Source: Asticcacaulis sp. SL142 (GTDB taxonomy: Bacteria > Pseudomonadota > Alphaproteobacteria > Caulobacterales > Caulobacteraceae). From it: DNA of 64,000 nucleotides. The notes under the pieces were generated by a model, which was not told the DNA's origin, made no database searches, and saw only the letters and a program-made list of their open reading frames with translations. The position numbers and the translations under genes are program-made. This document shows positions 1 through 64,000 of this stretch, piece by piece; position 1 is the stretch's first letter, and the number at the start of each line of letters is the position of its first letter. The stretch lies in the NCBI RefSeq assembly GCF_026625745.1, contig NZ_CP113061.1, positions 948,501-1,012,500 of the forward strand. The letters are read 5' to 3'.

Positions 1-1
1 T

Positions 2-1819
2 TTTGCCGAAGCGATCGCCGAAGGGCGCGGCAAGGCGCAGGCCGACAGTCTCAAAAAAGCCCGTCGCGATGTCTCGGCCAAGAAGCTCGACAAATCCAAA
101 AAGCAAACCGTCGTTGCCGCAAACACCCTTCGCAAAGGCGACCTGATCATCATCGAAGCGGGCGATGTCGTCCCCGCCGACGGCGAGGTGGTTGAGGGCA
201 TAGCCTCGGTCGATGAAAGCGCCATCACCGGCGAATCCGCCCCCGTCATCCGCGAATCCGGCGGCGACCGCGATGCCGTCACCGGCGGCACGCGGGTGCT
301 CAGCGACTGGATCATCGTGCGCGTCACGGCTGATCCGGGCGAGAGCTTTCTGGATAAGATGATCGGCTTGGTCGAATCGGCCAAGCGCCAGAAAACGCCC
401 AATGAGATCGCCCTGTCGATCCTACTGGCGGCCCTGACCCTGGTGTTCCTGCTGGCGTGTGCCACCCTGCTCCCGTTCTCGCTGTTCAGTGTCGAGCGGG
501 CAGGTTCCGGCACGGTGATTTCGATTGTCGTCCTGATTGCGCTTCTGGTCTGCCTGATCCCTACCACTATCGGCGGGCTATTGTCGGCCATCGGTATTTC
601 GGGCATGCAGCGCCTGATCAAGGCCAATGTTATCGCAACGTCCGGCCGCGCCGTCGAAGCCGCCGGCGACATCAACGTCCTGCTGCTTGATAAAACCGGC
701 ACTATCACCTTTGGCAACCGTCAGGCGGTTGAGTTCATCCCGGCCTCCAATGTCACCGCCCGCCAACTGGCCGAAGCGGCTGAGCTGTCCTCACTGGCCG
801 ATGAGACCCCTGAAGGCCGATCAGTGGTCACGCTTGCCCGTGCGCAGTTTGACATTGTCGCCCGTGCCGCTGCCGATATCAAAGCCACCTTCATTCCGTT
901 TTCAGCGGAGCACCGCGCCTCGGGTGTCATCATCAATGAACGCCACATCATGAAGGGCGCCGGTGACGCCATTGCCAAACTGGTCGCCCTCAAAGGCGGA
1001 CAGGTGCCGTCCGGCGTCAATGCGGCGGTCGAGGACATTGCCCGCAAGGGCGGCACCCCGCTGCTGGTCGCCGAAGGCCCCAAGGTTTTGGGCGTTATCT
1101 ACCTCAAGGACATCGTTAAACCCGACATCAAGGTCCGGCTGGCGGAACTGCGTAAGATGGGCATCAAGTCGGTGATGATTACCGGCGATAATCCCTTGAC
1201 CGCCGCCGCTATTGCCAGTGAGGCCGGGGTCGATGATTTCGTTGCCGAAGCCACACCGGAGACAAAACTGAAATATATCCGCAAGATGCAGGAAGGCGGG
1301 GAAATGGTGGCTATGGTCGGTGACGGCACCAATGACGCCCCGGCTTTGGCCCAATCAGACGTGGCCGTGGCCATGAACTCAGGCACCCAGGCCGCCAAGG
1401 AAGCCGGCAATATGGTTGATCTGGACAGCGATCCGACCAAGCTGATCGAGATTGTCGAGATCGGCAAACAGCTTTTGATGACACGCGGGGCCCTAACGAC
1501 GTTCAGCATTTCCAATGACCTCGCCAAATATTTTGCCATTATTCCGGCGGCTTTTGCCACCACCTATCCGGCGCTTGGCGTGCTTAATGTTATGGGATTG
1601 TCGTCGCCGTTGAGCGCTATTCTTGCCGCCGTGATTTTCAACGCCCTGATCATCGTCGCTCTCATCCCGCTGGCGCTGAAAGGTGTCAAATACCGGGCTG
1701 AATCTGCCTCCAACATGCTGACACGCCACGCCCTGATTTACGGCTTGGGCGGGATCATCGCCCCGTTCATCGGCATCAAGATCATTGATCTCGGCCTGAG
1801 CGCCGTCGGCTTAGTGTAA
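2..1819 (+). CDS. kdpB: K+-transporting P-type ATPase subunit B, 5'-truncated by window edge
   Basis: This is the catalytic subunit of the KdpFABC high-affinity potassium pump in the inner membrane; it hydrolyses ATP and drives K+ uptake by KdpA. The frame is open from base 2, so the start lies outside the window. Visible hallmarks are the actuator-loop TGES motif ([10 protein letters not shown]), the phosphorylation motif [11 protein letters not shown] and the hinge motif [12 protein letters not shown]. The C-terminal membrane part is rich in Leu, Ile and Ala. The serine of TGES is the residue known in E. coli KdpB to be phosphorylated to inhibit the pump. kdpC follows 10 bp downstream, so the genes are co-transcribed. 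No disruption is seen in the visible part. The identification is secure. Confidence 0.97.
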
Positions 1820-1829
1820 GGAATTTATC

Positions 1830-2393
1830 ATGTCATTCACCTCCCACATCCGCCCGACTTTAGTCACGCTTGGCCTGTTCACGGTTCTGTTCGGCGGGGT
1901 CTACCCCCTCACCGTCACTGGCATCACCAGCCTTGCTTTTGCTGACAAGGCCCAAGGCTCCCTAATCCACGACGGCGACACCGTCACCGGCTCACGCCTG
2001 ATCGGGCAGAACTTCACCAAGCCTGAATATCTGTGGGGCCGTTTGTCGGCCACGGCTGAGACGCCCTATAATGCCGGGGCCTCCTCCGGCTCCAACTACG
2101 GCGTCAATAACCCCGCCCTGCATGAGGCCGCTGCCGCCCGCAAAATGGCACTTGGGGTCGAAATCCCCGTCCCTGTTGACCTGTTGACCGCGTCCGGTTC
2201 CGGCCTCGACCCGCACATCAGCCCTTCGGCGGCGGAAATTCAGGTTCCCCGCATCGCCGCCGCCCGCGCCGTCCCTGCGGCTAAGGTACGCGCCGCCATC
2301 GACGCCGCAACCGAAGGCCCTACGCTTGGAATTTTCGGCGAAGCGCGCGTCAATGTGCTAGAGGTCAATCTTCGACTGGATGGCAAGCTGTAA
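1830..2393 (+). CDS. kdpC: K+-transporting ATPase subunit C
   Basis: KdpC is the single-span accessory subunit of the Kdp pump; it has an N-terminal membrane helix and a periplasmic domain and supports assembly and ATP affinity of the complex. The 187-residue length is normal for the family. The N-terminus (RPTLVTLGLFTVLFGGVYPL) is the expected membrane helix. Family hallmarks follow: GSRLIGQNFTKPEYLWGRLSA, then the stretch GSGLDPHISPSAAEIQVPRIA near residue 125, and the closing segment with RVNVLEVNLRLD. It lies between kdpB and kdpD, and its TAA stop abuts the GTG start of kdpD with no intervening base, which suggests translational coupling. Confidence 0.97.
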   Translation: MSFTSHIRPTLVTLGLFTVLFGGVYPLTVTGITSLAFADKAQGSLIHDGDTVTGSRLIGQNFTKPEYLWGRLSATAETPYNAGASSGSNYGVNNPALHEAAAARKMALGVEIPVPVDLLTASGSGLDPHISPSAAEIQVPRIAAARAVPAAKVRAAIDAATEGPTLGIFGEARVNVLEVNLRLDGKL

Positions 2394-5075
2394 GTGAGCA
2401 TCAATACCCGACCCGACCCTGATAAACTCCTCGCCCTCATCCGCACCGATGAGGGCGAGCCCGCATCCGGTAAGCGCCGGGGGCGGTTGAAAATCTTCTT
2501 TGGCGCCTCCGCCGGGGTGGGTAAGACCTTTGCCATGCTGACCGAAGCACAGCGTCTCCATACTGAAGGCCGCAATGTCACCATCGGCGTGGCGGAACAT
2601 CATGGTCGGGCAGAGACTCTGGCCCTGATCGACGGATTGCCAGTGCTGCCTTTGCGGGAGATCGATCATCGCGGGATCAGGGTTCATGAGTTTGATCTTG
2701 ATGCGGCGCTCACCCAACATCCTGATCTCATTTTGGTCGATGAATACGCCCACACCAATGCGCCAGGATCGCGGCACCCCAAGCGCTGGCAGGACATCGA
2801 AGAACTGCTCGACCACGGCATTGATGTCTATACAACCCTGAACGTCCAGCATCTGGAAAGCCTCAACGATATGGTGGCGCGCCTGACCGGCGTATGGGTG
2901 AAGGAAACTGTGCCCGATGCCGCCTTTGATGCCGCCGATGAGATCGCCCTTATCGACCTGCCGCCCGATGAGTTGCTGAAACGCCTCCATGACGGCAAGG
3001 TCTATGTGGCCGAAGGGGCCAACCACCGTGCCGCCGAGAACTTCTTTAAAAAGAGCAATCTGGGCCGCCTGCGCGAACTGGCCCTGCGCCGCACGACCGA
3101 GCGGGTTGATGCCCAGAACGATGCCTTAAGCGCCGCGCAAGGTCATGATGAAGCTGCCACCGGTGATAAAATCCTCGCGCTCGTCGGGCCGGACGCTCTG
3201 TCGTCGCGCCTGATACGCCACACCAAGCGCATGGCTGACCGCACCCGCGCCCCGTGGTCAGCGCTTTATCTGCACACTGACCGCCATGAAACCCTGTCAC
3301 CCAAGGCGCGCCTGCGGGTCGAGCATAATCTGCGGCTGGTCGAAAAACTTGGCGGGCGGGTGGTACGCCTGAATGCGGCGCGCGCCGCCACCGCTATCCT
3401 CGGCTATGCCCGTCACAACGGCTTCACCCGTCTGGTACTCGGCCACAGTCATCAGCCGTGGTGGCGCAGGTTGTTGGGGGCTACGTCCCTGTCACAAAAG
3501 CTGATCGAGCGCGGCGCAGGTCTTGAAATCACCACGCTTAATGCTGATCTTGAGACAGCAGAAACCCCGCGTGACGATACCTCCGGCTGGGAAGTCTGGG
3601 CGGCCCGCCCCCGCGACTATTTGATGGCGGCCGCCATCATCGCGGCCTGCACGCTTTTAGGGTTGCCCTTCCGTAATCTGACCGATCCTGACACCCTGAT
3701 CATGCTCTATCTGATTGGTGTGGTCATCACCGCCGCACGGTTCAGCATCGGCCCGGCGGTGCTGGCCTCGGTCCTGTCGGTCGCCGCCTTCAACTGGTTT
3801 TTCATCACCCCCTACTACACCTTCACCTTTGATGACGTCAGCTATGCGGTGACGTTTGTGGTCATGCTGATCACCTCGCTGATAGTCGGCTCACTGACAG
3901 CGCAGTTGTCCCGCCACGCCCGCCTGGCGCGTAAGGGCGAAGCCGAGACCCGCCTGCTCTACGACCTGTCGCGACAGTTGTCCGCCGTGCGCGGTGTTGA
4001 GGCTATGGGCGAAGTCCTCGTGCGCCATCTGCAACCAGCCTTTGAGGCCGACATCCGCCTGTGGGCCGGGGAGCGCCAGATTACCGGTGCGCCGCTAAGT
4101 GATGCCAAGGAAATCGGCGCGCGCCACTGGGTCATGCAAAACCATCACATCGCCGGCCGTCATACGGATACCTTGCCCTCGGCCAGCGGCCTTTATCTGC
4201 CGGTTATGGCCGAAAACAGTCCTTTGGGCGTTTTGTCGATCACACCCCGCGCTGATGACCGCCAGTTCACCGGCGCCGACCAGCTTGTGTTCGAGACGGT
4301 CGCCAGCCTGATCGCCGGGGCCTTTCAACGCGCCCGTCAGGCCGAGTTGGCCGAAACCTCGCGCGTGGAGTCTGAGAACGAAAGATTGCGCAATGTCTTG
4401 CTGGCGTCGTTATCGCATGACCTGAAAACGCCGCTGACCGTCATGAACGGTTCGGTGTCGTCTTTGCTCAAACTGCGTAAAAAGCTGCCGCGCGAAGCGG
4501 TTGAGGAACTGACCAATCTGTGGGGCCACCTGACGCGGCTTCAGAAATTTGTGACCAATCTGCTGCGTATGGCGGCCATTACGTCGGGCCAGATGCGCCT
4601 CAATCTTGAGCCCTATCTCATTCAGGAAATCACCGGAGCGGCCATCGCCCGCGTCGAACCGCAAAAAGGCGCGCGCCAGATCCGCACAACCGTCAGCGGT
4701 CAGTTGCCGATGGTGCAAATCGACGGCGCACTCATTGAGCAGGTGCTGATCAATCTGATCGAAAACGCCATCGCCCACACGGATGATAATGGCATAATCA
4801 CGATAACTTTAGAGACCGATGCTGATCGGGTACGGGTACGCATCAGCGATGACGGCGAAGGGCTTAGACCCGGCGAGGAGACGCGCATCTTTAACAAATT
4901 CCATTCCGGCAAACCCGCTGCCGACCGCGACGGGTCAGGCACCGGCTTAGGCCTTGCCATCTGCAAGGGCATAGTTGAGGCCCACGGCGGCATGATCTAC
5001 GCCAAGAACAACCCGCCAAAAGACGACGCCCCCACCGGCGCCAGCTTTATCTTTACCCTGCCGATAGCTAAGTAA
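2394..5075 (+). CDS. kdpD: Osmosensitive K+ sensor histidine kinase KdpD
   Basis: This is the membrane sensor kinase that controls kdp expression in response to low K+ or osmotic stress, phosphorylating KdpE. It has 893 residues, the usual full length. In order: the N-terminal KdpD domain with a Walker-A-like GASAGVGKT at residues 37-45 and DEYAHTN near 120; a universal-stress-like domain (about 255-385); a cluster of hydrophobic segments (about 405-510) typical of the four KdpD helices; a GAF-like linker; and the kinase core with H box SLSHDLKTP (His675), N box NLIENAIAHT and G boxes DDGEGLRPG and GTGLGLAICKGIVEAHGG. The GTG start is chosen because it directly follows the kdpC stop. kdpE begins 5 bp downstream. 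Confidence 0.97.
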   Translation: MSINTRPDPDKLLALIRTDEGEPASGKRRGRLKIFFGASAGVGKTFAMLTEAQRLHTEGRNVTIGVAEHHGRAETLALIDGLPVLPLREIDHRGIRVHEFDLDAALTQHPDLILVDEYAHTNAPGSRHPKRWQDIEELLDHGIDVYTTLNVQHLESLNDMVARLTGVWVKETVPDAAFDAADEIALIDLPPDELLKRLHDGKVYVAEGANHRAAENFFKKSNLGRLRELALRRTTERVDAQNDALSAAQGHDEAATGDKILALVGPDALSSRLIRHTKRMADRTRAPWSALYLHTDRHETLSPKARLRVEHNLRLVEKLGGRVVRLNAARAATAILGYARHNGFTRLVLGHSHQPWWRRLLGATSLSQKLIERGAGLEITTLNADLETAETPRDDTSGWEVWAARPRDYLMAAAIIAACTLLGLPFRNLTDPDTLIMLYLIGVVITAARFSIGPAVLASVLSVAAFNWFFITPYYTFTFDDVSYAVTFVVMLITSLIVGSLTAQLSRHARLARKGEAETRLLYDLSRQLSAVRGVEAMGEVLVRHLQPAFEADIRLWAGERQITGAPLSDAKEIGARHWVMQNHHIAGRHTDTLPSASGLYLPVMAENSPLGVLSITPRADDRQFTGADQLVFETVASLIAGAFQRARQAELAETSRVESENERLRNVLLASLSHDLKTPLTVMNGSVSSLLKLRKKLPREAVEELTNLWGHLTRLQKFVTNLLRMAAITSGQMRLNLEPYLIQEITGAAIARVEPQKGARQIRTTVSGQLPMVQIDGALIEQVLINLIENAIAHTDDNGIITITLETDADRVRVRISDDGEGLRPGEETRIFNKFHSGKPAADRDGSGTGLGLAICKGIVEAHGGMIYAKNNPPKDDAPTGASFIFTLPIAK

Positions 5076-5080
5076 GCTTT

Positions 5081-5764
5081 ATGACCACCATTCTGATCAT
5101 CGAAGACGAAGCCGATATCCGCCGCTATTTGCGGGCCACCCTGATCGCGCGCGACTATGAGGTGCTTGAGGCGGCGACCGCCAAGGAGGGCCTGCAGAAA
5201 CTGACGGTCAACCGGCCCGATGTGGTCATTCTCGACCTCGGCCTGCCTGATCAGGACGGTCAGGATTTTATCCGGCAGGTGCGCGAATGGTCAAAAACCC
5301 CGATCATCGTCCTGTCGGCCCGTGATCGGGAATCTGATAAGATCGAGGCGCTGGAAAACGGCGCTGACGATTATCTGACCAAACCGTTTGCGGCCGGAGA
5401 ACTGCTGGCGCGGGTGACCGTCGCCCTGCGTCATGCGGCCCAAAGCCCTGCGGGTGCCACCGAAATCATCGAGTATGCGGGTCTCAAAGTCGATCTGGCC
5501 GCCCGCAGGGTGTGGCTGAACGGCGACGATGTGCACCTGACGCCCATCGAGTACAAACTCTTGTCAGAATTCATTCGTCACCGCGGCAAGGTCTTAACCC
5601 ACGCCCAGCTTTTAAAAGCCGTCTGGGGCCGTCATTCGAGCGACCAGAACCACTACCTACGCATCCACACCCAGCACCTACGTGAAAAGCTCAACGACGA
5701 TCCGCTGGCTCCGACCTTTATCTTCACGGAGCCCGGCATAGGCTACAGATTCAGCGATCAGTAG
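5081..5764 (+). CDS. kdpE: KDP operon response regulator KdpE
   Basis: KdpE is a cytoplasmic OmpR/PhoB-type response regulator that activates the kdp operon when phosphorylated by KdpD. It has 227 residues. The receiver domain has an acidic pocket (IIEDEAD), the phospho-acceptor Asp52 in VILDLGLPDQDG and the conserved lysine in DDYLTKPF. The winged-helix DNA-binding domain runs from about residue 125 (LTPIEYKLLSEFIRHRGKVL) to the end (FIFTEPGIGYRF). The gene is last in the kdp operon. Its final 14 bp overlap the 3' end of the convergent FecR gene, so the two operons meet tail to tail without a spacer or a visible terminator. Confidence 0.96.
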   Translation: MTTILIIEDEADIRRYLRATLIARDYEVLEAATAKEGLQKLTVNRPDVVILDLGLPDQDGQDFIRQVREWSKTPIIVLSARDRESDKIEALENGADDYLTKPFAAGELLARVTVALRHAAQSPAGATEIIEYAGLKVDLAARRVWLNGDDVHLTPIEYKLLSEFIRHRGKVLTHAQLLKAVWGRHSSDQNHYLRIHTQHLREKLNDDPLAPTFIFTEPGIGYRFSDQ

Positions 5765-6689
5765 TTCGGGCGGAATGAAGCCAAATCTCATGTTCGTTTT
5801 CCTTAACCGACACACCGTGCAGTTCGTGCAGGGCGCGCGCAAAGCCCCTGGTATCACCGGCGTCGAAGACACCATCTATCTTAAGCGCTTGCAGCGCCGG
5901 GGTCGTCACCGTCAGCTTTACGCGGCTGTAGCGGTTCATTTCATCGACAGCTTCAGCCAGAGGGGCGCTCTCAAAGCTAAGGCGCCTCTGCTGCCAGTCC
6001 AGGATGCGTGTTGCCCGGGCGGCGGTGACCGGTCCGGTACGACCTTGTGAATCCACTCTGACCGCCTGACCGGGACGCAATACGACATTGGCATCAGTGT
6101 TCTTGGCCCCCACCCTGACCCCGCCTTCAATCAGATCGACCTCGGTAGTTTCAGCCTTGCGATAGACATTGAATTTCGTGCCGGTCACGCGAATGCGGGC
6201 CGGACCACTGACGACATCGAACGGCGCATTATCCGGGCGGTGCGCGACCGTAAAGAAGGCCTCTCCGCTTTTAAGCGTGACCTCGCGGTGTTTGTCCGTC
6301 ACCCGCGCCGACAGCCGCGTATCGGTATTCAGCGTCACCTTTGAGCCATCCGGCAGTTGGATAGTTTTCTGCTCGCCGACATCCGTCTGATAGGTGACGG
6401 GCCGCTGGTTCCACATCAACCCGACTCCAAGAACCAGACTGGCCGCCAGAGCCGCACCGCCCAGCACATAACGACGCGACCCAAAAGCCGGTTTATTGAC
6501 CACCACATCCGAAACGTCGAAATCGGAGGCCTCCAGTTGCCCGAGCGCATCCCAGACCGCTTCGACGTCCGCCGTGTCGGGCCCCACAGCCGGGGTCTCG
6601 CCCGCTTCGGCACGCGTGACGGCGTCCACAAACGCCTCGGCTTGTGGATCTGTGCCCGCCGGGCGAAGGGGAATTACAGTTCGAACCAT
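5751..6689 (-). CDS. FecR-family anti-sigma / sigma regulator (first copy)
   Basis: FecR proteins sit in the inner membrane, bind an ECF sigma factor in the cytoplasm and receive a periplasmic signal from the STN domain of a TonB-dependent receptor. This one has 312 residues: a cytoplasmic N-terminal region with sigma-interacting DUF4880-like character, one membrane helix (about residues 75-93, YVLGGAALAASLVLGVGLMW), a periplasmic FecR core (GEQKTIQLPDGSKVTLNTD to TKFNVYRK) and a C-terminal DUF4974-like segment. Its start overlaps the end of the sigma gene by 16 bp, so the two are coupled. The divergent STN-bearing receptor at 7467-10550 is the obvious partner. Ligand unknown. Confidence 0.93.
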   Translation of the reverse strand: MVRTVIPLRPAGTDPQAEAFVDAVTRAEAGETPAVGPDTADVEAVWDALGQLEASDFDVSDVVVNKPAFGSRRYVLGGAALAASLVLGVGLMWNQRPVTYQTDVGEQKTIQLPDGSKVTLNTDTRLSARVTDKHREVTLKSGEAFFTVAHRPDNAPFDVVSGPARIRVTGTKFNVYRKAETTEVDLIEGGVRVGAKNTDANVVLRPGQAVRVDSQGRTGPVTAARATRILDWQQRRLSFESAPLAEAVDEMNRYSRVKLTVTTPALQALKIDGVFDAGDTRGFARALHELHGVSVKENEHEIWLHSARTTDR

Positions 6690-7273
6690 CCACTGTCCTT
6701 AAGTTTATGGCGACATTTGGCCAGGGCATCGGCCAGCAGACGCTGAACCGTGCGCAGGGGAATGCGCTGTTTTTCTGAGATTTCGGTAAGCTTAAGCCCT
6801 TCGACGCGGTGCAGCATCAGCACCATGCGCTCATCGCGATTAAGGGTTGAAATGGCCCGCCGCAGCAGGTCAGCATTCTGACGCCAGCGCAGGGCTTCAA
6901 AGGGCGAAGGTCCCTCCTGCGGCAAGGTCTCTGAAATTTCGACGTGCTGATCGCCCGACCGGCTCACATGGCGGCGATGGCGATCACGCACCACACTGTC
7001 GGCGGCCTTAAAAACGTAGACGGCATTAAAGTCAGGGGGCGGAATCTGACGTGACAGCTTGATGAGGCGGGCATAGATGTCCTGCAACGCATCCTCAGCG
7101 TCCGGCTCATTCAGAAACCGTCTGAGGTATCGGCGCAACCGCCCATCAAAGCGGGCGATAAGGTCGGCTATGATGTCTGGTACATCTTTGGGCGCGTCTT
7201 TTGACCCTGTCGACGCGCCTGAAGGGCTGCCTTCTTTGAGGCTCATGATTTGCCTGCCGTCACCATCGAACAT
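6674..7273 (-). CDS. FecI-like ECF RNA polymerase sigma factor (first copy)
   Basis: An extracytoplasmic-function sigma factor that should direct transcription of the neighbouring receptor when released by FecR. Region 2 is seen in RRYLRRFLNEPDAEDALQDI and region 4 in LTEISEKQRIPLRTVQRLLA with the helix-turn-helix. The 199-residue form has a longer N-terminus than most FecI proteins; a second in-frame ATG at 7246 (MSLKEG) would give 190 residues, and both have only modest ribosome-binding sites. It is the first gene of a sigma-FecR operon that diverges from the STN receptor gene. The ~190 bp between them must hold both promoters. Confidence 0.92.
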   Translation of the reverse strand: MFDGDGRQIMSLKEGSPSGASTGSKDAPKDVPDIIADLIARFDGRLRRYLRRFLNEPDAEDALQDIYARLIKLSRQIPPPDFNAVYVFKAADSVVRDRHRRHVSRSGDQHVEISETLPQEGPSPFEALRWRQNADLLRRAISTLNRDERMVLMLHRVEGLKLTEISEKQRIPLRTVQRLLADALAKCRHKLKDSGWFEL

Positions 7274-7466
7274 CGAACGCGCCTTCGTCTGTATAATGAT
7301 AGACGCACCGCGCAGCCTTAACCGCCAAAAAACAACCCAAACCCGCTTTTGATGACAATAGTATGAAAACGCTATTCCGTTAAGCCTGTCATAATTTTAT
7401 TGCACCCGCGCCTTAAGACCTCGGCCAGCGGTCGGTGTGACCGCGGGTGTCACAGGCTGAGCCCCT

Positions 7467-10400
7467 ATGAGCAGCGGCGCATTTGGCGCACTATGGTTTC
7501 GATTAGCGTTGCTGATGCCGCTGGCGGGGGTGGTTTGCCCGCATATAGCGGTTGCCGAGTCGCGTGAAGCCTCAGACACCTTATTCGACGTACCCGAACA
7601 ATCGCTTGATACGGCCTTGCGCCTGCTGGCCCAGCAAGGCCGCGTACAGATCCTGTTTTCAGGCGACCGGGTTGCCGGTCAGCGCAGCCGTGCGGTTAAG
7701 GGCCGCCTGCCGGTGCGCCAAGCCTTTGGCCAGGCCCTGACCGGAACGGGGCTTGAGGTTCGGCGCGTCACGAAACACACCCTGATCGTGGTCGCCAGCA
7801 AACGCGCGGCGCGCAAACCTACCCCTCCCCGGCCGGAACGCGCCCAGCCTGAGCGCGAGGTCGCGGTGCCGGTAGTGGTCGTCGTGGCCCCGCGTACGCG
7901 CATCGTCAACGCCCCGGCGGGCCGAAGTTTTGATGCGGAAGTGTTCGACATGACTGCCGTTAAGCGCCTGTCGCGGGCCGATCTGGCCCAGGACAGCGCC
8001 CAGAACCTGTCCGAAGCCTTAAGCGGTCTGCCGGGCATGACGGTCGTCAATACCGGACGGTCGTTTATCGGCGGCGTCGATTCGGCCTCACGCGGCGAAG
8101 GTCTTTATGCCGCGTTTCGAGGGCTGAACGCCGAATATAACCTCAACATGATAAATGGGGTGACTTTGGCGCAGGGCCAGCCCTATTCGCGCGGTATTCA
8201 GCTTAGCCTCCTGCCGCCGGCCGCCTTTCAGAATGTGGTGGTCTATAAGACCGGGCGGGCCGATCTGGACGGCGATTTCGTCGGGGCGGCGATGGATTTT
8301 CAGACACCGCAAGCTACTGATATCGACGGGAAGCCCTGGACGGCCCTGACGGTGACCGGACGCGCCGAAAGCCGGGCCCGCGACTATGGTGACGACGGAC
8401 TGGGGGGCGGCATACGCCTGGAACATGCCCATCGTCTGGGCCCCAATCAACAGATCGGGCTTTATATTGCTGCGGAATATGAGCGCCGGACGTTTGTGAA
8501 TTCCGAACTGGCCGGGGTTATGGCGGCGCAAAACGACAATGGCTGGGCCTATAGCCAGTCGGGCTCAGCGTCAGGTGACCCCGTCGACCCCACACGACCC
8601 CAGGGTAATCTGACCCTGACCAGCCTCAATGTCGGGGTATCGAGCGGTCACAGCCTCATTCGCAATCAGACGGCGTCGCTGGACTGGAAGGTCAGCGATA
8701 CTCTGGATGTCTATCTGTACGGCAACCACGCCGAGGCTGAAACCGAGCAAAACTCGACCTTCAGTCAGGTGGTCAGCGGCCCCCATCGCTGGGTGGACGA
8801 CGGGTCAGGCACCTATCGACTGGTCGTCGACAGCCTGTCATCGCGGGTATGGTACGAAACCAACCCTGATGAAATTTCCTTATCAACCCTGACCTTGGGG
8901 GCGCACGCCACGGCGGGCACCTGGCGATTATCGCCCTATCTGTTCGCCAGTGACGGCAACAGCGCCCGCCCCGACCACATAGAAGCCTCAGCATGGGTGG
9001 ATCAGACGGACGGCTATAATCAGGGCAACGCCCCGCGCGCCTTTGGCGGCTCCGCCGTCGTCACCTATGTTGATCACCTGCCGGTGCCGCAGTGGCCCCA
9101 AAGCGTTTTTGAGGATCTGGATCAGGCTGGTCAGCGGCTACGGGCGCGGCGGGCCGGACAACTGACGGCGCAGTTCAGCGGACAGACACGCTATGGCGCA
9201 GGCTTTGATGCGGCCTACAGCCCGCCCGCGGGACTATGGCAAAGCCTTAAGTTTGGTGTGAAATACAGCCTCAGTGACCGTGAGGTTACCCACCGCAACT
9301 GGACGAACCGGTTCTTTGGCGATGTCTATGAAACCGCAGGCCTGACCTGGGAGGGCTTGGGGATCGCCCGTGGGGCTTACGACTCTGTCTTTCCGGGCCT
9401 CTATGACTGGTCCGTGCCGCGTATCGACCATGATCAGTTGATGCGCTATTTTTACCAGAACCGTACGGAGCTGAGCTTTGACACCTGCGGTCAGATCTAT
9501 ATCAATAACCTCAACTGCAACACGCAGTCGGGCACGGAGAACGTCGCCGCCGCCTATGGCATGGGCACGCTGATAGCCGGCCCATGGGAGTTGCTGGCGG
9601 GACTGAGATATGAGCACACCCGCATTGCCAACACCTACTGGGTCATGCCGGATTTAAGCGGTGTCGAACAGGCCGGAAGCTGGGCCCGAAGCCATAGCCA
9701 GTACAGCAAACTCCTGCCCAGCCTGAACCTAAACTACCGGCCAGATACCGAAAGCGTGTGGCGGGCGGCCCTGTGGCGGTCCTATGTCCGTCCGGCGTTC
9801 ATGCAGTTGGGCGGCGGTGTGCGCCAGGAAACTGTGGCGGGCATCACCACGCTTACGCGCGGCAATCCTGACCTGAAAAGCGTCGATGCCACCAACCTCG
9901 ATCTAAACTATCAGCGGGTGGCGGCAGACGGATCGGCGCTCAGCCTGTCGGCCTATTACAAGCGGCTGGATCATTATCTGTTTGAAAACGGCGGCAGCCT
10001 TGACGGTGTGGAGATTCCGGCGACGGACACCTTACGCATCGTCATGCCGCAAAACGGTGGACGCGGCGAAGTTTACGGGCTGGAGGCGGAATTTTTTCGC
10101 AGCCTCCCCAATCCGCTTGGCCTCATTGGTGAGGTCAGCCTGCATGTCAACCTGAGCCGCCAGTGGTCGCAGGTGGATCTGGGCCGCGACGATCTGGGCC
10201 GGGATATGCCGATGCAGAATGCGCCGGACTGGCTGGGCAATGTCGATCTGACCTACCGGCGCGGGCGGACCGCGCTTTACCTGAGCTACAATTATATCGG
10301 CGCCTATCTGTCCGACTATGACGTGCTTCAGGCGCCGGGCACATGGGATAATCTGTGGGTCCGGCCGGTCGGTCGTCTGGATGCCCGCGCCCAGTTTCAG

Positions 10401-10550
10401 CTACGGCGCGGACTAAGTCTGGATCTGGTCATGACGAACCTGACCGACGACTACAGCTACTGGTCCCATGTCGGCCGCGACAGTCTGGCCCTGTCCGATG
10501 TCATTGACTCAGGACGGCGGTTTGTCATCAGTGTGCGCCGGGAGTTTTAA
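7467..10550 (+). CDS. TonB-dependent outer-membrane receptor with N-terminal STN signalling domain
   Basis: An outer-membrane transducer of the FecA type: it imports a ligand with TonB energy and reports it to FecR. The 1027 residues comprise a signal peptide (cleavage probably after AVA, near residue 30), an STN domain (about 38-110: LFDVPEQSLDTALRLLAQQG to KHTLIVV), a plug domain (about 175-290: ALSGLPGMTVVNTG, SRGEGLYAAFRGL) and a 22-strand-type barrel ending in RREF, with the C-terminal Phe expected for outer-membrane insertion. Its barrel is clearly related to that of the STN-less receptor at 11669-14444 (shared NAPD and YSYWSHVG segments). It is divergent from the sigma/FecR pair. The substrate cannot be told from sequence. 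Its last 42 bp overlap the convergent HD gene. Confidence 0.94.
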   Translation: MSSGAFGALWFRLALLMPLAGVVCPHIAVAESREASDTLFDVPEQSLDTALRLLAQQGRVQILFSGDRVAGQRSRAVKGRLPVRQAFGQALTGTGLEVRRVTKHTLIVVASKRAARKPTPPRPERAQPEREVAVPVVVVVAPRTRIVNAPAGRSFDAEVFDMTAVKRLSRADLAQDSAQNLSEALSGLPGMTVVNTGRSFIGGVDSASRGEGLYAAFRGLNAEYNLNMINGVTLAQGQPYSRGIQLSLLPPAAFQNVVVYKTGRADLDGDFVGAAMDFQTPQATDIDGKPWTALTVTGRAESRARDYGDDGLGGGIRLEHAHRLGPNQQIGLYIAAEYERRTFVNSELAGVMAAQNDNGWAYSQSGSASGDPVDPTRPQGNLTLTSLNVGVSSGHSLIRNQTASLDWKVSDTLDVYLYGNHAEAETEQNSTFSQVVSGPHRWVDDGSGTYRLVVDSLSSRVWYETNPDEISLSTLTLGAHATAGTWRLSPYLFASDGNSARPDHIEASAWVDQTDGYNQGNAPRAFGGSAVVTYVDHLPVPQWPQSVFEDLDQAGQRLRARRAGQLTAQFSGQTRYGAGFDAAYSPPAGLWQSLKFGVKYSLSDREVTHRNWTNRFFGDVYETAGLTWEGLGIARGAYDSVFPGLYDWSVPRIDHDQLMRYFYQNRTELSFDTCGQIYINNLNCNTQSGTENVAAAYGMGTLIAGPWELLAGLRYEHTRIANTYWVMPDLSGVEQAGSWARSHSQYSKLLPSLNLNYRPDTESVWRAALWRSYVRPAFMQLGGGVRQETVAGITTLTRGNPDLKSVDATNLDLNYQRVAADGSALSLSAYYKRLDHYLFENGGSLDGVEIPATDTLRIVMPQNGGRGEVYGLEAEFFRSLPNPLGLIGEVSLHVNLSRQWSQVDLGRDDLGRDMPMQNAPDWLGNVDLTYRRGRTALYLSYNYIGAYLSDYDVLQAPGTWDNLWVRPVGRLDARAQFQLRRGLSLDLVMTNLTDDYSYWSHVGRDSLALSDVIDSGRRFVISVRREF

Positions 10551-11564
10551 GTCATTGATCGCGCGAGCCACCCCGTCATCGCCCTCAGCCTGCCACAGGC
10601 CGTAGAGGCGATCGGCCCCAAGTGCTTTAAGCACCACATGGCGGAAACGGGTAAGATAGACAGGCCGGTCCTGCGGATCAAACCCATAGCGCGGGGCCAG
10701 CCTCGCCAAGACCGCATCGCTTGACTGCACAGCCACTTCGGCATGAACCCAGTTGTCGTCTGAGGCGTTGCTGATCAGACATTCGCGTGTGGCCACCTCT
10801 GGCAACACCGGCACTGTGTCCAGCCGGGCGATTATGGCCGCCGCCTTGAGCCAGTTAGCGACCGTTTGGGCATCACTGCCGACAGGCGCTGTGTGGGCGC
10901 AGGCCTGAGCCATGATCATATCCGCCGGCAGACCGCGCGCCATGGCTTCGGCCAGCCCCAGAATGTGGTGAGCCCCTGCCCCGGCAATATAATATTCCGA
11001 CGTCAGGGTGCCGTCACCTTGCCAGGTGAGCACCAGCGCCTTAGCCCAGTCATGCCAGATTATGGCGGCGGTCAAGGTGTCGGCATCCACGGGCACACCG
11101 CTTTGGGCCTCATAGGTCGCCGCCAGATCACGCCCAATTCTGAGGTTGGCGTCTTCATGATCTACCAGCCCGCCGGGCCAGTCGTGATGCGACCCGCCAT
11201 TACCGCCCGGTGCGGTGATAAAGGGCTGAGCCAGTCCCGGACAGGCGCTGGCGTCGCGGGTAAGCTTTGGGAATACGCCCGTCATCTGGGCCTCGGCATC
11301 AGACGGCGATGCGGGTTCAGGTATAAAACCGGCCGCGCGTAACTGTTTGAGAATAAGCGCTTTATCGTGCGCCGACAGATGGGCACGGTGATGAACGCAC
11401 GGATCGGTACCAAGTGCATCAAGGGTCTGCGCGCGCACCTTTGCCGACGTGATCGTGGCGGCAGCGGCCTTTAGTCGGCCATAGGCCATCGCACTTCGGT
11501 CTTCGCCATGGCCAAATGAGGGCAGCGTCATCATCAGCGCCCAGGCCACAAGGTAAACCCGCAT
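10509..11564 (-). CDS. Exported HD-domain protein, putative phosphohydrolase
   Basis: About 352 residues, with a signal peptide (MRVYLVAWALMMTLPSFGHG) and several clustered His/Asp motifs of the HD superfamily: HHDWPGGLVDHE, AAIIWHDWAKAL, GAGAHHILGLAEA and QACAHTAPV. These residues suggest a metal-dependent hydrolase that is exported, which is unusual for HD enzymes, but the substrate is unknown. The start at 11564 is chosen because AAGGA lies 8 bases upstream; in-frame codons further upstream lack a suitable site and would fall in the terminator hairpin. The gene follows the frameshifted receptor (11669-14444) on the same strand, separated by a strong terminator, so it is probably expressed by read-through or conditionally. 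Confidence 0.75.
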   Translation of the reverse strand: MRVYLVAWALMMTLPSFGHGEDRSAMAYGRLKAAAATITSAKVRAQTLDALGTDPCVHHRAHLSAHDKALILKQLRAAGFIPEPASPSDAEAQMTGVFPKLTRDASACPGLAQPFITAPGGNGGSHHDWPGGLVDHEDANLRIGRDLAATYEAQSGVPVDADTLTAAIIWHDWAKALVLTWQGDGTLTSEYYIAGAGAHHILGLAEAMARGLPADMIMAQACAHTAPVGSDAQTVANWLKAAAIIARLDTVPVLPEVATRECLISNASDDNWVHAEVAVQSSDAVLARLAPRYGFDPQDRPVYLTRFRHVVLKALGADRLYGLWQAEGDDGVARAINDLKLPAHTDDKPPS

Positions 11565-11577
11565 CACAGACATCCTT

Positions 11578-11609
11578 AAAAAAAAGCCGGACAGAGGGGA
11601 CTGTCCGGC
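11578..11609 (-). terminator. Rho-independent terminator between receptor and HD gene
   Basis: On the minus strand GCCGGACAG and CTGTCCGGC form a perfect 9-bp stem around a 6-base loop, followed directly by eight T residues. The T tract runs straight into the AAGGA ribosome-binding site of the HD gene, so termination and expression of the HD gene are mutually linked. Read-through or antitermination is needed unless a promoter lies inside the hairpin. Confidence 0.92.
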
Positions 11610-11668
11610 CAAGGTTGAAAATAAGCACACATTCCGGATTAGCGGTCAGAAATGTGTGCCCAGGACGC

Positions 11669-14444
11669 TTAAAATTCGTACTTAAGCGTGACCAGTGTGG
11701 TTGAGCCGGAGTTGACGATATCGGAAATGGCCAGGCTGTTCTTGCCGACATGCGACCAGTAGCTGTAGTCCTTGAACAGGTTTGACACCGACACATCGAC
11801 GATCATGCCATTGCCGAAATTATACCCGGCATGCAGGTCAGTCCGCTTGGTCGGGCGCGTCCAGTAATCCAGACCGGCGATGCGGTTATAGGCCGTGACC
11901 GACTCACCCGCGTAGTTATAGTTCAGATCGACCGTCAGGCCCTTCCAGGCGTAGTTGATCTTGACGTTGGCCAATACGTCCGGCGCGTTCTGCATCCGCT
12001 CTTTCTGACCGCCGCCGATATCGACCTCAGTCCATTGACGGGTGAGGTTAGCCCCAGCACCCGAAGCCCGACAGGAAGCCCGGCAGCATGGCGAACTTTT
12101 GATAAAGCTGGATTTCCAGCCCCTTCACATAGCCGTCGCCGCCATTGGTCGGGGCGACGATAGTCACGCGGTCAAAGGTTTCACCATTATAGGTCGTACC
12201 CGCCGGATTAGTGCCCCCGTTGACCAGTGTTGAGCCGTTATCGAACATGTAATCCGACAGTTTTTTGTAATAGGCGCCGATCATGGCATAGCCACCATCG
12301 GTATTGCTCCATTCCGCCGAGGTATCGAGGTTCCATGACTTCAGCGTCTTGAGATCGGGATTGCCGCGCGTCACCGTAATCGAATTGTCGCCGCGCTCAG
12401 TGGTTTCATTGCCACCCAATTGCACCAGAGCCGGACGCATATAGGCACGGGTCAGCGAGGCGCGATAAACGGCATTGCCTTGCGGGCGGTAGTTGACGAA
12501 CAGGCTGGGCAGCCATTCATCGTACTTGGTCGAGTTCGACTCAAAGCGCTTCGCCTTGCTGTCATTGTTCCAGTAGGTATTTTCAATATCGGTATGCTCG
12601 TAGCGCATGCCCGGAATGACTTCCAGATTGCCGAAATCATACTTGCCCGTCACATAAGCGGCGGTGACGTTTTCATCACCTTTCAGCGTATTGCAGTTCC
12701 AGTAACACAAGTCGGCGGCCTGAGCGGTTTTATCAACATACTGATAAAACAGATCAAACAGGCGCTGGTGATCGACCTTGGGGGCGCGGAAGTTATACAG
12801 CCCCGGATAGACGGAGTCGTAATAATCGGTCGCCAGTCCCAGTTCTGCCCAGGTTACGCCCGGCTTTTTCAGCAGGTTGGCAAAGTGATCGTTGGTCCAG
12901 TCGCGGCTGGTGACACGGCGGTGGCTGCCGACGAATTTAAAGCCGGTTTTGATATAGCTCAGATTACCGGAATCGAAGTCATACTGGGCGTCGAACTTAA
13001 CACCCGCCTTGGCCTGGCTGGAAAACTGCTCCGTCAACTGGCCGGCACGGCGGGCGAGCAGCAGCGTATTGGCGTTACTGATCAGGTTCGACTGCGCCTG
13101 GGTGAGCAACGGGATCGGGTAACCATCGGAATCGTAGCCGATAAACAGGCCGCTATAGGGCGTGGTCGTACCGGCGGCAGCACCGGTGTTGTAGTTATCC
13201 GTCTGGTTATTACGCATCGAGGCTTCGATGTGCTCGGGGCGGTCGTTGCTGCCGTAAGAATAGAAAACCGACGGCGACAGAGTCCAGTTACCGGCGCGCT
13301 TGACCGCACCGAAGGTCAGGGTGCCCAGGTCGGCATCTTCGGGGTTGGTGGTGTACCACATCCGTACCGACGAATTGGTCAGGTTGAGATCATAAAGACC
13401 AGTCGCCGTGTTCAGGACGCGGGCCCGGTTCTGCACGAACTGGTTCAGCGTCGAATTCTGCTCGGTTTCAGCATTAGCATATGAGCCGCGCACATAAAGA
13501 TCGAGGCTGTCATCAACCTTCCAGTCGAGCGAGAAGTTACCGCCGTAGCGTTCGGTATAGCCGGTGGAAATCCCGGTGTTCAGTCCGGTCAGGGCCAGAT
13601 TGGCTTCTTTATCCATGCCCGCCGGATTTGTACCTTCGCCGGAGTTGGTCGCCGAATGAAGATAGGCCCAGCCGCCGTCGTTCTGAGCGTTCATCAACGC
13701 CGCAACCATCGAATTGGCATAGTTACGCTTATCGTAGAAGCCGCTGATATAAAGGCCGAACTGATCGTTCTGTCCAAAACGGCGGGCATATTCACCGCTG
13801 GCACCGCCGCCCAGACCATCTTCATCATAGTCGCGGGCGCGGCTTTCCACGCGTCCGGCAATCGAAACCGACGCATAGCCGTTCTTGAAATCAAAAGCCG
13901 ACGGCGTGCGGAAATCAACCGTGCCGCCGATGGCGTCGCCGTCCATGTCAGCGGTCGAGTTCTTGTTGACCACAATGGTCTTCAGGCCTGAGGGCGGCAG
14001 CAGGGAGAGTTGCACCTGACGCGAATAGGGCATGCCTTGAGCGGCGTTGACGCCATTAATCAGAGCCAGGGTAAATTCTGAGTTCATGCCGCGCACGCCG
14101 ACGAACATGCCTTCACCGCGCGAGGCGCCATCAACGCCGCCAAAGAAGGAGTTACCGGTGTTCGTGACGCTGATCCCTGGTAAAAGCGCCAGAGCTTCGG
14201 CGACGTTGTGGACCGCCGTGTGCTCAAGATCGTCGGCCGACATGACGCTGACGGCGTTATCGGCACGCATCTGGGCCCGCACGGCGTCATTGCGCGTGAC
14301 GACCACAGTGACGGTCACAGGCTCTTCCGCCGCCGGAGGCGCCTGAGTTGTGGCCTGCTGCGCCTGGGCCTGCGCCCCAAGCGTCATGGCCGCCAGCGTC
14401 ATCGCCGACGCCAAAAGTTTATGTTTGAAACTGGACGATGTCAT
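11669..14444 (-). pseudogene. TonB-dependent receptor without STN domain, broken by a single-base frameshift
   Basis: An outer-membrane TonB-dependent receptor paralogous to the STN receptor at 7467-10550. The reading frame from 14444 has a signal peptide (HKLLASAMTLAAMTLGAQAQA), a plug (ALALLPGISVTNTG, SRGEGMFVGVRGMN) and most of the barrel, then ends prematurely at 12048. The remaining barrel, about 125 residues including MQNAPDVLANVKINYAWKG and the terminal KYEF, continues in another frame to 11669. Removing one G from the GGG run near 12060-12062 (minus strand TTCGGGTGC to TTCGGTGC) restores a continuous reading (GFGAGANLTRQWTEVDIGGG). ATG 14444 is preferred because AAGGGA lies 9 bases upstream. 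The frameshift is either real or a sequencing/assembly error in a short homopolymer. Confidence 0.9.
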
Positions 14445-14648
14445 TAACCGAAGTCCCTTGAACCGGAGCAAAACCATATTGCCCCCCAGTACAAAGGACG
14501 CAGGCCTTTTGCCGACGCGCCGGATCTTTATAAAAACTTCATATTCCGTCTGATTTTCGCCATGGCGTTAACGCAATCGGTTGACAGCGACAGCGCGATT
14601 TGGCTCAAAATCCGAGGTAGCGTGGATCTGATATAAAAATACCCCATG

Positions 14649-14690
14649 TAAAAATACCCCGGTCGCATCTATGGCAACCGGGGCATTTTA
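14649..14690 (-). terminator. Terminator-like hairpin, possible attenuator
   Basis: ACCCCGGT and ACCGGGG form a GC-rich stem, flanked by A- and T-rich tracts on both sides. In the minus direction it is followed by TATTTTTA. It lies between the operator-like 11-mers and the receptor start at 14444, so it either ends the upstream Gfo/Idh transcript or attenuates the receptor transcript. Confidence 0.55.
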
Positions 14691-14758
14691 TGTGTTCGAA
14701 AAGCTTTAGAAAAACCCGCCATTGGCAAAAACCTAACCTGCCACCAGAAGGGATAGCC

Positions 14759-14769
14759 TGGCCTTACCA
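14759..14769. promoter_or_regulatory. Operator-like 11-mer, copy 1
   Basis: Exact TGGCCTTACCA, a degenerate palindrome of the TGGNNNNNCCA type and close to the TGGTNNNACCA core bound by FadR-like GntR regulators. It lies 315 bp upstream of the receptor start at 14444. The same word recurs at 14867, 23898 and, with one mismatch, 19758. Confidence 0.5.
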
Positions 14770-14866
14770 GATAGGAATCATATTTAGCTGTAATTATCAA
14801 CTCTGTGTCGCCGGAATCTCATCGACAGATAACAGCCGCGCTTGCCTATTTATCAATTTATCAGCA

Positions 14867-14877
14867 TGGCCTTACCA
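14867..14877. promoter_or_regulatory. Operator-like 11-mer, copy 2
   Basis: Exact TGGCCTTACCA, 108 bp from copy 1 (start to start), also in the region upstream of the receptor gene at 11669-14444. Confidence 0.5.
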
Positions 14878-14987
14878 AAATTTATGAATATAGCCTCTTC
14901 AGATCCAAGCAAATACCGACGTGTTACGTAATGTTCAGGCTTCAGGGTGACGCCACAGACCCATTGCATCACCCTGAAAGGCATTTT

Positions 14988-16376
14988 TTACAGCCGGTAA
15001 TATTGTTCCCAGTCTTTACGGGGCCTATCGCCGCGCAGCATGGCATCGGCCGCTTTGTTGTTCACAATGCGCTGCGTCTTCGGATCAAAGACAACCTTTG
15101 TATTGAGGCGCTGGGCAATAATCCCAAGTGCCATGGCCTGACACAGCGGCCCGGCCACGGCGAAGTTAGAGCGGCAGGCTTCTTCGCCCTTACATGCCCG
15201 GACAAAGTTCATGAAATGATTGGAGGGGCTTTGGGGCACGACCGGCAGATGGCTTAAGACTTCCTGTGCGCGAGGGCCACCAATAATCTCCAGTTCGCTG
15301 GCGTGGGAGCCGCCCTTAAAGGTCAGCCCTTCGCCGTAAATAACCTTGCCCGGGGCCAGTACTTTGGTGTCGATGCTGCCCGATGTCGGCGGAGGGATGT
15401 TGGGATCGACCACGGACGTGCCAAAGCCTTCGGGCAGTGGCGGCAGGTTCTGCTGGCCTTCGTACCAGCTCATCTCGACAGGGGGCATATCCCCGCGCGC
15501 CGGGAAACGGAACACGAGCGTTGAGTTTTGCGGATATATGTACGGGCTGTGACCAACCATGTGGACAGGGTCAACTTCGGTAGGCAGGCCCAGCTTCAGG
15601 AACTCATGGGCATTATCAAAGATATGCGCGCCCCAGTCACCCAGGGCCCCGTTACCGAAATCATACCATGAGCGCCATTCACCGATCATATAGCCCTTAT
15701 TATAGGGATGAGGCATAGCACTCGACAGCCAGGAGTCGTAATCAAGCCCCGCAGGGATCGGCTGTTCCGGCAGATAGCCAGGAAACGATTTGCCATGCCA
15801 CCGCCGCGGACTGTTCATGAAGGTGGTGATCTTTGTCACGTTTTTGATTATGCCGGCCTTGGTCCAGGCTTCAAACTGGAAATAGCCCTGACCGGAATGG
15901 CCCTGATTACCCATCTGAGCGGCGACCTTGTACTTCTTTTCGGCCTCCATCATCAATTGCACCTGATGGAAGCTGTGGCCCATGGGCTTTTCGCAAAAGA
16001 TGTGTTTGCCCATGGCCATCGACTGCATGGCGATCGGGAAGTGCGAGAAATCAGGCGTGCCGATTGAAACGGCCTCAATGTCCTTGCCCATTTTGTCGAA
16101 CATCTGGCGGAAATCGCGGAAGGTCGGCGCATTGGGAAACAGGGCCTGAATTTCCTTCGTCTGCGGCGAGTCCATATCCGTGTCGCAGAGGGCCACGATA
16201 TTAACCAGACCCGTGGCGTACAGTTCCTTGACCACCGCCCCGCCCCGCCCGCCAATACCGCAGCAGGCCAGATTAACTTTTTCAGACGGCGTTTTCGCCT
16301 GCAGGATTGCGGGCGAGGCTATGGCGGCGGTGATCAGGCCCGTGACGACAGACCGGCGGTCAGGTTTGAGGATCAT
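14988..16376 (-). CDS. Gfo/Idh/MocA-family oxidoreductase with Tat-type signal
   Basis: A 462-residue NAD(P)-dependent sugar oxidoreductase of the Gfo/Idh/MocA family. The N-terminus has a twin-arginine motif and hydrophobic stretch (DRRSVVTGLITAAIASPAIL), so it is probably exported folded with its cofactor, as known for glucose-fructose oxidoreductase of Zymomonas. The Rossmann motif is GIGGRGG (about residues 40-46) and the family EKP motif is in HIFCEKPMGHSF. The C-terminal half carries the DUF4976-free alpha/beta substrate domain typical of the family (WRSWYDFGNGALGDWGAHIFD). It is the last gene of the operon starting with the DUF1080 gene; its ATG overlaps the stop of the small membrane protein (ATGA type). 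Substrate unknown. Confidence 0.92.
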   Translation of the reverse strand: MILKPDRRSVVTGLITAAIASPAILQAKTPSEKVNLACCGIGGRGGAVVKELYATGLVNIVALCDTDMDSPQTKEIQALFPNAPTFRDFRQMFDKMGKDIEAVSIGTPDFSHFPIAMQSMAMGKHIFCEKPMGHSFHQVQLMMEAEKKYKVAAQMGNQGHSGQGYFQFEAWTKAGIIKNVTKITTFMNSPRRWHGKSFPGYLPEQPIPAGLDYDSWLSSAMPHPYNKGYMIGEWRSWYDFGNGALGDWGAHIFDNAHEFLKLGLPTEVDPVHMVGHSPYIYPQNSTLVFRFPARGDMPPVEMSWYEGQQNLPPLPEGFGTSVVDPNIPPPTSGSIDTKVLAPGKVIYGEGLTFKGGSHASELEIIGGPRAQEVLSHLPVVPQSPSNHFMNFVRACKGEEACRSNFAVAGPLCQAMALGIIAQRLNTKVVFDPKTQRIVNNKAADAMLRGDRPRKDWEQYYRL

Positions 16377-16642
16377 GATGATTTTTCCCTGTTGTTTTTT
16401 TGAGTGATGAGACGATTTTGAAGGCGTTTAAAGGCATAGATCAGGAGCCGGACTATGGCGGCTATCCCGTACAGGAACACCGTGATGGCCATCACCCACG
16501 GCAGGCTGGTGATCAGTTCGCGCCACGACGTATGAAAGGCAAAGATCGCATAGACGTTCAGGGCAAAGGCCAGTGCGAAACACACCGCGAACAGACTCAG
16601 TTCCCGCCGGACATCAGGCATATCTATGGTCACGCGGCTCAT
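16373..16642 (-). CDS. Small two-helix inner-membrane protein
   Basis: About 89 residues with two predicted membrane helices (ELSLFAVCFALAFALNVYAI and LPWVMAITVFLYGIAAIVRL) and a basic C-terminus. I do not recognise the family. The start at 16642 (MSRVTIDMP) is chosen because it overlaps the stop of the upstream Gfo/Idh gene as ATGA; a start at 16663 would overlap more. It overlaps the next gene by 4 bp as well, so it is embedded in a tightly coupled operon. No threonine-containing flavinylation motif is visible, so it is not an obvious ApbE substrate. Confidence 0.75.
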   Translation of the reverse strand: MSRVTIDMPDVRRELSLFAVCFALAFALNVYAIFAFHTSWRELITSLPWVMAITVFLYGIAAIVRLLIYAFKRLQNRLITQKNNREKSS

Positions 16643-17937
16643 GAGCGGTAATCTCCCGGCCACAGCACTTCGCGCCCTTCTTCCATCGCCTGAACCCCCA
16701 TCAGGGCCGCCACGCCGGAGCGGTAGGCGTGCTCAACCATGTAAGGCATTTTTTCCTTAAGCCTGACCGCACTGGCAAAGGCCGCCAGCGAAAGGCCTGT
16801 GCCATCATCATGTCCGGGATCTTCGGGCAGGGCGATACCTTTTGTATCTTTTTTAAGGTCAGGCACCCAACTGGGACCACCGATCGGTACGCGCTCAAAT
16901 ATACCCTTTTCGATCTGGTTGATCAGCTGCACGATCCCCGGTGCCGGTGGCGGGATTTCGCGGTAAAACCTGGAGGTCTCCAGTTCCAGAGTCCCTTTCG
17001 GCCCCATGATCTGAACTTCCAGTCCGTGAAAGCGGTTGCTGCTCAACGAGTCGTACACAAAAGACACGCCGTTAGGGTATTTATAGATAACGTTGACATT
17101 ATCGAAAACTTCGCGGCCATCCTTCCAGTAATTGATGCTGCCATAGCCCACACACGCTACAGGGGGCGCGTCCAGAAACCAGTTGGCGACGTGGAGGTGA
17201 TGGGACGCCAACTCGGTCATCAACCCGGCTGAAAATTGCCGGTATAGCCGCCAGTTGATCAGGGGTTCGAGATCAGGCGACGGTACAGGCCTGCGCCAGT
17301 CAATATTGCGGTGCCAATAGGCCCGGATCTGGGTGATGGGCCCCAAATCCCCGGCCTTGACCTGCGACAGGGCGTGCAGGGCGCTGCGATGGAAAAGCCG
17401 CTGGTGGCCGATCTGAAAAACCTGCGGGCTTTGGTCAGCTGCCATAGCCACGGCCTTGCATTCCTCAATCGTCAGGGCGAGGCTTTTCTCGCAATACACG
17501 CTTTTACCGGCCGCAAAGGCCGATAGACACATAGGCGCATGAAGATGCAAAGGGGTCGCGATCACCACCGCATCTATTGTTTTATCGTCTAGCAAAGCCC
17601 TGTAGTCGCGGTAATACGGCACTTTTTTACCGACCTTGCGCTGAGCGGCGTCCAGACTCGGGGCATATACGTCGCATAGCCCCGCAATCTCGACCGCCGG
17701 TGTCTTCAGCAGGTGTTCCAGCAAGACCTGCCCGCGTGAGCCAGTGCCGATCAGACCGATGCGCACGCGGTCGGACGGACTTTTACCGGCGGGCTGGGCT
17801 TTAAGCGGGGAAAACCATGGCAGTCCCGCCAGTACCGCTGAGGCCGCCGCCCCGCCCGCTATGCGGCGCAATAGCTCACGCCGCGCCGCTGCATGGTGCT
17901 TAAGGCTCAAATCAAGATCAGGAAATTCGTCGTTCAT
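16639..17937 (-). CDS. Second Gfo/Idh/MocA-family oxidoreductase with Tat-like signal
   Basis: About 432 residues. A twin-arginine-like signal (ARRELLRRIAGGAAASAVLA) precedes the Rossmann motif GLIGTGSRGQ and the catalytic-motif region VYCEKSLALTIEE, where the usual EKP is EKS. The C-terminal domain has the family-typical stretch GLMTELASHHLHVANWFLD. The start at 17937 (MNDEFPDLD) is supported by CGGAG about 8 bases upstream; an alternative start at 18009 would extend deep into the preceding gene. It differs strongly from the other oxidoreductase of the operon, so the two probably act on different positions or steps of one sugar pathway. Confidence 0.9.
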   Translation of the reverse strand: MNDEFPDLDLSLKHHAAARRELLRRIAGGAAASAVLAGLPWFSPLKAQPAGKSPSDRVRIGLIGTGSRGQVLLEHLLKTPAVEIAGLCDVYAPSLDAAQRKVGKKVPYYRDYRALLDDKTIDAVVIATPLHLHAPMCLSAFAAGKSVYCEKSLALTIEECKAVAMAADQSPQVFQIGHQRLFHRSALHALSQVKAGDLGPITQIRAYWHRNIDWRRPVPSPDLEPLINWRLYRQFSAGLMTELASHHLHVANWFLDAPPVACVGYGSINYWKDGREVFDNVNVIYKYPNGVSFVYDSLSSNRFHGLEVQIMGPKGTLELETSRFYREIPPPAPGIVQLINQIEKGIFERVPIGGPSWVPDLKKDTKGIALPEDPGHDDGTGLSLAAFASAVRLKEKMPYMVEHAYRSGVAALMGVQAMEEGREVLWPGDYRS

Positions 17938-18739
17938 CACGCCACTCCGACTGTATATCCGTCTGCGTCGCCTGCCCCGTGTCAATATGCGCGGCAACCG
18001 TCCGATCATAATTGCGTAATATTGCCTGACGCTCTTTCGGGGACGCTATAAACAGCGCGGTCGATAAAACCTCGGCCTCCACCGGACATGCACTCTTAAC
18101 CGCCACCATATGGGTGCCGTTCGCCCATGTGCCGGTGCGCGGGTCAACGATATGGCGGCGATTATCAGTCTGGCCGGAAATCGACAGGGCCTGATCATTC
18201 AGATCAAACGTGGCCTCACCGCCGCCCGCCAGCCCCACTGACCAGGCCCCGCCTGACGGGTGTTCACCCATGGCGACAATCGAGCTGTCGCCAAAACTCA
18301 AGAACGCCTGCACAATACCTCTGCTCTCAAGCCAATCCCGCACACCCGCCAAAGCGATACCTTTACCGACGCCGCCAAAATCAAATCTCATGCCCGCTTC
18401 GAGGAACCGGACGGTCTGGCGCTGATCATCAAACGCTACCTTACCGAGCCCGCCGGCCGCAATATCGAACAGGCCGTGAGTGCGCCGGTTATGGTTCCGG
18501 CACGCGCACAGTACCGCCCACAGCGCATCGGATACGTCCACGGCATGGTCAAAGGCGCAATGATTCAGCCGATAGGTCTCACCCGGCCGAAAACGGCTTA
18601 GCAATGTCTCCTGCTGATCGACATAGCGCTCAATGCTGCGGATAAGGCCAAGGCCTTGAGCCTCAGCCACCCCCGGCAGCACGATCGACAGCCGGGTATT
18701 CATGGCGAAAAAGGTATGGTGGAAAACCGCGCCGGGCAT
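17918..18739 (-). CDS. ApbE-like FAD:protein FMN transferase
   Basis: About 273 residues. ApbE enzymes attach FMN to a threonine of a partner protein, usually in the periplasm. Family features: RSIERYVDQQETLLSRFRPG near the N-terminus, FDFGGVGKGIALAGV (the DxGGxxKG motif) in the middle, and SISGQTDNRRHIVDPRTG followed by VEAEVLSTALFIA. The start at 18739 is chosen because it lies one base after the TGA of the DUF1080 gene. No clear signal peptide follows that start. It overlaps the next gene by 20 bp. An ApbE inside a Gfo/Idh-DUF1080 operon is unusual, and no flavinylated partner is recognisable in the window. Confidence 0.88.
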   Translation of the reverse strand: MPGAVFHHTFFAMNTRLSIVLPGVAEAQGLGLIRSIERYVDQQETLLSRFRPGETYRLNHCAFDHAVDVSDALWAVLCACRNHNRRTHGLFDIAAGGLGKVAFDDQRQTVRFLEAGMRFDFGGVGKGIALAGVRDWLESRGIVQAFLSFGDSSIVAMGEHPSGGAWSVGLAGGGEATFDLNDQALSISGQTDNRRHIVDPRTGTWANGTHMVAVKSACPVEAEVLSTALFIASPKERQAILRNYDRTVAAHIDTGQATQTDIQSEWRDERRIS

Positions 18740-18740
18740 A

Positions 18741-19538
18741 TCAGCCGCCCGCCGGCACCCGGATTTTGATATTCCGGAACGATACGGTATTACCGTGATC
18801 CTGCAACAGGATATGACCATCACGCCATTCCCCGAAAGCCGGAATATCCTTGAACTTGCTTTGGGCGACCGCCGCGCGGAAGGCGGGCGAGCCGCGGGTA
18901 AACTCAACCGTCTTTACCCCGTTAAGCCAGTAGGTTACCTGACCGTCCTTTGACAGAATACGGGCATTGTTCCACTGCCCCGGCGGCAGCACATGCTTGT
19001 CCTTGGGGGCCGCCATCACGTCATAGAACGAGCCTATCGTGCGGTTGCCGTCGCGTCCGGCCTTGGCATCAGGGTGAAGGTCATCGTCAAGAACCTGAAA
19101 TTCCATTCCGATACCTGATCCAACCTTGACGGGCTTACCCGTGACGCGGTCGATCGGAGACACATCAGTTTGCGCAAATATTTTTATGCCACTGTTCGCG
19201 CCCGGGGAAATTTTAAAATCGACACTAAGTTCGAAATCCGAATAACGGGCGCGCGTAATGATATCGCCGCCGCCCTGAGATTCCTCACCGCCCTTTTCAT
19301 GAATAGTGAGCGTGCCGTCGCACAGACTCCAGCCTTTGGCCGGGAAACTGTCTGAGTGCAGCCCGCGCCAGCCATCCGACGTCCGCCCATCCCACAACAG
19401 TGTCCAGCCCTGTGCGGTCTCGGTCGCCGTCAGCCGATTGACGGACGCATCAGACGCTACCGGATCGCAGACTTGCGCGACACCGGCAGAAGAGACTGAA
19501 GCGAGCAAAAGTACGAACAAACCCGTTTTTTTTAACAT
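18741..19538 (-). CDS. DUF1080 (3-keto-disaccharide hydrolase-like) exported protein
   Basis: About 265 residues with a signal peptide (MLKKTGLFVLLLASVSSAGVAQ) and a jelly-roll/LamG-like DUF1080 domain: GWTLLWDGRTSDGWRG, DFELSVDFKISPGANSGI, GMEFQVLDDDLHPDAKAG, PPGQWNNARI and GHILLQDHGNTVSFRNIKI. Members of this Pfam family are associated with hydrolysis of 3-keto-disaccharides or glycosides. It opens the operon with ApbE and the two Gfo/Idh oxidoreductases, consistent with oxidation of a glycoside at C3 followed by cleavage. An in-frame ATG at 19553 is an alternative start. An operator-like 11-mer lies about 220 bp upstream. Confidence 0.88.
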   Translation of the reverse strand: MLKKTGLFVLLLASVSSAGVAQVCDPVASDASVNRLTATETAQGWTLLWDGRTSDGWRGLHSDSFPAKGWSLCDGTLTIHEKGGEESQGGGDIITRARYSDFELSVDFKISPGANSGIKIFAQTDVSPIDRVTGKPVKVGSGIGMEFQVLDDDLHPDAKAGRDGNRTIGSFYDVMAAPKDKHVLPPGQWNNARILSKDGQVTYWLNGVKTVEFTRGSPAFRAAVAQSKFKDIPAFGEWRDGHILLQDHGNTVSFRNIKIRVPAGG

Positions 19539-19757
19539 GATTACCCATTTCATTCAAAGCATCAGGCTTATATCGAATTGTACAGGGTAATGTTGTGAGT
19601 TGTGGCGCATGTTGTCGGTCGCAGACACACAACGCGCTATTCCGACCATCCCTGTTGTTTTTATAGGTGCATCAGCACCGCTTTCATCAAGGGATAGGCG
19701 ATAACCTAAAAGCTGTCAATACATTGGATAGACCAGTTTACTCCAAAAATAAAAAAT

Positions 19758-19768
19758 AGGCCTTACCA
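19758..19768. promoter_or_regulatory. Operator-like 11-mer, one mismatch
   Basis: AGGCCTTACCA, ten of eleven bases identical to the TGGCCTTACCA copies, in the 250-bp gap between the GntR gene and the DUF1080 operon. The rest of the gap shows nothing else I can name. Confidence 0.42.
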
Positions 19769-19791
19769 AAAACCAACGCGGATTTACGCTC

Positions 19792-20580
19792 TCAGGCCCC
19801 CATCTTCTGGGTACGATGAAGAACTCTCTGACGCTGCTGGTGTAGTTTTGAGCGCAAAGCATCGATCTCAGCGGTTTCGGTCGCATCCAGCACATAGTCG
19901 CGAACCTGCTCAAGGTGCATGCGCATGGCCTCCCGCGCCGCCATCGCATCATGGGCCGCCAAAGCGTTCAAAATGCTTTCGTGTTCATTAATACGCGCTG
20001 TAGCCCCGCCCCCTAAGGCGCGCGTCATTATCTGTGAAGCCAATGGCGAATTGCGCCGAAGATCCCACATTAATTCAACCGCTGCCGCCAGAGCGCTGTT
20101 ATTTGACATGGCCGCGATGCGCATGTGAAAACTGCGATCGGCCAGTTCACGAACCAAGGGATCACTATCCATCATCTCGGCAAGACATTGTTTTAAAAAA
20201 TCTATATCATCCGGCGTCGCGGTCTCTGCTGCCAGACCCGCCGCGGCGCCCTCAACGAAGATGCGCGCCTCCAGCAACTCAAAAGCGCCCACGCTCAGAT
20301 CGACAACCGCAGGCGTTGACGTTTCCACTATCGCACGGTTATCGCCATTTAAAACATAGATACCGGAACGGTCACGAATTTCGACAACCCCCATGATTTC
20401 AAGGGCAATCATAGCCTCACGGATTGTAGGTCGGCTGACGCCCAAGGTTTCCGCCAGATCACGTTCAGCTGGCAACTTACAACCAGGCACATATTCCCCC
20501 TCCTGGATTGCCGCGATCATCTTATCGGCCACACGCCGGTATAACCGATCAGGTTGAGGCGAGTTTTCGTGCATACTCAT
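19792..20580 (-). CDS. FadR-subfamily GntR transcriptional regulator (FCD domain)
   Basis: A 262-residue DNA-binding repressor or activator. The N-terminal winged helix (about 10-75) shows the GntR signature KLPAERDLAETLGVSRPTIREAMIALE; the C-terminal all-helical FCD effector domain (about 95-225) carries metal/ligand-type His residues in RSFHMRIAAMSNN and INEHESILNALAAHD. It lies between the TonB receptor at 20826-23786 and the DUF1080 operon, all on the same strand, and is the best candidate to control both in response to a sugar acid or similar ligand. FCD regulators typically bind TGGTNNNACCA- or GTATAC-centred palindromes; both types of word occur nearby. Confidence 0.92.
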   Translation of the reverse strand: MSMHENSPQPDRLYRRVADKMIAAIQEGEYVPGCKLPAERDLAETLGVSRPTIREAMIALEIMGVVEIRDRSGIYVLNGDNRAIVETSTPAVVDLSVGAFELLEARIFVEGAAAGLAAETATPDDIDFLKQCLAEMMDSDPLVRELADRSFHMRIAAMSNNSALAAAVELMWDLRRNSPLASQIMTRALGGGATARINEHESILNALAAHDAMAAREAMRMHLEQVRDYVLDATETAEIDALRSKLHQQRQRVLHRTQKMGA

Positions 20581-20612
20581 TAAAAATTACTCATGGTTTC
20601 ATGATAGCGGCA

Positions 20613-20629
20613 AAGTATTTTGTATACTT
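20613..20629. promoter_or_regulatory. Inverted repeat upstream of the GntR gene, possible autoregulatory operator
   Basis: AAGTAT and ATACTT form perfect 6-bp arms around 5 bases, with a TTGTATAC core, 33 bp upstream of the GntR start. The position and the GTATAC core fit self-regulation by a FadR-like protein, but this is inference. Confidence 0.4.
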
Positions 20630-20702
20630 CTACTCTACCCCTTACACGCAAGGCAAGCACCCGGCCAACTTATAGTGACGGCAGTTTCACATTGTTTTCA
20701 TC

Positions 20703-20730
20703 AAAAAAAACCGGCTCAATTAAGAGCCGG
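20703..20730 (-). terminator. Rho-independent terminator after the TonB receptor
   Basis: On the minus strand CCGGCTC and GAGCCGG form a 7-bp stem around a 6-base loop, followed by eight T residues. It lies between the stop of the receptor (20826) and the start of the GntR gene (20580) and separates the two transcripts. Confidence 0.92.
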
Positions 20731-20825
20731 GGAGTCCGAGTCCGGCTCGGACACAGGTCGCCGCCGCCTTACACAGATTAAACCAGGATCAAACTGTGTT
20801 GAGGCTGCGGCAAGCCCTGCCAGAT

Positions 20826-23786
20826 TTAGTACTGAGCGCGCCAGCCAAACAGGATGGTTGTGCCCGGACGCTGATAACCATAGGGCACGTTCTCAAAGCC
20901 AATATAGCTCTTGAAGCCCTGATTATCGACGTTGGTGACATCCAGTGTCAGGGTCTGATCAAAGCCAAAAGCCTTGAACTTATAAGCCCCCGACATATCG
21001 ATCTGGTGGCGTTCGGCCCCGTACCAGTTATAGGGCATGCTGTTGGGTGATGGCAGCAGGCCGGTCGTGGTTTCCCCTACCTTGGAGTAGCTGACCCGCA
21101 CCGAATAGGCGTCATGCTCATAGTAACCGGTCAGGTTATAGGTATATTCCGGAATACCCGTGGCCAGATTGGCCTGATCAAAGTCAAACTGTGTGTAGTT
21201 GAAGGTATAGCCAAGCCCGTCCAGCAGATTGTCGAGTGGCTGCACCCAGATAAATTCCTGCCCCGTCAGAACCAGTTTAAGATCGGAGTTCTGTGGGGTA
21301 GACAAGGTGATAACCGCCGAGTCTGCCAGTGACGGGTTCGCCGTCAGAGCCGCCACCGTTGTGCCCAGATTCACGGCCATCGATGTCTGCTGAGTGGGGC
21401 TAATGTTTTCATAGCCGATGCCCAGCGTACTGAATGGTACCTGAATATTTACGCGGCTGGTGTAGTTTTCGATTTCCTTGCGGAACCAGGTAAAGCCGAC
21501 ATAGCCGGTATCGCCGGTATAGTACTCACCGCCAATATCGAGGTTTTTAGAATAATAAGGTTTGAGGTTCGGGTTGCCCTGACTGGCGCTCTGGGCGGAC
21601 GGATCGCTGAAGCCCAGTTGAGACGACATATCCGACGGGTTGGCGCGGGTCATGGTTTTTGAGGCGGCAAAGCGGATATTCAGCTTTTCTGTGGCTTTTG
21701 CGACCACGTTGAAAGCCGGTAAGGCATCCTCATATTTACGATCCGTCGTAATATAAACGACCTGATTGTTGATAATCGACGGCGAGGTAATGGTTTGCTC
21801 TGTTTTTTGCAGGCGATAGCCAAAATTGGAGCGAATGGGTACCGTAAACAAGGTACCGTCATAGGACGCCATAAGGAAGGACGAGGTGATATCTTCCTCA
21901 ATATTGGTTGAACCAGCACCGTTAGAAGAATTGCCTGTAGTTACGTTACCGGGCGCGGCTACCAGTGCATTCAGATTAACGGCAGTGGATATCTTGTTGA
22001 AATCAGGGATGACCCATTTATCAAATCCCGCACCTGAGACCCCCGTCCCTTCGTAGACTGAACGCGACATCGGAGTCATATAATTTGACAGGCTGGAATC
22101 AGGTATCGCCGCCGTATAGGCGGTGCGCAAGGCTTCGGAATTATCACGGATATCCATTTCGCGGACGAATTTATCCGTAGCCCATCCTCCCTTGATCGTC
22201 CAGTCACCCAGGAACTTTGTCGCATTCAGGCGAATGGCAGAGGTTTCGACTTCACGCATGTCGCGCTGAAGCGTCATCTGGCTGGTAAAAGTACGCCAGC
22301 CGATTGTAGGGTCGTTCAGGTCGAGGCTCGACTGAATGGTCGGAATATCGTTACCCCCGTCATTGACATAGGTGGTCGTAGTCTCCACCTGGAATGGCGA
22401 GCGATATTTCAGATAAAGGGTGCGCCGTTCAAATTCAGACTCCATTCGCCCGACCTGGCCGTCAATGACCCAGGTATCGCTCGGATTCCATACGAAGCCG
22501 GCATTGACGCTGATGTACGAGGTTTCATCCAGATAGAAGTTGCTTTCCGAGAAAAAGCTCGAATTAGCAAAGGTGCCGGAAGTCACAACATTGTTGCTGT
22601 CAACTTCCATATTGATGGGGATCATGCCGCCGTTATAGTCATCGCCCGGTCCGGTGCCGCGAATGGCCCACATCATATTGGCCCTAAGGGCCTCACGTTC
22701 GGCCTGACCACCCAGGATATCGAGCGTAAACCTTAGATTATCCTCCGGACGGAACTCCAGCGCAATCAGCCCGACCTTGTTGGTCGTTTCGCCATCCAGA
22801 ATAGAGTTACGCCCAAGACGGGGCAGAATGGCGCCTTTGATCTGATCCGTCGTCAGACCGGGATTGAGCGCCAGCAGGCCGTTGAGATCCAGCGCCCCCG
22901 GCGTCAAACCATTGCCGGTGTAACCATAAACCGTATTACTGAATCTGAACTGGTTCGAGCCACCGGGATTAACCACCGCGCCGCCGCCAGGAAATTGTGC
23001 TGCCGGATCGCAACTCGTGCAAAAGTTGGCAAGGTTCGGATCGCCCCAACCGATGGTTTCAAAGCCGGCGGTGTAAATTTTACGATCCGTCTGGGTATAG
23101 CCGGCTAGAATGCCAAACTTGTCCCACGTCTTTGAAAACACGCCCGTAAAGCGCGGTGCCATCTCTTCGATGGAAGTATTGTAATTGCCCTGCGCTGCCA
23201 GAACGATATGGGTCCCCTTGCGATCAAACGGACGCGCATTTTGAACATTGACCGTACCGGCAATCCCGCCTTCGAGGGTTTCAGCGCTCGGGGTCTTGGA
23301 AACATCGACGCGGTTGAACAGCCCGGTCGGGAACATATCAAGGTCAACGCTGCGGTTTGGCGACGAGCCGGTAAAGCCGAAGTCAGACGCCACCATCACA
23401 CGGTTGCCGTTCATGGTCACCTGAGTGAAACTGCCCGGCAGCGCGCGTACCGAGACCTGTGTCCCCTCGCCGCTGAGAGCATCACGCTGAACGACCATGC
23501 CGGGAACGCGCTGCATGGATTCGGCCATGTTCAGATCAGGAAACTTGCCCAGATCCTCAGAGAAAATCGTCTCGGTAAAGTTAGTGGCATTTTTCTTAGC
23601 GTTGGTGGCACTGCGTAGTGACGCGCGGTATCCGGTGACAACTACGACCGTGGTGTCATCCTCTTCGGCGGCTACCGGAACGTCGGCATTCTGTGCATAA
23701 GCGCCGGCACCTGACAGGGCGGTCAGAACGGTTGCGCTCATCAGGGCGGCTTTGATGGTTTTGTGGCGTTGTGATAGGTTTGGCAC
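20826..23786 (-). CDS. TonB-dependent receptor, probably for a carbohydrate
   Basis: An outer-membrane active transporter of about 986 residues. It has a signal peptide (ALMSATVLTALSGAGAYAQ), a TonB-box-like start (TTVVVVTGYRASL), a plug (FPDLNMAESMQRVPGM, VSVRALPGSFTQVTMNGNRV) and a barrel that ends in WRAQY. The GYRASL...NAKK opening and AES.QRVPG plug resemble the receptor class that Caulobacterales and Xanthomonas use for plant-type sugars. The GTG at 23786 is chosen because AGGAGG lies 4 bases upstream; the longer frame from 23837 lacks a site. An exact TGGCCTTACCA lies 112 bp upstream, linking it to the GntR locus. Confidence 0.93.
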   Translation of the reverse strand: MPNLSQRHKTIKAALMSATVLTALSGAGAYAQNADVPVAAEEDDTTVVVVTGYRASLRSATNAKKNATNFTETIFSEDLGKFPDLNMAESMQRVPGMVVQRDALSGEGTQVSVRALPGSFTQVTMNGNRVMVASDFGFTGSSPNRSVDLDMFPTGLFNRVDVSKTPSAETLEGGIAGTVNVQNARPFDRKGTHIVLAAQGNYNTSIEEMAPRFTGVFSKTWDKFGILAGYTQTDRKIYTAGFETIGWGDPNLANFCTSCDPAAQFPGGGAVVNPGGSNQFRFSNTVYGYTGNGLTPGALDLNGLLALNPGLTTDQIKGAILPRLGRNSILDGETTNKVGLIALEFRPEDNLRFTLDILGGQAEREALRANMMWAIRGTGPGDDYNGGMIPINMEVDSNNVVTSGTFANSSFFSESNFYLDETSYISVNAGFVWNPSDTWVIDGQVGRMESEFERRTLYLKYRSPFQVETTTTYVNDGGNDIPTIQSSLDLNDPTIGWRTFTSQMTLQRDMREVETSAIRLNATKFLGDWTIKGGWATDKFVREMDIRDNSEALRTAYTAAIPDSSLSNYMTPMSRSVYEGTGVSGAGFDKWVIPDFNKISTAVNLNALVAAPGNVTTGNSSNGAGSTNIEEDITSSFLMASYDGTLFTVPIRSNFGYRLQKTEQTITSPSIINNQVVYITTDRKYEDALPAFNVVAKATEKLNIRFAASKTMTRANPSDMSSQLGFSDPSAQSASQGNPNLKPYYSKNLDIGGEYYTGDTGYVGFTWFRKEIENYTSRVNIQVPFSTLGIGYENISPTQQTSMAVNLGTTVAALTANPSLADSAVITLSTPQNSDLKLVLTGQEFIWVQPLDNLLDGLGYTFNYTQFDFDQANLATGIPEYTYNLTGYYEHDAYSVRVSYSKVGETTTGLLPSPNSMPYNWYGAERHQIDMSGAYKFKAFGFDQTLTLDVTNVDNQGFKSYIGFENVPYGYQRPGTTILFGWRAQY

Positions 23787-23897
23787 TTTTCCTCCTGAGT
23801 TCCGTTCGGAACTTCCCGTTTTATAATTAATGGGCATCTCTGCATGGGCAGAAAATACCGGTGCAGCCTATGAAAGGAATTACCAAGCGTCAAGCTC

Positions 23898-23908
23898 TGG
23901 CCTTACCA
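23898..23908. promoter_or_regulatory. Operator-like 11-mer upstream of TonB receptor
   Basis: Exact TGGCCTTACCA, 112 bp upstream of the receptor start at 23786. Confidence 0.5.
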
Positions 23909-24104
23909 ATAAGTAGACTGTGGCCTGACTTCAACACGTTTTGGTTGAAAATGTTACCAGTTACAAAAAAGGCAATATATATCAGAGGTTTAAATAAGTA
24001 ATATTAATAACCCGAAAATATTTAAACTGGCTTTTTCATTGCGTAGCTTGCTCTACAACCGTTGCACTACATGCTCCTCAGCAGATAGCGCAAAGAGAAA
24101 AGCT

Positions 24105-24135
24105 AAAAAAAAAAGCGCGGCTCGAAGCGCGCGCT
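24105..24135 (-). terminator. Terminator-like hairpin with T10 tract
   Basis: On the minus strand a GCGCGC-rich stem (arms AGCGCG and CGCGCT) is followed by ten T residues. No minus-strand gene ends close by; before island integration it would have lain about 420 bp downstream of tRNA-fMet. Confidence 0.6.
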
Positions 24136-24223
24136 CTGTATTCAGTTGCAGAAGCCATTACGTCTTACTCGCCGACAAATGCCACGTCAATCTGGCATGG
24201 CCAACGAACACGCCTGCAAATAT

Positions 24224-24234
24224 TGGTCTTACCT
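24224..24234. promoter_or_regulatory. Operator-like variant
   Basis: TGGTCTTACCT, a variant of the recurring 11-mer that is closer to the FadR-type TGGTNNNACC core. It lies 438 bp upstream of the receptor start, so its relevance is uncertain. Confidence 0.3.
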
Positions 24235-24399
24235 AATGACAGGGCATATTAAATTAGTCCGTGGCGGTCGAATACGGGCAAGGTGATTTCCATCCCTCGA
24301 CGTCGTAGTTAATTCTAAGGCTGTTACCGCACGTTTAGGCAAACCTGAAGTCTAAGTTCCGTTGTAGAGACGTACAGCTACATTGCCGACCTCGTGCTG

Positions 24400-24510
24400 A
24401 GGTGTCGCTAGAAGTGTAAACACTTTACCTTTTTGTAAGGATATCTGAGATGAAGACGGGGAATAGGTTTTCGGAGGCGTTCAAACAGGACGCGTTGGCG
24501 CCGTTGGATT
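24400..24510 (+). mobile_element. IS3-family 5' remnant (orfA start only)
   Basis: A short ORF beginning at 24450 reads MKTGNRFSEAFKQDALA, which resembles the N-terminus of IS3-family OrfA (basic start, RFSEEFKRDAV pattern), then stops being similar. The ~45 bp upstream resemble those upstream of the second remnant at 49812 (shared AGGTGT..CTAGAA.TGTA.AC.CTTT pattern). Only the left end of an element is left. It lies just outside the island boundary. Confidence 0.5.
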
Positions 24511-24519
24511 TGGACGCAG

Positions 24520-24543
24520 AAAAGCCTCCCGAAGGAGGCTTTT
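24520..24543. terminator. Bidirectional terminator, probably the ancestral tRNA-fMet terminator
   Basis: GCCTCC and GGAGGC form the stem with loop CGAA, flanked by A4 and T4 tracts that function in both directions. It lies 22 bp beyond the 3' end of the tRNA-fMet fragment at 24566, the place expected for the terminator of the tRNA transcript before the island inserted. Confidence 0.75.
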
Positions 24544-24557
24544 AATGTGATGATATT

Positions 24558-24609
24558 TTAATTTTGGTTGCGGGGGCCAGATTTGAACTGACGACCTTCA
24601 GGTTATGAG
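24558..24609. repeat. Left attachment site: 3' half of tRNA-fMet (att, copy 1)
   Basis: A 52-bp segment identical to 60595-60646. It contains the tRNA-fMet sequence from the anticodon loop to the CCA end plus 8 bp beyond. The 5' half of the tRNA is absent: after GGTTATGAG the sequence diverges (ATAGCC instead of CCTGAC). It is therefore not a functional tRNA but the remnant expected at one end of an element integrated into a tRNA 3' end. The integrase gene starts about 165 bp to the right. Confidence 0.93.
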
Positions 24610-24739
24610 ATAGCCAAATCGACATTTTTCTTTATCCGCACTCGTCCACACATGCCCGACATGTCGTTGTTTTATTTTATCTTTCTTGACATAAATCGCC
24701 ATCACGATACGCTCATGTCCACGCCTATTTTCCTCCAAG

Positions 24740-24761
24740 TGGTAGCTATTTGGTAGCTATT
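24740..24761. repeat. Tandem TGGTAGCTATT repeats, putative integrase arm-type sites (left)
   Basis: Two perfect tandem copies of TGGTAGCTATT end 13 bp before the integrase start. Similar paired copies with the same 11-bp period lie at 60512-60531 near the other attachment site. Paired direct repeats between the att core and the int gene are typical of arm-type binding sites of tyrosine integrases. Confidence 0.7.
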
Positions 24762-24774
24762 CGAGGTGCACGCC

Positions 24775-25937
24775 ATGACGAAATTGACCAAGCGGACCGT
24801 TGATGCCGCCCCTCTACAGGGGACTTCCTACTATGTCTGGGATGACCAACTGCGCGGATTCGGAGTCCGCGTCTGGCCTACGGGAAGGAGGTCTATCTCG
24901 TCAAGTGCCGGGTCAAAGGCCGCCAGCGCGTCATCACGCTGGGGCCGCATGGCCCGGTCACCGTCGATCAAGCCCGGAGCCGGGCCTATAACATTCTAGC
25001 TGAAGCCAAGAATGGTCGTGATCCGGCCTTTGAACTGGATCAGACCCGCAAGTCGCCGACGGTCAAAGCCTTATGCGAGCGCTTTATGCGCGACCATGTC
25101 AGGGTACGATGCAAGCCCCGCACGCGAGGGGAATATCAGCGCAACGTCGATATGTTTATCGTCCCACGCCTTGGCAGCCGTAAGGTGACGGATATCGCCC
25201 GAGCCGACATCGCTGAACTACACTGTGCGTTTAGTCATATCCCCTACCAAGCTAACCGAACGCTTGGCGTCCTGTCCGTGTTGTTCAACCTGGCAGAGGT
25301 GTGGAATATTCGTCCTGACGGCAGCAATCCTTGCCTACATGTGAAGAAATATCCTGAGAAGAAGCGCGCCCGCTTCCTGAGCACGGCAGAATACCAGTCA
25401 TTAGGTAAAGCCCTCAATGAAGCCGAGCAAAGCCGCTCTGAAACCCAGTCCGCCATCAATGCCATACGTCTTCTGATGTTGACCGGCTGTCGCCTCAACG
25501 AGATCATGACACTCAGGTGGGAAGACGTGTATTTAGCCGATTACGAACTGCGCCTACCGGATTCCAAGACCGGTGCTAAAACCGTCTACATTGGACAGGG
25601 CGTCGTTGATGTCCTGCTCAGGATCGAGCGCATCAACAGCAATCCCTATGTCATCGCAGGCAAGAATGAAGGCCGCCCCCTCACCGATCTGCAGCATCCC
25701 TGGCGTCGTATTCGTGCCGCCGCCGGATTAGATGATGTTCGCATTCACGATCTTCGCCATTCGTTTGCCAGCGGGGCGCTCGCTCTTGGGGAAGGCTTGC
25801 CCATGATCGGCAAGCTACTAGGCCACACGCAAGTTCAGACCACTTCCCGATACGCTCACCTGGCCAATGCGCCCATAAAGATGGCCGCCAGCCGGGTGGC
25901 CGACAGTATTAGCGAAGCGCTTGGGAATGGGTCATAA
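24775..25937 (+). pseudogene. P4-type tyrosine integrase with a one-base frameshift
   Basis: A site-specific recombinase that would integrate and excise the island at tRNA-fMet. The N-terminal arm-binding domain (KLTKRTVDAAPLQGTSYYVWDDQLRGFGVRVWPTG) is interrupted near 24885; adding one A to the AA run there (GGGAAGGAGG) restores the reading EVYLVKCRVKGRQRVITLGP and links it to the core-binding and catalytic domains. The catalytic residues are present: Arg in TGCRLNEIMTLRW, the HxxR box in IHDLRHSFASG, His in LLGHTQVQTTSRY and the nucleophile Tyr in RYAHL. ATG 24775 is preferred because GAGG lies 8 bases upstream. Either inactivated or affected by a sequencing error. Confidence 0.9.
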
Positions 25938-26046
25938 GTTGACAACGGCGCCTGAGTGCCATTCAAGCACTTCGCACCCTGAAGGCGACATTCGGCGGCT
26001 CCGTCAAGATCCCATTAGCGGCATTCATTCCCGAAACCTAAAAGTG

Positions 26047-26404
26047 TTAACGAGGCTGTAGCGCACTAAAGTGAAAGCCCATCATCTCTACCTCCGAAAG
26101 GTGCTGAGAGACACCATCATTTTGCAATGAAGCAATCAGCATGTTGTCAAGACATGTCGCCATGTTTGCTTCACGCTCTTGCTCATCTAGAATCAGGGAA
26201 AACCGCGACTTTGGCCACCAAATATCTGGCAAATAGTGCTTCACCATCAAATAGCAGAAAGTTTTCGGCGATAATTTCCGAGCGGAACACCACCGATCCT
26301 GACCTGACATCCCAATATGAAAATGTGCGCCGGGCGAATGACTCTCTGCCCGCCATCACACTATTTAAATATTTGTTTTTACTATTCATTTTACGATACC
26401 TCAC
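26047..26404 (-). pseudogene. Possible degraded ORF of unknown function
   Basis: Two overlapping minus-strand frames each look partly protein-like: one ends VVFRSEIIAENFLLFDGEALF and the next continues EQEREANMATCLDNMLIASL to a stop at 26047. A frameshift near 26190 would join them. I recognise no family. The stretch between the integrase and 26743 otherwise holds no gene I can support and may be eroded island DNA. Confidence 0.22.
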
Positions 26405-26703
26405 CCAAACCCTAGCATTGACCCCAGCGGTTTTGGGGGTTTCTTACGGATTTGAGCGGATATTTCTGGACTCCGGTGTGTACACGGCCCATGGCCGGTC
26501 TTACCGCGCACCTCGATCTCAAGGATTTCTTCGCCGGTGTCATGGCAGTTGCTGATAATTCCAGCGATGGGCGTCTGGGGCCGCCTTTGCGCCCGCGCCC
26601 GTGGCCTTATAGAGTTGCGTATACTCCTCACCCTTAAACCACGACCGATAGATCACTTTCCTCTGTTTCTTGGAGGGCGGCGATAGGATCGGCATCGCCG
26701 CGA

Positions 26704-26725
26704 GCTTGGCTTGGCTTGGCTTGGC
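26704..26725. repeat. Short tandem repeat (GCTTG)4
   Basis: Four perfect GCTTG units followed by GC, about 20 bp downstream of the stop of the Skp-like gene. A possible slippage site outside any gene I can identify. Confidence 0.8.
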
Positions 26726-26743
26726 GTATCCTACTCGCGAAGC

Positions 26744-27358
26744 CTAGGTGCCATTTCTGGAGGTTCCACTCGGCAGAGTTTCCCGCTCAAACGTTAATGT
26801 GGTAATTTTTGCATCAAGACTGCGAACGACGTCTGAGGTTAGGTCATTCGTAAAATTACCTCCCAGCACTGTGTTACGATCAATCAGCAGACCGCACGCT
26901 CTTTTTTTATAAACCTCGGCAATTACGGGCTGAGCTTCCACCGAAATCATTTCCATAACCTTAGTGCGGGTGAGTTCAATTTCACGCGAACGTGTGGTCG
27001 TTTTCGTTTGAATAGCCTGGACTTTAGGCTGTAGTGCGGCCTCACGCGCCTTAACCTGTTCAGGTTTCAGCTTTGCCGCCTCAGCCTGCAGTCCCCGGAA
27101 TTCGGCTTCAACCGGCTTACGGTCAGCTTCAATTTCTGACTGAGCGGCATCGGCCAACTGTTTCAGGCGGGCTGAAACAGCTATGCCGACCTTGCTATTG
27201 GCAAATACCGCCTCACGAGACAGCATACACAGCCCAGATGGGGGCGTCCCCCCAAGACCTTGGTCCTTTGTAGTATTCTGCGCCAATAAAGGGGTTGCAC
27301 ATGTAGCCCCCCCCAGCGCCAGGATAACGATAAAAACCGGGAAAAGACGTGGTTTCAT
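26744..27358 (-). CDS. OmpH/Skp-like periplasmic chaperone
   Basis: A 204-residue protein with a signal peptide (FPVFIVILALGGATCATPLLAQ) and the OmpH/Skp layout: a conserved start of the body (LCMLSREAVFANSKVGIAVSARLKQL), a long charged coiled-coil arm (about residues 70-140, rich in Glu, Lys, Ala and Gln) and a returning C-terminal strand (CGLLIDRNTVL). Skp-like proteins hold unfolded outer-membrane proteins in the periplasm. At the end of the two-partner secretion operon it may be a dedicated chaperone for the giant exoprotein or its TpsB partner. It starts 5 bp after the SapC-like gene. Confidence 0.85.
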   Translation of the reverse strand: MKPRLFPVFIVILALGGATCATPLLAQNTTKDQGLGGTPPSGLCMLSREAVFANSKVGIAVSARLKQLADAAQSEIEADRKPVEAEFRGLQAEAAKLKPEQVKAREAALQPKVQAIQTKTTTRSREIELTRTKVMEMISVEAQPVIAEVYKKRACGLLIDRNTVLGGNFTNDLTSDVVRSLDAKITTLTFERETLPSGTSRNGT

Positions 27359-27363
27359 GGCTC

Positions 27364-28194
27364 TCAGCCTTTCTTACTTTTGGCGTTAGTGATTGGTTCG
27401 CTTAGGGTCTGACGTCGTGCGCTGTTGCGTTTCATAAGATTTGAAAACCGCTCCAGTGAGGCCAGATGGAAGCTGATCAGGCCAAGCCAGCCCTTGCGAT
27501 GCCAGTCAACGATCACATGGTCGTCAAGCTTGGAAAAACGCTCGGCATCGACAATGCAAAAACCATCAATGCCTAAAATTTTACCGTCCGGCAAGGTAAG
27601 GTCGGCACGTCGATCTACCAGAATATCCTGTGCTTTTAAGGCCTCACTAAAAGCTTGGGTTGCCAATGCTTCTCTGTGAAACGCCTCGCAATAGTCCATG
27701 ACCTGTCGCGTGAAAGATGACGGTTCGTCAAGATCGAACAAGGCAACGCCATCTTCGCAAGCCGGGTCTTTTACCAAACGTTCACTTTCGGTATCCACGA
27801 CCATGGCGAAGCCTTTATCGTCTTCCAATCGTATCGTGCTAAATGGATAGCGTCGGACATAGGCGGGGATATAGGCATGGTCTTCCCACATCCCGTCTGA
27901 CACAAACAGGTTCTGCCGCTCAAGCCCCAGTAAAGCCAGCGGTGCCGCCGTTGATTGCGCGAACAACAGAGGATAATCGCGCACCACTAAGGCAAATTCG
28001 CTCAAAGTAACCGGGATATAAGCCGTATCGGCTGCAAATCCCACATTGCCTTCCCTTAATCGCCAGTGTCCATGCAACTGCGCCGACAAAGGCTGAGGAT
28101 TTTTGTAAAACAACGCAAGGTTGGCCACAGCGGTCGATTTGCTCGTCTGGGGTTCAGCCTTGGCAGGGTCGGGTTTAACTCTGGTTTCAGACAT
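27364..28194 (-). CDS. SapC-family protein
   Basis: A 276-residue protein of the SapC family, named from the S-layer-associated Campylobacter protein, whose biochemical role is unclear. Typical features are YKNPQPLSAQLHGHWRLR near the start, YIPVTLSEFALVVRDYPLLF, LLGLERQNLFV, YIPAYVRRYPF and the acidic VALFDLDEPSS segment. There is no signal peptide, so it is probably cytoplasmic or exported by a non-Sec route. It lies directly downstream of the giant exoprotein gene, so the association of SapC proteins with large surface proteins holds here as well. Confidence 0.87.
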   Translation of the reverse strand: MSETRVKPDPAKAEPQTSKSTAVANLALFYKNPQPLSAQLHGHWRLREGNVGFAADTAYIPVTLSEFALVVRDYPLLFAQSTAAPLALLGLERQNLFVSDGMWEDHAYIPAYVRRYPFSTIRLEDDKGFAMVVDTESERLVKDPACEDGVALFDLDEPSSFTRQVMDYCEAFHREALATQAFSEALKAQDILVDRRADLTLPDGKILGIDGFCIVDAERFSKLDDHVIVDWHRKGWLGLISFHLASLERFSNLMKRNSARRQTLSEPITNAKSKKG

Positions 28195-28252
28195 ACTATT
28201 TTCTTTCAGATTTATTCCGGAGCCGTCAGTGCGACGGCTCCGGACTTAATTT

Positions 28253-28480
28253 TCAACTATGAAGCTTCTTCAGCATGAGGGTGCGTGGCCCTACGCGAAC
28301 CGCCGTAAGCCCCTGATTGTACAGCAGCTTTTCAAGCGCCTCAGCGACCGTCATGCGTCCGCGCAAAGCCGGAGCCATGCGTTGTTTCAGGATCGCTGAG
28401 TCATAAAGGATATTGAAACCAGACGCCTCGCCAATGGCGCGCACCGCCTCATCGAGCATTTGCGGTGCGATCTTGAATTC
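28253..28480 (-). other. STN domain at the C-terminus of the TpsA exoprotein
   Basis: Residues about 4170-4244. Pattern: FKIAPQMLDEAVRAIGEASG, NILYDSAILKQRMAPALRG, MTVAEALEKLLYNQGLTAVR and TLMLKKL, matching the STN layout seen in the receptor at 7467-10550 (LDTALRLLAQQG, ILFSGDRVAGQRSRAVKG, LTGTGLEVRRV, TLIVV). In FecA-type systems this fold contacts the periplasmic part of FecR. Confidence 0.85.
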
Positions 28481-31400
28481 CACCTTTGGCTCTGTATAGG
28501 CCACTTTCACTTTATATTCCTCTTGCAGGGGGGCCCGGATAGCAGCGGGTGAAGACGGCGCGTCCGGTTCAACTTTTGGACACGGATTTTCTTCGGTGCC
28601 GCAGGTTTCGTCGTCGTCATAACCCGTAACCTTGACTTCGATCAGAGAGGGAGGAACGATCGATTTGTCTTTCTGGACTTGTTGAATAGCATCCTCGAGC
28701 GACTTCTTGACGAGGTCGTTTGCGGAAGAAATATCGATATCGATCGAGGTCGGAGGCGCCGCCGGTGGTACCGGAAGGCCGGTTGAGATACCCGCCACAT
28801 CGATGTTATCCGTACCAAGAATTTGCACAGCAAATACGTTGAAGTTACCCGATACCCGCAGACCTGCATCGCCGGCATCGACAATACCGTTGGGTGCGAT
28901 CAAATCGACATCCGCCGGTGACACCCCGTCCTGAGTGGCCAGTGTTCCGATACCTGCGCCTGTCGGCAGGCCCGCCGGAACACGGTTCATATGGAACCAG
29001 TCATTCAGGGAGTAATCGTAAAACTGCGGCGTGATTGAAGTCTTGGCACCCTTACCGGCGGCAATATCTCCATAGGAAGACCAGATAAGAACATTTCCGC
29101 CTTTCGTGGTCAGAACACGAGATTCATTTACGGTCACACTCATCCGGCTAAAGATGTTAATCTCACCGCCATCCTGAGTAATGACCCCGGATCTCAGCGC
29201 GTCACCACGCCCCATATTACCGCTCCAGTCGGGGACAGGCTGACCAACCTCGCCGGGAGACGCTGCGGCATTGGCCAGTTTAAAGGCGCCGCCAGGTATC
29301 ATGAATTCAACCTTACCTCCGCCGTTAGAGATTATCCGGCTGGCATAGGTTTCGAAGTCACCGGTCCAGCGCGATTCACCGGCGGTTAGGGCTTCACCTT
29401 CGGGCTTTTGCGCTCCCGGAAACAGGCTTGCAATGGCGTTATAGCCGCGGAACGTCGTGTTGTAGCGGTCATTCTCTGTTTCGTTGGCTTCACGGCCGGT
29501 TGTACGTAGTTCCATATAGAAAATATTGCGGTAAAGCGGTGTCTTGTAGTCAGTGGTCAGCGTATTCCAATACGACCATGCCGTGTCGAGATAAGCCAGT
29601 TGCTCAGTCTGGGTTGCCAGGGGATCAAGCCCCTGCAGACGGCGGACATAATTCACCAAACCTTCGCGCTGTTCTGGGAGATAGAACTCCGGTTTTGCAC
29701 CTTTGCTGGTCGCCTGAGCGGCCGTCATACGCGGGACAAGCGCATCGAACGGTGTCGCTTGCCATGCCGGTAGAGCTAGCCATGCCTCCCAGGCCGTATT
29801 CAGATACTCGGTCTGCTCGACCGCAGTCTCTAAGGGCGGCAGGTTTGAGAGGCTGCGCATATAGTTGACAAAACCCTTAGCCAGCTCCGGGGATACCAGG
29901 ACCGCCTTACTGCCGTTACCGCGGGCATAGATGCGGTCAAAGAGATAAACTGGCAGTTCCCGGCCATCGCCGGCATCGGTTTTGAGGTAGCCTTCGATCT
30001 GCGCGATCAATTCAAGGTTAAGATAGTCATCCTCAAAACCCGCATAATCCGGGGTCTGATTATAACCAGTGGCAATGGCGATATCGGCTGTTTTCTCACC
30101 CGGATGCCACAATTCTCCTGCCACATTATCGTAAATGTTCGAGTCACCAAAGGCTACGCCATTACTTGTGATGCCCTTTCCATTACTAGGTATCCAGAAG
30201 TCACGACCGGTTTCGATTTCCAGGCGACCAGGACCATAAACAGAGAGATATCCATCACCAGAGAAATAAAGGCCATCGCCCGCCCGTACCAGAGACATAT
30301 CGTTCAAATTATTATGTTGAACCGTGTAGTACGGAAAGTATATATGGCGTCCGGCCTGCACCCACATAGACTTCGGCACATTGATTTGACCCGTCGTTAC
30401 AACATCGCCCTCCGCGGCATATATGCGCACGGGATTAGTGTCGCCTATATGAAGGTCAGGTAAATAATCTTCACTAAATAAATTATAACCATAACCTTCA
30501 TTGATTGGCTTGTATCCTGCCGTCGTCAGGAAATCCACACCGACAATATCTCCATAAGACGCACGTATATTCAATGCATCTGGCATGAGTTCTCGCCGTG
30601 ACTGGCTCATGTAAATGCCTGTATAGCCAGGGAAGTAGTTTTGCGCGTCCTGATTCAGGAAGGCGAACGGATCATTGACCTGGGTTCCTTGACCGAAGAA
30701 GACATTTTCGCGGGCCAATATGTCCAGGTTGCCCGTCGGTGACGGTGCCATGTACATACCGCCTTTGATTTCGACATTGCCGGCCGCGGCGACCGCGCTT
30801 ACCGTGCCTGGCCACATAGCCGCCACAGACGAGAAGAGTGAGTCATTGCCGTTATAGTTATATACATGCAGCGGCAACACGTACCCGCCATTCTTATTCA
30901 GGATTTGGGTGTTGCCGTAATTATTCCATATTTTAACATCCCCACCAGCAGAGAACAGATCAATGCGGGCATCAGGTGTATAGCTGACAAAACTCGGGGC
31001 GAAATTCTCTGCATTACGGCTATCACCGATGCGGATCATTGTATTTTCCGCTCCGTAGGTGCCGCCGCCACCGAAAATGTTATCAGTGGCCGCTTTCATG
31101 TTAAATGGATCGGCGACAATATCGAGATTCAGGTCCCCACCGCTTTGCAATTCGAACTGACCCGACGATGTGAACAGCATGGTATAGATATCGTAGGATC
31201 GTAATTGGTGGCCTTCATATCCCCGCTGACGACTGGCCACAAGTTGGTGGGTTGAGGTAAAGGCCCCGCCCGCCGTAATCTGTGCCAGACCGTCGGCGAC
31301 ATAGAAGTTACCGGTGCCAATATTGCCCCCCGCCCGCAGGCTCAAATCACCGCCGCCAGTTAGATGCAAGGCCCGCGCCTTATCCTGATAACCCCCGGAT

Positions 31401-34400
31401 ACACGACCCGTATTGGGAATATTGACCGTCAGATTGGTGATATTACCGCTGGCTTCTATATCGATATTGCCACCGCCTAACGCACCAATACCGGCCTGAT
31501 ATTTATCGAAGCGGACAAACCAAGTCAGTTGTTCGCGGTCACGGCCCAGGTTGGTGTTACCGCCACTGGTAAAATCACCATTAGCTTCGGTCTTGCCGTA
31601 ACGCCACAACCATGCGGTCGGTAACTGATTACTGGCCGAACCGATGATGTCGCCTTGCGTGCGTACGAAAATATCGCCGCCGCCCTGCGTATAATAGCCC
31701 TTCATACCCTCCCACTCATCTCCATCAGCCCAAGTCGGCAGACGGGTTGGGGCTTGGAAATCGGCTATATCCGCAGCCGATTCGCCGGCTGTATATATTA
31801 CGGACGGGCGGTATTTCAGGACCAGATCTCTGCCACTGGCCAGGTTGAGTCCGCCCGTGCCGGTGCGAACCAGATACCCGGTGGAATTATCCCACTGGAC
31901 ATTGCGCGGGTTGCCGTAGCGGGCATCCTGCTCATAGGAGTACAGCGGCTGCATAAAAATGGTCGGGGGATTATAGCCCCCCTCGCCATTAGCAATCACG
32001 GGTAGCGGACGTCGGCCATAGCGAGCGGTGTCAACATAATCGCCGGTTACCGGATCTTTCTGGATCAGAGCGCCTGTGTCCGGGTCAATATAGAGCCCCG
32101 TAGCCGCATCACGTTCAAGTTCCAGGAACCCATAATAGGGATTATACTCATTCGGATCACGCAGGAAGTTCCCATCGGCATTCTTTTGATACAGGCGGTG
32201 CTCAACGGTTCCCGATAACGGCCCACTGGTAATCTGAATACGGTAGAACTCAGTCGTGTCTGCTGTGCCACCAACGATAATTGACCCCTTGCCGTCTTCT
32301 AGTTGGCCCGTCGGCAAGACTGCCAGAGAGTTCGGACTTGTGGTATTGGCACCCGCCGTCAGATTAAACGTCCAGGCATTACCACCAATCAGGCTGGCAT
32401 CGGCGGTAGATCCGTCGAAGCCATCGGACAAGTTAGCATTGATCAGAAGGTCGCCCTTAGCGCGCAGGGTCAGTACCCCCGCTGACTGTTCAGACCCGAA
32501 ACGCAGAGTGTGCAGATCCCAGTCTTTGACCAGTTCCATATCACCATTGCTACGGAGTTCAATCCCTGGCGTGACGGTGACTCCTGAGCCCAGACGAGCC
32601 TGAATGGTGCTCGCATTGGCCATGAAATTTACAGCGTCCGCACTCACCGTATCAATTACGCTCTGATCGATGATGCCGACATCATTATACACTTTAAAGC
32701 CTTCGGCTATGACCGAGCGGGCACCGGTGATGCTACCGGCTACCTGACCGATACCCAGATCACCGCCCATCAGTTGCGGTGCCCGTAACCGGATGGTACG
32801 CCCCCCTTCCCCTGTGCCTGATACATCAATCAACGATCCGGCCATAAGATTAACGACGCCGCCATTTTTACCAACCGTCTCAAGGAATACGGTGCCACCG
32901 GCTCCGGCTGTACTGTTGGCGCGCGCCAGCAGCTTCCCGCCACTGGCAAGCACGACGTTTTCGGCGGCCGAAAGTTGTATACGCCCGCCACTGTCACCCA
33001 GGGTCTGAACCGTACCGGACACCAGAATATCGCCATCGTTGGCGATGACCGCGAAGTCCTGCGCCTTGACCGAACCTGTTATATTGACATCACCGTTGTT
33101 GACCTCAAAACGACGGCTCTGAAGGAAACCGCCTTGATCCAGACGCGTGTTGAGGGCAACAAAATCAGCAAGATTCAGGCTGATCTGTGAGAACGCCCCT
33201 GATCGGAAACCTTCACCGGCACTGCCCTTGACCTGACCTGCCAGGCTAACCTGTCCGAGGCCAGCCGAGACATTCACGGCACCCGCGTCACCCCCGGCTA
33301 CAGTACCCGACACATCGATGATAGCATTACTCGCCATATCGATGTTCCCGCGATCCGAAACCAGATTGACTGAACCGCCGCCTACACCGACCTCTACGTC
33401 GAATATCTTGCTGACATTGCTGGTCACATTGATCGCCGAGGCATCAGTCAGAGTGACGTTGCCATCGCGTGCCCGCAGGCTGACTGTGCCGCCCGTCAGG
33501 CCAATACGGCCCTGATTGATGATGCTGGCTCCGGTGATCCCAAGCGTTGCCCCCAGGGTTTCAAATGTGGGCAGTGTCGCATTGCCGTTGGTTTTAATGG
33601 CAACCGCACCCTGCGCATCGAGGAACAACCGTGCCCCGCTTTCAGCCGTAATATCTGCCGCTTCGAGCGTAAGTGTCCCCGGCAAGTAGAGCGTGCCGTC
33701 ATCGCGACCGATAACGCGCGCCTTCGCCGCGACCGTGACATCATTGAATCCCGACAGCCACTTGTTCTGGCCGGCGAAGTAGATGTTGTCGCCCTCAAGC
33801 AACAGGTTAGCGCTACCGGCCGTGGACGTGGCCGTACCACCATTGGCGTTGGTAAGCGTCAACGATTTACCGCTGATTGTAACCGTCTGGCCGCCGGCGT
33901 TCACAGCATTGATCTGACGGCTGTCGAGCGTAAGACCGCCACTGGCGCGCAATGTGGCGCCACCGTGGAAATCAATGCTGCCGTAAGAGCGCAGCAGGAT
34001 GTCGTCAGCCGAAGCCAGCGCACCCAGAGATCCTCCAGAAAATACCAGCCCCGTGGTCCCGGACGGCACCTCCCCGACACTTATCTGAGAAGCTGACGCA
34101 CTGATTTGCTTCGTGCTCAGTACCGCACCCGTAGCAAGACCTGTGTCGCTGGTCGCGTCAAGGGCCAGAGATTGACTGCTCCTAAGTGTCGCCCCGTTGG
34201 CCACCGTTATGTTACCGGCTGGAACTATTGGGGCCAAACCCTTGGCTAGGCGCTGCGTATTGATGGCCGTTAGCGCTGCCGGATCGGCCACTAACGCGTC
34301 CAAAGCGTCTATGGCTGTGATATTACGGAGTATATCAACCTGCTCGCTGGACGACAGGCGCAAGACTGCACCTTGATCGAATTCACCGTGTACCTGGACG

Positions 34401-37400
34401 TCGTCCCAATCCCAGGACGTACCCATGTCATCAATAAATGCCGCAATACCAGGACGGATGCGCAAATCGCCTGATGAACCGCTGATCTTACCGCGCGTTT
34501 CAACTGTTGCTCCTTCGCGCACCTCGATGTTGCCGGTTGACGCGAATAACAGTTCCGGCCCGAACAGGATGGAACCCTTATTGTCGATAACGATATCGGT
34601 CGCGCCGACATCAATTTCCAGATTGATCGCACCTTGTTTACGCACACCGCCCAGCAACAAGCTCTCCGCCCCAAAGCTGTTCAGACGCTCGCTGTCAAGT
34701 ATAAGATAGTCACCGTAGAGTGAGCGGTCTGTAGCCGCCCCTACGACCGCAATCTTTTGACCTTTGATATCGGCGAACCCGCCACGACCGCCTTCTGCCG
34801 CCGCTGATTTCAGGGTGGCGTTCAGTATAAGCTGCGAACCGGCATCAATAACGACGCTACCGCCGTCTAGCGGGATACGCGGAATTTCCCCAACCGGACG
34901 GTTGGTACGTAGGGCTTTTTTAAGGAACGCTTCCGAGACGTAAAACTTATTGGCTGAGGTTTCGATATATTGTGATCGTTCACGCAAAGTCTCACCGGGC
35001 ATAACCAGGAATCCATTGGTGCGTGTATCAGTATATTTTGGAAGACCATTCGTACCGGGTATGTAGCGATACCCCGCCTGAATGGTTGAGCCATCATTCA
35101 GTGCACGGTTTTCACTCAAAACCATGTCGTTGAACGCACCGTAATGATGGTTGGCCGTGACGCGGAATGCACCGGGCAGTAGGGCATATCGGGCTGGCAG
35201 CAGGGTGTAATAACCCGCTGCCAGGCCACTGCCACCGGAAAGATAGACCTTCTCCCCAATCGATGGACCGTTGCCATTACCTATCCCCACAGGGGCTATA
35301 TCGGCATCATATCCGGGAATAACGGCAAAGACCTCACTTGCGTCATTCACCCAGTTGTAATCAGCATCGCGATAACCCGTCAGCCAGTCATTGGAACCCC
35401 CGATGCCGGAAACGAACTCATACGCATAAAGGTCACCGCCGCCGGTAACATCGAGGACCGCCCCCTGCTGAAGATCAAGTGTATTCGCCGTTAGATTAAC
35501 CGCCTTTGCCGGCAAACTGGTTAGTTCAAGCCCTGTGATCGGGTCGATCCAGGTGTCCCCACTGCTGGTAAATCCGTAAGGTATCAATTTGCCGTCAGCA
35601 GAAACTGAGGTCAAACTGCCGGGTAAGAGCGTGACTGTGTTGGCCCCGGGAGTACCGTCATTGATCCCAATTAGATTTATGGTGCCAAATGGTGAGCGAA
35701 TGGTGCCGCCTTGGTTAATACGTGGGGCCTTAAGCGATAGTATCGCGCCGGCTTCGTAAGGACTTGCATTAATCTTACCGCCATCGTCTTGCTTTAAAAT
35801 AGTCAGAGTATCGCCGGCCTCGATAGTGAAATCATTTCCGGTGACCGCATAAATCTGATCAGCTTTTAGATTGAGATTGCCCGGTGTAGATATAGATCCA
35901 ACCGGTCGTACCAGAAGCCCTGGTCGAGTTGGCGCGGATAAGCGAATGTCTCCACCGCTGGCCAGCGTTACATCGGAATAGCCATAAAACGACCCCGCAG
36001 CGGCCTGCAGATGATTGCCAGCTTTGATCTGGAGGCGGGTGTCGGAATTGACAGGTTCAAGACCGAGGCCCTTTAATGCTTTATCATAAAGCGCCACATT
36101 AAACGTGCCGCCTGATACAGCGGCTTCGCCAAGCGTTACAATATCAGCGTTGATCCTGACATCAGCCCCTGTCGTGCCCATAATGCGACCGGCGCTGATA
36201 TCGATTTGGTCAAACACATGGCTGCCGTCAGCCTTATAGCCTCCCAGAGTTAAGTCACCGGTAAAAAGGATACCGGGCGACGCGCTTAAGGACAGGCCCG
36301 AAAAACCACCCGCTGCGATATTTCCTGGCGACAGGCGGGTGACCGGTGTCGGGCGGGATACCGGACTAATAAATTCATACCCGACTAATTGCTCAAAGAG
36401 CTTAACCAGCCCGGTCTCAACCTGTACAGGTGCTATTGCACCCTGGTCAGGAAAGTCCGCGAAGTTATCGCCTATAACCAGCACAGGGGCGGCACCTAAA
36501 GCTGCGACATCAATCGCGCGCAGGATATCAACCAGTTCTTCGTTGTTGCTGATAGTATAACCCGGCGAGAATTGTATGTCAGGTAAACCCAGAGCTTCCC
36601 AGGCAATCTTGCTAAGATCCGTTCCAAACAGGCTGCTTACGGTATTACCGTCGACATCTGTGATGGAGCCACTCTCAAATAGCCATGCAATTTGCTCATA
36701 CGCATTCTCGGGCGTGACATAAGGGTTTATGTCACGTCGGGCCTCATAATCCGACGAGAAACCTATCGAGAAATTTCCCCCGCGGGCGCCCTCTCCGCCA
36801 GCCTTGCCAATATAGGTGGCCTCGTTGATATTCATCGCCGTGCCGCTGATCGAGATAGATCCACCATTTGACGCAACCGTGCGGGGCTGACGCACTACGG
36901 CACCGTTTGTTTTAGTGGCAATATCGAAGGTTGCTGAGGTGCCTGACACGTCCAGCACGGCACCGCCTTCGATATTCAGATCAAAAGCAGCTAAGGTAAT
37001 CGAACCACCATTCAGCACGATACCGTCCGTGAGTTCGCGGCCCTGGTTATCAAGCGTGCGCGTCAGCATCAGGGCAAAACCGGGAGCCATAAGGCGCGCC
37101 GTATCATGAACCGTCAGCTTTCCAAGCGCACCATCAGTCGCACCGGCTGAAACATTTATACTGCCGCCGGGGGCCAAAAGGCTGCCGTAGATATCGACAT
37201 TCAAGGCCGAGAGTCCCAGCGCACCGCCCGCTTGAGTAGACAAGGTACTACCTTCGCCCAACACGACCGTACTAATACCCGTAAGGTTGACGGTAATGCC
37301 CTTGCGCAAGGCCGGTATCCGCAGTTCCAGCGGCAAAGCCCCGATGGTTGTGATGTCGTAAATATCACTACCCGAAGGCGCGTAATAGGCCGGCAACACA

Positions 37401-40400
37401 CCTTTTATCGGGTCACTGTCCGTCAGTTTCATAACGGCACTTGACGCCGCGATCTGCGTATCCTCGGCGATCGTCACACTTTTGCCGCTTAACGAGATAG
37501 AACCGAACCCGCTATTTTCAAAAAAAGAGGGCAGGAATTGCAAAGCTTGACGTGAACCGTCGGCGGCATCAGCAATTGTACCGCCAATCAGGATATCATC
37601 TCTCAAGGCTGACAGGCTGAATGCGCCGTTGCCGCCTAGCCCGTAAGCACGGGCATGTGACAACGCTCCCAGATCCAGTTCAGCGTTACTAAGCAGATCA
37701 GCCGAGACAATAAGGTCGCCGCCCTTACCGAGTTTGAGCTTGCCATTACGGTCCGCCCACCCGCCGCCAGAGGAATCAATGACCATTGTATCGGGCAGGA
37801 TAAGATCGATATTGTCGACAGGTTCATCATAATCGGCATAGGTGGCGCTCAAGGTAATTTTACCGCCATTTATACGTGGCGATTTATCCAACGCTATGGG
37901 CTCGTCGATTTCGAAATCGCTGTACCAAGAACCGCGCGTATTCAGTGAACTGTTAGCACCAAATTCCAGACCTTGGGCGGCGAAGCTCAGATTCCCCCCC
38001 TCAGTACGCACCTTACCTAAAAACTGCATCCGGTTGGATGCGGTGAGGCTCAAGGAAGCCCCTTCGGCAAGATTAAGGTTTACTCCCTCCTCCACGACAA
38101 CAGCAAAACCGGGCAAGGGCGCAAAATCTATTGAGTCAGGATCCGTCCGACCTTTTTGAGTAAGCAAATAGCTGCCCATGGTCGAACGATTGAAGAAGTC
38201 GTCCGAAACCAATGTCGAATTATCAGAGCGGCGGCCTTTACTGCCAAACTCATCGGTCGCGTAGTCGAATTCTTCGCCAAAGAACTCACCAAACGTATCA
38301 GAAAGTTTATCATAAAGTCCAAAATTAGCATTCAGTATTTGCTCATTGGCGGCAATCAGGATGCTATTGCTGACATACTCGGTTTCGGATTCCCCGGCAT
38401 TATTGAGTATGAATTCGCCGCCTTTGGGCAAATTGCCGCGCTGATAACGCCCGGCAATGGTTTGGCCTTTTAACGTACCCTGCAGCAATACGTCAGGGGC
38501 TAAGATTTCAATCGTGCCACCCTCACCTCCGTGCTGGTAGCTGGTCTCGAACTTGCCCTGGGTCGCCGTCATCAGGGGGATATTATAGGTGGTCTGCTGA
38601 CCCCACTTGGTATCATAAACCGTCCACTGATTGGCCAGACCCATATAGAGCTCATCCGGATCGGCTTCGCGGATATCGATGATCGAGCCATCCAGACGAC
38701 GCAGCAGGGTCGTGTAGACATAGCCGTCCTTATAGGTCGTCACGCCGCCGGATACGTCGATCACCGAGCCCGACTTCATGATGAAGTCGTCGTCGGTATC
38801 CAGAGTAAATGTGCCACCTTTGCTCAAGAACTGCGCCAGTGTGCCCTGGATCAGGTTGTCGAAGCTTTCCCAATCGGCAACATTGGTGCCATAGCGGCGA
38901 TCGACGGAAATTTCCTGACGGTACAGAACACCGTCGCGTTGCAGGGGCGAATCCTTAAGCTGGGCAGCGTAAAGCTTGCCCTTGACCTGATGGAATCCCA
39001 TTTCCAGCGTGGTGTCCCATCCTGACAGATCTATGGTCGCCCCGCGCTCCATCAAGAACCGTGCGCCATCTTCGTTATCCAGATTGGCGGATTGCCCTCG
39101 GTTATTCCAGAAGACGTGGTTAGTGGTATCCAGCAGCACCTTCATATTGCCGCTTGGCAGGTAAATGACTGAATCCTCCTGCATGTGGATACGGCCGGCA
39201 TTGATCGTCAAATTCCCGACGATCTGGTTGCCTTCACTCACCGGTAGGGTATCAGTTGATTCCAGATCAGGCGTGATCTGGGTCAGGCTGCCCTTGCCAA
39301 AAATCACTGAGCCGTGGCCCATTACGGCGGGGCCGTCCATTTCATTGCCCGGATATTCGCGGTAGTCGTACATTAGTGGCGAGAACGTCATATTACCGCG
39401 GAACTGCGCGGTCGAGGTCATCTCGATTGCGCCCATCTGCTCCAGATTCCAGCCCCGGAAATCGACCGAGCCGCCCCGCTTGGCCGATATAATGCCTTCG
39501 TTGCGGGCATGGAAACCAACGGCTTCGGTGCGGACAGCTTGCTGATTGTTCAAATACTTGACGATCAGCCCGCCCATGTCTTCCCAGCCACCGCGCTGCC
39601 CCAGCACAACGGTAGAAAGCTGATTTCTCTTGCCGTAATCCAGTATATCGCCTTCCTGGTAGGCGTCGCCGACAACCGACCTGACAAACTCCAACCATGG
39701 CTTGCCACTGACTGCAGTCAGCAATTGTTTGTAGTCTTCCGTAATCGTGCCTCCGTTATTCCATGGCGCTTCCGGATCGCCCGGATAGTTGTAGGAGACA
39801 TTGATACGTGGGCCGGTAATGCCGTTATGGGCGCCGGTGAAAACATTGACCGTGCGGTTATCGGCCCCTTTGGTCAGATAGATGTTATCGGCCGCGGCCA
39901 AAATCACCTGGCCTTCATCAAAAACCTTGATGGTACCTTTATTTGTAACATTTGGGCCGAGCAGCATAACTTTACCGCGCGCACCTGTGGAGATTACGCC
40001 GTTTGTACCAACTGTGGTTACATAGCGAAGCGGATCGTTGGGATCAGACGCGGGCGGTGGCGCTTCGAGCAACTCACGAAGGCCCTTGTTGGGTTCAAAA
40101 ACGTAGTTCCAGCCATTGCTGAAGCTTGGCGCGGTTCGGTCGCCGTCATACGGTGCAAATATACCGTATGATAAGAAATTACGATCTTGAATGTCGAGTG
40201 ACGAGACTATGACCTGTTGGGCATCGATCTTACCGTCAACGAACAACCCTTCACGCGAAACTAAAAGTAGATGTCCACCGGCTTTTATATCGCCCTTGAT
40301 TTGGGTAGCACCGCCCGTCAGATGTGACCTGTTGAGTGCGACCCAATCTGATTTTTGCTGCTGGAACTTGAGGACTTCACCGGCCTGCAAGGACATGTCG

Positions 40401-40987
40401 GACCAGTCGAGGATGGCTTTTTCCCTGGACTGGACGAGGGTTGTGGTTTTGCCGTCGATCAGGACGTCAGAGACGCCCTGACCGGTGACGAGGGTGCGGG
40501 TGTTGATCTTGGCGTCTTTGCCGATGAGGACGCCGTTGTCGTTGAGGACAAAGACCTTACCGATGGCCCTGATTTCGCCATTGATTTCGGCCGCCTGATT
40601 GCCGTGGACGCGGTTGACGGCGATCCAGTCGGCCGACTGCTGCTGGAACTCCAGCACTTCATTGGTTTGCAGGCGGAAGTCTTCCCAGTCGAGCAGGGCC
40701 TTGGCCTGGGTCTGCTGGATGGTCATGAGCGCGCGGCCATCCACGTCCGTGCCGATGACCGGGGCGTTGGCGCCGGTCCACTGAGCGACCTGCGCATTAG
40801 GCCCGGTGCCGATGATCCGTCCGGCCTGGATGCCCACCATGTTGGCAAAGGGTTCCGCGGCAAGGGCGGGCGAGACACTGGCGGACGAGACGCTGGCAGC
40901 CAGAGCCAGAACCATCAGGCTGGCGCTGGCTTTAAGCCGGCGTGAACCGGTCAGACCGGTACGGGCGGAGGCGGCGATGCGGGACAT
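28253..40987 (-). CDS. Giant filamentous-haemagglutinin-like TpsA exoprotein with C-terminal STN domain
   Basis: A 4244-residue two-partner-secretion substrate, open without interruption over 12.7 kb. It has an extended signal peptide (basic start, then ASLMVLALAASVSSASVSPALA), then a TPS/FHA N-terminal domain with WxAVNRVHGNQAAEINGEIRA near residue 120. A partly duplicated second copy follows near 215 (WVALNRSHLTGGATQIKGDI). A very long body of Gly/Asn/Asp/Thr-rich beta-helix repeats (GG.I.I.A....G.L..SA patterns) follows, and a DUF3739-like region near residues 3500-3650. After a proline/acidic linker with a close cysteine pair (about 4129 and 4136) come about 75 residues forming an STN domain (APQMLDEAVRAIGEASGFNI to GPRTLMLKKL). 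AGGAAG 7 bases upstream supports the start. STN domains normally belong to TonB receptors or secretins. Confidence 0.92.
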   Translation of the reverse strand: MSRIAASARTGLTGSRRLKASASLMVLALAASVSSASVSPALAAEPFANMVGIQAGRIIGTGPNAQVAQWTGANAPVIGTDVDGRALMTIQQTQAKALLDWEDFRLQTNEVLEFQQQSADWIAVNRVHGNQAAEINGEIRAIGKVFVLNDNGVLIGKDAKINTRTLVTGQGVSDVLIDGKTTTLVQSREKAILDWSDMSLQAGEVLKFQQQKSDWVALNRSHLTGGATQIKGDIKAGGHLLLVSREGLFVDGKIDAQQVIVSSLDIQDRNFLSYGIFAPYDGDRTAPSFSNGWNYVFEPNKGLRELLEAPPPASDPNDPLRYVTTVGTNGVISTGARGKVMLLGPNVTNKGTIKVFDEGQVILAAADNIYLTKGADNRTVNVFTGAHNGITGPRINVSYNYPGDPEAPWNNGGTITEDYKQLLTAVSGKPWLEFVRSVVGDAYQEGDILDYGKRNQLSTVVLGQRGGWEDMGGLIVKYLNNQQAVRTEAVGFHARNEGIISAKRGGSVDFRGWNLEQMGAIEMTSTAQFRGNMTFSPLMYDYREYPGNEMDGPAVMGHGSVIFGKGSLTQITPDLESTDTLPVSEGNQIVGNLTINAGRIHMQEDSVIYLPSGNMKVLLDTTNHVFWNNRGQSANLDNEDGARFLMERGATIDLSGWDTTLEMGFHQVKGKLYAAQLKDSPLQRDGVLYRQEISVDRRYGTNVADWESFDNLIQGTLAQFLSKGGTFTLDTDDDFIMKSGSVIDVSGGVTTYKDGYVYTTLLRRLDGSIIDIREADPDELYMGLANQWTVYDTKWGQQTTYNIPLMTATQGKFETSYQHGGEGGTIEILAPDVLLQGTLKGQTIAGRYQRGNLPKGGEFILNNAGESETEYVSNSILIAANEQILNANFGLYDKLSDTFGEFFGEEFDYATDEFGSKGRRSDNSTLVSDDFFNRSTMGSYLLTQKGRTDPDSIDFAPLPGFAVVVEEGVNLNLAEGASLSLTASNRMQFLGKVRTEGGNLSFAAQGLEFGANSSLNTRGSWYSDFEIDEPIALDKSPRINGGKITLSATYADYDEPVDNIDLILPDTMVIDSSGGGWADRNGKLKLGKGGDLIVSADLLSNAELDLGALSHARAYGLGGNGAFSLSALRDDILIGGTIADAADGSRQALQFLPSFFENSGFGSISLSGKSVTIAEDTQIAASSAVMKLTDSDPIKGVLPAYYAPSGSDIYDITTIGALPLELRIPALRKGITVNLTGISTVVLGEGSTLSTQAGGALGLSALNVDIYGSLLAPGGSINVSAGATDGALGKLTVHDTARLMAPGFALMLTRTLDNQGRELTDGIVLNGGSITLAAFDLNIEGGAVLDVSGTSATFDIATKTNGAVVRQPRTVASNGGSISISGTAMNINEATYIGKAGGEGARGGNFSIGFSSDYEARRDINPYVTPENAYEQIAWLFESGSITDVDGNTVSSLFGTDLSKIAWEALGLPDIQFSPGYTISNNEELVDILRAIDVAALGAAPVLVIGDNFADFPDQGAIAPVQVETGLVKLFEQLVGYEFISPVSRPTPVTRLSPGNIAAGGFSGLSLSASPGILFTGDLTLGGYKADGSHVFDQIDISAGRIMGTTGADVRINADIVTLGEAAVSGGTFNVALYDKALKGLGLEPVNSDTRLQIKAGNHLQAAAGSFYGYSDVTLASGGDIRLSAPTRPGLLVRPVGSISTPGNLNLKADQIYAVTGNDFTIEAGDTLTILKQDDGGKINASPYEAGAILSLKAPRINQGGTIRSPFGTINLIGINDGTPGANTVTLLPGSLTSVSADGKLIPYGFTSSGDTWIDPITGLELTSLPAKAVNLTANTLDLQQGAVLDVTGGGDLYAYEFVSGIGGSNDWLTGYRDADYNWVNDASEVFAVIPGYDADIAPVGIGNGNGPSIGEKVYLSGGSGLAAGYYTLLPARYALLPGAFRVTANHHYGAFNDMVLSENRALNDGSTIQAGYRYIPGTNGLPKYTDTRTNGFLVMPGETLRERSQYIETSANKFYVSEAFLKKALRTNRPVGEIPRIPLDGGSVVIDAGSQLILNATLKSAAAEGGRGGFADIKGQKIAVVGAATDRSLYGDYLILDSERLNSFGAESLLLGGVRKQGAINLEIDVGATDIVIDNKGSILFGPELLFASTGNIEVREGATVETRGKISGSSGDLRIRPGIAAFIDDMGTSWDWDDVQVHGEFDQGAVLRLSSSEQVDILRNITAIDALDALVADPAALTAINTQRLAKGLAPIVPAGNITVANGATLRSSQSLALDATSDTGLATGAVLSTKQISASASQISVGEVPSGTTGLVFSGGSLGALASADDILLRSYGSIDFHGGATLRASGGLTLDSRQINAVNAGGQTVTISGKSLTLTNANGGTATSTAGSANLLLEGDNIYFAGQNKWLSGFNDVTVAAKARVIGRDDGTLYLPGTLTLEAADITAESGARLFLDAQGAVAIKTNGNATLPTFETLGATLGITGASIINQGRIGLTGGTVSLRARDGNVTLTDASAINVTSNVSKIFDVEVGVGGGSVNLVSDRGNIDMASNAIIDVSGTVAGGDAGAVNVSAGLGQVSLAGQVKGSAGEGFRSGAFSQISLNLADFVALNTRLDQGGFLQSRRFEVNNGDVNITGSVKAQDFAVIANDGDILVSGTVQTLGDSGGRIQLSAAENVVLASGGKLLARANSTAGAGGTVFLETVGKNGGVVNLMAGSLIDVSGTGEGGRTIRLRAPQLMGGDLGIGQVAGSITGARSVIAEGFKVYNDVGIIDQSVIDTVSADAVNFMANASTIQARLGSGVTVTPGIELRSNGDMELVKDWDLHTLRFGSEQSAGVLTLRAKGDLLINANLSDGFDGSTADASLIGGNAWTFNLTAGANTTSPNSLAVLPTGQLEDGKGSIIVGGTADTTEFYRIQITSGPLSGTVEHRLYQKNADGNFLRDPNEYNPYYGFLELERDAATGLYIDPDTGALIQKDPVTGDYVDTARYGRRPLPVIANGEGGYNPPTIFMQPLYSYEQDARYGNPRNVQWDNSTGYLVRTGTGGLNLASGRDLVLKYRPSVIYTAGESAADIADFQAPTRLPTWADGDEWEGMKGYYTQGGGDIFVRTQGDIIGSASNQLPTAWLWRYGKTEANGDFTSGGNTNLGRDREQLTWFVRFDKYQAGIGALGGGNIDIEASGNITNLTVNIPNTGRVSGGYQDKARALHLTGGGDLSLRAGGNIGTGNFYVADGLAQITAGGAFTSTHQLVASRQRGYEGHQLRSYDIYTMLFTSSGQFELQSGGDLNLDIVADPFNMKAATDNIFGGGGTYGAENTMIRIGDSRNAENFAPSFVSYTPDARIDLFSAGGDVKIWNNYGNTQILNKNGGYVLPLHVYNYNGNDSLFSSVAAMWPGTVSAVAAAGNVEIKGGMYMAPSPTGNLDILARENVFFGQGTQVNDPFAFLNQDAQNYFPGYTGIYMSQSRRELMPDALNIRASYGDIVGVDFLTTAGYKPINEGYGYNLFSEDYLPDLHIGDTNPVRIYAAEGDVVTTGQINVPKSMWVQAGRHIYFPYYTVQHNNLNDMSLVRAGDGLYFSGDGYLSVYGPGRLEIETGRDFWIPSNGKGITSNGVAFGDSNIYDNVAGELWHPGEKTADIAIATGYNQTPDYAGFEDDYLNLELIAQIEGYLKTDAGDGRELPVYLFDRIYARGNGSKAVLVSPELAKGFVNYMRSLSNLPPLETAVEQTEYLNTAWEAWLALPAWQATPFDALVPRMTAAQATSKGAKPEFYLPEQREGLVNYVRRLQGLDPLATQTEQLAYLDTAWSYWNTLTTDYKTPLYRNIFYMELRTTGREANETENDRYNTTFRGYNAIASLFPGAQKPEGEALTAGESRWTGDFETYASRIISNGGGKVEFMIPGGAFKLANAAASPGEVGQPVPDWSGNMGRGDALRSGVITQDGGEINIFSRMSVTVNESRVLTTKGGNVLIWSSYGDIAAGKGAKTSITPQFYDYSLNDWFHMNRVPAGLPTGAGIGTLATQDGVSPADVDLIAPNGIVDAGDAGLRVSGNFNVFAVQILGTDNIDVAGISTGLPVPPAAPPTSIDIDISSANDLVKKSLEDAIQQVQKDKSIVPPSLIEVKVTGYDDDETCGTEENPCPKVEPDAPSSPAAIRAPLQEEYKVKVAYTEPKVEFKIAPQMLDEAVRAIGEASGFNILYDSAILKQRMAPALRGRMTVAEALEKLLYNQGLTAVRVGPRTLMLKKLHS

Positions 40988-41044
40988 GGAAGACTTCCTG
41001 TAATCAAAAATTATATGGCGAACATATCAGGGGTAGCGGCGCGG

Positions 41045-41497
41045 TTACTCAGAACCCGCGCCATCAGTTTTGGGTTTGGCCAGATCCTGTTCCATGCGGG
41101 CCTGAACGCTGGGTGGCAGGGTGGTGTCGTAGACACGCGCGGCCCGCAGACGATCCTCATAGGACTGCTTGAGGTTTTCCATCTTGACGCGTTGGGCCTG
41201 CACGAAGGGCTCTAACGAGTGCTTGCTCAGACCCTTGTCGGCGATCTCGGAGGCAATCGCATAGAGTTCAGCATTACGCTGAACCCCAAGGGCGATCAGT
41301 TCGTCCTTGAGAGCCAGTTCCGCCCGCAGGCGCTCGACTTCCTGACGGGCGTTACTGGCCACCGTGGTCTGCTGGCGCAGATCGGCCTCAAGCTGGGCCA
41401 CGGTTTTGGGGGCCGGCGATGTCTGAGCGTAGGCGGGCGCGCCTGAGATCACCACAAGGGCCGACGATACCATGAGAAGTTTGGAGAGAAAGGTCAT
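41045..41497 (-). CDS. Periplasmic coiled-coil protein of unknown function
   Basis: About 150 residues with a signal peptide (FLSKLLMVSSALVVISGAPAYA) followed by a mostly helical charged body with heptad-like spacing (VAQLEADLRQQTTVASNARQ, VERLRAELALKDELIALG). I recognise no family. ATG 41497 is chosen because AGGAGGG lies 7 bases upstream; the ATG at 41503 is too close to that site. It lies between the porin and the exoprotein gene in the secretion operon, so a periplasmic role in handling the exoprotein or bracing the envelope is plausible but unproven. Confidence 0.75.
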   Translation of the reverse strand: MTFLSKLLMVSSALVVISGAPAYAQTSPAPKTVAQLEADLRQQTTVASNARQEVERLRAELALKDELIALGVQRNAELYAIASEIADKGLSKHSLEPFVQAQRVKMENLKQSYEDRLRAARVYDTTLPPSVQARMEQDLAKPKTDGAGSE

Positions 41498-41509
41498 GAT
41501 CATCCCTCC

Positions 41510-43063
41510 TTAAAAGCGGGTGTTGAAGTTGAGTTGCAGGACATCGACCGAGAACGGCAGGCCGTCGATCGAGTCCGACGACAGCCAGGTCGCGCTCACG
41601 CTTGAGTTTTTATAGACGCCGTATTCCCCCTCAAGGATGTAGCCTTCGCTGTCGGTGCCGCCGAGGCCGAAGTCGGAGTCGGTAAACACGTCCAGAACCG
41701 CATCGGCTTCGACATGCTTGAAGGCTGCCGCTACCCGCCACTGGTTACGCTCAGAGACAACCGGATAACCGGCATCAAAGCGGATCTGATAACCGGTATC
41801 GCCGGAGTCCTGCAGGCCCAGGGCCAGCAGTTCCGCCGTGTCGTGACCCTGGTTTTTGACCACTTCGCCGGAGAGGCGGTACTGACGCGGCCCTGTGCCG
41901 TAAGTAAGCTGACCGGTAAACGCCATCAGTTCATATTTGGAGGCCAGACCCGCGAGGAAGGTCGTGCCATCGGTGCGCAGATTGACCAGTGAGTTGCCCT
42001 TGGACAGGTACTTCGGCGCTGACCAGTCGGTCAGGCGCGAGTTCGGCGCATTGACCGTGCTCTGAACATTGCTGAAGTCGTAATAGCTGACGGCGGCCTT
42101 GTAGCCGAACTGGCTGGCAAACTGGCCGCCGACACCGGCCTGCGCGGCATAGAGGTAGCTGTCGTCGTAGATTTCGCGCTCCTGCAACGGCAGAACCGCC
42201 GCCGTGCCAAAGATCTTCAGGCTGTCATTAAAGCCATAGTCACCAGACACAGCCAGACCTTCAAGATTGATGTCCGCATCCCAGACCAGATCGGTCGCGT
42301 AGAACGGATTGGGCATCCGGCCCGCCGTCAGGGTCAGGCCCTTGATCGGCTTGACATTGACATAGGCCTGATCGATCCAGATTTCATCCTTGGAGAAGTA
42401 GTCGCCAAAGCTGGTGTTGGTCGTTACCGGATTGTTGTCATTGCCCGACGCCAGACGTAAGCCCACCGACACCTTGTCATTAATGTCCGCCTCGAACTTG
42501 AGACGGGCGCGGTAGTTGGAACGGCGACGGTCGATGGTTGAGTTCAACAAAGGAAAGCCGTCAGCGATATTAACGCCACCGGCGCGGTTGATAGCGGCGG
42601 CATTCGGGAATACCGGCGGGTTGCCTTCGACCACGATCCCGTTGGTGATGACCGAGGTCGGGAAGTCTTCATTCTGGAAGCGGGCGCGGAAGTCGCCGCT
42701 GATCTTGATGCGGTCCACCCAATCCGGCAGAGTGTTGGGTGCCACCCAACCTTCGGACTTGGCCTGAGCGACCACTTCCTGCTTGACCTCAGCCTTGATC
42801 TGCGCGCGCACGGTTTCCGGCACATAGGCGACGTCAATGGTCGTGGAGGCGGTCTTGGCGGCCTCAGTTTCGCGCTTGGCGGCATCAGCCTGGCGGGCCT
42901 TGGTCAGGATCTCCTGAGCCTTGGCATGAGGAATAACCCCCTCATCGACCAGCAACTGCAGGATTTCAATGCCGACATCGCTGGACTGAGCCAGGGCCGG
43001 TGTGGTGACCGCCAGCGACAGGAGCAAGGCGCTGCCGGCAAAAAGGGAGGTACGAAGAGACAT
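41510..43063 (-). CDS. Putative outer-membrane porin
   Basis: A 517-residue beta-barrel protein with a signal peptide (SLFAGSALLLSLAVTTPALA), a helical N-terminal linker (KAQEILTKARQADAAKRE) and a barrel of alternating residues (ISGDFRARFQNED, YRARLKFEADINDKVSVGLR) that ends LQLNFNTRF with the terminal Phe signature. It resembles the alphaproteobacterial putative-porin family. AAGGA about 10 bases before the ATG supports the start. It lies between TonB and the coiled-coil protein of the secretion operon; its cargo is unknown. Confidence 0.88.
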   Translation of the reverse strand: MSLRTSLFAGSALLLSLAVTTPALAQSSDVGIEILQLLVDEGVIPHAKAQEILTKARQADAAKRETEAAKTASTTIDVAYVPETVRAQIKAEVKQEVVAQAKSEGWVAPNTLPDWVDRIKISGDFRARFQNEDFPTSVITNGIVVEGNPPVFPNAAAINRAGGVNIADGFPLLNSTIDRRRSNYRARLKFEADINDKVSVGLRLASGNDNNPVTTNTSFGDYFSKDEIWIDQAYVNVKPIKGLTLTAGRMPNPFYATDLVWDADINLEGLAVSGDYGFNDSLKIFGTAAVLPLQEREIYDDSYLYAAQAGVGGQFASQFGYKAAVSYYDFSNVQSTVNAPNSRLTDWSAPKYLSKGNSLVNLRTDGTTFLAGLASKYELMAFTGQLTYGTGPRQYRLSGEVVKNQGHDTAELLALGLQDSGDTGYQIRFDAGYPVVSERNQWRVAAAFKHVEADAVLDVFTDSDFGLGGTDSEGYILEGEYGVYKNSSVSATWLSSDSIDGLPFSVDVLQLNFNTRF

Positions 43064-43090
43064 GGTCAGGTTTCCTTTAAGTCGCGCGGC

Positions 43091-43777
43091 TTAACCGGCG
43101 GATCGTTTCAGATTGATAGTGAGATTGGTCGAACCGCTAATGCCGGGCGGACGCCCACGGCTCATGGGAGCGATCTCGGACAGGACCGCGCGGATGTGCG
43201 CATCAAGCTCCGGATCGCCTGTACTGGATAACAAACGCGCTGAGGTGAACTGGCCTTTCGCATCGATATTGACCGCCACCCTGACACTGCCTTTGGCGCT
43301 TCGGGTGCGCGGATCGCGTTGCAGGGCGCGGGTGATGTGGAGGGCCACCGCCGCATCCCAGTCACCGCCGCCCCCGCCGCCGCCGCGACCAAACAGGCCC
43401 CCGCCCTTGCCGGAGCTCAGGCGAAAGCTGTCAGATCCCGCATCCGCCAGCCGGTCGAGACCGGCGGCTTCTGTGGAGGGTGACGGTGGTGCGTCTGAAG
43501 GCTGCTCAGACGGCGTGGGCGACGGCGGTTGCGGCGAAGGCTGCTCAACCGGCGCAACTTCTTCGGGTTCCTCAATCACCTTTTCTTCCGGCTTGGGCGG
43601 CTCCGGCGGCGGTGGCGGGGTGGCCAGGGCAATTTCCTGGATCACCCGCTCCGTGCGCACCGCGTCGCCCTTGGGCCATAAGTACATGACGGCCAGAACC
43701 AGGGCGGCCAGAACAATCACGCCCAGCAGGATCACCGGCACGTTGTCCCGCAGCCTGAACTTGGGAGGTTCAATCAT
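43091..43777 (-). CDS. TonB-family energy transducer
   Basis: A 228-residue protein with one N-terminal membrane helix (VPVILLGVIVLAALVLAVMYLW), a Pro/Glu-rich periplasmic spacer (PPPPPEPPKPEEKVIEEPEE and PSPTPSEQPSDAPPSP), a Gly-rich segment (GGGLFGRGGGGGGG) and a C-terminal TonB-like domain (DPRTRSAKGSVRVAVNIDAKGQ to GSTNLTINLKR). TonB couples the ExbB-ExbD proton channel to outer-membrane proteins. Its ATG lies 3 bases after the ExbD stop. A dedicated TonB in a two-partner secretion operon suggests that TonB energy serves the porin, the TpsB partner or the signalling step. Confidence 0.92.
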   Translation of the reverse strand: MIEPPKFRLRDNVPVILLGVIVLAALVLAVMYLWPKGDAVRTERVIQEIALATPPPPPEPPKPEEKVIEEPEEVAPVEQPSPQPPSPTPSEQPSDAPPSPSTEAAGLDRLADAGSDSFRLSSGKGGGLFGRGGGGGGGDWDAAVALHITRALQRDPRTRSAKGSVRVAVNIDAKGQFTSARLLSSTGDPELDAHIRAVLSEIAPMSRGRPPGISGSTNLTINLKRSAG

Positions 43778-43780
43778 GAC

Positions 43781-44188
43781 CTACGAACTCCGTACGCGTT
43801 CGCTGACCAGACCGATCTGGGTGATACCGACACGACCGCACACATCCAGAACTTCCATGATGCGGCCATATTGAGAGACACGGTCCCCCTTGATGACCAC
43901 GGGAAACTCCGGCGTGGTGGACTTCAGGGTCCGCAACTCGGATTCCAGCTCATCCAGCGTCACCGGAAAGGTGTCGAGATAGATCTGGCCGGCACTATCG
44001 ACCGTGATCGCCTTGGTCGTCGGCTGGGCCAGACTAAACGAGCTTGACGCCTTGGGCAGGTTGACCTTGACGCCCTGGATGGCGGCCGTCGTCATCAGGA
44101 TGAAGATCACCAGCAGCACGAAGGTCAGATCGACCATCGGCGTAATGTTGATGTCGTCGTAGGGTTTACGCTTGGATTGAAGTTTCAT
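43781..44188 (-). CDS. ExbD-family proton-channel subunit
   Basis: A 135-residue ExbD/TolR protein: a short cytoplasmic start with DDINITPMVDLTFVLLVIFI (the conserved Asp of the membrane helix, needed for proton flow, is in PMVDL), then a periplasmic domain (ITVDSAGQIYLDTFPVTLDE, FPVVIKGDRVSQYGRIMEVL). It lies 11 bp after the ExbB-like gene and before TonB, forming a complete ExbB-ExbD-TonB set. Confidence 0.93.
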   Translation of the reverse strand: MKLQSKRKPYDDINITPMVDLTFVLLVIFILMTTAAIQGVKVNLPKASSSFSLAQPTTKAITVDSAGQIYLDTFPVTLDELESELRTLKSTTPEFPVVIKGDRVSQYGRIMEVLDVCGRVGITQIGLVSERVRSS

Positions 44189-44199
44189 AAACGCGCCCC

Positions 44200-45981
44200 T
44201 TACCGGTCACTGTTGCGGTAGGTTTCGGCGATGCGCTTTTCCAGTTCGTCGACAAACACCTGATTGTCGGCGGAGATATTATCAAGCTGACTGGTCAGAT
44301 AGTTGTAGCCAAACAGGGCCGGGATCGCGACCGCAAGACCGGCCACGGTCGCAAGCAAAGCGGCCGCAATACCCGGGGCGATGGCGGTGATATTGACTTC
44401 ACCGGCCGCCGCCACACCCGCAAAGGTGATCATAACCCCCAAGACCGTCCCCAAAAGGCCCAGGAACGGACCGCCGGAGATCGCAATGGTCAACAGCACC
44501 ATCCACTTGGCCAGGCGCTGTTCTTCGCGCACATGGCCGGCATCAAGGGCGGAGCGGATCGCCGCCACCGATTGCGGGGCAATGGCATATTTTGAGCCCA
44601 GATCTTTGGCCTCTGCCATCCGCTGGCGCAGTTCGTCCTGACCGATCGAGAACAGACGCGCCACAGAGGCGTTAGGGTGCTGCGACGACAGATCCTTATT
44701 GGTCAGGCCCGTATGAGCCCCCTGGCCGCGCGTCGCCGTCTGATAGATCTCAAGGAACTTGCGGTTGGCCCGGTTGGTGCGGCCAAACAATTGCCCCTTC
44801 ATGACCATGATGATCCAGGAGAGCACCGACATGATCGTCAGCAGAATGATCACCACCCAGGCATCCGGGGTCAGGGCGCTGATCAGGATGCGCATGTAGT
44901 CGTGATTAGCCGCACCGGCATCCTCAGCCTCGGTCGCCACAGTGGCAAACCCGGACGAGCGTCCCTGAGACTGGGCCTGAAGGGCGATATAGGCCGCCGA
45001 GCGGGCGGCATTGGCACGATTAACTTCGTCGATATCGCCGCTAAAGCCCGTGACACCTGAGACTGTACCAATAACCTCTTCGCCGCCCAGTTCAGGTAAG
45101 GCCGCGGCAAACGATCCGGCGGGTGCGCCATTGACGTAAAGTGTCACCGTCTCGCCATCGGCCGTGGCCGCCACATGGGCCCAGGTGCCTTCCGGCAAAG
45201 GGGTTGCCGCGACCGCCTCATTGGCGCCCAGACGCACGAAAGGCGCACCGTCGCGAAGCCCGACGGTCAGGCGCGATGGTGCCCCTTCCCCACCCGCGCT
45301 CAGCTTGGTGTAGAGCACGGTATCTCCGGCCACGGCCACACCGGCCGCCGGTTTAACCCAGGCCGAGACCGTCATCTTGCCGCCCGCGGGCACATTGAGC
45401 GACGCACTGGGGGCCACTCGCACCTGGCTTTGGGCGTTAAGGCTCAACCCCCCGGCAATCAGGCCTTCCAGCGTTGGCTTGGTATTGGCCGCACTCAGGC
45501 GATTGGCATTGGCCGTCTGATCAACCGGCACCGCCGCATTCTCGTTCAGGTTCAGAACCAGGCTATATTCACCGTCATAGGTCTTGCCCGCATCCGACAC
45601 CGGCTTGGCCGTTTCGTTACCGTAGTAAAGCCAGATCGTCTGGTTGGCACCGGGCGCCACTGTGGGCACGTCCACCCAGATCAGCGCCAGCTCTGCCAGA
45701 GGATCAAAGCGTTCGATGTGGTAGTTCAGCGGCGCCTTATCGTCGCCCGCCACAAAGCGCAAATCGCTGCCATCGGGCTTGGTTTGCGTAAAATCAAGCA
45801 CCCCGCTGTGCAACCGCACCAGTACCGGCGCGCGCTTAACCTCAGAGGTCAGCCCCTTGATCGCACCGGCGTTCAGCGTGACCGAACGACGCTCAGCATA
45901 GCCCTCATCCCACCACGCCATCGCCGAGGTCGGCAATACCGCCGCCGCCACCGCCGCCACTAAAAACTTCTTGAAAGCCAT
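44200..45981 (-). CDS. DUF2341 / LamG-type / MotA-TolQ-ExbB fusion protein
   Basis: About 593 residues. A signal peptide (FLVAAVAAAVLPTSAMA) is followed by a periplasmic DUF2341 domain (WWDEGYAERRSVTLNAG, NQTIWLYYGNETAKPVSD; about residues 25-145). Next is a concanavalin/LamG-like domain (LNVPAGGKMTVSAWVKPAAG to GFSGDIDEVNRA; about 180-335). A membrane helix (AWVVIILLTIMSVLSWIIMV) and an ExbB/TolQ channel core follow (WMVLLTIAISGGPFLGLLGT, NITAIAPGIAAALLATVAGLAVAIPALFGY). The channel is thus joined to two extracytoplasmic, potentially glycan-binding modules absent from ordinary ExbB. ATG 45981 with GAGG 9 bases upstream is preferred over GTG 45999. Downstream are ExbD and TonB. Confidence 0.9.
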   Translation of the reverse strand: MAFKKFLVAAVAAAVLPTSAMAWWDEGYAERRSVTLNAGAIKGLTSEVKRAPVLVRLHSGVLDFTQTKPDGSDLRFVAGDDKAPLNYHIERFDPLAELALIWVDVPTVAPGANQTIWLYYGNETAKPVSDAGKTYDGEYSLVLNLNENAAVPVDQTANANRLSAANTKPTLEGLIAGGLSLNAQSQVRVAPSASLNVPAGGKMTVSAWVKPAAGVAVAGDTVLYTKLSAGGEGAPSRLTVGLRDGAPFVRLGANEAVAATPLPEGTWAHVAATADGETVTLYVNGAPAGSFAAALPELGGEEVIGTVSGVTGFSGDIDEVNRANAARSAAYIALQAQSQGRSSGFATVATEAEDAGAANHDYMRILISALTPDAWVVIILLTIMSVLSWIIMVMKGQLFGRTNRANRKFLEIYQTATRGQGAHTGLTNKDLSSQHPNASVARLFSIGQDELRQRMAEAKDLGSKYAIAPQSVAAIRSALDAGHVREEQRLAKWMVLLTIAISGGPFLGLLGTVLGVMITFAGVAAAGEVNITAIAPGIAAALLATVAGLAVAIPALFGYNYLTSQLDNISADNQVFVDELEKRIAETYRNSDR

Positions 45982-46039
45982 ATCAGCCGTCCTCATCACT
46001 CACTAAAAATTAGAATTCGCGTTGCTCAGAAAATTAGAA

Positions 46040-47671
46040 TTAGAATTCGCTCCAGATGCGCGCCTGCACACGCAGGTTGTTTTCGATGTCTTCGATTACG
46101 GATTTACGGTTGGTCAGGGGGTGCGCCAAAAGCACCGAGGCGTTAAGCCGCTCCAGCGCCCGCACGGTAATACCCGCCCCAATGCTCGACAGATCCGTGG
46201 TCTCAGCCTGACCGGCCAGCGGCTTATAAATGCGCAGCGCCGCATCGTCGGCAAACGCAAACGCCCGCGCCTCGTTCAGCCATGTCCCCGCTTTTTTATG
46301 GAAGGATGGTGTATCGACCTGAAACTGCACCGAGATGCCGTCGTCGCCTAAGTCCTGGCTTTCATAAAAGGCACGGACACTATCAAGACCGCCCGCCGAG
46401 AACTGCTCGTTCGAGATCACCGGACGACCCGCAAACTGCATCGCCACCTTGGCACCCGCGCGCCAGTCATTGTCAAACTTGTGCCGGTAGCCCACGTCAG
46501 AGCGCAAAACGACCCAGTTGGCCTTGGCACCATAACGCTTAAGCGCAAACTCATTGTTAGTAGCGTCAAGTCCGCGCAGACCCAGATTGACCCCGACGCT
46601 GAAGTCAAAATCAAAATCCTCAGTCCGCTGCGACTGCGTGTACTGTACAGTCAGCGGAATATAGTCGATCGGCGTTTTGCCTGTGCTGTCTCCAAGAACC
46701 AGATCTTCCTTGAAGCTCTTGTAGTCGATACCCATCGTAATCTGATGCACCCGCGCCGTCTCGGCCTCGCCGGTGATCTTGGTGTAGATACCCCGCAGAC
46801 CAAAAATATCGCCCGACCCCAGAACATTGATCCCGCCCAGAGCGGCCACGTCGCTGTCTGAGTGAACGCCGTAGCCGACAATCGTCCACGGGGTGTCGCG
46901 GATAGGCGCCACATAGGAGGCCGATACCACCCACGATTCTTCCGGCTTCTCCGGTGTCACCTGGGCCTGCAGGTTCAGGCTATGGCCCATCTGGAACAGG
47001 TTGCCATAACTGATGCCGGCCGAAAGGCGCGCCCGCTTGGTGCGGCTTGACGCCCGGTCGTTGATCTCAATTGAGCCATGCAGCGGCAGCTTATCTTCGA
47101 CATTGATATCGACATCGACCGTGCCGGGCGTATCACCCGCCCGCAGTGTCGGCGTAACCATACGATCCGCCGACTTGTTGGCCCCGGCGATCTCGCTGGC
47201 CACATTCTTGTAGTTCGGCACGCCGCCCTCAGCCAATGACGGCAGTTGCGCCTTGATATCTTCCGGCGAGAAGTAACGGCTGTCATTAACCCGCAGACGC
47301 CCGACCTTCAGTTCAACCACCTCAAACCGGATAATCCCGCCCCGCACGTCCTGCTCAGGGATGCGCACATCAACCGTCTCAAAGCCCTTGGCGTGATAGG
47401 CCTTCATCAGCGCCAGACGCGCGGCCTCAACATCAGATACCTTCCGCTGCGGGCCCAGATACGGCAAAACCGCACCCTCAATATCCATCCGCGTCAGAAC
47501 CGTATTGCCTTCAATCCGGTAGTTCATAACGTCAAGACGACGATCATCATCTTCTGCAGAGGCCTCAGCTTCACCCACCGGCTCTGAAACCGCCTCCTGC
47601 GCCTGTACAGACACAGCCAAGCCACAGCCAAGCGCTATCGCACTGGCAAAAAGCCACTTATTCGAAAGCAT
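46040..47671 (-). CDS. TpsB / FhaC / ShlB-family outer-membrane transporter
   Basis: A 543-residue Omp85-superfamily transporter that exports the TpsA partner across the outer membrane. After the signal peptide (WLFASAIALGCGLAVSVQA) come POTRA-type domains (DVMNYRIEGNTVLTRMDIEG, EVVELKVGRLRVNDSRYFSP) and the 16-strand barrel with the TpsB motif LRGLDATNNEF and the VRAFYESQDLGDDG segment (VRGY-type loop), ending in WSEF. GAGGG 7 bases upstream of ATG supports the start. It is the first gene of the long minus-strand secretion operon and lies 58 bp before the ExbB-like gene. Confidence 0.93.
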   Translation of the reverse strand: MLSNKWLFASAIALGCGLAVSVQAQEAVSEPVGEAEASAEDDDRRLDVMNYRIEGNTVLTRMDIEGAVLPYLGPQRKVSDVEAARLALMKAYHAKGFETVDVRIPEQDVRGGIIRFEVVELKVGRLRVNDSRYFSPEDIKAQLPSLAEGGVPNYKNVASEIAGANKSADRMVTPTLRAGDTPGTVDVDINVEDKLPLHGSIEINDRASSRTKRARLSAGISYGNLFQMGHSLNLQAQVTPEKPEESWVVSASYVAPIRDTPWTIVGYGVHSDSDVAALGGINVLGSGDIFGLRGIYTKITGEAETARVHQITMGIDYKSFKEDLVLGDSTGKTPIDYIPLTVQYTQSQRTEDFDFDFSVGVNLGLRGLDATNNEFALKRYGAKANWVVLRSDVGYRHKFDNDWRAGAKVAMQFAGRPVISNEQFSAGGLDSVRAFYESQDLGDDGISVQFQVDTPSFHKKAGTWLNEARAFAFADDAALRIYKPLAGQAETTDLSSIGAGITVRALERLNASVLLAHPLTNRKSVIEDIENNLRVQARIWSEF

Positions 47672-48045
47672 TCAAGAACCCTCGGAGTAGAATTAAATAA
47701 AAAAGATGAGCGTCCTAAATGAAACCCCAACAGGACAACCCCAAACTCCGCTCAATTACAATATTACCTTGAAGTATTTATGACAACTCAAAAATATATT
47801 AAATAAATCAATAGTTTAAAATTAAACACGACAGATAAAATCCATGAATAAATCCATGAAGTGATTAAAAACATACAATGTCAGCAAAGCAGATCCACGC
47901 AAATACACGCAAAACAGATATCGCGATCTCGTCACTTACTTAATGAAACAGAGCCACTTAATGTCGAACATATTAATGACGACGCAGCTTCTGAAAACCG
48001 CACATCGCTCTGATATTTTTTTTGACGGCTAGTCATTCAGACAAC
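47672..48045 (-). promoter_or_regulatory. AT-rich promoter region of the secretion operon
   Basis: About 370 bp of markedly AT-rich DNA without an ORF worth calling, between the terminator of the sigma-FecR operon and tpsB. It is the natural site for the promoter recognised by the neighbouring ECF sigma factor. I cannot name the -35/-10 elements with confidence. A near-duplicate word AATCCATGAA occurs twice around 47840-47860. Confidence 0.5.
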
Positions 48046-48081
48046 AAAAAGCCATATCGACACGCGCGTGCGGATATGGCT
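48046..48081 (-). terminator. Rho-independent terminator after FecR (second copy)
   Basis: On the minus strand AGCCATATC and GATATGGCT form a stem around a GC-rich loop, followed by TTTTTGTTGT. It ends the sigma-FecR transcript and separates it from the secretion operon. Confidence 0.85.
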
Positions 48082-48122
48082 CTAACAATCAGGTAATTTC
48101 GCCAGAAGGCTCCGCTCAACAA

Positions 48123-49103
48123 CTAGCCCGGATTATCGGACAGATTCATCCCGGATTCGGTTTCGGTAAATGTCAGACCGTGAATACCGGCGACAGTCTC
48201 AGCAAACCGGCGGGTTTCATCAACACGAAACACACCACTAAGTCTGGTTCCATCCACCGCCTGAGTATCAAGGTGGATATCTTTTGTGCTGTAGCGATTC
48301 ATTTCCGCGATAGCGGCCCGCAGTGGCGTTTCATCCAGAATAAGCTGACCATTGCGCCAGGCGGTTACGACTTCCAGCCTGGGTCGATCCAGTTCAACGG
48401 ACTGATTGTCGGCTCTTCGGAACCGCTGCCCCGGTGACAGCGAAACCTTGTCAAGGCCATTATCTTTACGGGTAACATCAACTACACCCGACAACAGGGT
48501 AACTTCAACCCGCTCATTATCACGACGCACAACAAAGGACGTCCCCACAGCGCGAATATACTCCTGCGCTGCGGCGACTATAAAAGGGCGATCAGGGTCG
48601 TGAGCCACATCAAAAAGCGCCTCACCTTGAACCATTTCGATCCTGCGCTCGCCCCGACTGTAGCGTACTTTAAAAACAGTATCTGTATTCAGGATGATGC
48701 GGGTACCATCCGCCAACCGGGCAAGCTTTTGCTCGCCCACGGCAGTCTTATAGGTCGGCGCGTGCAGCAGCCAGCCCACCCCAACCGAAGCCATAGCCGC
48801 ACAGGCCGCAATTGCGATGGTCGCAAATTGGCGCCGCGTCACCGCGAAATTTAACTTATGAATCGAAGCGCGCTGGGTATCAGTTTTCCAGTCAGGCGCT
48901 ATCCGCCCAAGTTCATCCCAGATTTGCTGGCTTTCAGTATATGCGGACATGTGATCATCGTTTTCAGCAACCCACCCATCAAGCAGACGTAAGCAATCAC
49001 GGCCGCCGTCATGTTTACGAACCGTCAGTAAAGCTGCCTGAGCTCTTATGCGCAATTTTTCCTCATCCTCTAGTTGAGTTGATGCCCTGTGCCTCTTTAC
49101 CAT
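48123..49103 (-). CDS. FecR-family anti-sigma / sigma regulator (second copy)
   Basis: A 326-residue FecR protein: cytoplasmic N-terminal domain (about 1-85, with a DRLLDGWVAENDDHMSAY-like pattern), a membrane helix (FATIAIAACAAMASVGVGWLL, about 93-113), a periplasmic FecR core (AVGEQKLARLADGTRIILNT, RAVGTSFVVRRDNERVEVTL) and a C-terminal DUF4974-like part (LDETPLRAAIAEMNRYSTKD). It overlaps the sigma gene by 7 bp. No STN-bearing TonB receptor lies nearby inside the island; the only STN domain there is on the exoprotein, which makes that the likely signalling partner. Confidence 0.92.
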   Translation of the reverse strand: MVKRHRASTQLEDEEKLRIRAQAALLTVRKHDGGRDCLRLLDGWVAENDDHMSAYTESQQIWDELGRIAPDWKTDTQRASIHKLNFAVTRRQFATIAIAACAAMASVGVGWLLHAPTYKTAVGEQKLARLADGTRIILNTDTVFKVRYSRGERRIEMVQGEALFDVAHDPDRPFIVAAAQEYIRAVGTSFVVRRDNERVEVTLLSGVVDVTRKDNGLDKVSLSPGQRFRRADNQSVELDRPRLEVVTAWRNGQLILDETPLRAAIAEMNRYSTKDIHLDTQAVDGTRLSGVFRVDETRRFAETVAGIHGLTFTETESGMNLSDNPG

Positions 49104-49579
49104 CCGTCCATCCAGTTCATCAGGAAGAGTATCCCCTTAGCCAGCCGCTTCTCAACTGCGCTCACACTCAGATTATGCCTGTCGGCTATGGAGGCTACAC
49201 TCATGCCTTCCACCCTTTGCGCCCGTAACATCTGCCGCGTCAATGGATCGAGAGCCGCAAAACCGTCATTCAACCTCTCTAGACGCCTACGGGTAGCGTA
49301 AACCTCATCCGGTCGTGGAGATTTATCTACGATTACGAAATCTTCGATCGGACCGGCCACAATACCGGAACGCTTTCGCCGCCTGACCCTGTCAATTGAC
49401 AAATTGATAGCCGTGCGGACAAGGAACCCTTCAGGTTTGCTAACTTCATTTTCCTGACGATAAATTTCCAGACGCTGATACGCATCCTGAATAAGATCGT
49501 CAGCGTCATGAGGGGATACGCCACGCCTGGACAATACCCTTCTCAGATGTCTGATCATGTTTTTTACGGATGAGTCCAT
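49097..49579 (-). CDS. FecI-like ECF sigma factor (second copy)
   Basis: A 160-residue ECF sigma factor with region 2 (HDADDLIQDAYQRLEIYRQ, the DxxQ-type core) and region 4 (LTRQMLRAQRVEGMSVASIA, HNLSVSAVEKRLAKGI). It lacks any membrane segment. It is the first gene of a two-gene operon with FecR; the downstream secretion operon on the same strand is the probable target. It differs clearly from the sigma factor at 6674-7273, so the two systems are not a recent duplication. Confidence 0.92.
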   Translation of the reverse strand: MDSSVKNMIRHLRRVLSRRGVSPHDADDLIQDAYQRLEIYRQENEVSKPEGFLVRTAINLSIDRVRRRKRSGIVAGPIEDFVIVDKSPRPDEVYATRRRLERLNDGFAALDPLTRQMLRAQRVEGMSVASIADRHNLSVSAVEKRLAKGILFLMNWMDGW

Positions 49580-49811
49580 CTGGTTCCCGGATCGAGGCCA
49601 AAAAAACTGGCTTGCCGCTATCCGGCAGAAAAATCACAGGTTTATGTAAACCAAATGACAATTAAAACAGAGACGCCTGAACGCATCAAAACCGTAAAAA
49701 GAATGTGTGATTCGCGAATTGTTTTTATGCAGGACGACGAGATGGTATCGCGCGTTAGCAAACACTTTTAACTTGTAGAACTCCCGTAGGACATGCCGTG
49801 TAAGACTATCG

Positions 49812-50040
49812 AGGTGTTCCTAGAATTGTAGACGCTTTCCTTGTTGCAAAACTTAAACAAGGACAGTTACAGATGAGGATGGGACCCAGGTTTCGTAAGC
49901 GTTTAAAAAGGACGCGGTGATGCAAGTTGTTGTCCGTGGCGATGCGCTCAAAGAGGTCGCTAAGATTGGGAACCGGGACGAAGTCACTTTAACACGTGGC
50001 GCGCTGAGTTTTCGAAGCCCACAAAGATCATGCGCGAAGA
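49812..50040 (+). mobile_element. IS3-family orfA remnant with several frameshifts
   Basis: Reading three frames in turn recovers an IS3-type OrfA: MRMGPRF near 49873, then DAVMQVVVRGDALKEVAK from about 49914, LGTGTKSL near 49970, and TWRAEFSKPTKIMREDDAV to about 50044. At least three small indels break the frame. The upstream ~45 bp resemble those before the remnant at 24400. No orfB or right end is visible. The remaining stretch from 50045 to 50690 holds no gene I can support. Confidence 0.7.
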
Positions 50041-50689
50041 TGACGCAGTGTCCTCGTACTTCGCGGGAGAGTCTCGGTGAAATTCGCCGCGCAACCCGTT
50101 TTAACCGCTACCTTCCACAAGTTCCCGTGCACGGGAGCGTCCCCTCGACAGGGCCGCAGAACCGACAAATCCGCTATCTTGCTTGCCCCGGCCGCAAGGC
50201 CAGAGTGCGCGTGTAGTGCTTGGATTGTCCGTTCAGACACGACCGAAAGCCTGTGCCGAAATGCCGAGCACGTAGTAACGCATGAGCCTGTCGAAAGGAT
50301 GCTGAAATATAACGGAAACTATCTCGTGGACAAATGCGGACCAGGTGAAGTAAAATGACTTGATCATCCCAATTTATACAGAAAAGAACTGCCCGATTAG
50401 TAAAACAAGATAAAAGCAGTGCCTCCGATATCGGCTAAGTCACTGTCTGCACATCGCTTTTTATGGATGTTCGAATTGGCGGCAAGAGGCAATACCGCTT
50501 AACCGATTGAAAGCTCGAATGTTTTTCAGCCTCCCAACCAAAATGGTCATTGTAGGGTCTCTAAAGTAGGCTTGCTCTGCGCGCCCGCCCTGGCCTTGTT
50601 GGGGGCCGGGCGGCCGCTCTAACTTCGGCCGAACGGCGGGTTCGGGGGATGTAAGGGCTATCTCGCATCTTCAGAGGTAACGGTATCTT

Positions 50690-50708
50690 GGCTCCTGACC
50701 AAGGAGCC
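50690..50708 (+). promoter_or_regulatory. Hairpin masking the ribosome-binding site of the HTH gene
   Basis: GGCTCCT and AGGAGCC form perfect 7-bp arms around 5 bases; the right arm contains the AGGAG ribosome-binding site 5 bases before the ATG at 50712. If formed in RNA it would hide the site, or as DNA it may be an operator for the encoded protein. Confidence 0.55.
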
Positions 50709-50711
50709 GAC

Positions 50712-50993
50712 ATGCCTTTCAACGCCGCAGACAAAATCGCATATCGTATTGATGAAGCCGTGAAGGCATCGGGCCTTGGTCGCTCGTTCCTGTATGAGAA
50801 AATGGCTGAGGGTAGATTGCGGTCTGTAAAGGTTGGTGGCCGCCGTCTGATCCTGCGTAGTGACCTGCTCGATTTCCTCAATCAAGGCGGCGAGCCAAAG
50901 CCGTCGCTTCAAGCCCCCTCGCCGTTCGCTCCAGAGGGTAAAGTCGGGTTGCCAGCTTATCAGCTAGAATTGCCGCTCAAGCCCCGTAGATAG
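50712..50993 (+). CDS. Small helix-turn-helix protein, excisionase/AlpA-like
   Basis: 93 residues. The first 60 form a MerR/excisionase-type helix-turn-helix (YRIDEAVKASGLGRSFLYEK, AEGRLRSVKVGGRRLILRSD, LLDFLNQGG), a fold found in Xis and AlpA proteins of integrated elements. The tail is proline-rich and has no known domain. The start at 50712 is decided by AAGGAG 5 bases upstream; an ATG further up would put the ribosome-binding site inside the gene. It stands alone on the plus strand of the island and may control excision, though it is far from the integrase. Confidence 0.8.
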   Translation: MPFNAADKIAYRIDEAVKASGLGRSFLYEKMAEGRLRSVKVGGRRLILRSDLLDFLNQGGEPKPSLQAPSPFAPEGKVGLPAYQLELPLKPRR

Positions 50994-51109
50994 GGCACCA
51001 TGGCCTAATTATTGATCCTCGCCAAGCCAACGCAACGGTACTATTTGAAAGCGGTAGCCCACGCCCGGCTCAGGTGCTAGACTCTGGTATCAACGCTTCG
51101 GGATTCTCT

Positions 51110-51615
51110 ATGCTGACGGATCGGCTTTCTCACTTGCCAGACACCAAACGCCGCGAACTTGAACGAGTGGTGCAGGTGCTGTTCGACGAGTTCGAGGACG
51201 CCACCAAGTCAAAGCTATCCGACAAGAAGAAGCTGGGCCGTATCCTCAAAGTCATCCTGTTCGGCTCTTATGCCCGTGGCGACTGGGTTGAAGACCGACT
51301 GTCGGGTTACCGCTCTGATTATGATCTTTTGATCATCGTCAACAGTCACCACTTCACTGATCTGCACGAATATTGGGCTAAGGCTGACGAGCATTTCATC
51401 CGAGAACTCACTGTCACCCAGCATATCAAGACGCCGGTAAACTTCATCGTTCACAGTCTCGAAGACGTCAACGACCAACTGGCCAAAGGCAGACCCTTCT
51501 TCTCAGACATCGCCCGCGACGGCATCATGCTTTATGAGGCACCGGGCCACCCTCTGGCTAAGTCAAAGCCGCTGACGGATGATGAGATCAAAGCCGAAGC
51601 GCAGGGTTACTTTGA
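51110..51615 (+). pseudogene. Nucleotidyltransferase-domain protein, 3' end lost to a deletion/IS junction
   Basis: About 168 residues of a MNT/polymerase-beta-type nucleotidyltransferase: the signature GSYARGDWVED and YRSDYDLLIIV carry the catalytic GS and DxD. Relatives have a HEPN domain after this region and act in toxin-antitoxin or antiphage modules. Here the natural reading ends at about KAEAQGYFDQW; beyond that base the DNA belongs to a transposase gene read in the next frame, so the C-terminal part is gone. The annotated frame runs on to 51706 with unrelated residues. ATG 51110 is preferred; a GTG at 51074 is possible. Confidence 0.8.
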
Positions 51616-52794
51616 TCAGTGGCTTACTGCTTCGGCATCCGATCTGAGCGTCGGCTGTGCGAAGAGGTTCATCTCAATCTGGCTTATCGCTGGTTCTGTC
51701 GATTAGGCCTGGACGGCGATGTGCCGGATCATTCGACCTTCTCCAAGAATAGACACGGGCGCTTCCGAGATAGCGACCTCTTGCGCGAGCTATTCGAGAT
51801 GACGGTGCAACGTTGTATCGATGAAGGCCTCGTCGGTGGCGACGGCTTTGCCGCCGATGCCAGTTTGATTAAGGTTGACGCCAATAAGCAGCGGTCTGCG
51901 GCCGCAGCCGATGAAGTCGACTGGCAAGGCCTGGCGGCAACACGCCGTTCGGTACAGGAATATCTTGATGTGTTAGATGATACCGCCTGGGGCGCGGCCA
52001 GCGAGACCAAACCGAAGTTCGTGTCAAAGTCTGATCCGGCCGCACAATGGACGGGCGCCATGAAGGGCTTAGCTTTCTTCGCATACGCCACCAACTATCT
52101 GATCGATCTGAAGCATGCCGTCATTGTCGATGTCGAGGCTACACGGGCAATACGACAGGCCGAAGTCGGGGCCGTGCGCACCATGATTGACAGGGTCGAT
52201 GAGCGTTTCGGTCTCTATCCGGAGAGGCCGGCTGCGGACACGGCTTACGGATCAGCCGAGATGCTGGGCTGGCTTGTGTATGAGAAAGGTATCGAACCGC
52301 ACATCCCGGTGTTCGATAAGTCCCAAAGGGAAGACGGTACGTTCAGCCGCGCCGACTTCGTGTACGACCACGAAAACGATCTCTACCGCTGTCCCGGCGG
52401 CAAGGCACTGCGATCGAGCCAGCGAACCCGCGGTCCAACGATCGATGAAGATGGTGTGATACGCTATCGCGCGAGTAAGATGGATTGCAGTGCGTGCGAG
52501 CTAAAACCACGGTGCTGTCCAAATACGCCGATCCGCAAGGTGCCGCGATCTATCTATGAAGGCGCGCGTGACATGGCCAGAGACATCGCCGGAACGGACG
52601 CCTATGTGACATCCAGGCGAGAACGGAAGAAGGTCGAGATGCTGTTTGCTCACCTGAAACGGATTCTAAGGCTCGACCGGCTGCGCTTGCGCGGCCCGAA
52701 TGGTGCCAGAGATGAGTTCCTTCTGGCAGCCACAGCCCAAAACCTGAGAAAACTGGCCAAGGTGCTGCCAATACGGCACCCTCAACCCGCCTGA
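51616..52794 (+). pseudogene. 5'-truncated IS1182/IS5-like DDE transposase
   Basis: About 390 residues from AYCFGIRSERRLCEEVHLNL onward, with a DUF772-like N-terminal part (LAYRWFCRLGLDGDVPDHST), DDE-type acidic residues (DGFAADASLIK, AADTAYGSAEM, RRERKKVEMLFAHLKR) and a cysteine cluster (CSACELKPRCCP). The normal first ~60 residues and the left end of the IS are absent; the gene is joined directly to the nucleotidyltransferase gene. The right end probably lies near 52850-52870, where GACTTTTTCAACA resembles IS terminal repeats. Confidence 0.85.
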
Positions 52795-52941
52795 GAGAGC
52801 GGTCGCCACGCCCGAGCGACAACCCGAATGATATCAAGGCGACTACAAAACGACTTTTTCAACAATATCCGCCAACATCAGAACTAAACACCTAAATTTT
52901 CACCAGTCATTAGCGGCAAATGGCAGCTTTACTTCAAACAC

Positions 52942-53394
52942 CTATTCGTTAAACTGTGAGAGTGCCGCAAAAATCTCTTCGTCCGACAAGCCGCTCAAAT
53001 CCGGGTCGAACAGTTTCAGCGCACCCTTACAAGGATGGGGATGCGGCAAACGAACCGGTTTTGACAAGATCCAGCCATGTAGATCGTAATTGTGCGGAAA
53101 CGGCGAGAAGTCGAGATGGCGCTCCGCCCAAGATGTGAACAATCTCTGGGTCACGAGCCGTATATCGCCGAGGTCGACAAGGCCGATGATTCCGCCCGTA
53201 AACAGATCTCCGAGTCCGAAACGGCTATTTGCCTGTTCATCGATTTTCAACCCCGTGTGCAGCCAGACCGGACCACGATAACTGTCTGTCCAACTGCGCA
53301 GCTCGATGTCCTTACGTCCGGCCGCGATAAGCTCCGCCCACGGCTGGCGAATACTCAATGCGGGTGCCTTGCGAAGCGTTTCGATGGTAACCAT
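52942..53394 (-). CDS. ASCH-domain protein, last gene of the gasdermin/QueC-like operon
   Basis: 150 residues with an ASCH (PUA-like) fold: ALSIRQPWAELIAAGRKDIE, LRSWTDSYRGPVWLHTG and GIIGLVDLGDIRLV are the family hallmarks. ASCH proteins bind RNA or modified nucleotides; E. coli YqfB is an amidohydrolase of N4-acetylcytidine. The start at 53394 (MVTIETL) is supported by GAGGG 7 bases upstream and lies 10 bp after the QueC-like stop, so the gene belongs to the operon. A role in processing a nucleobase-amide is a speculation from this context. Confidence 0.85.
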   Translation of the reverse strand: MVTIETLRKAPALSIRQPWAELIAAGRKDIELRSWTDSYRGPVWLHTGLKIDEQANSRFGLGDLFTGGIIGLVDLGDIRLVTQRLFTSWAERHLDFSPFPHNYDLHGWILSKPVRLPHPHPCKGALKLFDPDLSGLSDEEIFAALSQFNE

Positions 53395-53404
53395 GGCTAT
53401 ACCC

Positions 53405-54685
53405 TCACGGAAACTGCTTGGAAAACTCGGTGGCGAAGCGAGAATAGAGCGACTGGAGCTCATCCCATGTCCCCGTCTCTGGGTCTATGTCGATGGCGTT
53501 CGCGCTCATCGCCCGCCTGAAGGTCGGCCCATCCTGTGTTGCCAACACGATTTCAGCAAAACGTTTCATGGCGTCGAGATTATAGGTGAAGCTCCGCGGA
53601 TCAACGCCGCTGGAGTTGGCTATTTTCGGCGGATGGCTGGGGTCGTAAACATAATCCGTGTCACCGAAAGCCGCTCGCCGCACGAGACAAGGCACGCAAA
53701 TCCCGCAATGCCGACGGGGTGTTTTGTCAATGGCGCCGGAGCCAAAGCGAACAGGCACCCTTACGTAGTGAAAATACCAGCAACTGTCGGTTCCTTTGAG
53801 AAGCGCGTCCGCCTTTCCTGACAAGTTTTGGCGGCACACCTCAACCTCCTCGCCCTTGGTCATGTCCTTGAAGGGGTTTTCAATGGTGAGATTTAGACCG
53901 ATAGCACCCACGAGTTCACCGAACAGGCGGTGCGTCCTGGGGTGGGCATGACGTGTGGTGAAGTAGCTTGCGGCCGGTGTGACCGCCCGCGCCATGACGC
54001 CATTTTCGAACTGGAGCAGCCGATCGGCATCAAAACTGCGCGCGACAATCGCGCCAAAGGTCAGAAAAAGGAACGAACGGTAGGATAAGGCTCCATTTCC
54101 CCGCCGTTCGTTCCGGACCCGCCATACCGCGCGCATCTGAGAGGGCTTTTCGAATCCAAGGGAACTGGCGATATCCTTCTGGATATTGCTGTTCAGCGTG
54201 TAGAAGCTAGCCAGCCGGACCGAACTGGCTTGAGACATCAGTCCGGAAAGCCCACAGGTCGAGTCCATGCCACCGGAATTCAGCACAATGGTTCTCGCCC
54301 TGTCCGTAACGGTTTTGGCTGCGGTTCGTACAGATGCCGTCGATTGGACGAATGATACGCGCCAATCGATGCCCCCCATCCAACGCAAAAGGCTGGCCAC
54401 CTTATCCGCCTGACCTGCCCAGAAAGCCGGGTCGCGCACGGGCAATGTCGCGTCAATAAGCCTTACTCTATTGGACTCGGCTTTCTTGCGCTGATCACGC
54501 TCAAGAAAATGAACGGCTATGGCGATGTCGAGCAGATCACTCTCGCGCTCGCTGATAGGAACGGGTCCAAACGGCCCCGGAATATCGATCTTGATGTCTC
54601 CATCGAGATCAAAGTCGATATCGTAGGTGGGATGACCATTCGCGGAACGCTCGGTCGTTACCGTCGCAAACACCGGTGCCGTCAT
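53405..54685 (-). CDS. QueC-like PP-loop ATPase (QatC / Cap9-like)
   Basis: 426 residues, much longer than housekeeping QueC (about 230). An N-terminal extension of about 130 residues precedes the PP-loop SGGMDST (137-143), where ATP is bound. The C-terminal zinc site is QueC-like: Cys302, then HCGICVPC with Cys327, 330 and 333. QueC makes 7-cyano-7-deazaguanine; long QueC homologues in Qat (QatC) and type IV CBASS (Cap9) are reported to attach a deazaguanine to the N-terminal glycine of a partner. The start follows the TAA of the glycine-rich gene by one base, with GAGGG 6 bases upstream. The Met-Gly partner next door fits the defence role rather than queuosine synthesis. Confidence 0.85.
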   Translation of the reverse strand: MTAPVFATVTTERSANGHPTYDIDFDLDGDIKIDIPGPFGPVPISERESDLLDIAIAVHFLERDQRKKAESNRVRLIDATLPVRDPAFWAGQADKVASLLRWMGGIDWRVSFVQSTASVRTAAKTVTDRARTIVLNSGGMDSTCGLSGLMSQASSVRLASFYTLNSNIQKDIASSLGFEKPSQMRAVWRVRNERRGNGALSYRSFLFLTFGAIVARSFDADRLLQFENGVMARAVTPAASYFTTRHAHPRTHRLFGELVGAIGLNLTIENPFKDMTKGEEVEVCRQNLSGKADALLKGTDSCWYFHYVRVPVRFGSGAIDKTPRRHCGICVPCLVRRAAFGDTDYVYDPSHPPKIANSSGVDPRSFTYNLDAMKRFAEIVLATQDGPTFRRAMSANAIDIDPETGTWDELQSLYSRFATEFSKQFP

Positions 54686-54686
54686 C

Positions 54687-55415
54687 TTAAGCCCTCAACC
54701 GTTTCAGAAACCATTCCGTTTGTTCGGCTTCCCGCGTCGCGCGGGCCAGCACCCGCGCGTCGCCGGCGTCGCCGGATTTTTCGAAGCGCGCGCGTAGCCG
54801 CGCCGCCATGTCGGCGCCTATACTCTTGGCTTCCGCGCGAATGGCGTCCGCTTCGGCCTGGGTGGGAGCCGTGCGCTCCTCACGCAACAAGACGTTCTCA
54901 GTGAGCAGGGAGAAATATCTTTCGAGAGGATTTTGCGCGATGGCCTGATCCACCGAAGTGGACCAATTCGCGCCGTTGCCGCGATCGGTTAGCAGGTCGT
55001 CGTCGAAACCCGTCAACTCCTCGAAATAGTGCGCGAGCGCGGTTCGAGCCGCGCCGACCACCCGTTGATCATATTCATCGCCGATCGAACGGGTGAGGAT
55101 TGCATCGCGCACGTCCTGAAGTGACGCGGAGTGGGCGAGCTGAAGATCATCGCAGATGTTCTTCCAGTTCCCGCCTCGTGCGAGATTAACCGACATCAGT
55201 ACGATTTCCCGCACGATGTCCGGCGCGATCGCGCCGAACTGGCGAAGGAGATAATCCGGCTTCAGTTTGGTGAGCACAAGTTTGGAGATCGCGCGAGCCG
55301 AAGCGCCGGGTTGTGAACCGTAGCTCCCAGAACCACCTCCACCTCCGCCTCCGCCGCCTCGACCGCCGCTGCCGCCACTACCGCCCCCGCCGCCGCCCGC
55401 GCCTGACTGACCCAT
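54687..55415 (-). CDS. Glycine-rich Met-Gly protein, QatB-like in architecture
   Basis: 242 residues. It begins Met-Gly-Gln-Ser-Gly and has about 35 residues of almost pure Gly/Ser, then a mostly helical domain (AISKLVLTKLKPDYLLRQFG, IVLMSVNLARGGNWKNICDD, LAHYFEELTGFDDDLLTDRG) and a charged C-terminal coil. The helical domain is not one I recognise. Removal of Met would expose an N-terminal glycine, the reported target of QueC-like enzymes in Qat and type IV CBASS; QatB proteins have a similar Gly-rich start. ATG 55415 is chosen over TTG 55433 because AAGGGA lies 7 bases upstream. Its ATG shares one base with the stop of the CHAT gene (TAATG). Confidence 0.75.
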   Translation of the reverse strand: MGQSGAGGGGGGSGGSGGRGGGGGGGGGSGSYGSQPGASARAISKLVLTKLKPDYLLRQFGAIAPDIVREIVLMSVNLARGGNWKNICDDLQLAHSASLQDVRDAILTRSIGDEYDQRVVGAARTALAHYFEELTGFDDDLLTDRGNGANWSTSVDQAIAQNPLERYFSLLTENVLLREERTAPTQAEADAIRAEAKSIGADMAARLRARFEKSGDAGDARVLARATREAEQTEWFLKRLRA

Positions 55416-58400
55416 TAACGTATCCCTTCCCAAACGCTGCCCATATCCAATTTCGAGATATCCATTTCCCTCGCCGCCGCGATGGTGCTTAGCCGGGCAC
55501 GGAAATCCTCGCCGGGCCCTGGCTCGCCGAGAATCTCCAAGCCGGCTAGAACGGGCAGCCAGCGGTCCCCTATATCCGAGCCGTCCGTTAAGCCATCCGA
55601 GTGCATCAGACTCGTTTGGGTCTTGCGCATTACCGTGACGGCTTCACTCCGCATGCCGTCGGGCAGCCCTTTCACGAGACGAAGCCTGGAATTGACCAGA
55701 GCACGGGCGGCCCAGGAATGGTTCTCGACGGCTTCAAGCTGTGATTCAATGGCGGCCCAGATCGCGAACACGGTTTCGTCGAAGGGCGCCTTGTCCTCCT
55801 GATCCTTCCAGAAGCGCCGATTACTCGCCAAGGCCAAAACCAACGCGTTGCCGTCCGACCGGGCAATTCGGAGAGCTTGATCGAGATAGGCTACCCCGGC
55901 CTCCGTTTGCCCCATGCGGTCAAGGGCCTTGGATAGCTCATATGTCGTTTCAGCGATAAAGCGACGCGCGGGGGGCGTATTTGCCATTACTTCCAAGGCG
56001 GCCTTTAAATGCTCGAGTGCCGCAGCGGGATCGCTCTCCACATCGTATGCATAGCGGTGGCAGACATCCGCTAAATTTCTCAATGCCGTGGCCTTCAAAT
56101 ACTGCCTTTCATCGAGCTCGTCGCAGGCCGCGATAATCCGCTCGTATTCCGCTTTCGCCACCGCCGCCTTTTTTTGGAAGTAGACCCCGTGGCGGGCAAT
56201 ATCATGCGCCACGATTAACGGCTGCAAAGTTGCCAAAGGATCATCAGGCGCGACTTGAGCATTGGATTCGGCGATCGGCAAGGCGCTCTCCATCCAGCGC
56301 AAGGCCTCGTCATGCTTCGCCGTATCCGGCTGATTTCGCAAGGTCTCCGCGTGGAGTAATGCGAATTCAACCTCCTCGTACGAGGAAAGGCTTGCCGGAA
56401 TGACCCTCGATAGAACATCTTCCGCTCGCCTCGGATATCCCAGTGCCAACTGGGCTCGCGATACCTGCTGTAAGCGCCCAAAATCGAGATGGAGGCAATG
56501 CCTTCGCATGGTCTTGTACATTGCAACGACACGATTGGCCTTTCCAGACCTAGACCAAGCCTCGATCGCCTCCGACGCATAGCGTTGCGCGGTTTCATTG
56601 TCGCCAGCCCCCAGCGCATGGATCGAACATTTCTCAAGGTACGGCGCGCCCGTCCACAAGGGATCGAAACCGGTGCCTTCGAGAAAAGCCAAACAGTGCC
56701 GATGCGCTTGTGTGCGTTCGTCCTCTGATAGGGCGTTCTGGAGGTCAAACGCCAGGGATGCCGCGACCGCAAATCGCCCGCCCGCTCCGATCAAGACCGC
56801 CCGTAGCTTGGAATGAGCATTTTCCAGCCCCAACGGCTTACTAAATGCGTCAATTTGTGATTTCGAGAGCGCGCGATTGAAGACCGCGAGGCTTTTGAGC
56901 ACCAACTCCGTCCCTTCCGGGAGGACGACTGGAGTAGTGACATAGCTGTCCTGTTGCCAGAGACCGCCCTGAATCTCGTCTTGTGACGGGAGGTCAGGTG
57001 AGATCACGATAATCCGACTGCCCCGCTCCGCCGCCTCGGTCAGATGGGTAGTATCGGATAGTCCCCCTTTTGCAATGACGGCTATGGTCAAATCATGCCG
57101 TCCCGTCAATTGCATCCAGGCCTCGAGCCGCCGGTCTTCTCGCTTGGCCAGCGCGAATATGGACGTCAGCCAAGTGGTTTCGCTTAAACGGGCACCGGGA
57201 AAAATCCGCGCCCGCAGGTCTCTCATATTCGCGGCAAAGGCACGCAGGAAGTCATTCGAATCCGCGCCGGGAACCGTTAGGATGAGTAACGGGCGACCAT
57301 CGGTCTTGGCCGCCTGCCGCAAGGTCTTGAGCACTTCGAAATGGTCGTGGCTCAAGGTTTGGTGCCTGATCCAGCAAGGCTGACCGTCAAACCAATGCGG
57401 CTGGTGGGCCGCCACGTCTGGCGCCTCGTCCCATACCGCGCCAGCATTCTCCGTTTCCGCGATGCTCTCGTAACTTAACTTGTCGATCAGTACGGCAAGG
57501 TCTTCACCTTCGGGCCTGGCCCAATTGAGGCGCGGCATCGACGCGCCTCCAACCCATAGAACCGGACTTGGCCACTCGGCCTCGGCGGCGGGTGTAACGT
57601 TATTGGAAGCGTTCGCAAGTTCCGCGCGCGCCGCCGCCAAGGCACGGGCTGGCCCCTGCCCTTCGGCCATATGCCGAAACAGCGTCCGCGCCAGGACGCG
57701 GGAACAGGTATCCTTTACGCGTGTCTGGCAACCGAGCACGCCCTCGATGCCGATCCCGACCATGGCCTCGACAAGCGATGGCAGGTTTTGGTTCGTAGCC
57801 CTCGCTTCCGCCGCGTCCACCACGGCCAGCCCTTCACAGGTCCAAAAAGCGGCCAGGATTGGCAAAGGAGCGAGCCGAGACACGCATCGCGCGATATGCG
57901 CCACCGGCACCCAATCGTCATTGAACCGAAATTCAAATCCTGATCCGGTGGTCCGGCCGTGACCGCTGAAACAAAGAAGGTGTGGCTTGACCTCATCCAG
58001 AACCTGACCAAGATCGCAGGCGTTTATTCGCCTGAACTCAGGTTGTTGAATGCGAGATTTGCCACCGGGCCCGAGGCTGTCCCATGCTTTTCCGAAAGCC
58101 GCCTCTTCCTTGCCGAACTCCAAATCTCCCGAGGATAATTGCCCCCCCTGGACAACCAAGGTTCTCATTGGATCGTCAAGGGTCGAGGGCGAGTAGTTCG
58201 TGGTTCTATTGAGCGAACGGACGACGGCGATCTGATCCAGTGGCGGTCCAATATTTTCGAAGAGGATCAGCTCCCAGGGCAAAACCAGGGGGTTGTAACT
58301 TCCAATGGTCGCGGTGTCGGATGAGATCATCCAACCGCACGGCCGGTTGGCGGCCTCGCCGAGGAGCGCTACGAACCTCTCGTAGGCATTGTCGTTTTGC

Positions 58401-58687
58401 GAGCCACTTGAGGCGACGGTGAAAGATCGCAGAAAATCTTTGTACGTCCCCGCACGTTGGTCGACCGCCTCAAAATCCAGATCCAACGGCAATGGACCCA
58501 AGGCGGAAACAGAATTGGCTGCTCCAACATATCGATAAATTGCATTCCCCGCGCGCAACTGAAGGGATAGCCCTGCGTCATCTCCGCCGATATGTGACGT
58601 CAAGACATGGTCGTCTAGCCTCGCGAGGATATCTGGGTCCGGTAGAGTCATCGTTGCACGCGATTTGGCGAGTCTATTCGTCGACAC
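55415..58687 (-). CDS. CHAT-domain (caspase-like) protease with helical-repeat tail
   Basis: 1090 residues. The N-terminal third is a CHAT peptidase: YNPLVLPWELILFENIG near 131-147, the catalytic His in LLCFSGHGRTTG (His243) and the catalytic Cys in FWTCEGLAVVDAAEA (Cys284), ending before VLWVGGASMPRLNW. A middle region of about 200 residues has no clear family. The C-terminal half is all-helical with TPR-like repeats (RYASEAIEAWSRSGKANRVV, FALLHAETLRNQPDTAKHDEA, KAALEVMANTPPARRFIAET), likely a sensor or scaffold. CHAT proteases activate bacterial gasdermins by clipping the C-terminal peptide. The GTG start at 58687 overlaps the gasdermin gene by 14 bp; ATG 58651 is an alternative without a ribosome-binding site. 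Confidence 0.9.
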   Translation of the reverse strand: MSTNRLAKSRATMTLPDPDILARLDDHVLTSHIGGDDAGLSLQLRAGNAIYRYVGAANSVSALGPLPLDLDFEAVDQRAGTYKDFLRSFTVASSGSQNDNAYERFVALLGEAANRPCGWMISSDTATIGSYNPLVLPWELILFENIGPPLDQIAVVRSLNRTTNYSPSTLDDPMRTLVVQGGQLSSGDLEFGKEEAAFGKAWDSLGPGGKSRIQQPEFRRINACDLGQVLDEVKPHLLCFSGHGRTTGSGFEFRFNDDWVPVAHIARCVSRLAPLPILAAFWTCEGLAVVDAAEARATNQNLPSLVEAMVGIGIEGVLGCQTRVKDTCSRVLARTLFRHMAEGQGPARALAAARAELANASNNVTPAAEAEWPSPVLWVGGASMPRLNWARPEGEDLAVLIDKLSYESIAETENAGAVWDEAPDVAAHQPHWFDGQPCWIRHQTLSHDHFEVLKTLRQAAKTDGRPLLILTVPGADSNDFLRAFAANMRDLRARIFPGARLSETTWLTSIFALAKREDRRLEAWMQLTGRHDLTIAVIAKGGLSDTTHLTEAAERGSRIIVISPDLPSQDEIQGGLWQQDSYVTTPVVLPEGTELVLKSLAVFNRALSKSQIDAFSKPLGLENAHSKLRAVLIGAGGRFAVAASLAFDLQNALSEDERTQAHRHCLAFLEGTGFDPLWTGAPYLEKCSIHALGAGDNETAQRYASEAIEAWSRSGKANRVVAMYKTMRRHCLHLDFGRLQQVSRAQLALGYPRRAEDVLSRVIPASLSSYEEVEFALLHAETLRNQPDTAKHDEALRWMESALPIAESNAQVAPDDPLATLQPLIVAHDIARHGVYFQKKAAVAKAEYERIIAACDELDERQYLKATALRNLADVCHRYAYDVESDPAAALEHLKAALEVMANTPPARRFIAETTYELSKALDRMGQTEAGVAYLDQALRIARSDGNALVLALASNRRFWKDQEDKAPFDETVFAIWAAIESQLEAVENHSWAARALVNSRLRLVKGLPDGMRSEAVTVMRKTQTSLMHSDGLTDGSDIGDRWLPVLAGLEILGEPGPGEDFRARLSTIAAAREMDISKLDMGSVWEGIR

Positions 58688-59438
58688 TCACCCCTAAGAC
58701 AACACCTCGCTCGGGGACGTATTCTTGCGCCCCTCCCTCATCTCTATTGGTTTCTTCTGGATGAAACTCCCAAACGCTATCCTCGTCTTCCTTGGAAAGA
58801 AAACCTGCCTTGTAGGCAAACGCCGCGCGTTGGCCAGGTTCGCCCTTGAAAGAAATCGTTGTTTCACTCGTCAATGAAACTGACCCTTTGGTGCCGATAT
58901 CGATAAAGGTTCCAACCTTGCCCGAAACGTCAGAGGAAAAGGCCATACCATCACTGCGACGCATCAACAATTCGTTGGCGTAGGCGTATTCGTAAGCGAT
59001 ATGAATCCCGCCCTCGTTGACAACGCTTTGCGGGATCGCTCCAAGTTGCAAGGCTTGAATGAGTTTATCAATTTGCGAGACTTCAACGCGCCGATAAGAC
59101 ACATCCGTGAAGGCGAAGCTAAAGCTGTTAGACCCCGCAAACCCCAAGTCCAATTTAGGTAGCGCTTCAATTCCAATACATCTCAATGAATTTTCGAGGA
59201 ATGATGTCGTAGCTTTCACACCTTTCGCGGAAGTGTACTGATAAGCTATATCGGCGAGCTTTCCCTCTTTCATCTCGAATTTGGTTTGCTCGGGGAAATA
59301 GTCCAGAAGAGGGCCGCGCCGTACCAGTCTGCGTAACTTTCGTGAATATGTATAAAGCTCCGGGGGCACGATATTCGTTTGCGGGAGAAAGACCGGCTGG
59401 TAGCCAAGTTCATTTAATTTGCGGACGAGCGCATCCAT
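58674..59438 (-). CDS. Bacterial gasdermin-like pore-forming protein
   Basis: 254 residues, the typical bacterial gasdermin size. The N-terminus LGYQPVFLPQTNIVPPELY matches the first-strand pattern of bacterial gasdermins, and the core has SNSFSFAFTDVSYRRVEV (104-121) and ISFKGEPGQRAAFAYKAGFL (195-214), the FKG..P..FA.KA family hallmark. The last about 35 residues form an acidic tail (WEFHPEETNRDEGGAQEYVP then ERGVVLGVSVDE), the expected autoinhibitory peptide. There is no N-terminal Cys for palmitoylation; the only Cys is residue 87. A strong AGGGGGG site precedes the ATG. The adjacent overlapping CHAT protease is the expected activator. Identification rests on pattern and context, not on a database search. 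Confidence 0.78.
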   Translation of the reverse strand: MDALVRKLNELGYQPVFLPQTNIVPPELYTYSRKLRRLVRRGPLLDYFPEQTKFEMKEGKLADIAYQYTSAKGVKATTSFLENSLRCIGIEALPKLDLGFAGSNSFSFAFTDVSYRRVEVSQIDKLIQALQLGAIPQSVVNEGGIHIAYEYAYANELLMRRSDGMAFSSDVSGKVGTFIDIGTKGSVSLTSETTISFKGEPGQRAAFAYKAGFLSKEDEDSVWEFHPEETNRDEGGAQEYVPERGVVLGVSVDE

Positions 59439-59607
59439 TTTTGTCCCCCCTGGCCGTAGCCGATCTGTCAGCGATTCCCATAAAATGATCGTTCAAATAT
59501 GCACGAATACCGAAAATCGTCCACCCAGAGTTGATGACATTTTCCCCGAATTCAGTTGACAACAAAGGGTTGTCGGAAGAACGCGCGGGTTCGATCTTGG
59601 GCGACGC

Positions 59608-59730
59608 CTATGAATCTACCAAAATTTTGACCGCTAGGAACAGCCCGGCAGACAGAACGACGAGGCCCAGGAGCTGATAGGTCGTCGGGAAGACGCCAGA
59701 GAGCGGGATGCTCACGAGAATCGCCACGCC
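59608..59730 (-). pseudogene. EamA/DMT transporter 3' remnant
   Basis: The last about 38 residues of a minus-strand frame (AILVSIPLSGVFPTTYQLLG, LVVLSAGLFLAVKILVDS) resemble the final two membrane helices of an EamA-type drug/metabolite transporter. Residues upstream in the frame are not transporter-like, so only a fragment remains next to eroded DNA. Confidence 0.45.
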
Positions 59731-60223
59731 CCGCTCCAGGTCGGGAAAAATCGAGGCACGCGCCGAAGATTTTAAGGATGCGGCTGCTCGCCTAGGCGTG
59801 CCCCGGCAGCAATACCTGGAAAAATCCGCGCGCCTGCTTAGGCTCAAATCCGACTTTTCAAGGACGATAAGAGGCTTCTGCGCGACTTTCAGACGGTCTT
59901 TCGTCGCTATCTGACGAGTATCGGATTCAATTCCTTTGAAACCTCGGCCTTACTGATCGACGAATACACATTCCTGCGACGCGTCACCATCAACAGTGTA
60001 GACCAAAGAAAGCGCATGCGTGCCGATTTCGGTAGCTTGGCCAGTGCCTGTATCCGCAACATCATCGCATTCACCTTGGTACCGCACGCCTGCAGGGAGA
60101 ATTCTACGTACAGCAAGCATACGAATGTTTCTATATTCGACGAGCCGCTACAGCAGAATATAAATCGCCAGGATTACCTTGAGATATTCTATTGTGTGGC
60201 CGAGGTGACCAAGGGCGGTGGCT
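59720..60223 (+). pseudogene. Degraded ORF of unknown function at the right end of the island
   Basis: Two plus-strand frames look like one broken gene: RAEDFKDAAARLGVPRQQYL in one frame, and after a shift near 59858 KDDKRLLRDFQTVFRRYLTS then TSALLIDEYTFLRRVTINSV to a stop at 60223. I do not recognise the family. From 60224 to 60510 nothing is callable. Confidence 0.3.
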
Positions 60224-60511
60224 AGGTAATCATCGCCGCTACTGACGAATTCCACGACCCGCGTGCCCGCGCCCGTATGCTTGGGATGACAGTCATTGAC
60301 TTCCAAGATCGATACGTCTTGCAATGATAACAACGCGTTTCCGAGTTTGAAGACCTGGCACCGGACCTGCCGACGATGAGGCGGCAGCACCGTTAACACG
60401 TCCGGTTTTTGCTCTCGCTACAAGTGTGTTGATGTCGCCTTAGGGCCAACTGCGGCCGGTTACCCCTCCACCTTTATCCACACATTTCCGTGAGTGTGTT
60501 TTGTGTTCGGG

Positions 60512-60531
60512 TGGTAGCTATGTGGTAGCTG
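60512..60531. repeat. Paired TGGTAGCT repeats, putative integrase arm-type sites (right)
   Basis: Two copies of TGGTAGCT with the same 11-bp period as the pair at 24740-24761, about 65 bp inside the right attachment site. The matching pairs at both ends support one element spanning the interval. Confidence 0.65.
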
Positions 60532-60544
60532 GAGGTGTTGAGCG

Positions 60545-60574
60545 CACACAAAGAAGCCGCCCGTGAGGGCGGCT
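60545..60574 (-). terminator. Terminator for tRNA-fMet, carried on the island side
   Basis: On the minus strand AGCCGCCC and GGGCGGCT form a perfect 8-bp stem with loop TCAC, followed by TCTTTGTG. It lies 28 bp beyond the tRNA 3' end, inside the island, and appears to replace the ancestral terminator now stranded at 24520-24543. Confidence 0.75.
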
Positions 60575-60594
60575 ATCTTATTGAAGTATCTACC

Positions 60595-60678
<84 letters not shown>

Positions 60679-60747
60679 ACAGGGATATCGGACAAAAGTC
60701 CTTCGGGCATTCGCCCTCAGTGTACATTTTGTCCGGGTCTGGACGGT

Positions 60748-60784
60748 GAAGCTAAATCTCGAAGCAGTTGTTCGATTTAGCTTC
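60748..60784 (-). other. Perfect 11-bp hairpin in the 5S-tRNA spacer
   Basis: GAAGCTAAATC and GATTTAGCTTC pair perfectly. Together with the stem CGGACAAAA / TTTTGTCCG at 60689-60735 it probably marks RNase processing sites of the rRNA precursor. Confidence 0.5.
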
Positions 60785-60825
60785 GCATTTTATCTGGGGA
60801 ACGCTTGAGGCGCGTCCCAGATATT

Positions 60826-60863
60826 AAAAAAGACCGGCAGCTTTGAGTGCCGACCGGTCTTTT
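60826..60863 (-). terminator. Terminator-like hairpin between 5S rRNA and tRNA-fMet
   Basis: AAAAAGACCGG and CCGGTCTTTT form a stem flanked by A and T tracts on both sides, just downstream of 5S. If active it would cut off most tRNA-fMet transcription from the rRNA promoters, so the tRNA may need read-through or a promoter in the 150-bp spacer. Confidence 0.7.
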
Positions 60864-60921
60864 AAGGTTTGTAATGAAGGGTATTCACTCTGGTGAGTGA
60901 TCCAACTCTGTAATTGATAGA

Positions 60922-61035
60922 CCTGGCGACGACCTACTCTCCCGCGCCTTAAGACGAAGTACCATCGGCCCTGGAGGGCTTAACGACCGAGTTCGGAATG
61001 GGATCGGGTGGGGACCTTCCGGCATAGCCACCAGG
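60922..61035 (-). rRNA. 5S ribosomal RNA
   Basis: About 114 nt. The ends CCTGG and CCAGG pair, and the interior has the conserved CCGAACTCGG and GGGAGAGTAGG words of 5S rRNA. Flanking inverted repeats TCTGTAATTGAT / ATCAATTACAGA extend the processing stem. Ends are approximate to a few bases. Confidence 0.95.
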
Positions 61036-61069
61036 TCAATCAATTACAGAGCGAAGACATTATCTATAT

Positions 61070-61111
61070 CACTTAAAAGTCCCTCGCTTACGCTCAGTGT
61101 ACTTTTAAGTG
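61070..61111 (-). other. Hairpin in the 23S-5S spacer
   Basis: CACTTAAAAGT and ACTTTTAAGTG form an 11-bp stem. The loop shares the words AGTCC, TCG and CTCAGTGTAC with the loop of the stem at 60689-60735 after 5S, indicating a duplicated processing element. The rest of the 185-nt spacer holds nothing else I can name. Confidence 0.5.
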
Positions 61112-61220
61112 GGCCAACAACGGCAAGCCCGCTCTCGAAGCGGTTCTTCGAGCGATCTTGGCATTATTGAGATGACATTGTTTGAACGACTTAGGTGTTG
61201 AACACCATAAATTTTGTAGA

Positions 61221-64000
<2,780 letters not shown>

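Follow-up and report, generated by a model that had tools for sequence, protein, structure and literature searches.

A predicted suicide module in Asticcacaulis sp. SL142 that joins a gasdermin and a CHAT protease to a QatBC-like core and an ASCH protein

A single operon of Asticcacaulis sp. SL142, within an analyzed stretch of 64,000 nucleotides (the window), encodes a gasdermin, a CHAT protease, a Gly-rich protein starting with Met-Gly, a QueC-like enzyme, and an ASCH protein, and thereby raises the question of whether these genes act together and to what end. We favor, with a probability of roughly 0.6, the reading that the five genes form one predicted anti-phage suicide module, in which a QatBC-like core and the ASCH protein would control a CHAT/TPR protease that would in turn cut the gasdermin.

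Five packed genes and their surroundings

Recomputing the coordinates and all four junctions gave exactly the packed minus-strand arrangement of the original prediction. The interval 52942 to 59438 holds five intact open reading frames, with all five catalogued genes present. The gasdermin gene overlaps the adjoining CHAT (caspase-like) protease gene by 14 bases, the CHAT and QatB-like genes overlap by 1 base, and gaps of 1 and 10 bases separate the QatB-like from the QatC-like gene and the latter from the ASCH gene, respectively. For gene 5, a longer alternative frame is possible from 53463.

58674 to 59438, minus strand: gene 1, bacterial gasdermin, 254 aa, predicted pore-forming effector (PADLOC bGSDM profile)
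55415 to 58687, minus strand: gene 2, CHAT protease with TPR tail, 1090 aa, GTG start (Pfam CHAT and TPR_12)
57575 to 58015, minus strand: CHAT core of gene 2, residues 225-371 (Pfam match)
54687 to 55415, minus strand: gene 3, QatB-like Gly-rich protein, 242 aa, N-terminus MGQSGAGGGGGG (predicted fold)
55308 to 55415, minus strand: Gly-rich tail at the N-terminus of the gene 3 product (residues 1-36), candidate site for a QatC-like modification (pLDDT <50)
53405 to 54685, minus strand: gene 4, QatC-like enzyme of the QueC family, 426 aa (PADLOC QatC)
52942 to 53394, minus strand: gene 5, ASCH-domain protein, 150 aa, predicted nucleic-acid or nucleobase binder (Pfam ASCH)

Family profile searches with PADLOC and Pfam agreed with the identities proposed for the gasdermin, CHAT, QueC-like, and ASCH proteins. 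Gene 1 matched the PADLOC bGSDM profile PDLC02986 (E 8.7e-36, residues 2-247 on profile positions 4-247 of 257) and NCBIfam prok_gasdermin (92.5 bits, E 2.9e-26, below the equivalog cut-off of 100 bits), and a phmmer search of PDB chains returned one match only, at chance level. Its C-terminal tail is conserved among 116 homologues, all aligned for this region and including the window protein. Most bacterial gasdermins, but not all, have an N-terminal cysteine for palmitoylation; none is found in residues 1-20 of the window gasdermin, and 4 of the 116 homologues carry a cysteine within their first 20 residues.

The gene 2 product matched Pfam CHAT (E 3.2e-8, 33.8 bits for a cut-off of 24) and TPR_12 (E 1.7e-9, above cut-off). 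The His243 codon lies at 57961-57959, within FSGHG, and that of Cys284 at 57838-57836, within FWTCE; the cysteine is kept in 11 of 11 family proteins and the histidine in 10. The CHAT domain is followed by a STAND-like middle and a winged-helix-like segment, both of low confidence, and then by a TPR superhelix. For the structure model (mean pLDDT 63), the first Foldseek row was the STAND-TPR protein 6mfv (E 6.1e-8, although its TM was as low as 0.20). A SAVED-CHAT protease, 8tl0, was also matched (E 1.5e-5, rmsd 4.0); the STAND-like character of the modeled middle region is only a lead. Searching PDB chains with the CHAT protein (phmmer) gave three matches, likewise at chance level. Gene 5 matched Pfam ASCH (E 2e-6, 28.9 bits, cut-off 21.2), its family profile matched the ASCH domain of Activating signal cointegrator 1 (2e5o, 1.4e-14), and it shares 34-46% identity with 10 aligned relatives (L008 being included and L005 left out).

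The operon had also been placed at the end of a mobile island, for which the flanks speak in part. On one side, 50688-52794 contains HTH, nucleotidyltransferase, and transposase genes, namely, an AlpA/HTH_17-like gene (50688-50993), a nucleotidyltransferase-like frame (51074-51706, 210 aa, other strand; SMODS at E 0.041, below cut-off), and a transposase gene (51619-52794, other strand), the end of which lies 147 bases away from the stop codon of the ASCH gene. The opposite flank of this chromosomal operon carries 23S, 5S, and tRNA genes. The idea of tRNA repeats as island boundaries was rejected, as no exact match of at least 14 bases from window positions 60541-60680 was found within 45000-60500, and no integrase was recognized among the scanned genes of the flanking region. 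A position at an island end is thus weakly indicated. The nearby transposase frame, together with the lack of gasdermin in the window's relatives (1 of 198 genomes is positive, the own one), could also suggest that this copy has decayed or does not work and has simply traveled with a stretch that bears a transposon. Five intact frames, conserved catalytic residues, and tight spacing make such decay highly improbable.

A predicted QatB-like fold beside a separate QatC clade

The Gly-rich protein had been proposed as the partner of the QueC-type enzyme, and its predicted fold supports this. While gene 3 had no family match in Pfam, PADLOC, or NCBIfam, a single PHROGs match (0.0013) confined to its Gly-rich stretch, and rows among PDB chains that largely covered the poly-Gly tail (with numerous engineered fusions among them), its predicted structure matched crystallized QatB with a Foldseek probability of 1.00, the other matches listed reaching at most 0.23. 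The gene with this predicted QatB fold sits directly upstream of the QatC-like gene. Its product consists of a Met-Gly start, a poly-Gly tail predicted to be disordered, and an all-helical body. Close homologues begin with MG[QT]SGAG followed by Gly/Ser, and both the Met-Gly start and a Gly-rich tail are present in 19 of 19 family rows. The exact MGTS is found in 6 of these 19 rows versus 13 of 14 canonical rows, and the window protein has MGQS. In QatB itself, Gly2 was reported to be essential (PMC13279940).

Gene 4 is nearest to QatC, as judged from PADLOC (E 1.6e-37) and from a family profile that matched the solved QatC structures 9vlk (2.2e-42) and 9zee (1.3e-37) ahead of QueC 3bl5 (5.6e-6). 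Pfam QueC was matched above cut-off (E 6.6e-6), and the NCBIfam QatC score of 149.3 bits lies below the equivalog cut-off of 280 bits. The enzyme retains the QatC features SGGxDS (here SGGMDS), HP, P(x)4TK, and CGxCxxCxxRR (here CGICVPCLVRR). In place of the T-x-T of QatC, however, 41 of 41 family rows have T-x-H (T-R-H at residues 244-246 of gene 4), the position being mapped onto gene 4 via the neighboring HP motif; this T-x-T is described as invariant in the QatC substrate pocket (T278/T280; PMC13279940). In a tree, 43 family rows separated from all 14 canonical QatC rows sampled with support of 100/100, and the four gasdermin-linked rows fell within one 9-row set (100/99). A canonical QueC function was rejected, since a separate QueC is encoded elsewhere in the genome (C1:554679-555347, E 2.5e-64); the window gene is absent from the list of that genome scan, even though QueC is detected in it by hmmscan at 6.6e-6. 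As the genome encodes a QueD-family gene in addition to this canonical QueC, 7-carboxy-7-deazaguanine is plausibly available.

The Gly-rich tail could instead be a substrate or pseudosubstrate of CHAT that sits in the active site while unmodified; the protease would be freed by a modification that depends on QatC, or when infection causes this modification to be lost. QatBC would then serve as an inhibitor built into the system and not as a sensor. The Met-Gly start and Gly-rich sequence kept in all family rows, the predicted disorder of the window tail, and a QatB-like gene that directly adjoins or overlaps its CHAT neighbor in 10 of 11 loci are consistent with this, as are reports that bGSDM cleavage requires Leu plus an adjacent Gly (PMC9612521) and a proposal by the authors on Canu that caspases recognize conserved glycines in gating loops (PMC12799240). 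Yet the tail of canonical QatB is likewise disordered in an operon without a protease (PMC13279940) and hence has a role of its own, and we consider an inhibitory tail unlikely.

A conserved four-gene set with an exchangeable first gene

The predicted conservation of gene order was recovered, the first gene apart, in 10 loci beyond the window: wherever the operon is fully readable, CHAT-family, QatB-like, QatC-like, and ASCH genes follow one another in the same order, which is the case in 11 of 11 loci (the window, L004-L007, L009, L067, L068, L102, L125, and L126), which span two phyla. This count leaves aside L008 (which starts inside the QatB gene), further metagenome contigs, and L010 (Alloprevotella, a weak match). 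ASCH, being present throughout, is a core gene of the module and not an accessory. Junctions in seven measured loci range from a 22-base overlap to a 70-base gap. Across the 11 loci, the one exception to an overlapping or abutting CHAT-QatB junction is a 4-base gap in L126. Within 1.5 kb of other QatC loci, homologues of CHAT, ASCH, or gasdermin were found in 0 of 23 cases, while the control recovered CHAT and ASCH in 5 of 5 known family loci; extending to up to about 8 kb on each side gave 0 of 19. Likewise, phmmer with the window's proteins found no CHAT, QatB, ASCH, or gasdermin homologue in 56 viral-contig loci with QatC-like genes. The conserved set is more than chance, and chance linkage is also unlikely because the bGSDM profile is so rarely matched (1 of 349 genomes of the phylum, namely, the window's own).

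These data bear directly on whether the locus is merely a gasdermin-CHAT suicide pair lying beside a separate QatBC-ASCH system. Gasdermin-protease operons have been described, with a legend that names no QueC-like gene (PMC9612521), and QatBC by itself protects against some phages (PMC13279940). Against two uncoupled neighbors stand the constant, ordered set in two phyla, the close CHAT-QatB junctions, and the single clade formed by the module's QatCs, which leave this option with little probability.

The gasdermin, by contrast with the four genes behind it, is not constant. The first gene encodes a gasdermin in 1 of the 11 full loci (the window) and a small membrane protein in 8, none being recognized in the other 2. 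The small proteins (105-153 aa) are of three unrelated kinds, and hydrophobic segments occur in 7 of 7 tested. Three further cases of a gasdermin and a QatC on one contig were matched via equal contig sizes, one of them from R. leguminosarum (locus tags HFO26_14565 and HFO26_14550). Among nine QatCs at 63% identity or more, five are on contigs of 1.8-15 kb without a size-matched gasdermin among the matches listed; these may be truncated or bear another first gene. Most relatives have small membrane proteins in its place, and the gasdermin was therefore rejected as an invariant component. Of the predicted co-occurrence of a gasdermin/CHAT pair with a QueC-like/Gly-rich pair, the linkage of CHAT to the latter two held, while the gasdermin proved clade-specific: it is a feature of one subclade of a wider module. 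First-gene products of membrane type throughout would be the pattern expected of swappable killers.

The spread of these loci also bears on purpose. A controlled cell-lysis or competition device, for example, one releasing proteins or gene transfer agents, would fit a chromosomal operon next to rRNA genes, and in Caulobacter the release of gene transfer agents is reported to be controlled by a CARD-NLR-like system related to gasdermin defense (PMC13236601). However, sporadic, cross-phylum occurrence that is partly plasmid-borne (L067 and L068), together with QatC kinship, suggests defense cargo, and such a device in place of anti-phage defense is rather improbable. Plasmid searches gave no match with the gasdermin and, with the CHAT protein, the AR10 plasmid as sole match, which was known already.

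Predicted mechanism and relation to known systems

By analogy with Cap9 and QatBC, the QatC-like protein of the favored suicide module would bind the QatB-like protein and attach a group of nucleobase type, such as 7-deazaguanine or a different carboxylate, to the Gly exposed by Met1 removal. The ASCH protein, with a base-binding type of fold, might conceivably read or guard the tagged end. An infection cue, sensed by the TPR/STAND-like part either directly or via the tagged QatB-like protein, would then activate the CHAT dyad His243/Cys284. In bacterial gasdermins, the published cut by a caspase-like protease encoded next door falls behind a Leu or Arg that lies roughly 20 residues before the end (PMC9612521, PMC9079055), and CHAT may similarly cleave the C-terminal tail of the gasdermin, Arg232 (22 residues from the end) being one candidate site; in other loci, the small membrane protein would be cleaved instead. 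The freed effector would finally permeabilize the membrane before phage maturation. A bolder version, which we put forward tentatively, is a new bacterial immune class built on a death complex licensed by tagging: the T-x-H QatC-type enzyme would tag the poly-Gly QatB-type adaptor, ASCH would read the tag, taking the position of the type IV CBASS protein Cap10, and the adaptor, once tagged, would gate a CHAT/STAND-like/TPR protease able to fire any membrane killer that the operon provides.

As had been predicted, neither qatA (KAP ATPase) and qatD (TatD nuclease), nor a CD-NTase were recognized among the five operon genes, which match other families (Pfam, PADLOC). The locus shares with qatABCD a QatC-like enzyme, nearest to QatC and with an SGGxDS loop and zinc-cysteine motif, encoded directly after a predicted QatB-fold protein with a Met-Gly tail. 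It cannot be filed there given the lack of qatA and qatD, the T-x-H instead of T-x-T, the sub-cut-off QatC score, and the separate QatC clade; it further differs by its CHAT protease, membrane effector, and ASCH protein, and by a poly-Gly tail without Pro-x-Trp. Type IV CBASS (Cap9/Cap10) also sets a QueC-family enzyme beside a taggable N-terminal Met-Gly protein and has a second, possibly base-binding protein, Cap10 there and ASCH here. Filing under this type was rejected as well, the operon having no CD-NTase or Cap10-type tRNA transglycosylase and its 426-aa enzyme being QatC-type rather than of the small Cap9 type.

With bGSDM systems, the window operon shares the published activation pair of a gasdermin gene overlapping a caspase-like (CHAT) protease gene. 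In contrast, the gasdermin operons in the portions of the literature searched show no QatBC pair or ASCH, and in place of the window gasdermin, the first position can be taken by at least three other kinds of gene. Canu (caspase-nuclease) and other protease-activated pro-effector systems similarly have a caspase-family protease, sometimes with TPRs, adjoining a latent effector that it cuts, but the effector here is of membrane type and not a nuclease, and a QatBC-like core and ASCH are added. No publication joining QatC and gasdermin was found in the literature searched.

We thus read the locus as an undescribed defense module, in which a QatBC-type tagging core and ASCH would control a CHAT/TPR protease with a swappable membrane killer. 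Because its QatBC-type core is encoded beside a recognizable protease and pore protein, the missing downstream steps become directly testable. If correct, this would be the first connection, within the literature searched, between base-type protein tagging and caspase-like/gasdermin cell death, and would define a defense core in which the killer is swapped around a constant set of protease, adaptor, tagging enzyme, and ASCH. The module may also partly explain a report that no more than about one third of QatC-cluster genes lie near qatA or qatD (PMC13329287).

Gene identities within the operon

The original prediction described five packed open reading frames on the minus strand with a bacterial gasdermin (bGSDM), a CHAT protein, a QueC-like protein and an ASCH protein as genes 1, 2, 4 and 5, and this arrangement was borne out, neighbouring genes overlapping by 14 bases and by 1 base at the first two junctions and lying 1 and 10 bases apart at the next two. 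Gene 1 matched the PADLOC bacterial gasdermin profile at 8.7e-36 and the NCBIfam gasdermin model at 2.9e-26 (92.5 bits, under the cut-off of 100). Gene 4 passed the cut-off of Pfam QueC and matched PADLOC QatC at 1.6e-37, its NCBIfam QatC score of 149 bits being under the cut-off of 280, and gene 5 scored above the cut-off for Pfam ASCH. Gene 3, which encodes the Gly-rich QatB-like protein, had no match in Pfam, PADLOC or NCBIfam, and in PHROGs it returned one low-complexity row and nothing else. The operon and other features of the window are as follows.

52942-59438, minus strand: the five-gene operon
60605-64000, minus strand: 23S rRNA (running off the end of the window), 5S rRNA and tRNA-Met, with the operon downstream on the same strand
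51074-51706, plus strand: nucleotidyltransferase-like ORF (NTP_transf_2, 6.4e-7; PADLOC candidate family PDC-S09, 2e-8), perhaps truncated, as a transposase ORF overlaps its 3′ end
28253-40987, minus strand: 4244-aa ORF near ShlB-type secretion, TonB, ExbB-like, porin, FecR and sigma-70-type genes; the locus likely encodes a giant protein exported by two-partner secretion

Gene 2 was shown to encode a CHAT plus TPR protein, with Pfam CHAT at 33.8 bits (cut-off 24) and TPR also matched in the profile search. Its AlphaFold model (six sequences) had a mean pLDDT of 63.4. The top Foldseek row was 6mfv, a STAND protein with TPRs (E 6.1e-8, TM 0.20), and the SAVED-CHAT protease 8tl0 was among the rows (1.5e-5, rmsd 4.0 over 205 columns); as a lead, the middle of the modelled protein may thus be STAND-like. 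The same genome carries a second CHAT-domain gene at G000:C1:1682505-1683077 (L001), with a much stronger match (Pfam E 1.0e-38) in an open frame of 880 aa.

A conserved four-gene core with a variable first gene

Scanning genome contigs with the QatC profile yielded seven loci, the plasmid collection gave two further near relatives, and Mesorhizobium G1060, Bradyrhizobium G1184 and Acidobacteriaceae G1379 came from further searches around those genomes. The operon was found in full at 11 loci (the window, L004, L005, L006, L007, L009, L067, L068, L102, L125 and L126, L-handles denoting individual loci), a set that excludes L008, cut inside its QatB gene, and L010, a weak match. The gene order was constant for four of the five genes, with CHAT-family, QatB-like, QatC-like and ASCH genes consecutive in 11/11 loci; gene 1 varies. 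QatB-like genes were assigned by phmmer, except that of L067, which was assigned by its Met-Gly tail and place.

Gene 1 across the full operons
Window: gasdermin
L004, L005, L102: first small kind, 106 aa
L006, L009: second small kind, 105-109 aa
L007, L067, L125: third small kind, 151-153 aa
L068: IS110 transposases at the gene 1 position
L126: no gene 1 recognised at the first position

All seven small gene 1 proteins tested had at least one 19-residue stretch with a mean hydropathy of at least 1.6, and the eighth, from L125, is a homologue of that of L007 (1e-82). None of those scanned (three in Pfam, six in PADLOC) reached a family cut-off, and no convincing alignment was obtained between the three kinds.

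Cys284 of the CHAT protein is present in 11/11 full-length family members and His243 in 10/11 by alignment. The CHAT-family protein at L005 (6048-9179) keeps the Cys and has its catalytic His replaced by Ile, in an operon that is otherwise complete. Six of the 11 proteins passed the Pfam CHAT cut-off (window, L006, L009, L067, L068 and L126), the other five being relatives by phmmer and alignment.

Gasdermin-QatC linkage outside the window was inferred from equal longest-contig sizes, as the protein database gives no neighbourhoods. Comparing 61 QatC-like proteins (60 with a contig size recorded) with 116 gasdermins gave four cases with a common longest contig: the window's own, Rhizobium leguminosarum (332,058 bases), Mesorhizobium (6,611,049) and a metagenome (6,849). 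The R. leguminosarum locus tags, HFO26_14565 for the gasdermin and HFO26_14550 for QatC, would leave space for two genes between them if tags step by five. The four linked QatCs fall among nine of at least 63% identity that form one clade (100/99); for the remaining five, no gasdermin was found on an equal-sized contig, four of these contigs being shorter than 4 kb. In a midpoint-rooted tree of 57 QatC rows (28 unlabelled, six long or odd rows excluded), the 43 family rows were split from the 14 canonical QatC rows at 100/100. Gasdermin-linked, first-kind and second-kind rows each corresponded to one change of gene 1 on this tree, and the third kind was interrupted solely by the truncated L008. 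From this tree we infer that gene 1 was swapped between lineages of a single module.

Among the loci sampled, the linkage was confined to this family. Two comparison samples, one of 385 genomes from the class and one of 347 from a single order, contained 23 other QatC-like loci (E ≤1e-20); phmmer detected CHAT, ASCH or gasdermin homologues within 1.5 kb at 0/23 of them, and the same treatment found CHAT and ASCH at 5/5 family loci. For 19 of the 23 the comparison was widened to flanks of up to about 8 kb either way, or as far as the contig ran, and again gave 0/19. Family members (E ≤1e-60; for Mesorhizobium 1e-30 with a single sequence) occurred in 3/146 Mesorhizobium, 2/195 Bradyrhizobium and 3/200 Acidobacteriaceae genomes and in 1/170 genomes from the family to which L004's genome belongs; the search-centre genomes are part of these counts. 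Within the window's phylum a bGSDM was found in 1/349 genomes, and among relatives the window's gasdermin was found in 1/198; each time the single genome was the window's own. Being rare, scattered, cross-phylum and twice on plasmids, the operon fits defence cargo.

Substrate pocket of the QatC-like enzyme

A profile built from 32 relatives of the QatC-like protein ranked solved QatC structures on top (9vlk, 2.2e-42; 9zee, 1.3e-37), with QueC after them (5.6e-6). The window's protein retains SGGxDS, HP, P(x)4TK and CGxCxxCxxRR, motifs that also stand in the QatC list of PMC13329287. Before HP, 41/41 family rows have T-x-H where QatC has T-R-T; T-R-T was present in 18/20 other QatC-like rows, the remaining two having neither. 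PMC13279940 reports that T278/T280 of QatC invariantly replace the Tyr/Asp with which QueC and Cap9 bind 7-deazaguanine, and that defence is abolished when the pair is mutated. Since T-x-H occupies the place of T-R-T, equated with T278/T280 via the adjacent HP motif rather than by superposition, the substrate pocket of this family is probably of a third kind, which may point to a new substrate.

Two other groups of QatC-like proteins were observed. Those of L103, L112, L114 and L116 (617-660 aa) have T-R-T and a CGxCxQC cysteine variant, are longer than canonical QatC and perhaps carry an extra domain; phmmer with one canonical QatB as query found no QatB neighbour. Those of L111 and L119 (458-461 aa) have an SDGMDS/SEGMDS loop and D-Y-R-N-H-P in place of T-R-T-x-H-P, and on sequence grounds represent another divergent QueC-family branch.

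Proposed mechanism and standing of the module

According to PMC9612521 and PMC9079055, a short C-terminal tail keeps bGSDM pores shut, and neighbouring proteases open them by cutting just behind a Leu or an Arg that lies some 20 residues short of the C-terminus. Arg232 of the window's gasdermin, 22 residues from the end and aligned with Arg in 55/116 and Lys in 27/116 homologues, is a candidate cut site. For the upstream genes, PMC11996544 reports that Cap9 joins 7-deazaguanine to its partner's N-terminus and that Cap10 binds this end; PMC13279940 gives Gly2 of Cap9's partner as the tagged residue and states that QatB requires Gly2 and the QatC active site. The genome encodes canonical QueC and QueD-family genes, which would fit 7-carboxy-7-deazaguanine being available. 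Among the genes that accompany QatC, ASCH is the most strongly conserved (34-46% identity to the window's copy, versus 18-25% for QatB-like and 18-23% for CHAT at the same loci), and its family profile picks up the ASCH domain of Activating signal cointegrator 1 (1.4e-14). The ASCH protein may read a base-like tag. It (52942-53394) also matches phrog_3193, a phage family of unknown function, at 1.1e-27, a far stronger match than that to Pfam ASCH, so close relatives occur in phages.

No description of this gene combination, and no paper treating QatC and gasdermin together, was found in the open-licence papers searched; prior description elsewhere is possible. None of the papers found there on gasdermin, QueC and CHAT describes such an operon, as far as listings and, for PMC10952713, passages show, and the words "gasdermin" and "CHAT" are absent from PMC13329287 and PMC13279940. 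Within these papers the module is thus apparently new. It is real, conserved and made of known parts, with a predicted function: by analogy with the published bGSDM, Cap9/Cap10 and QatBC logic, it would join an upstream QatBC-type core to a downstream pair of well-precedented output.
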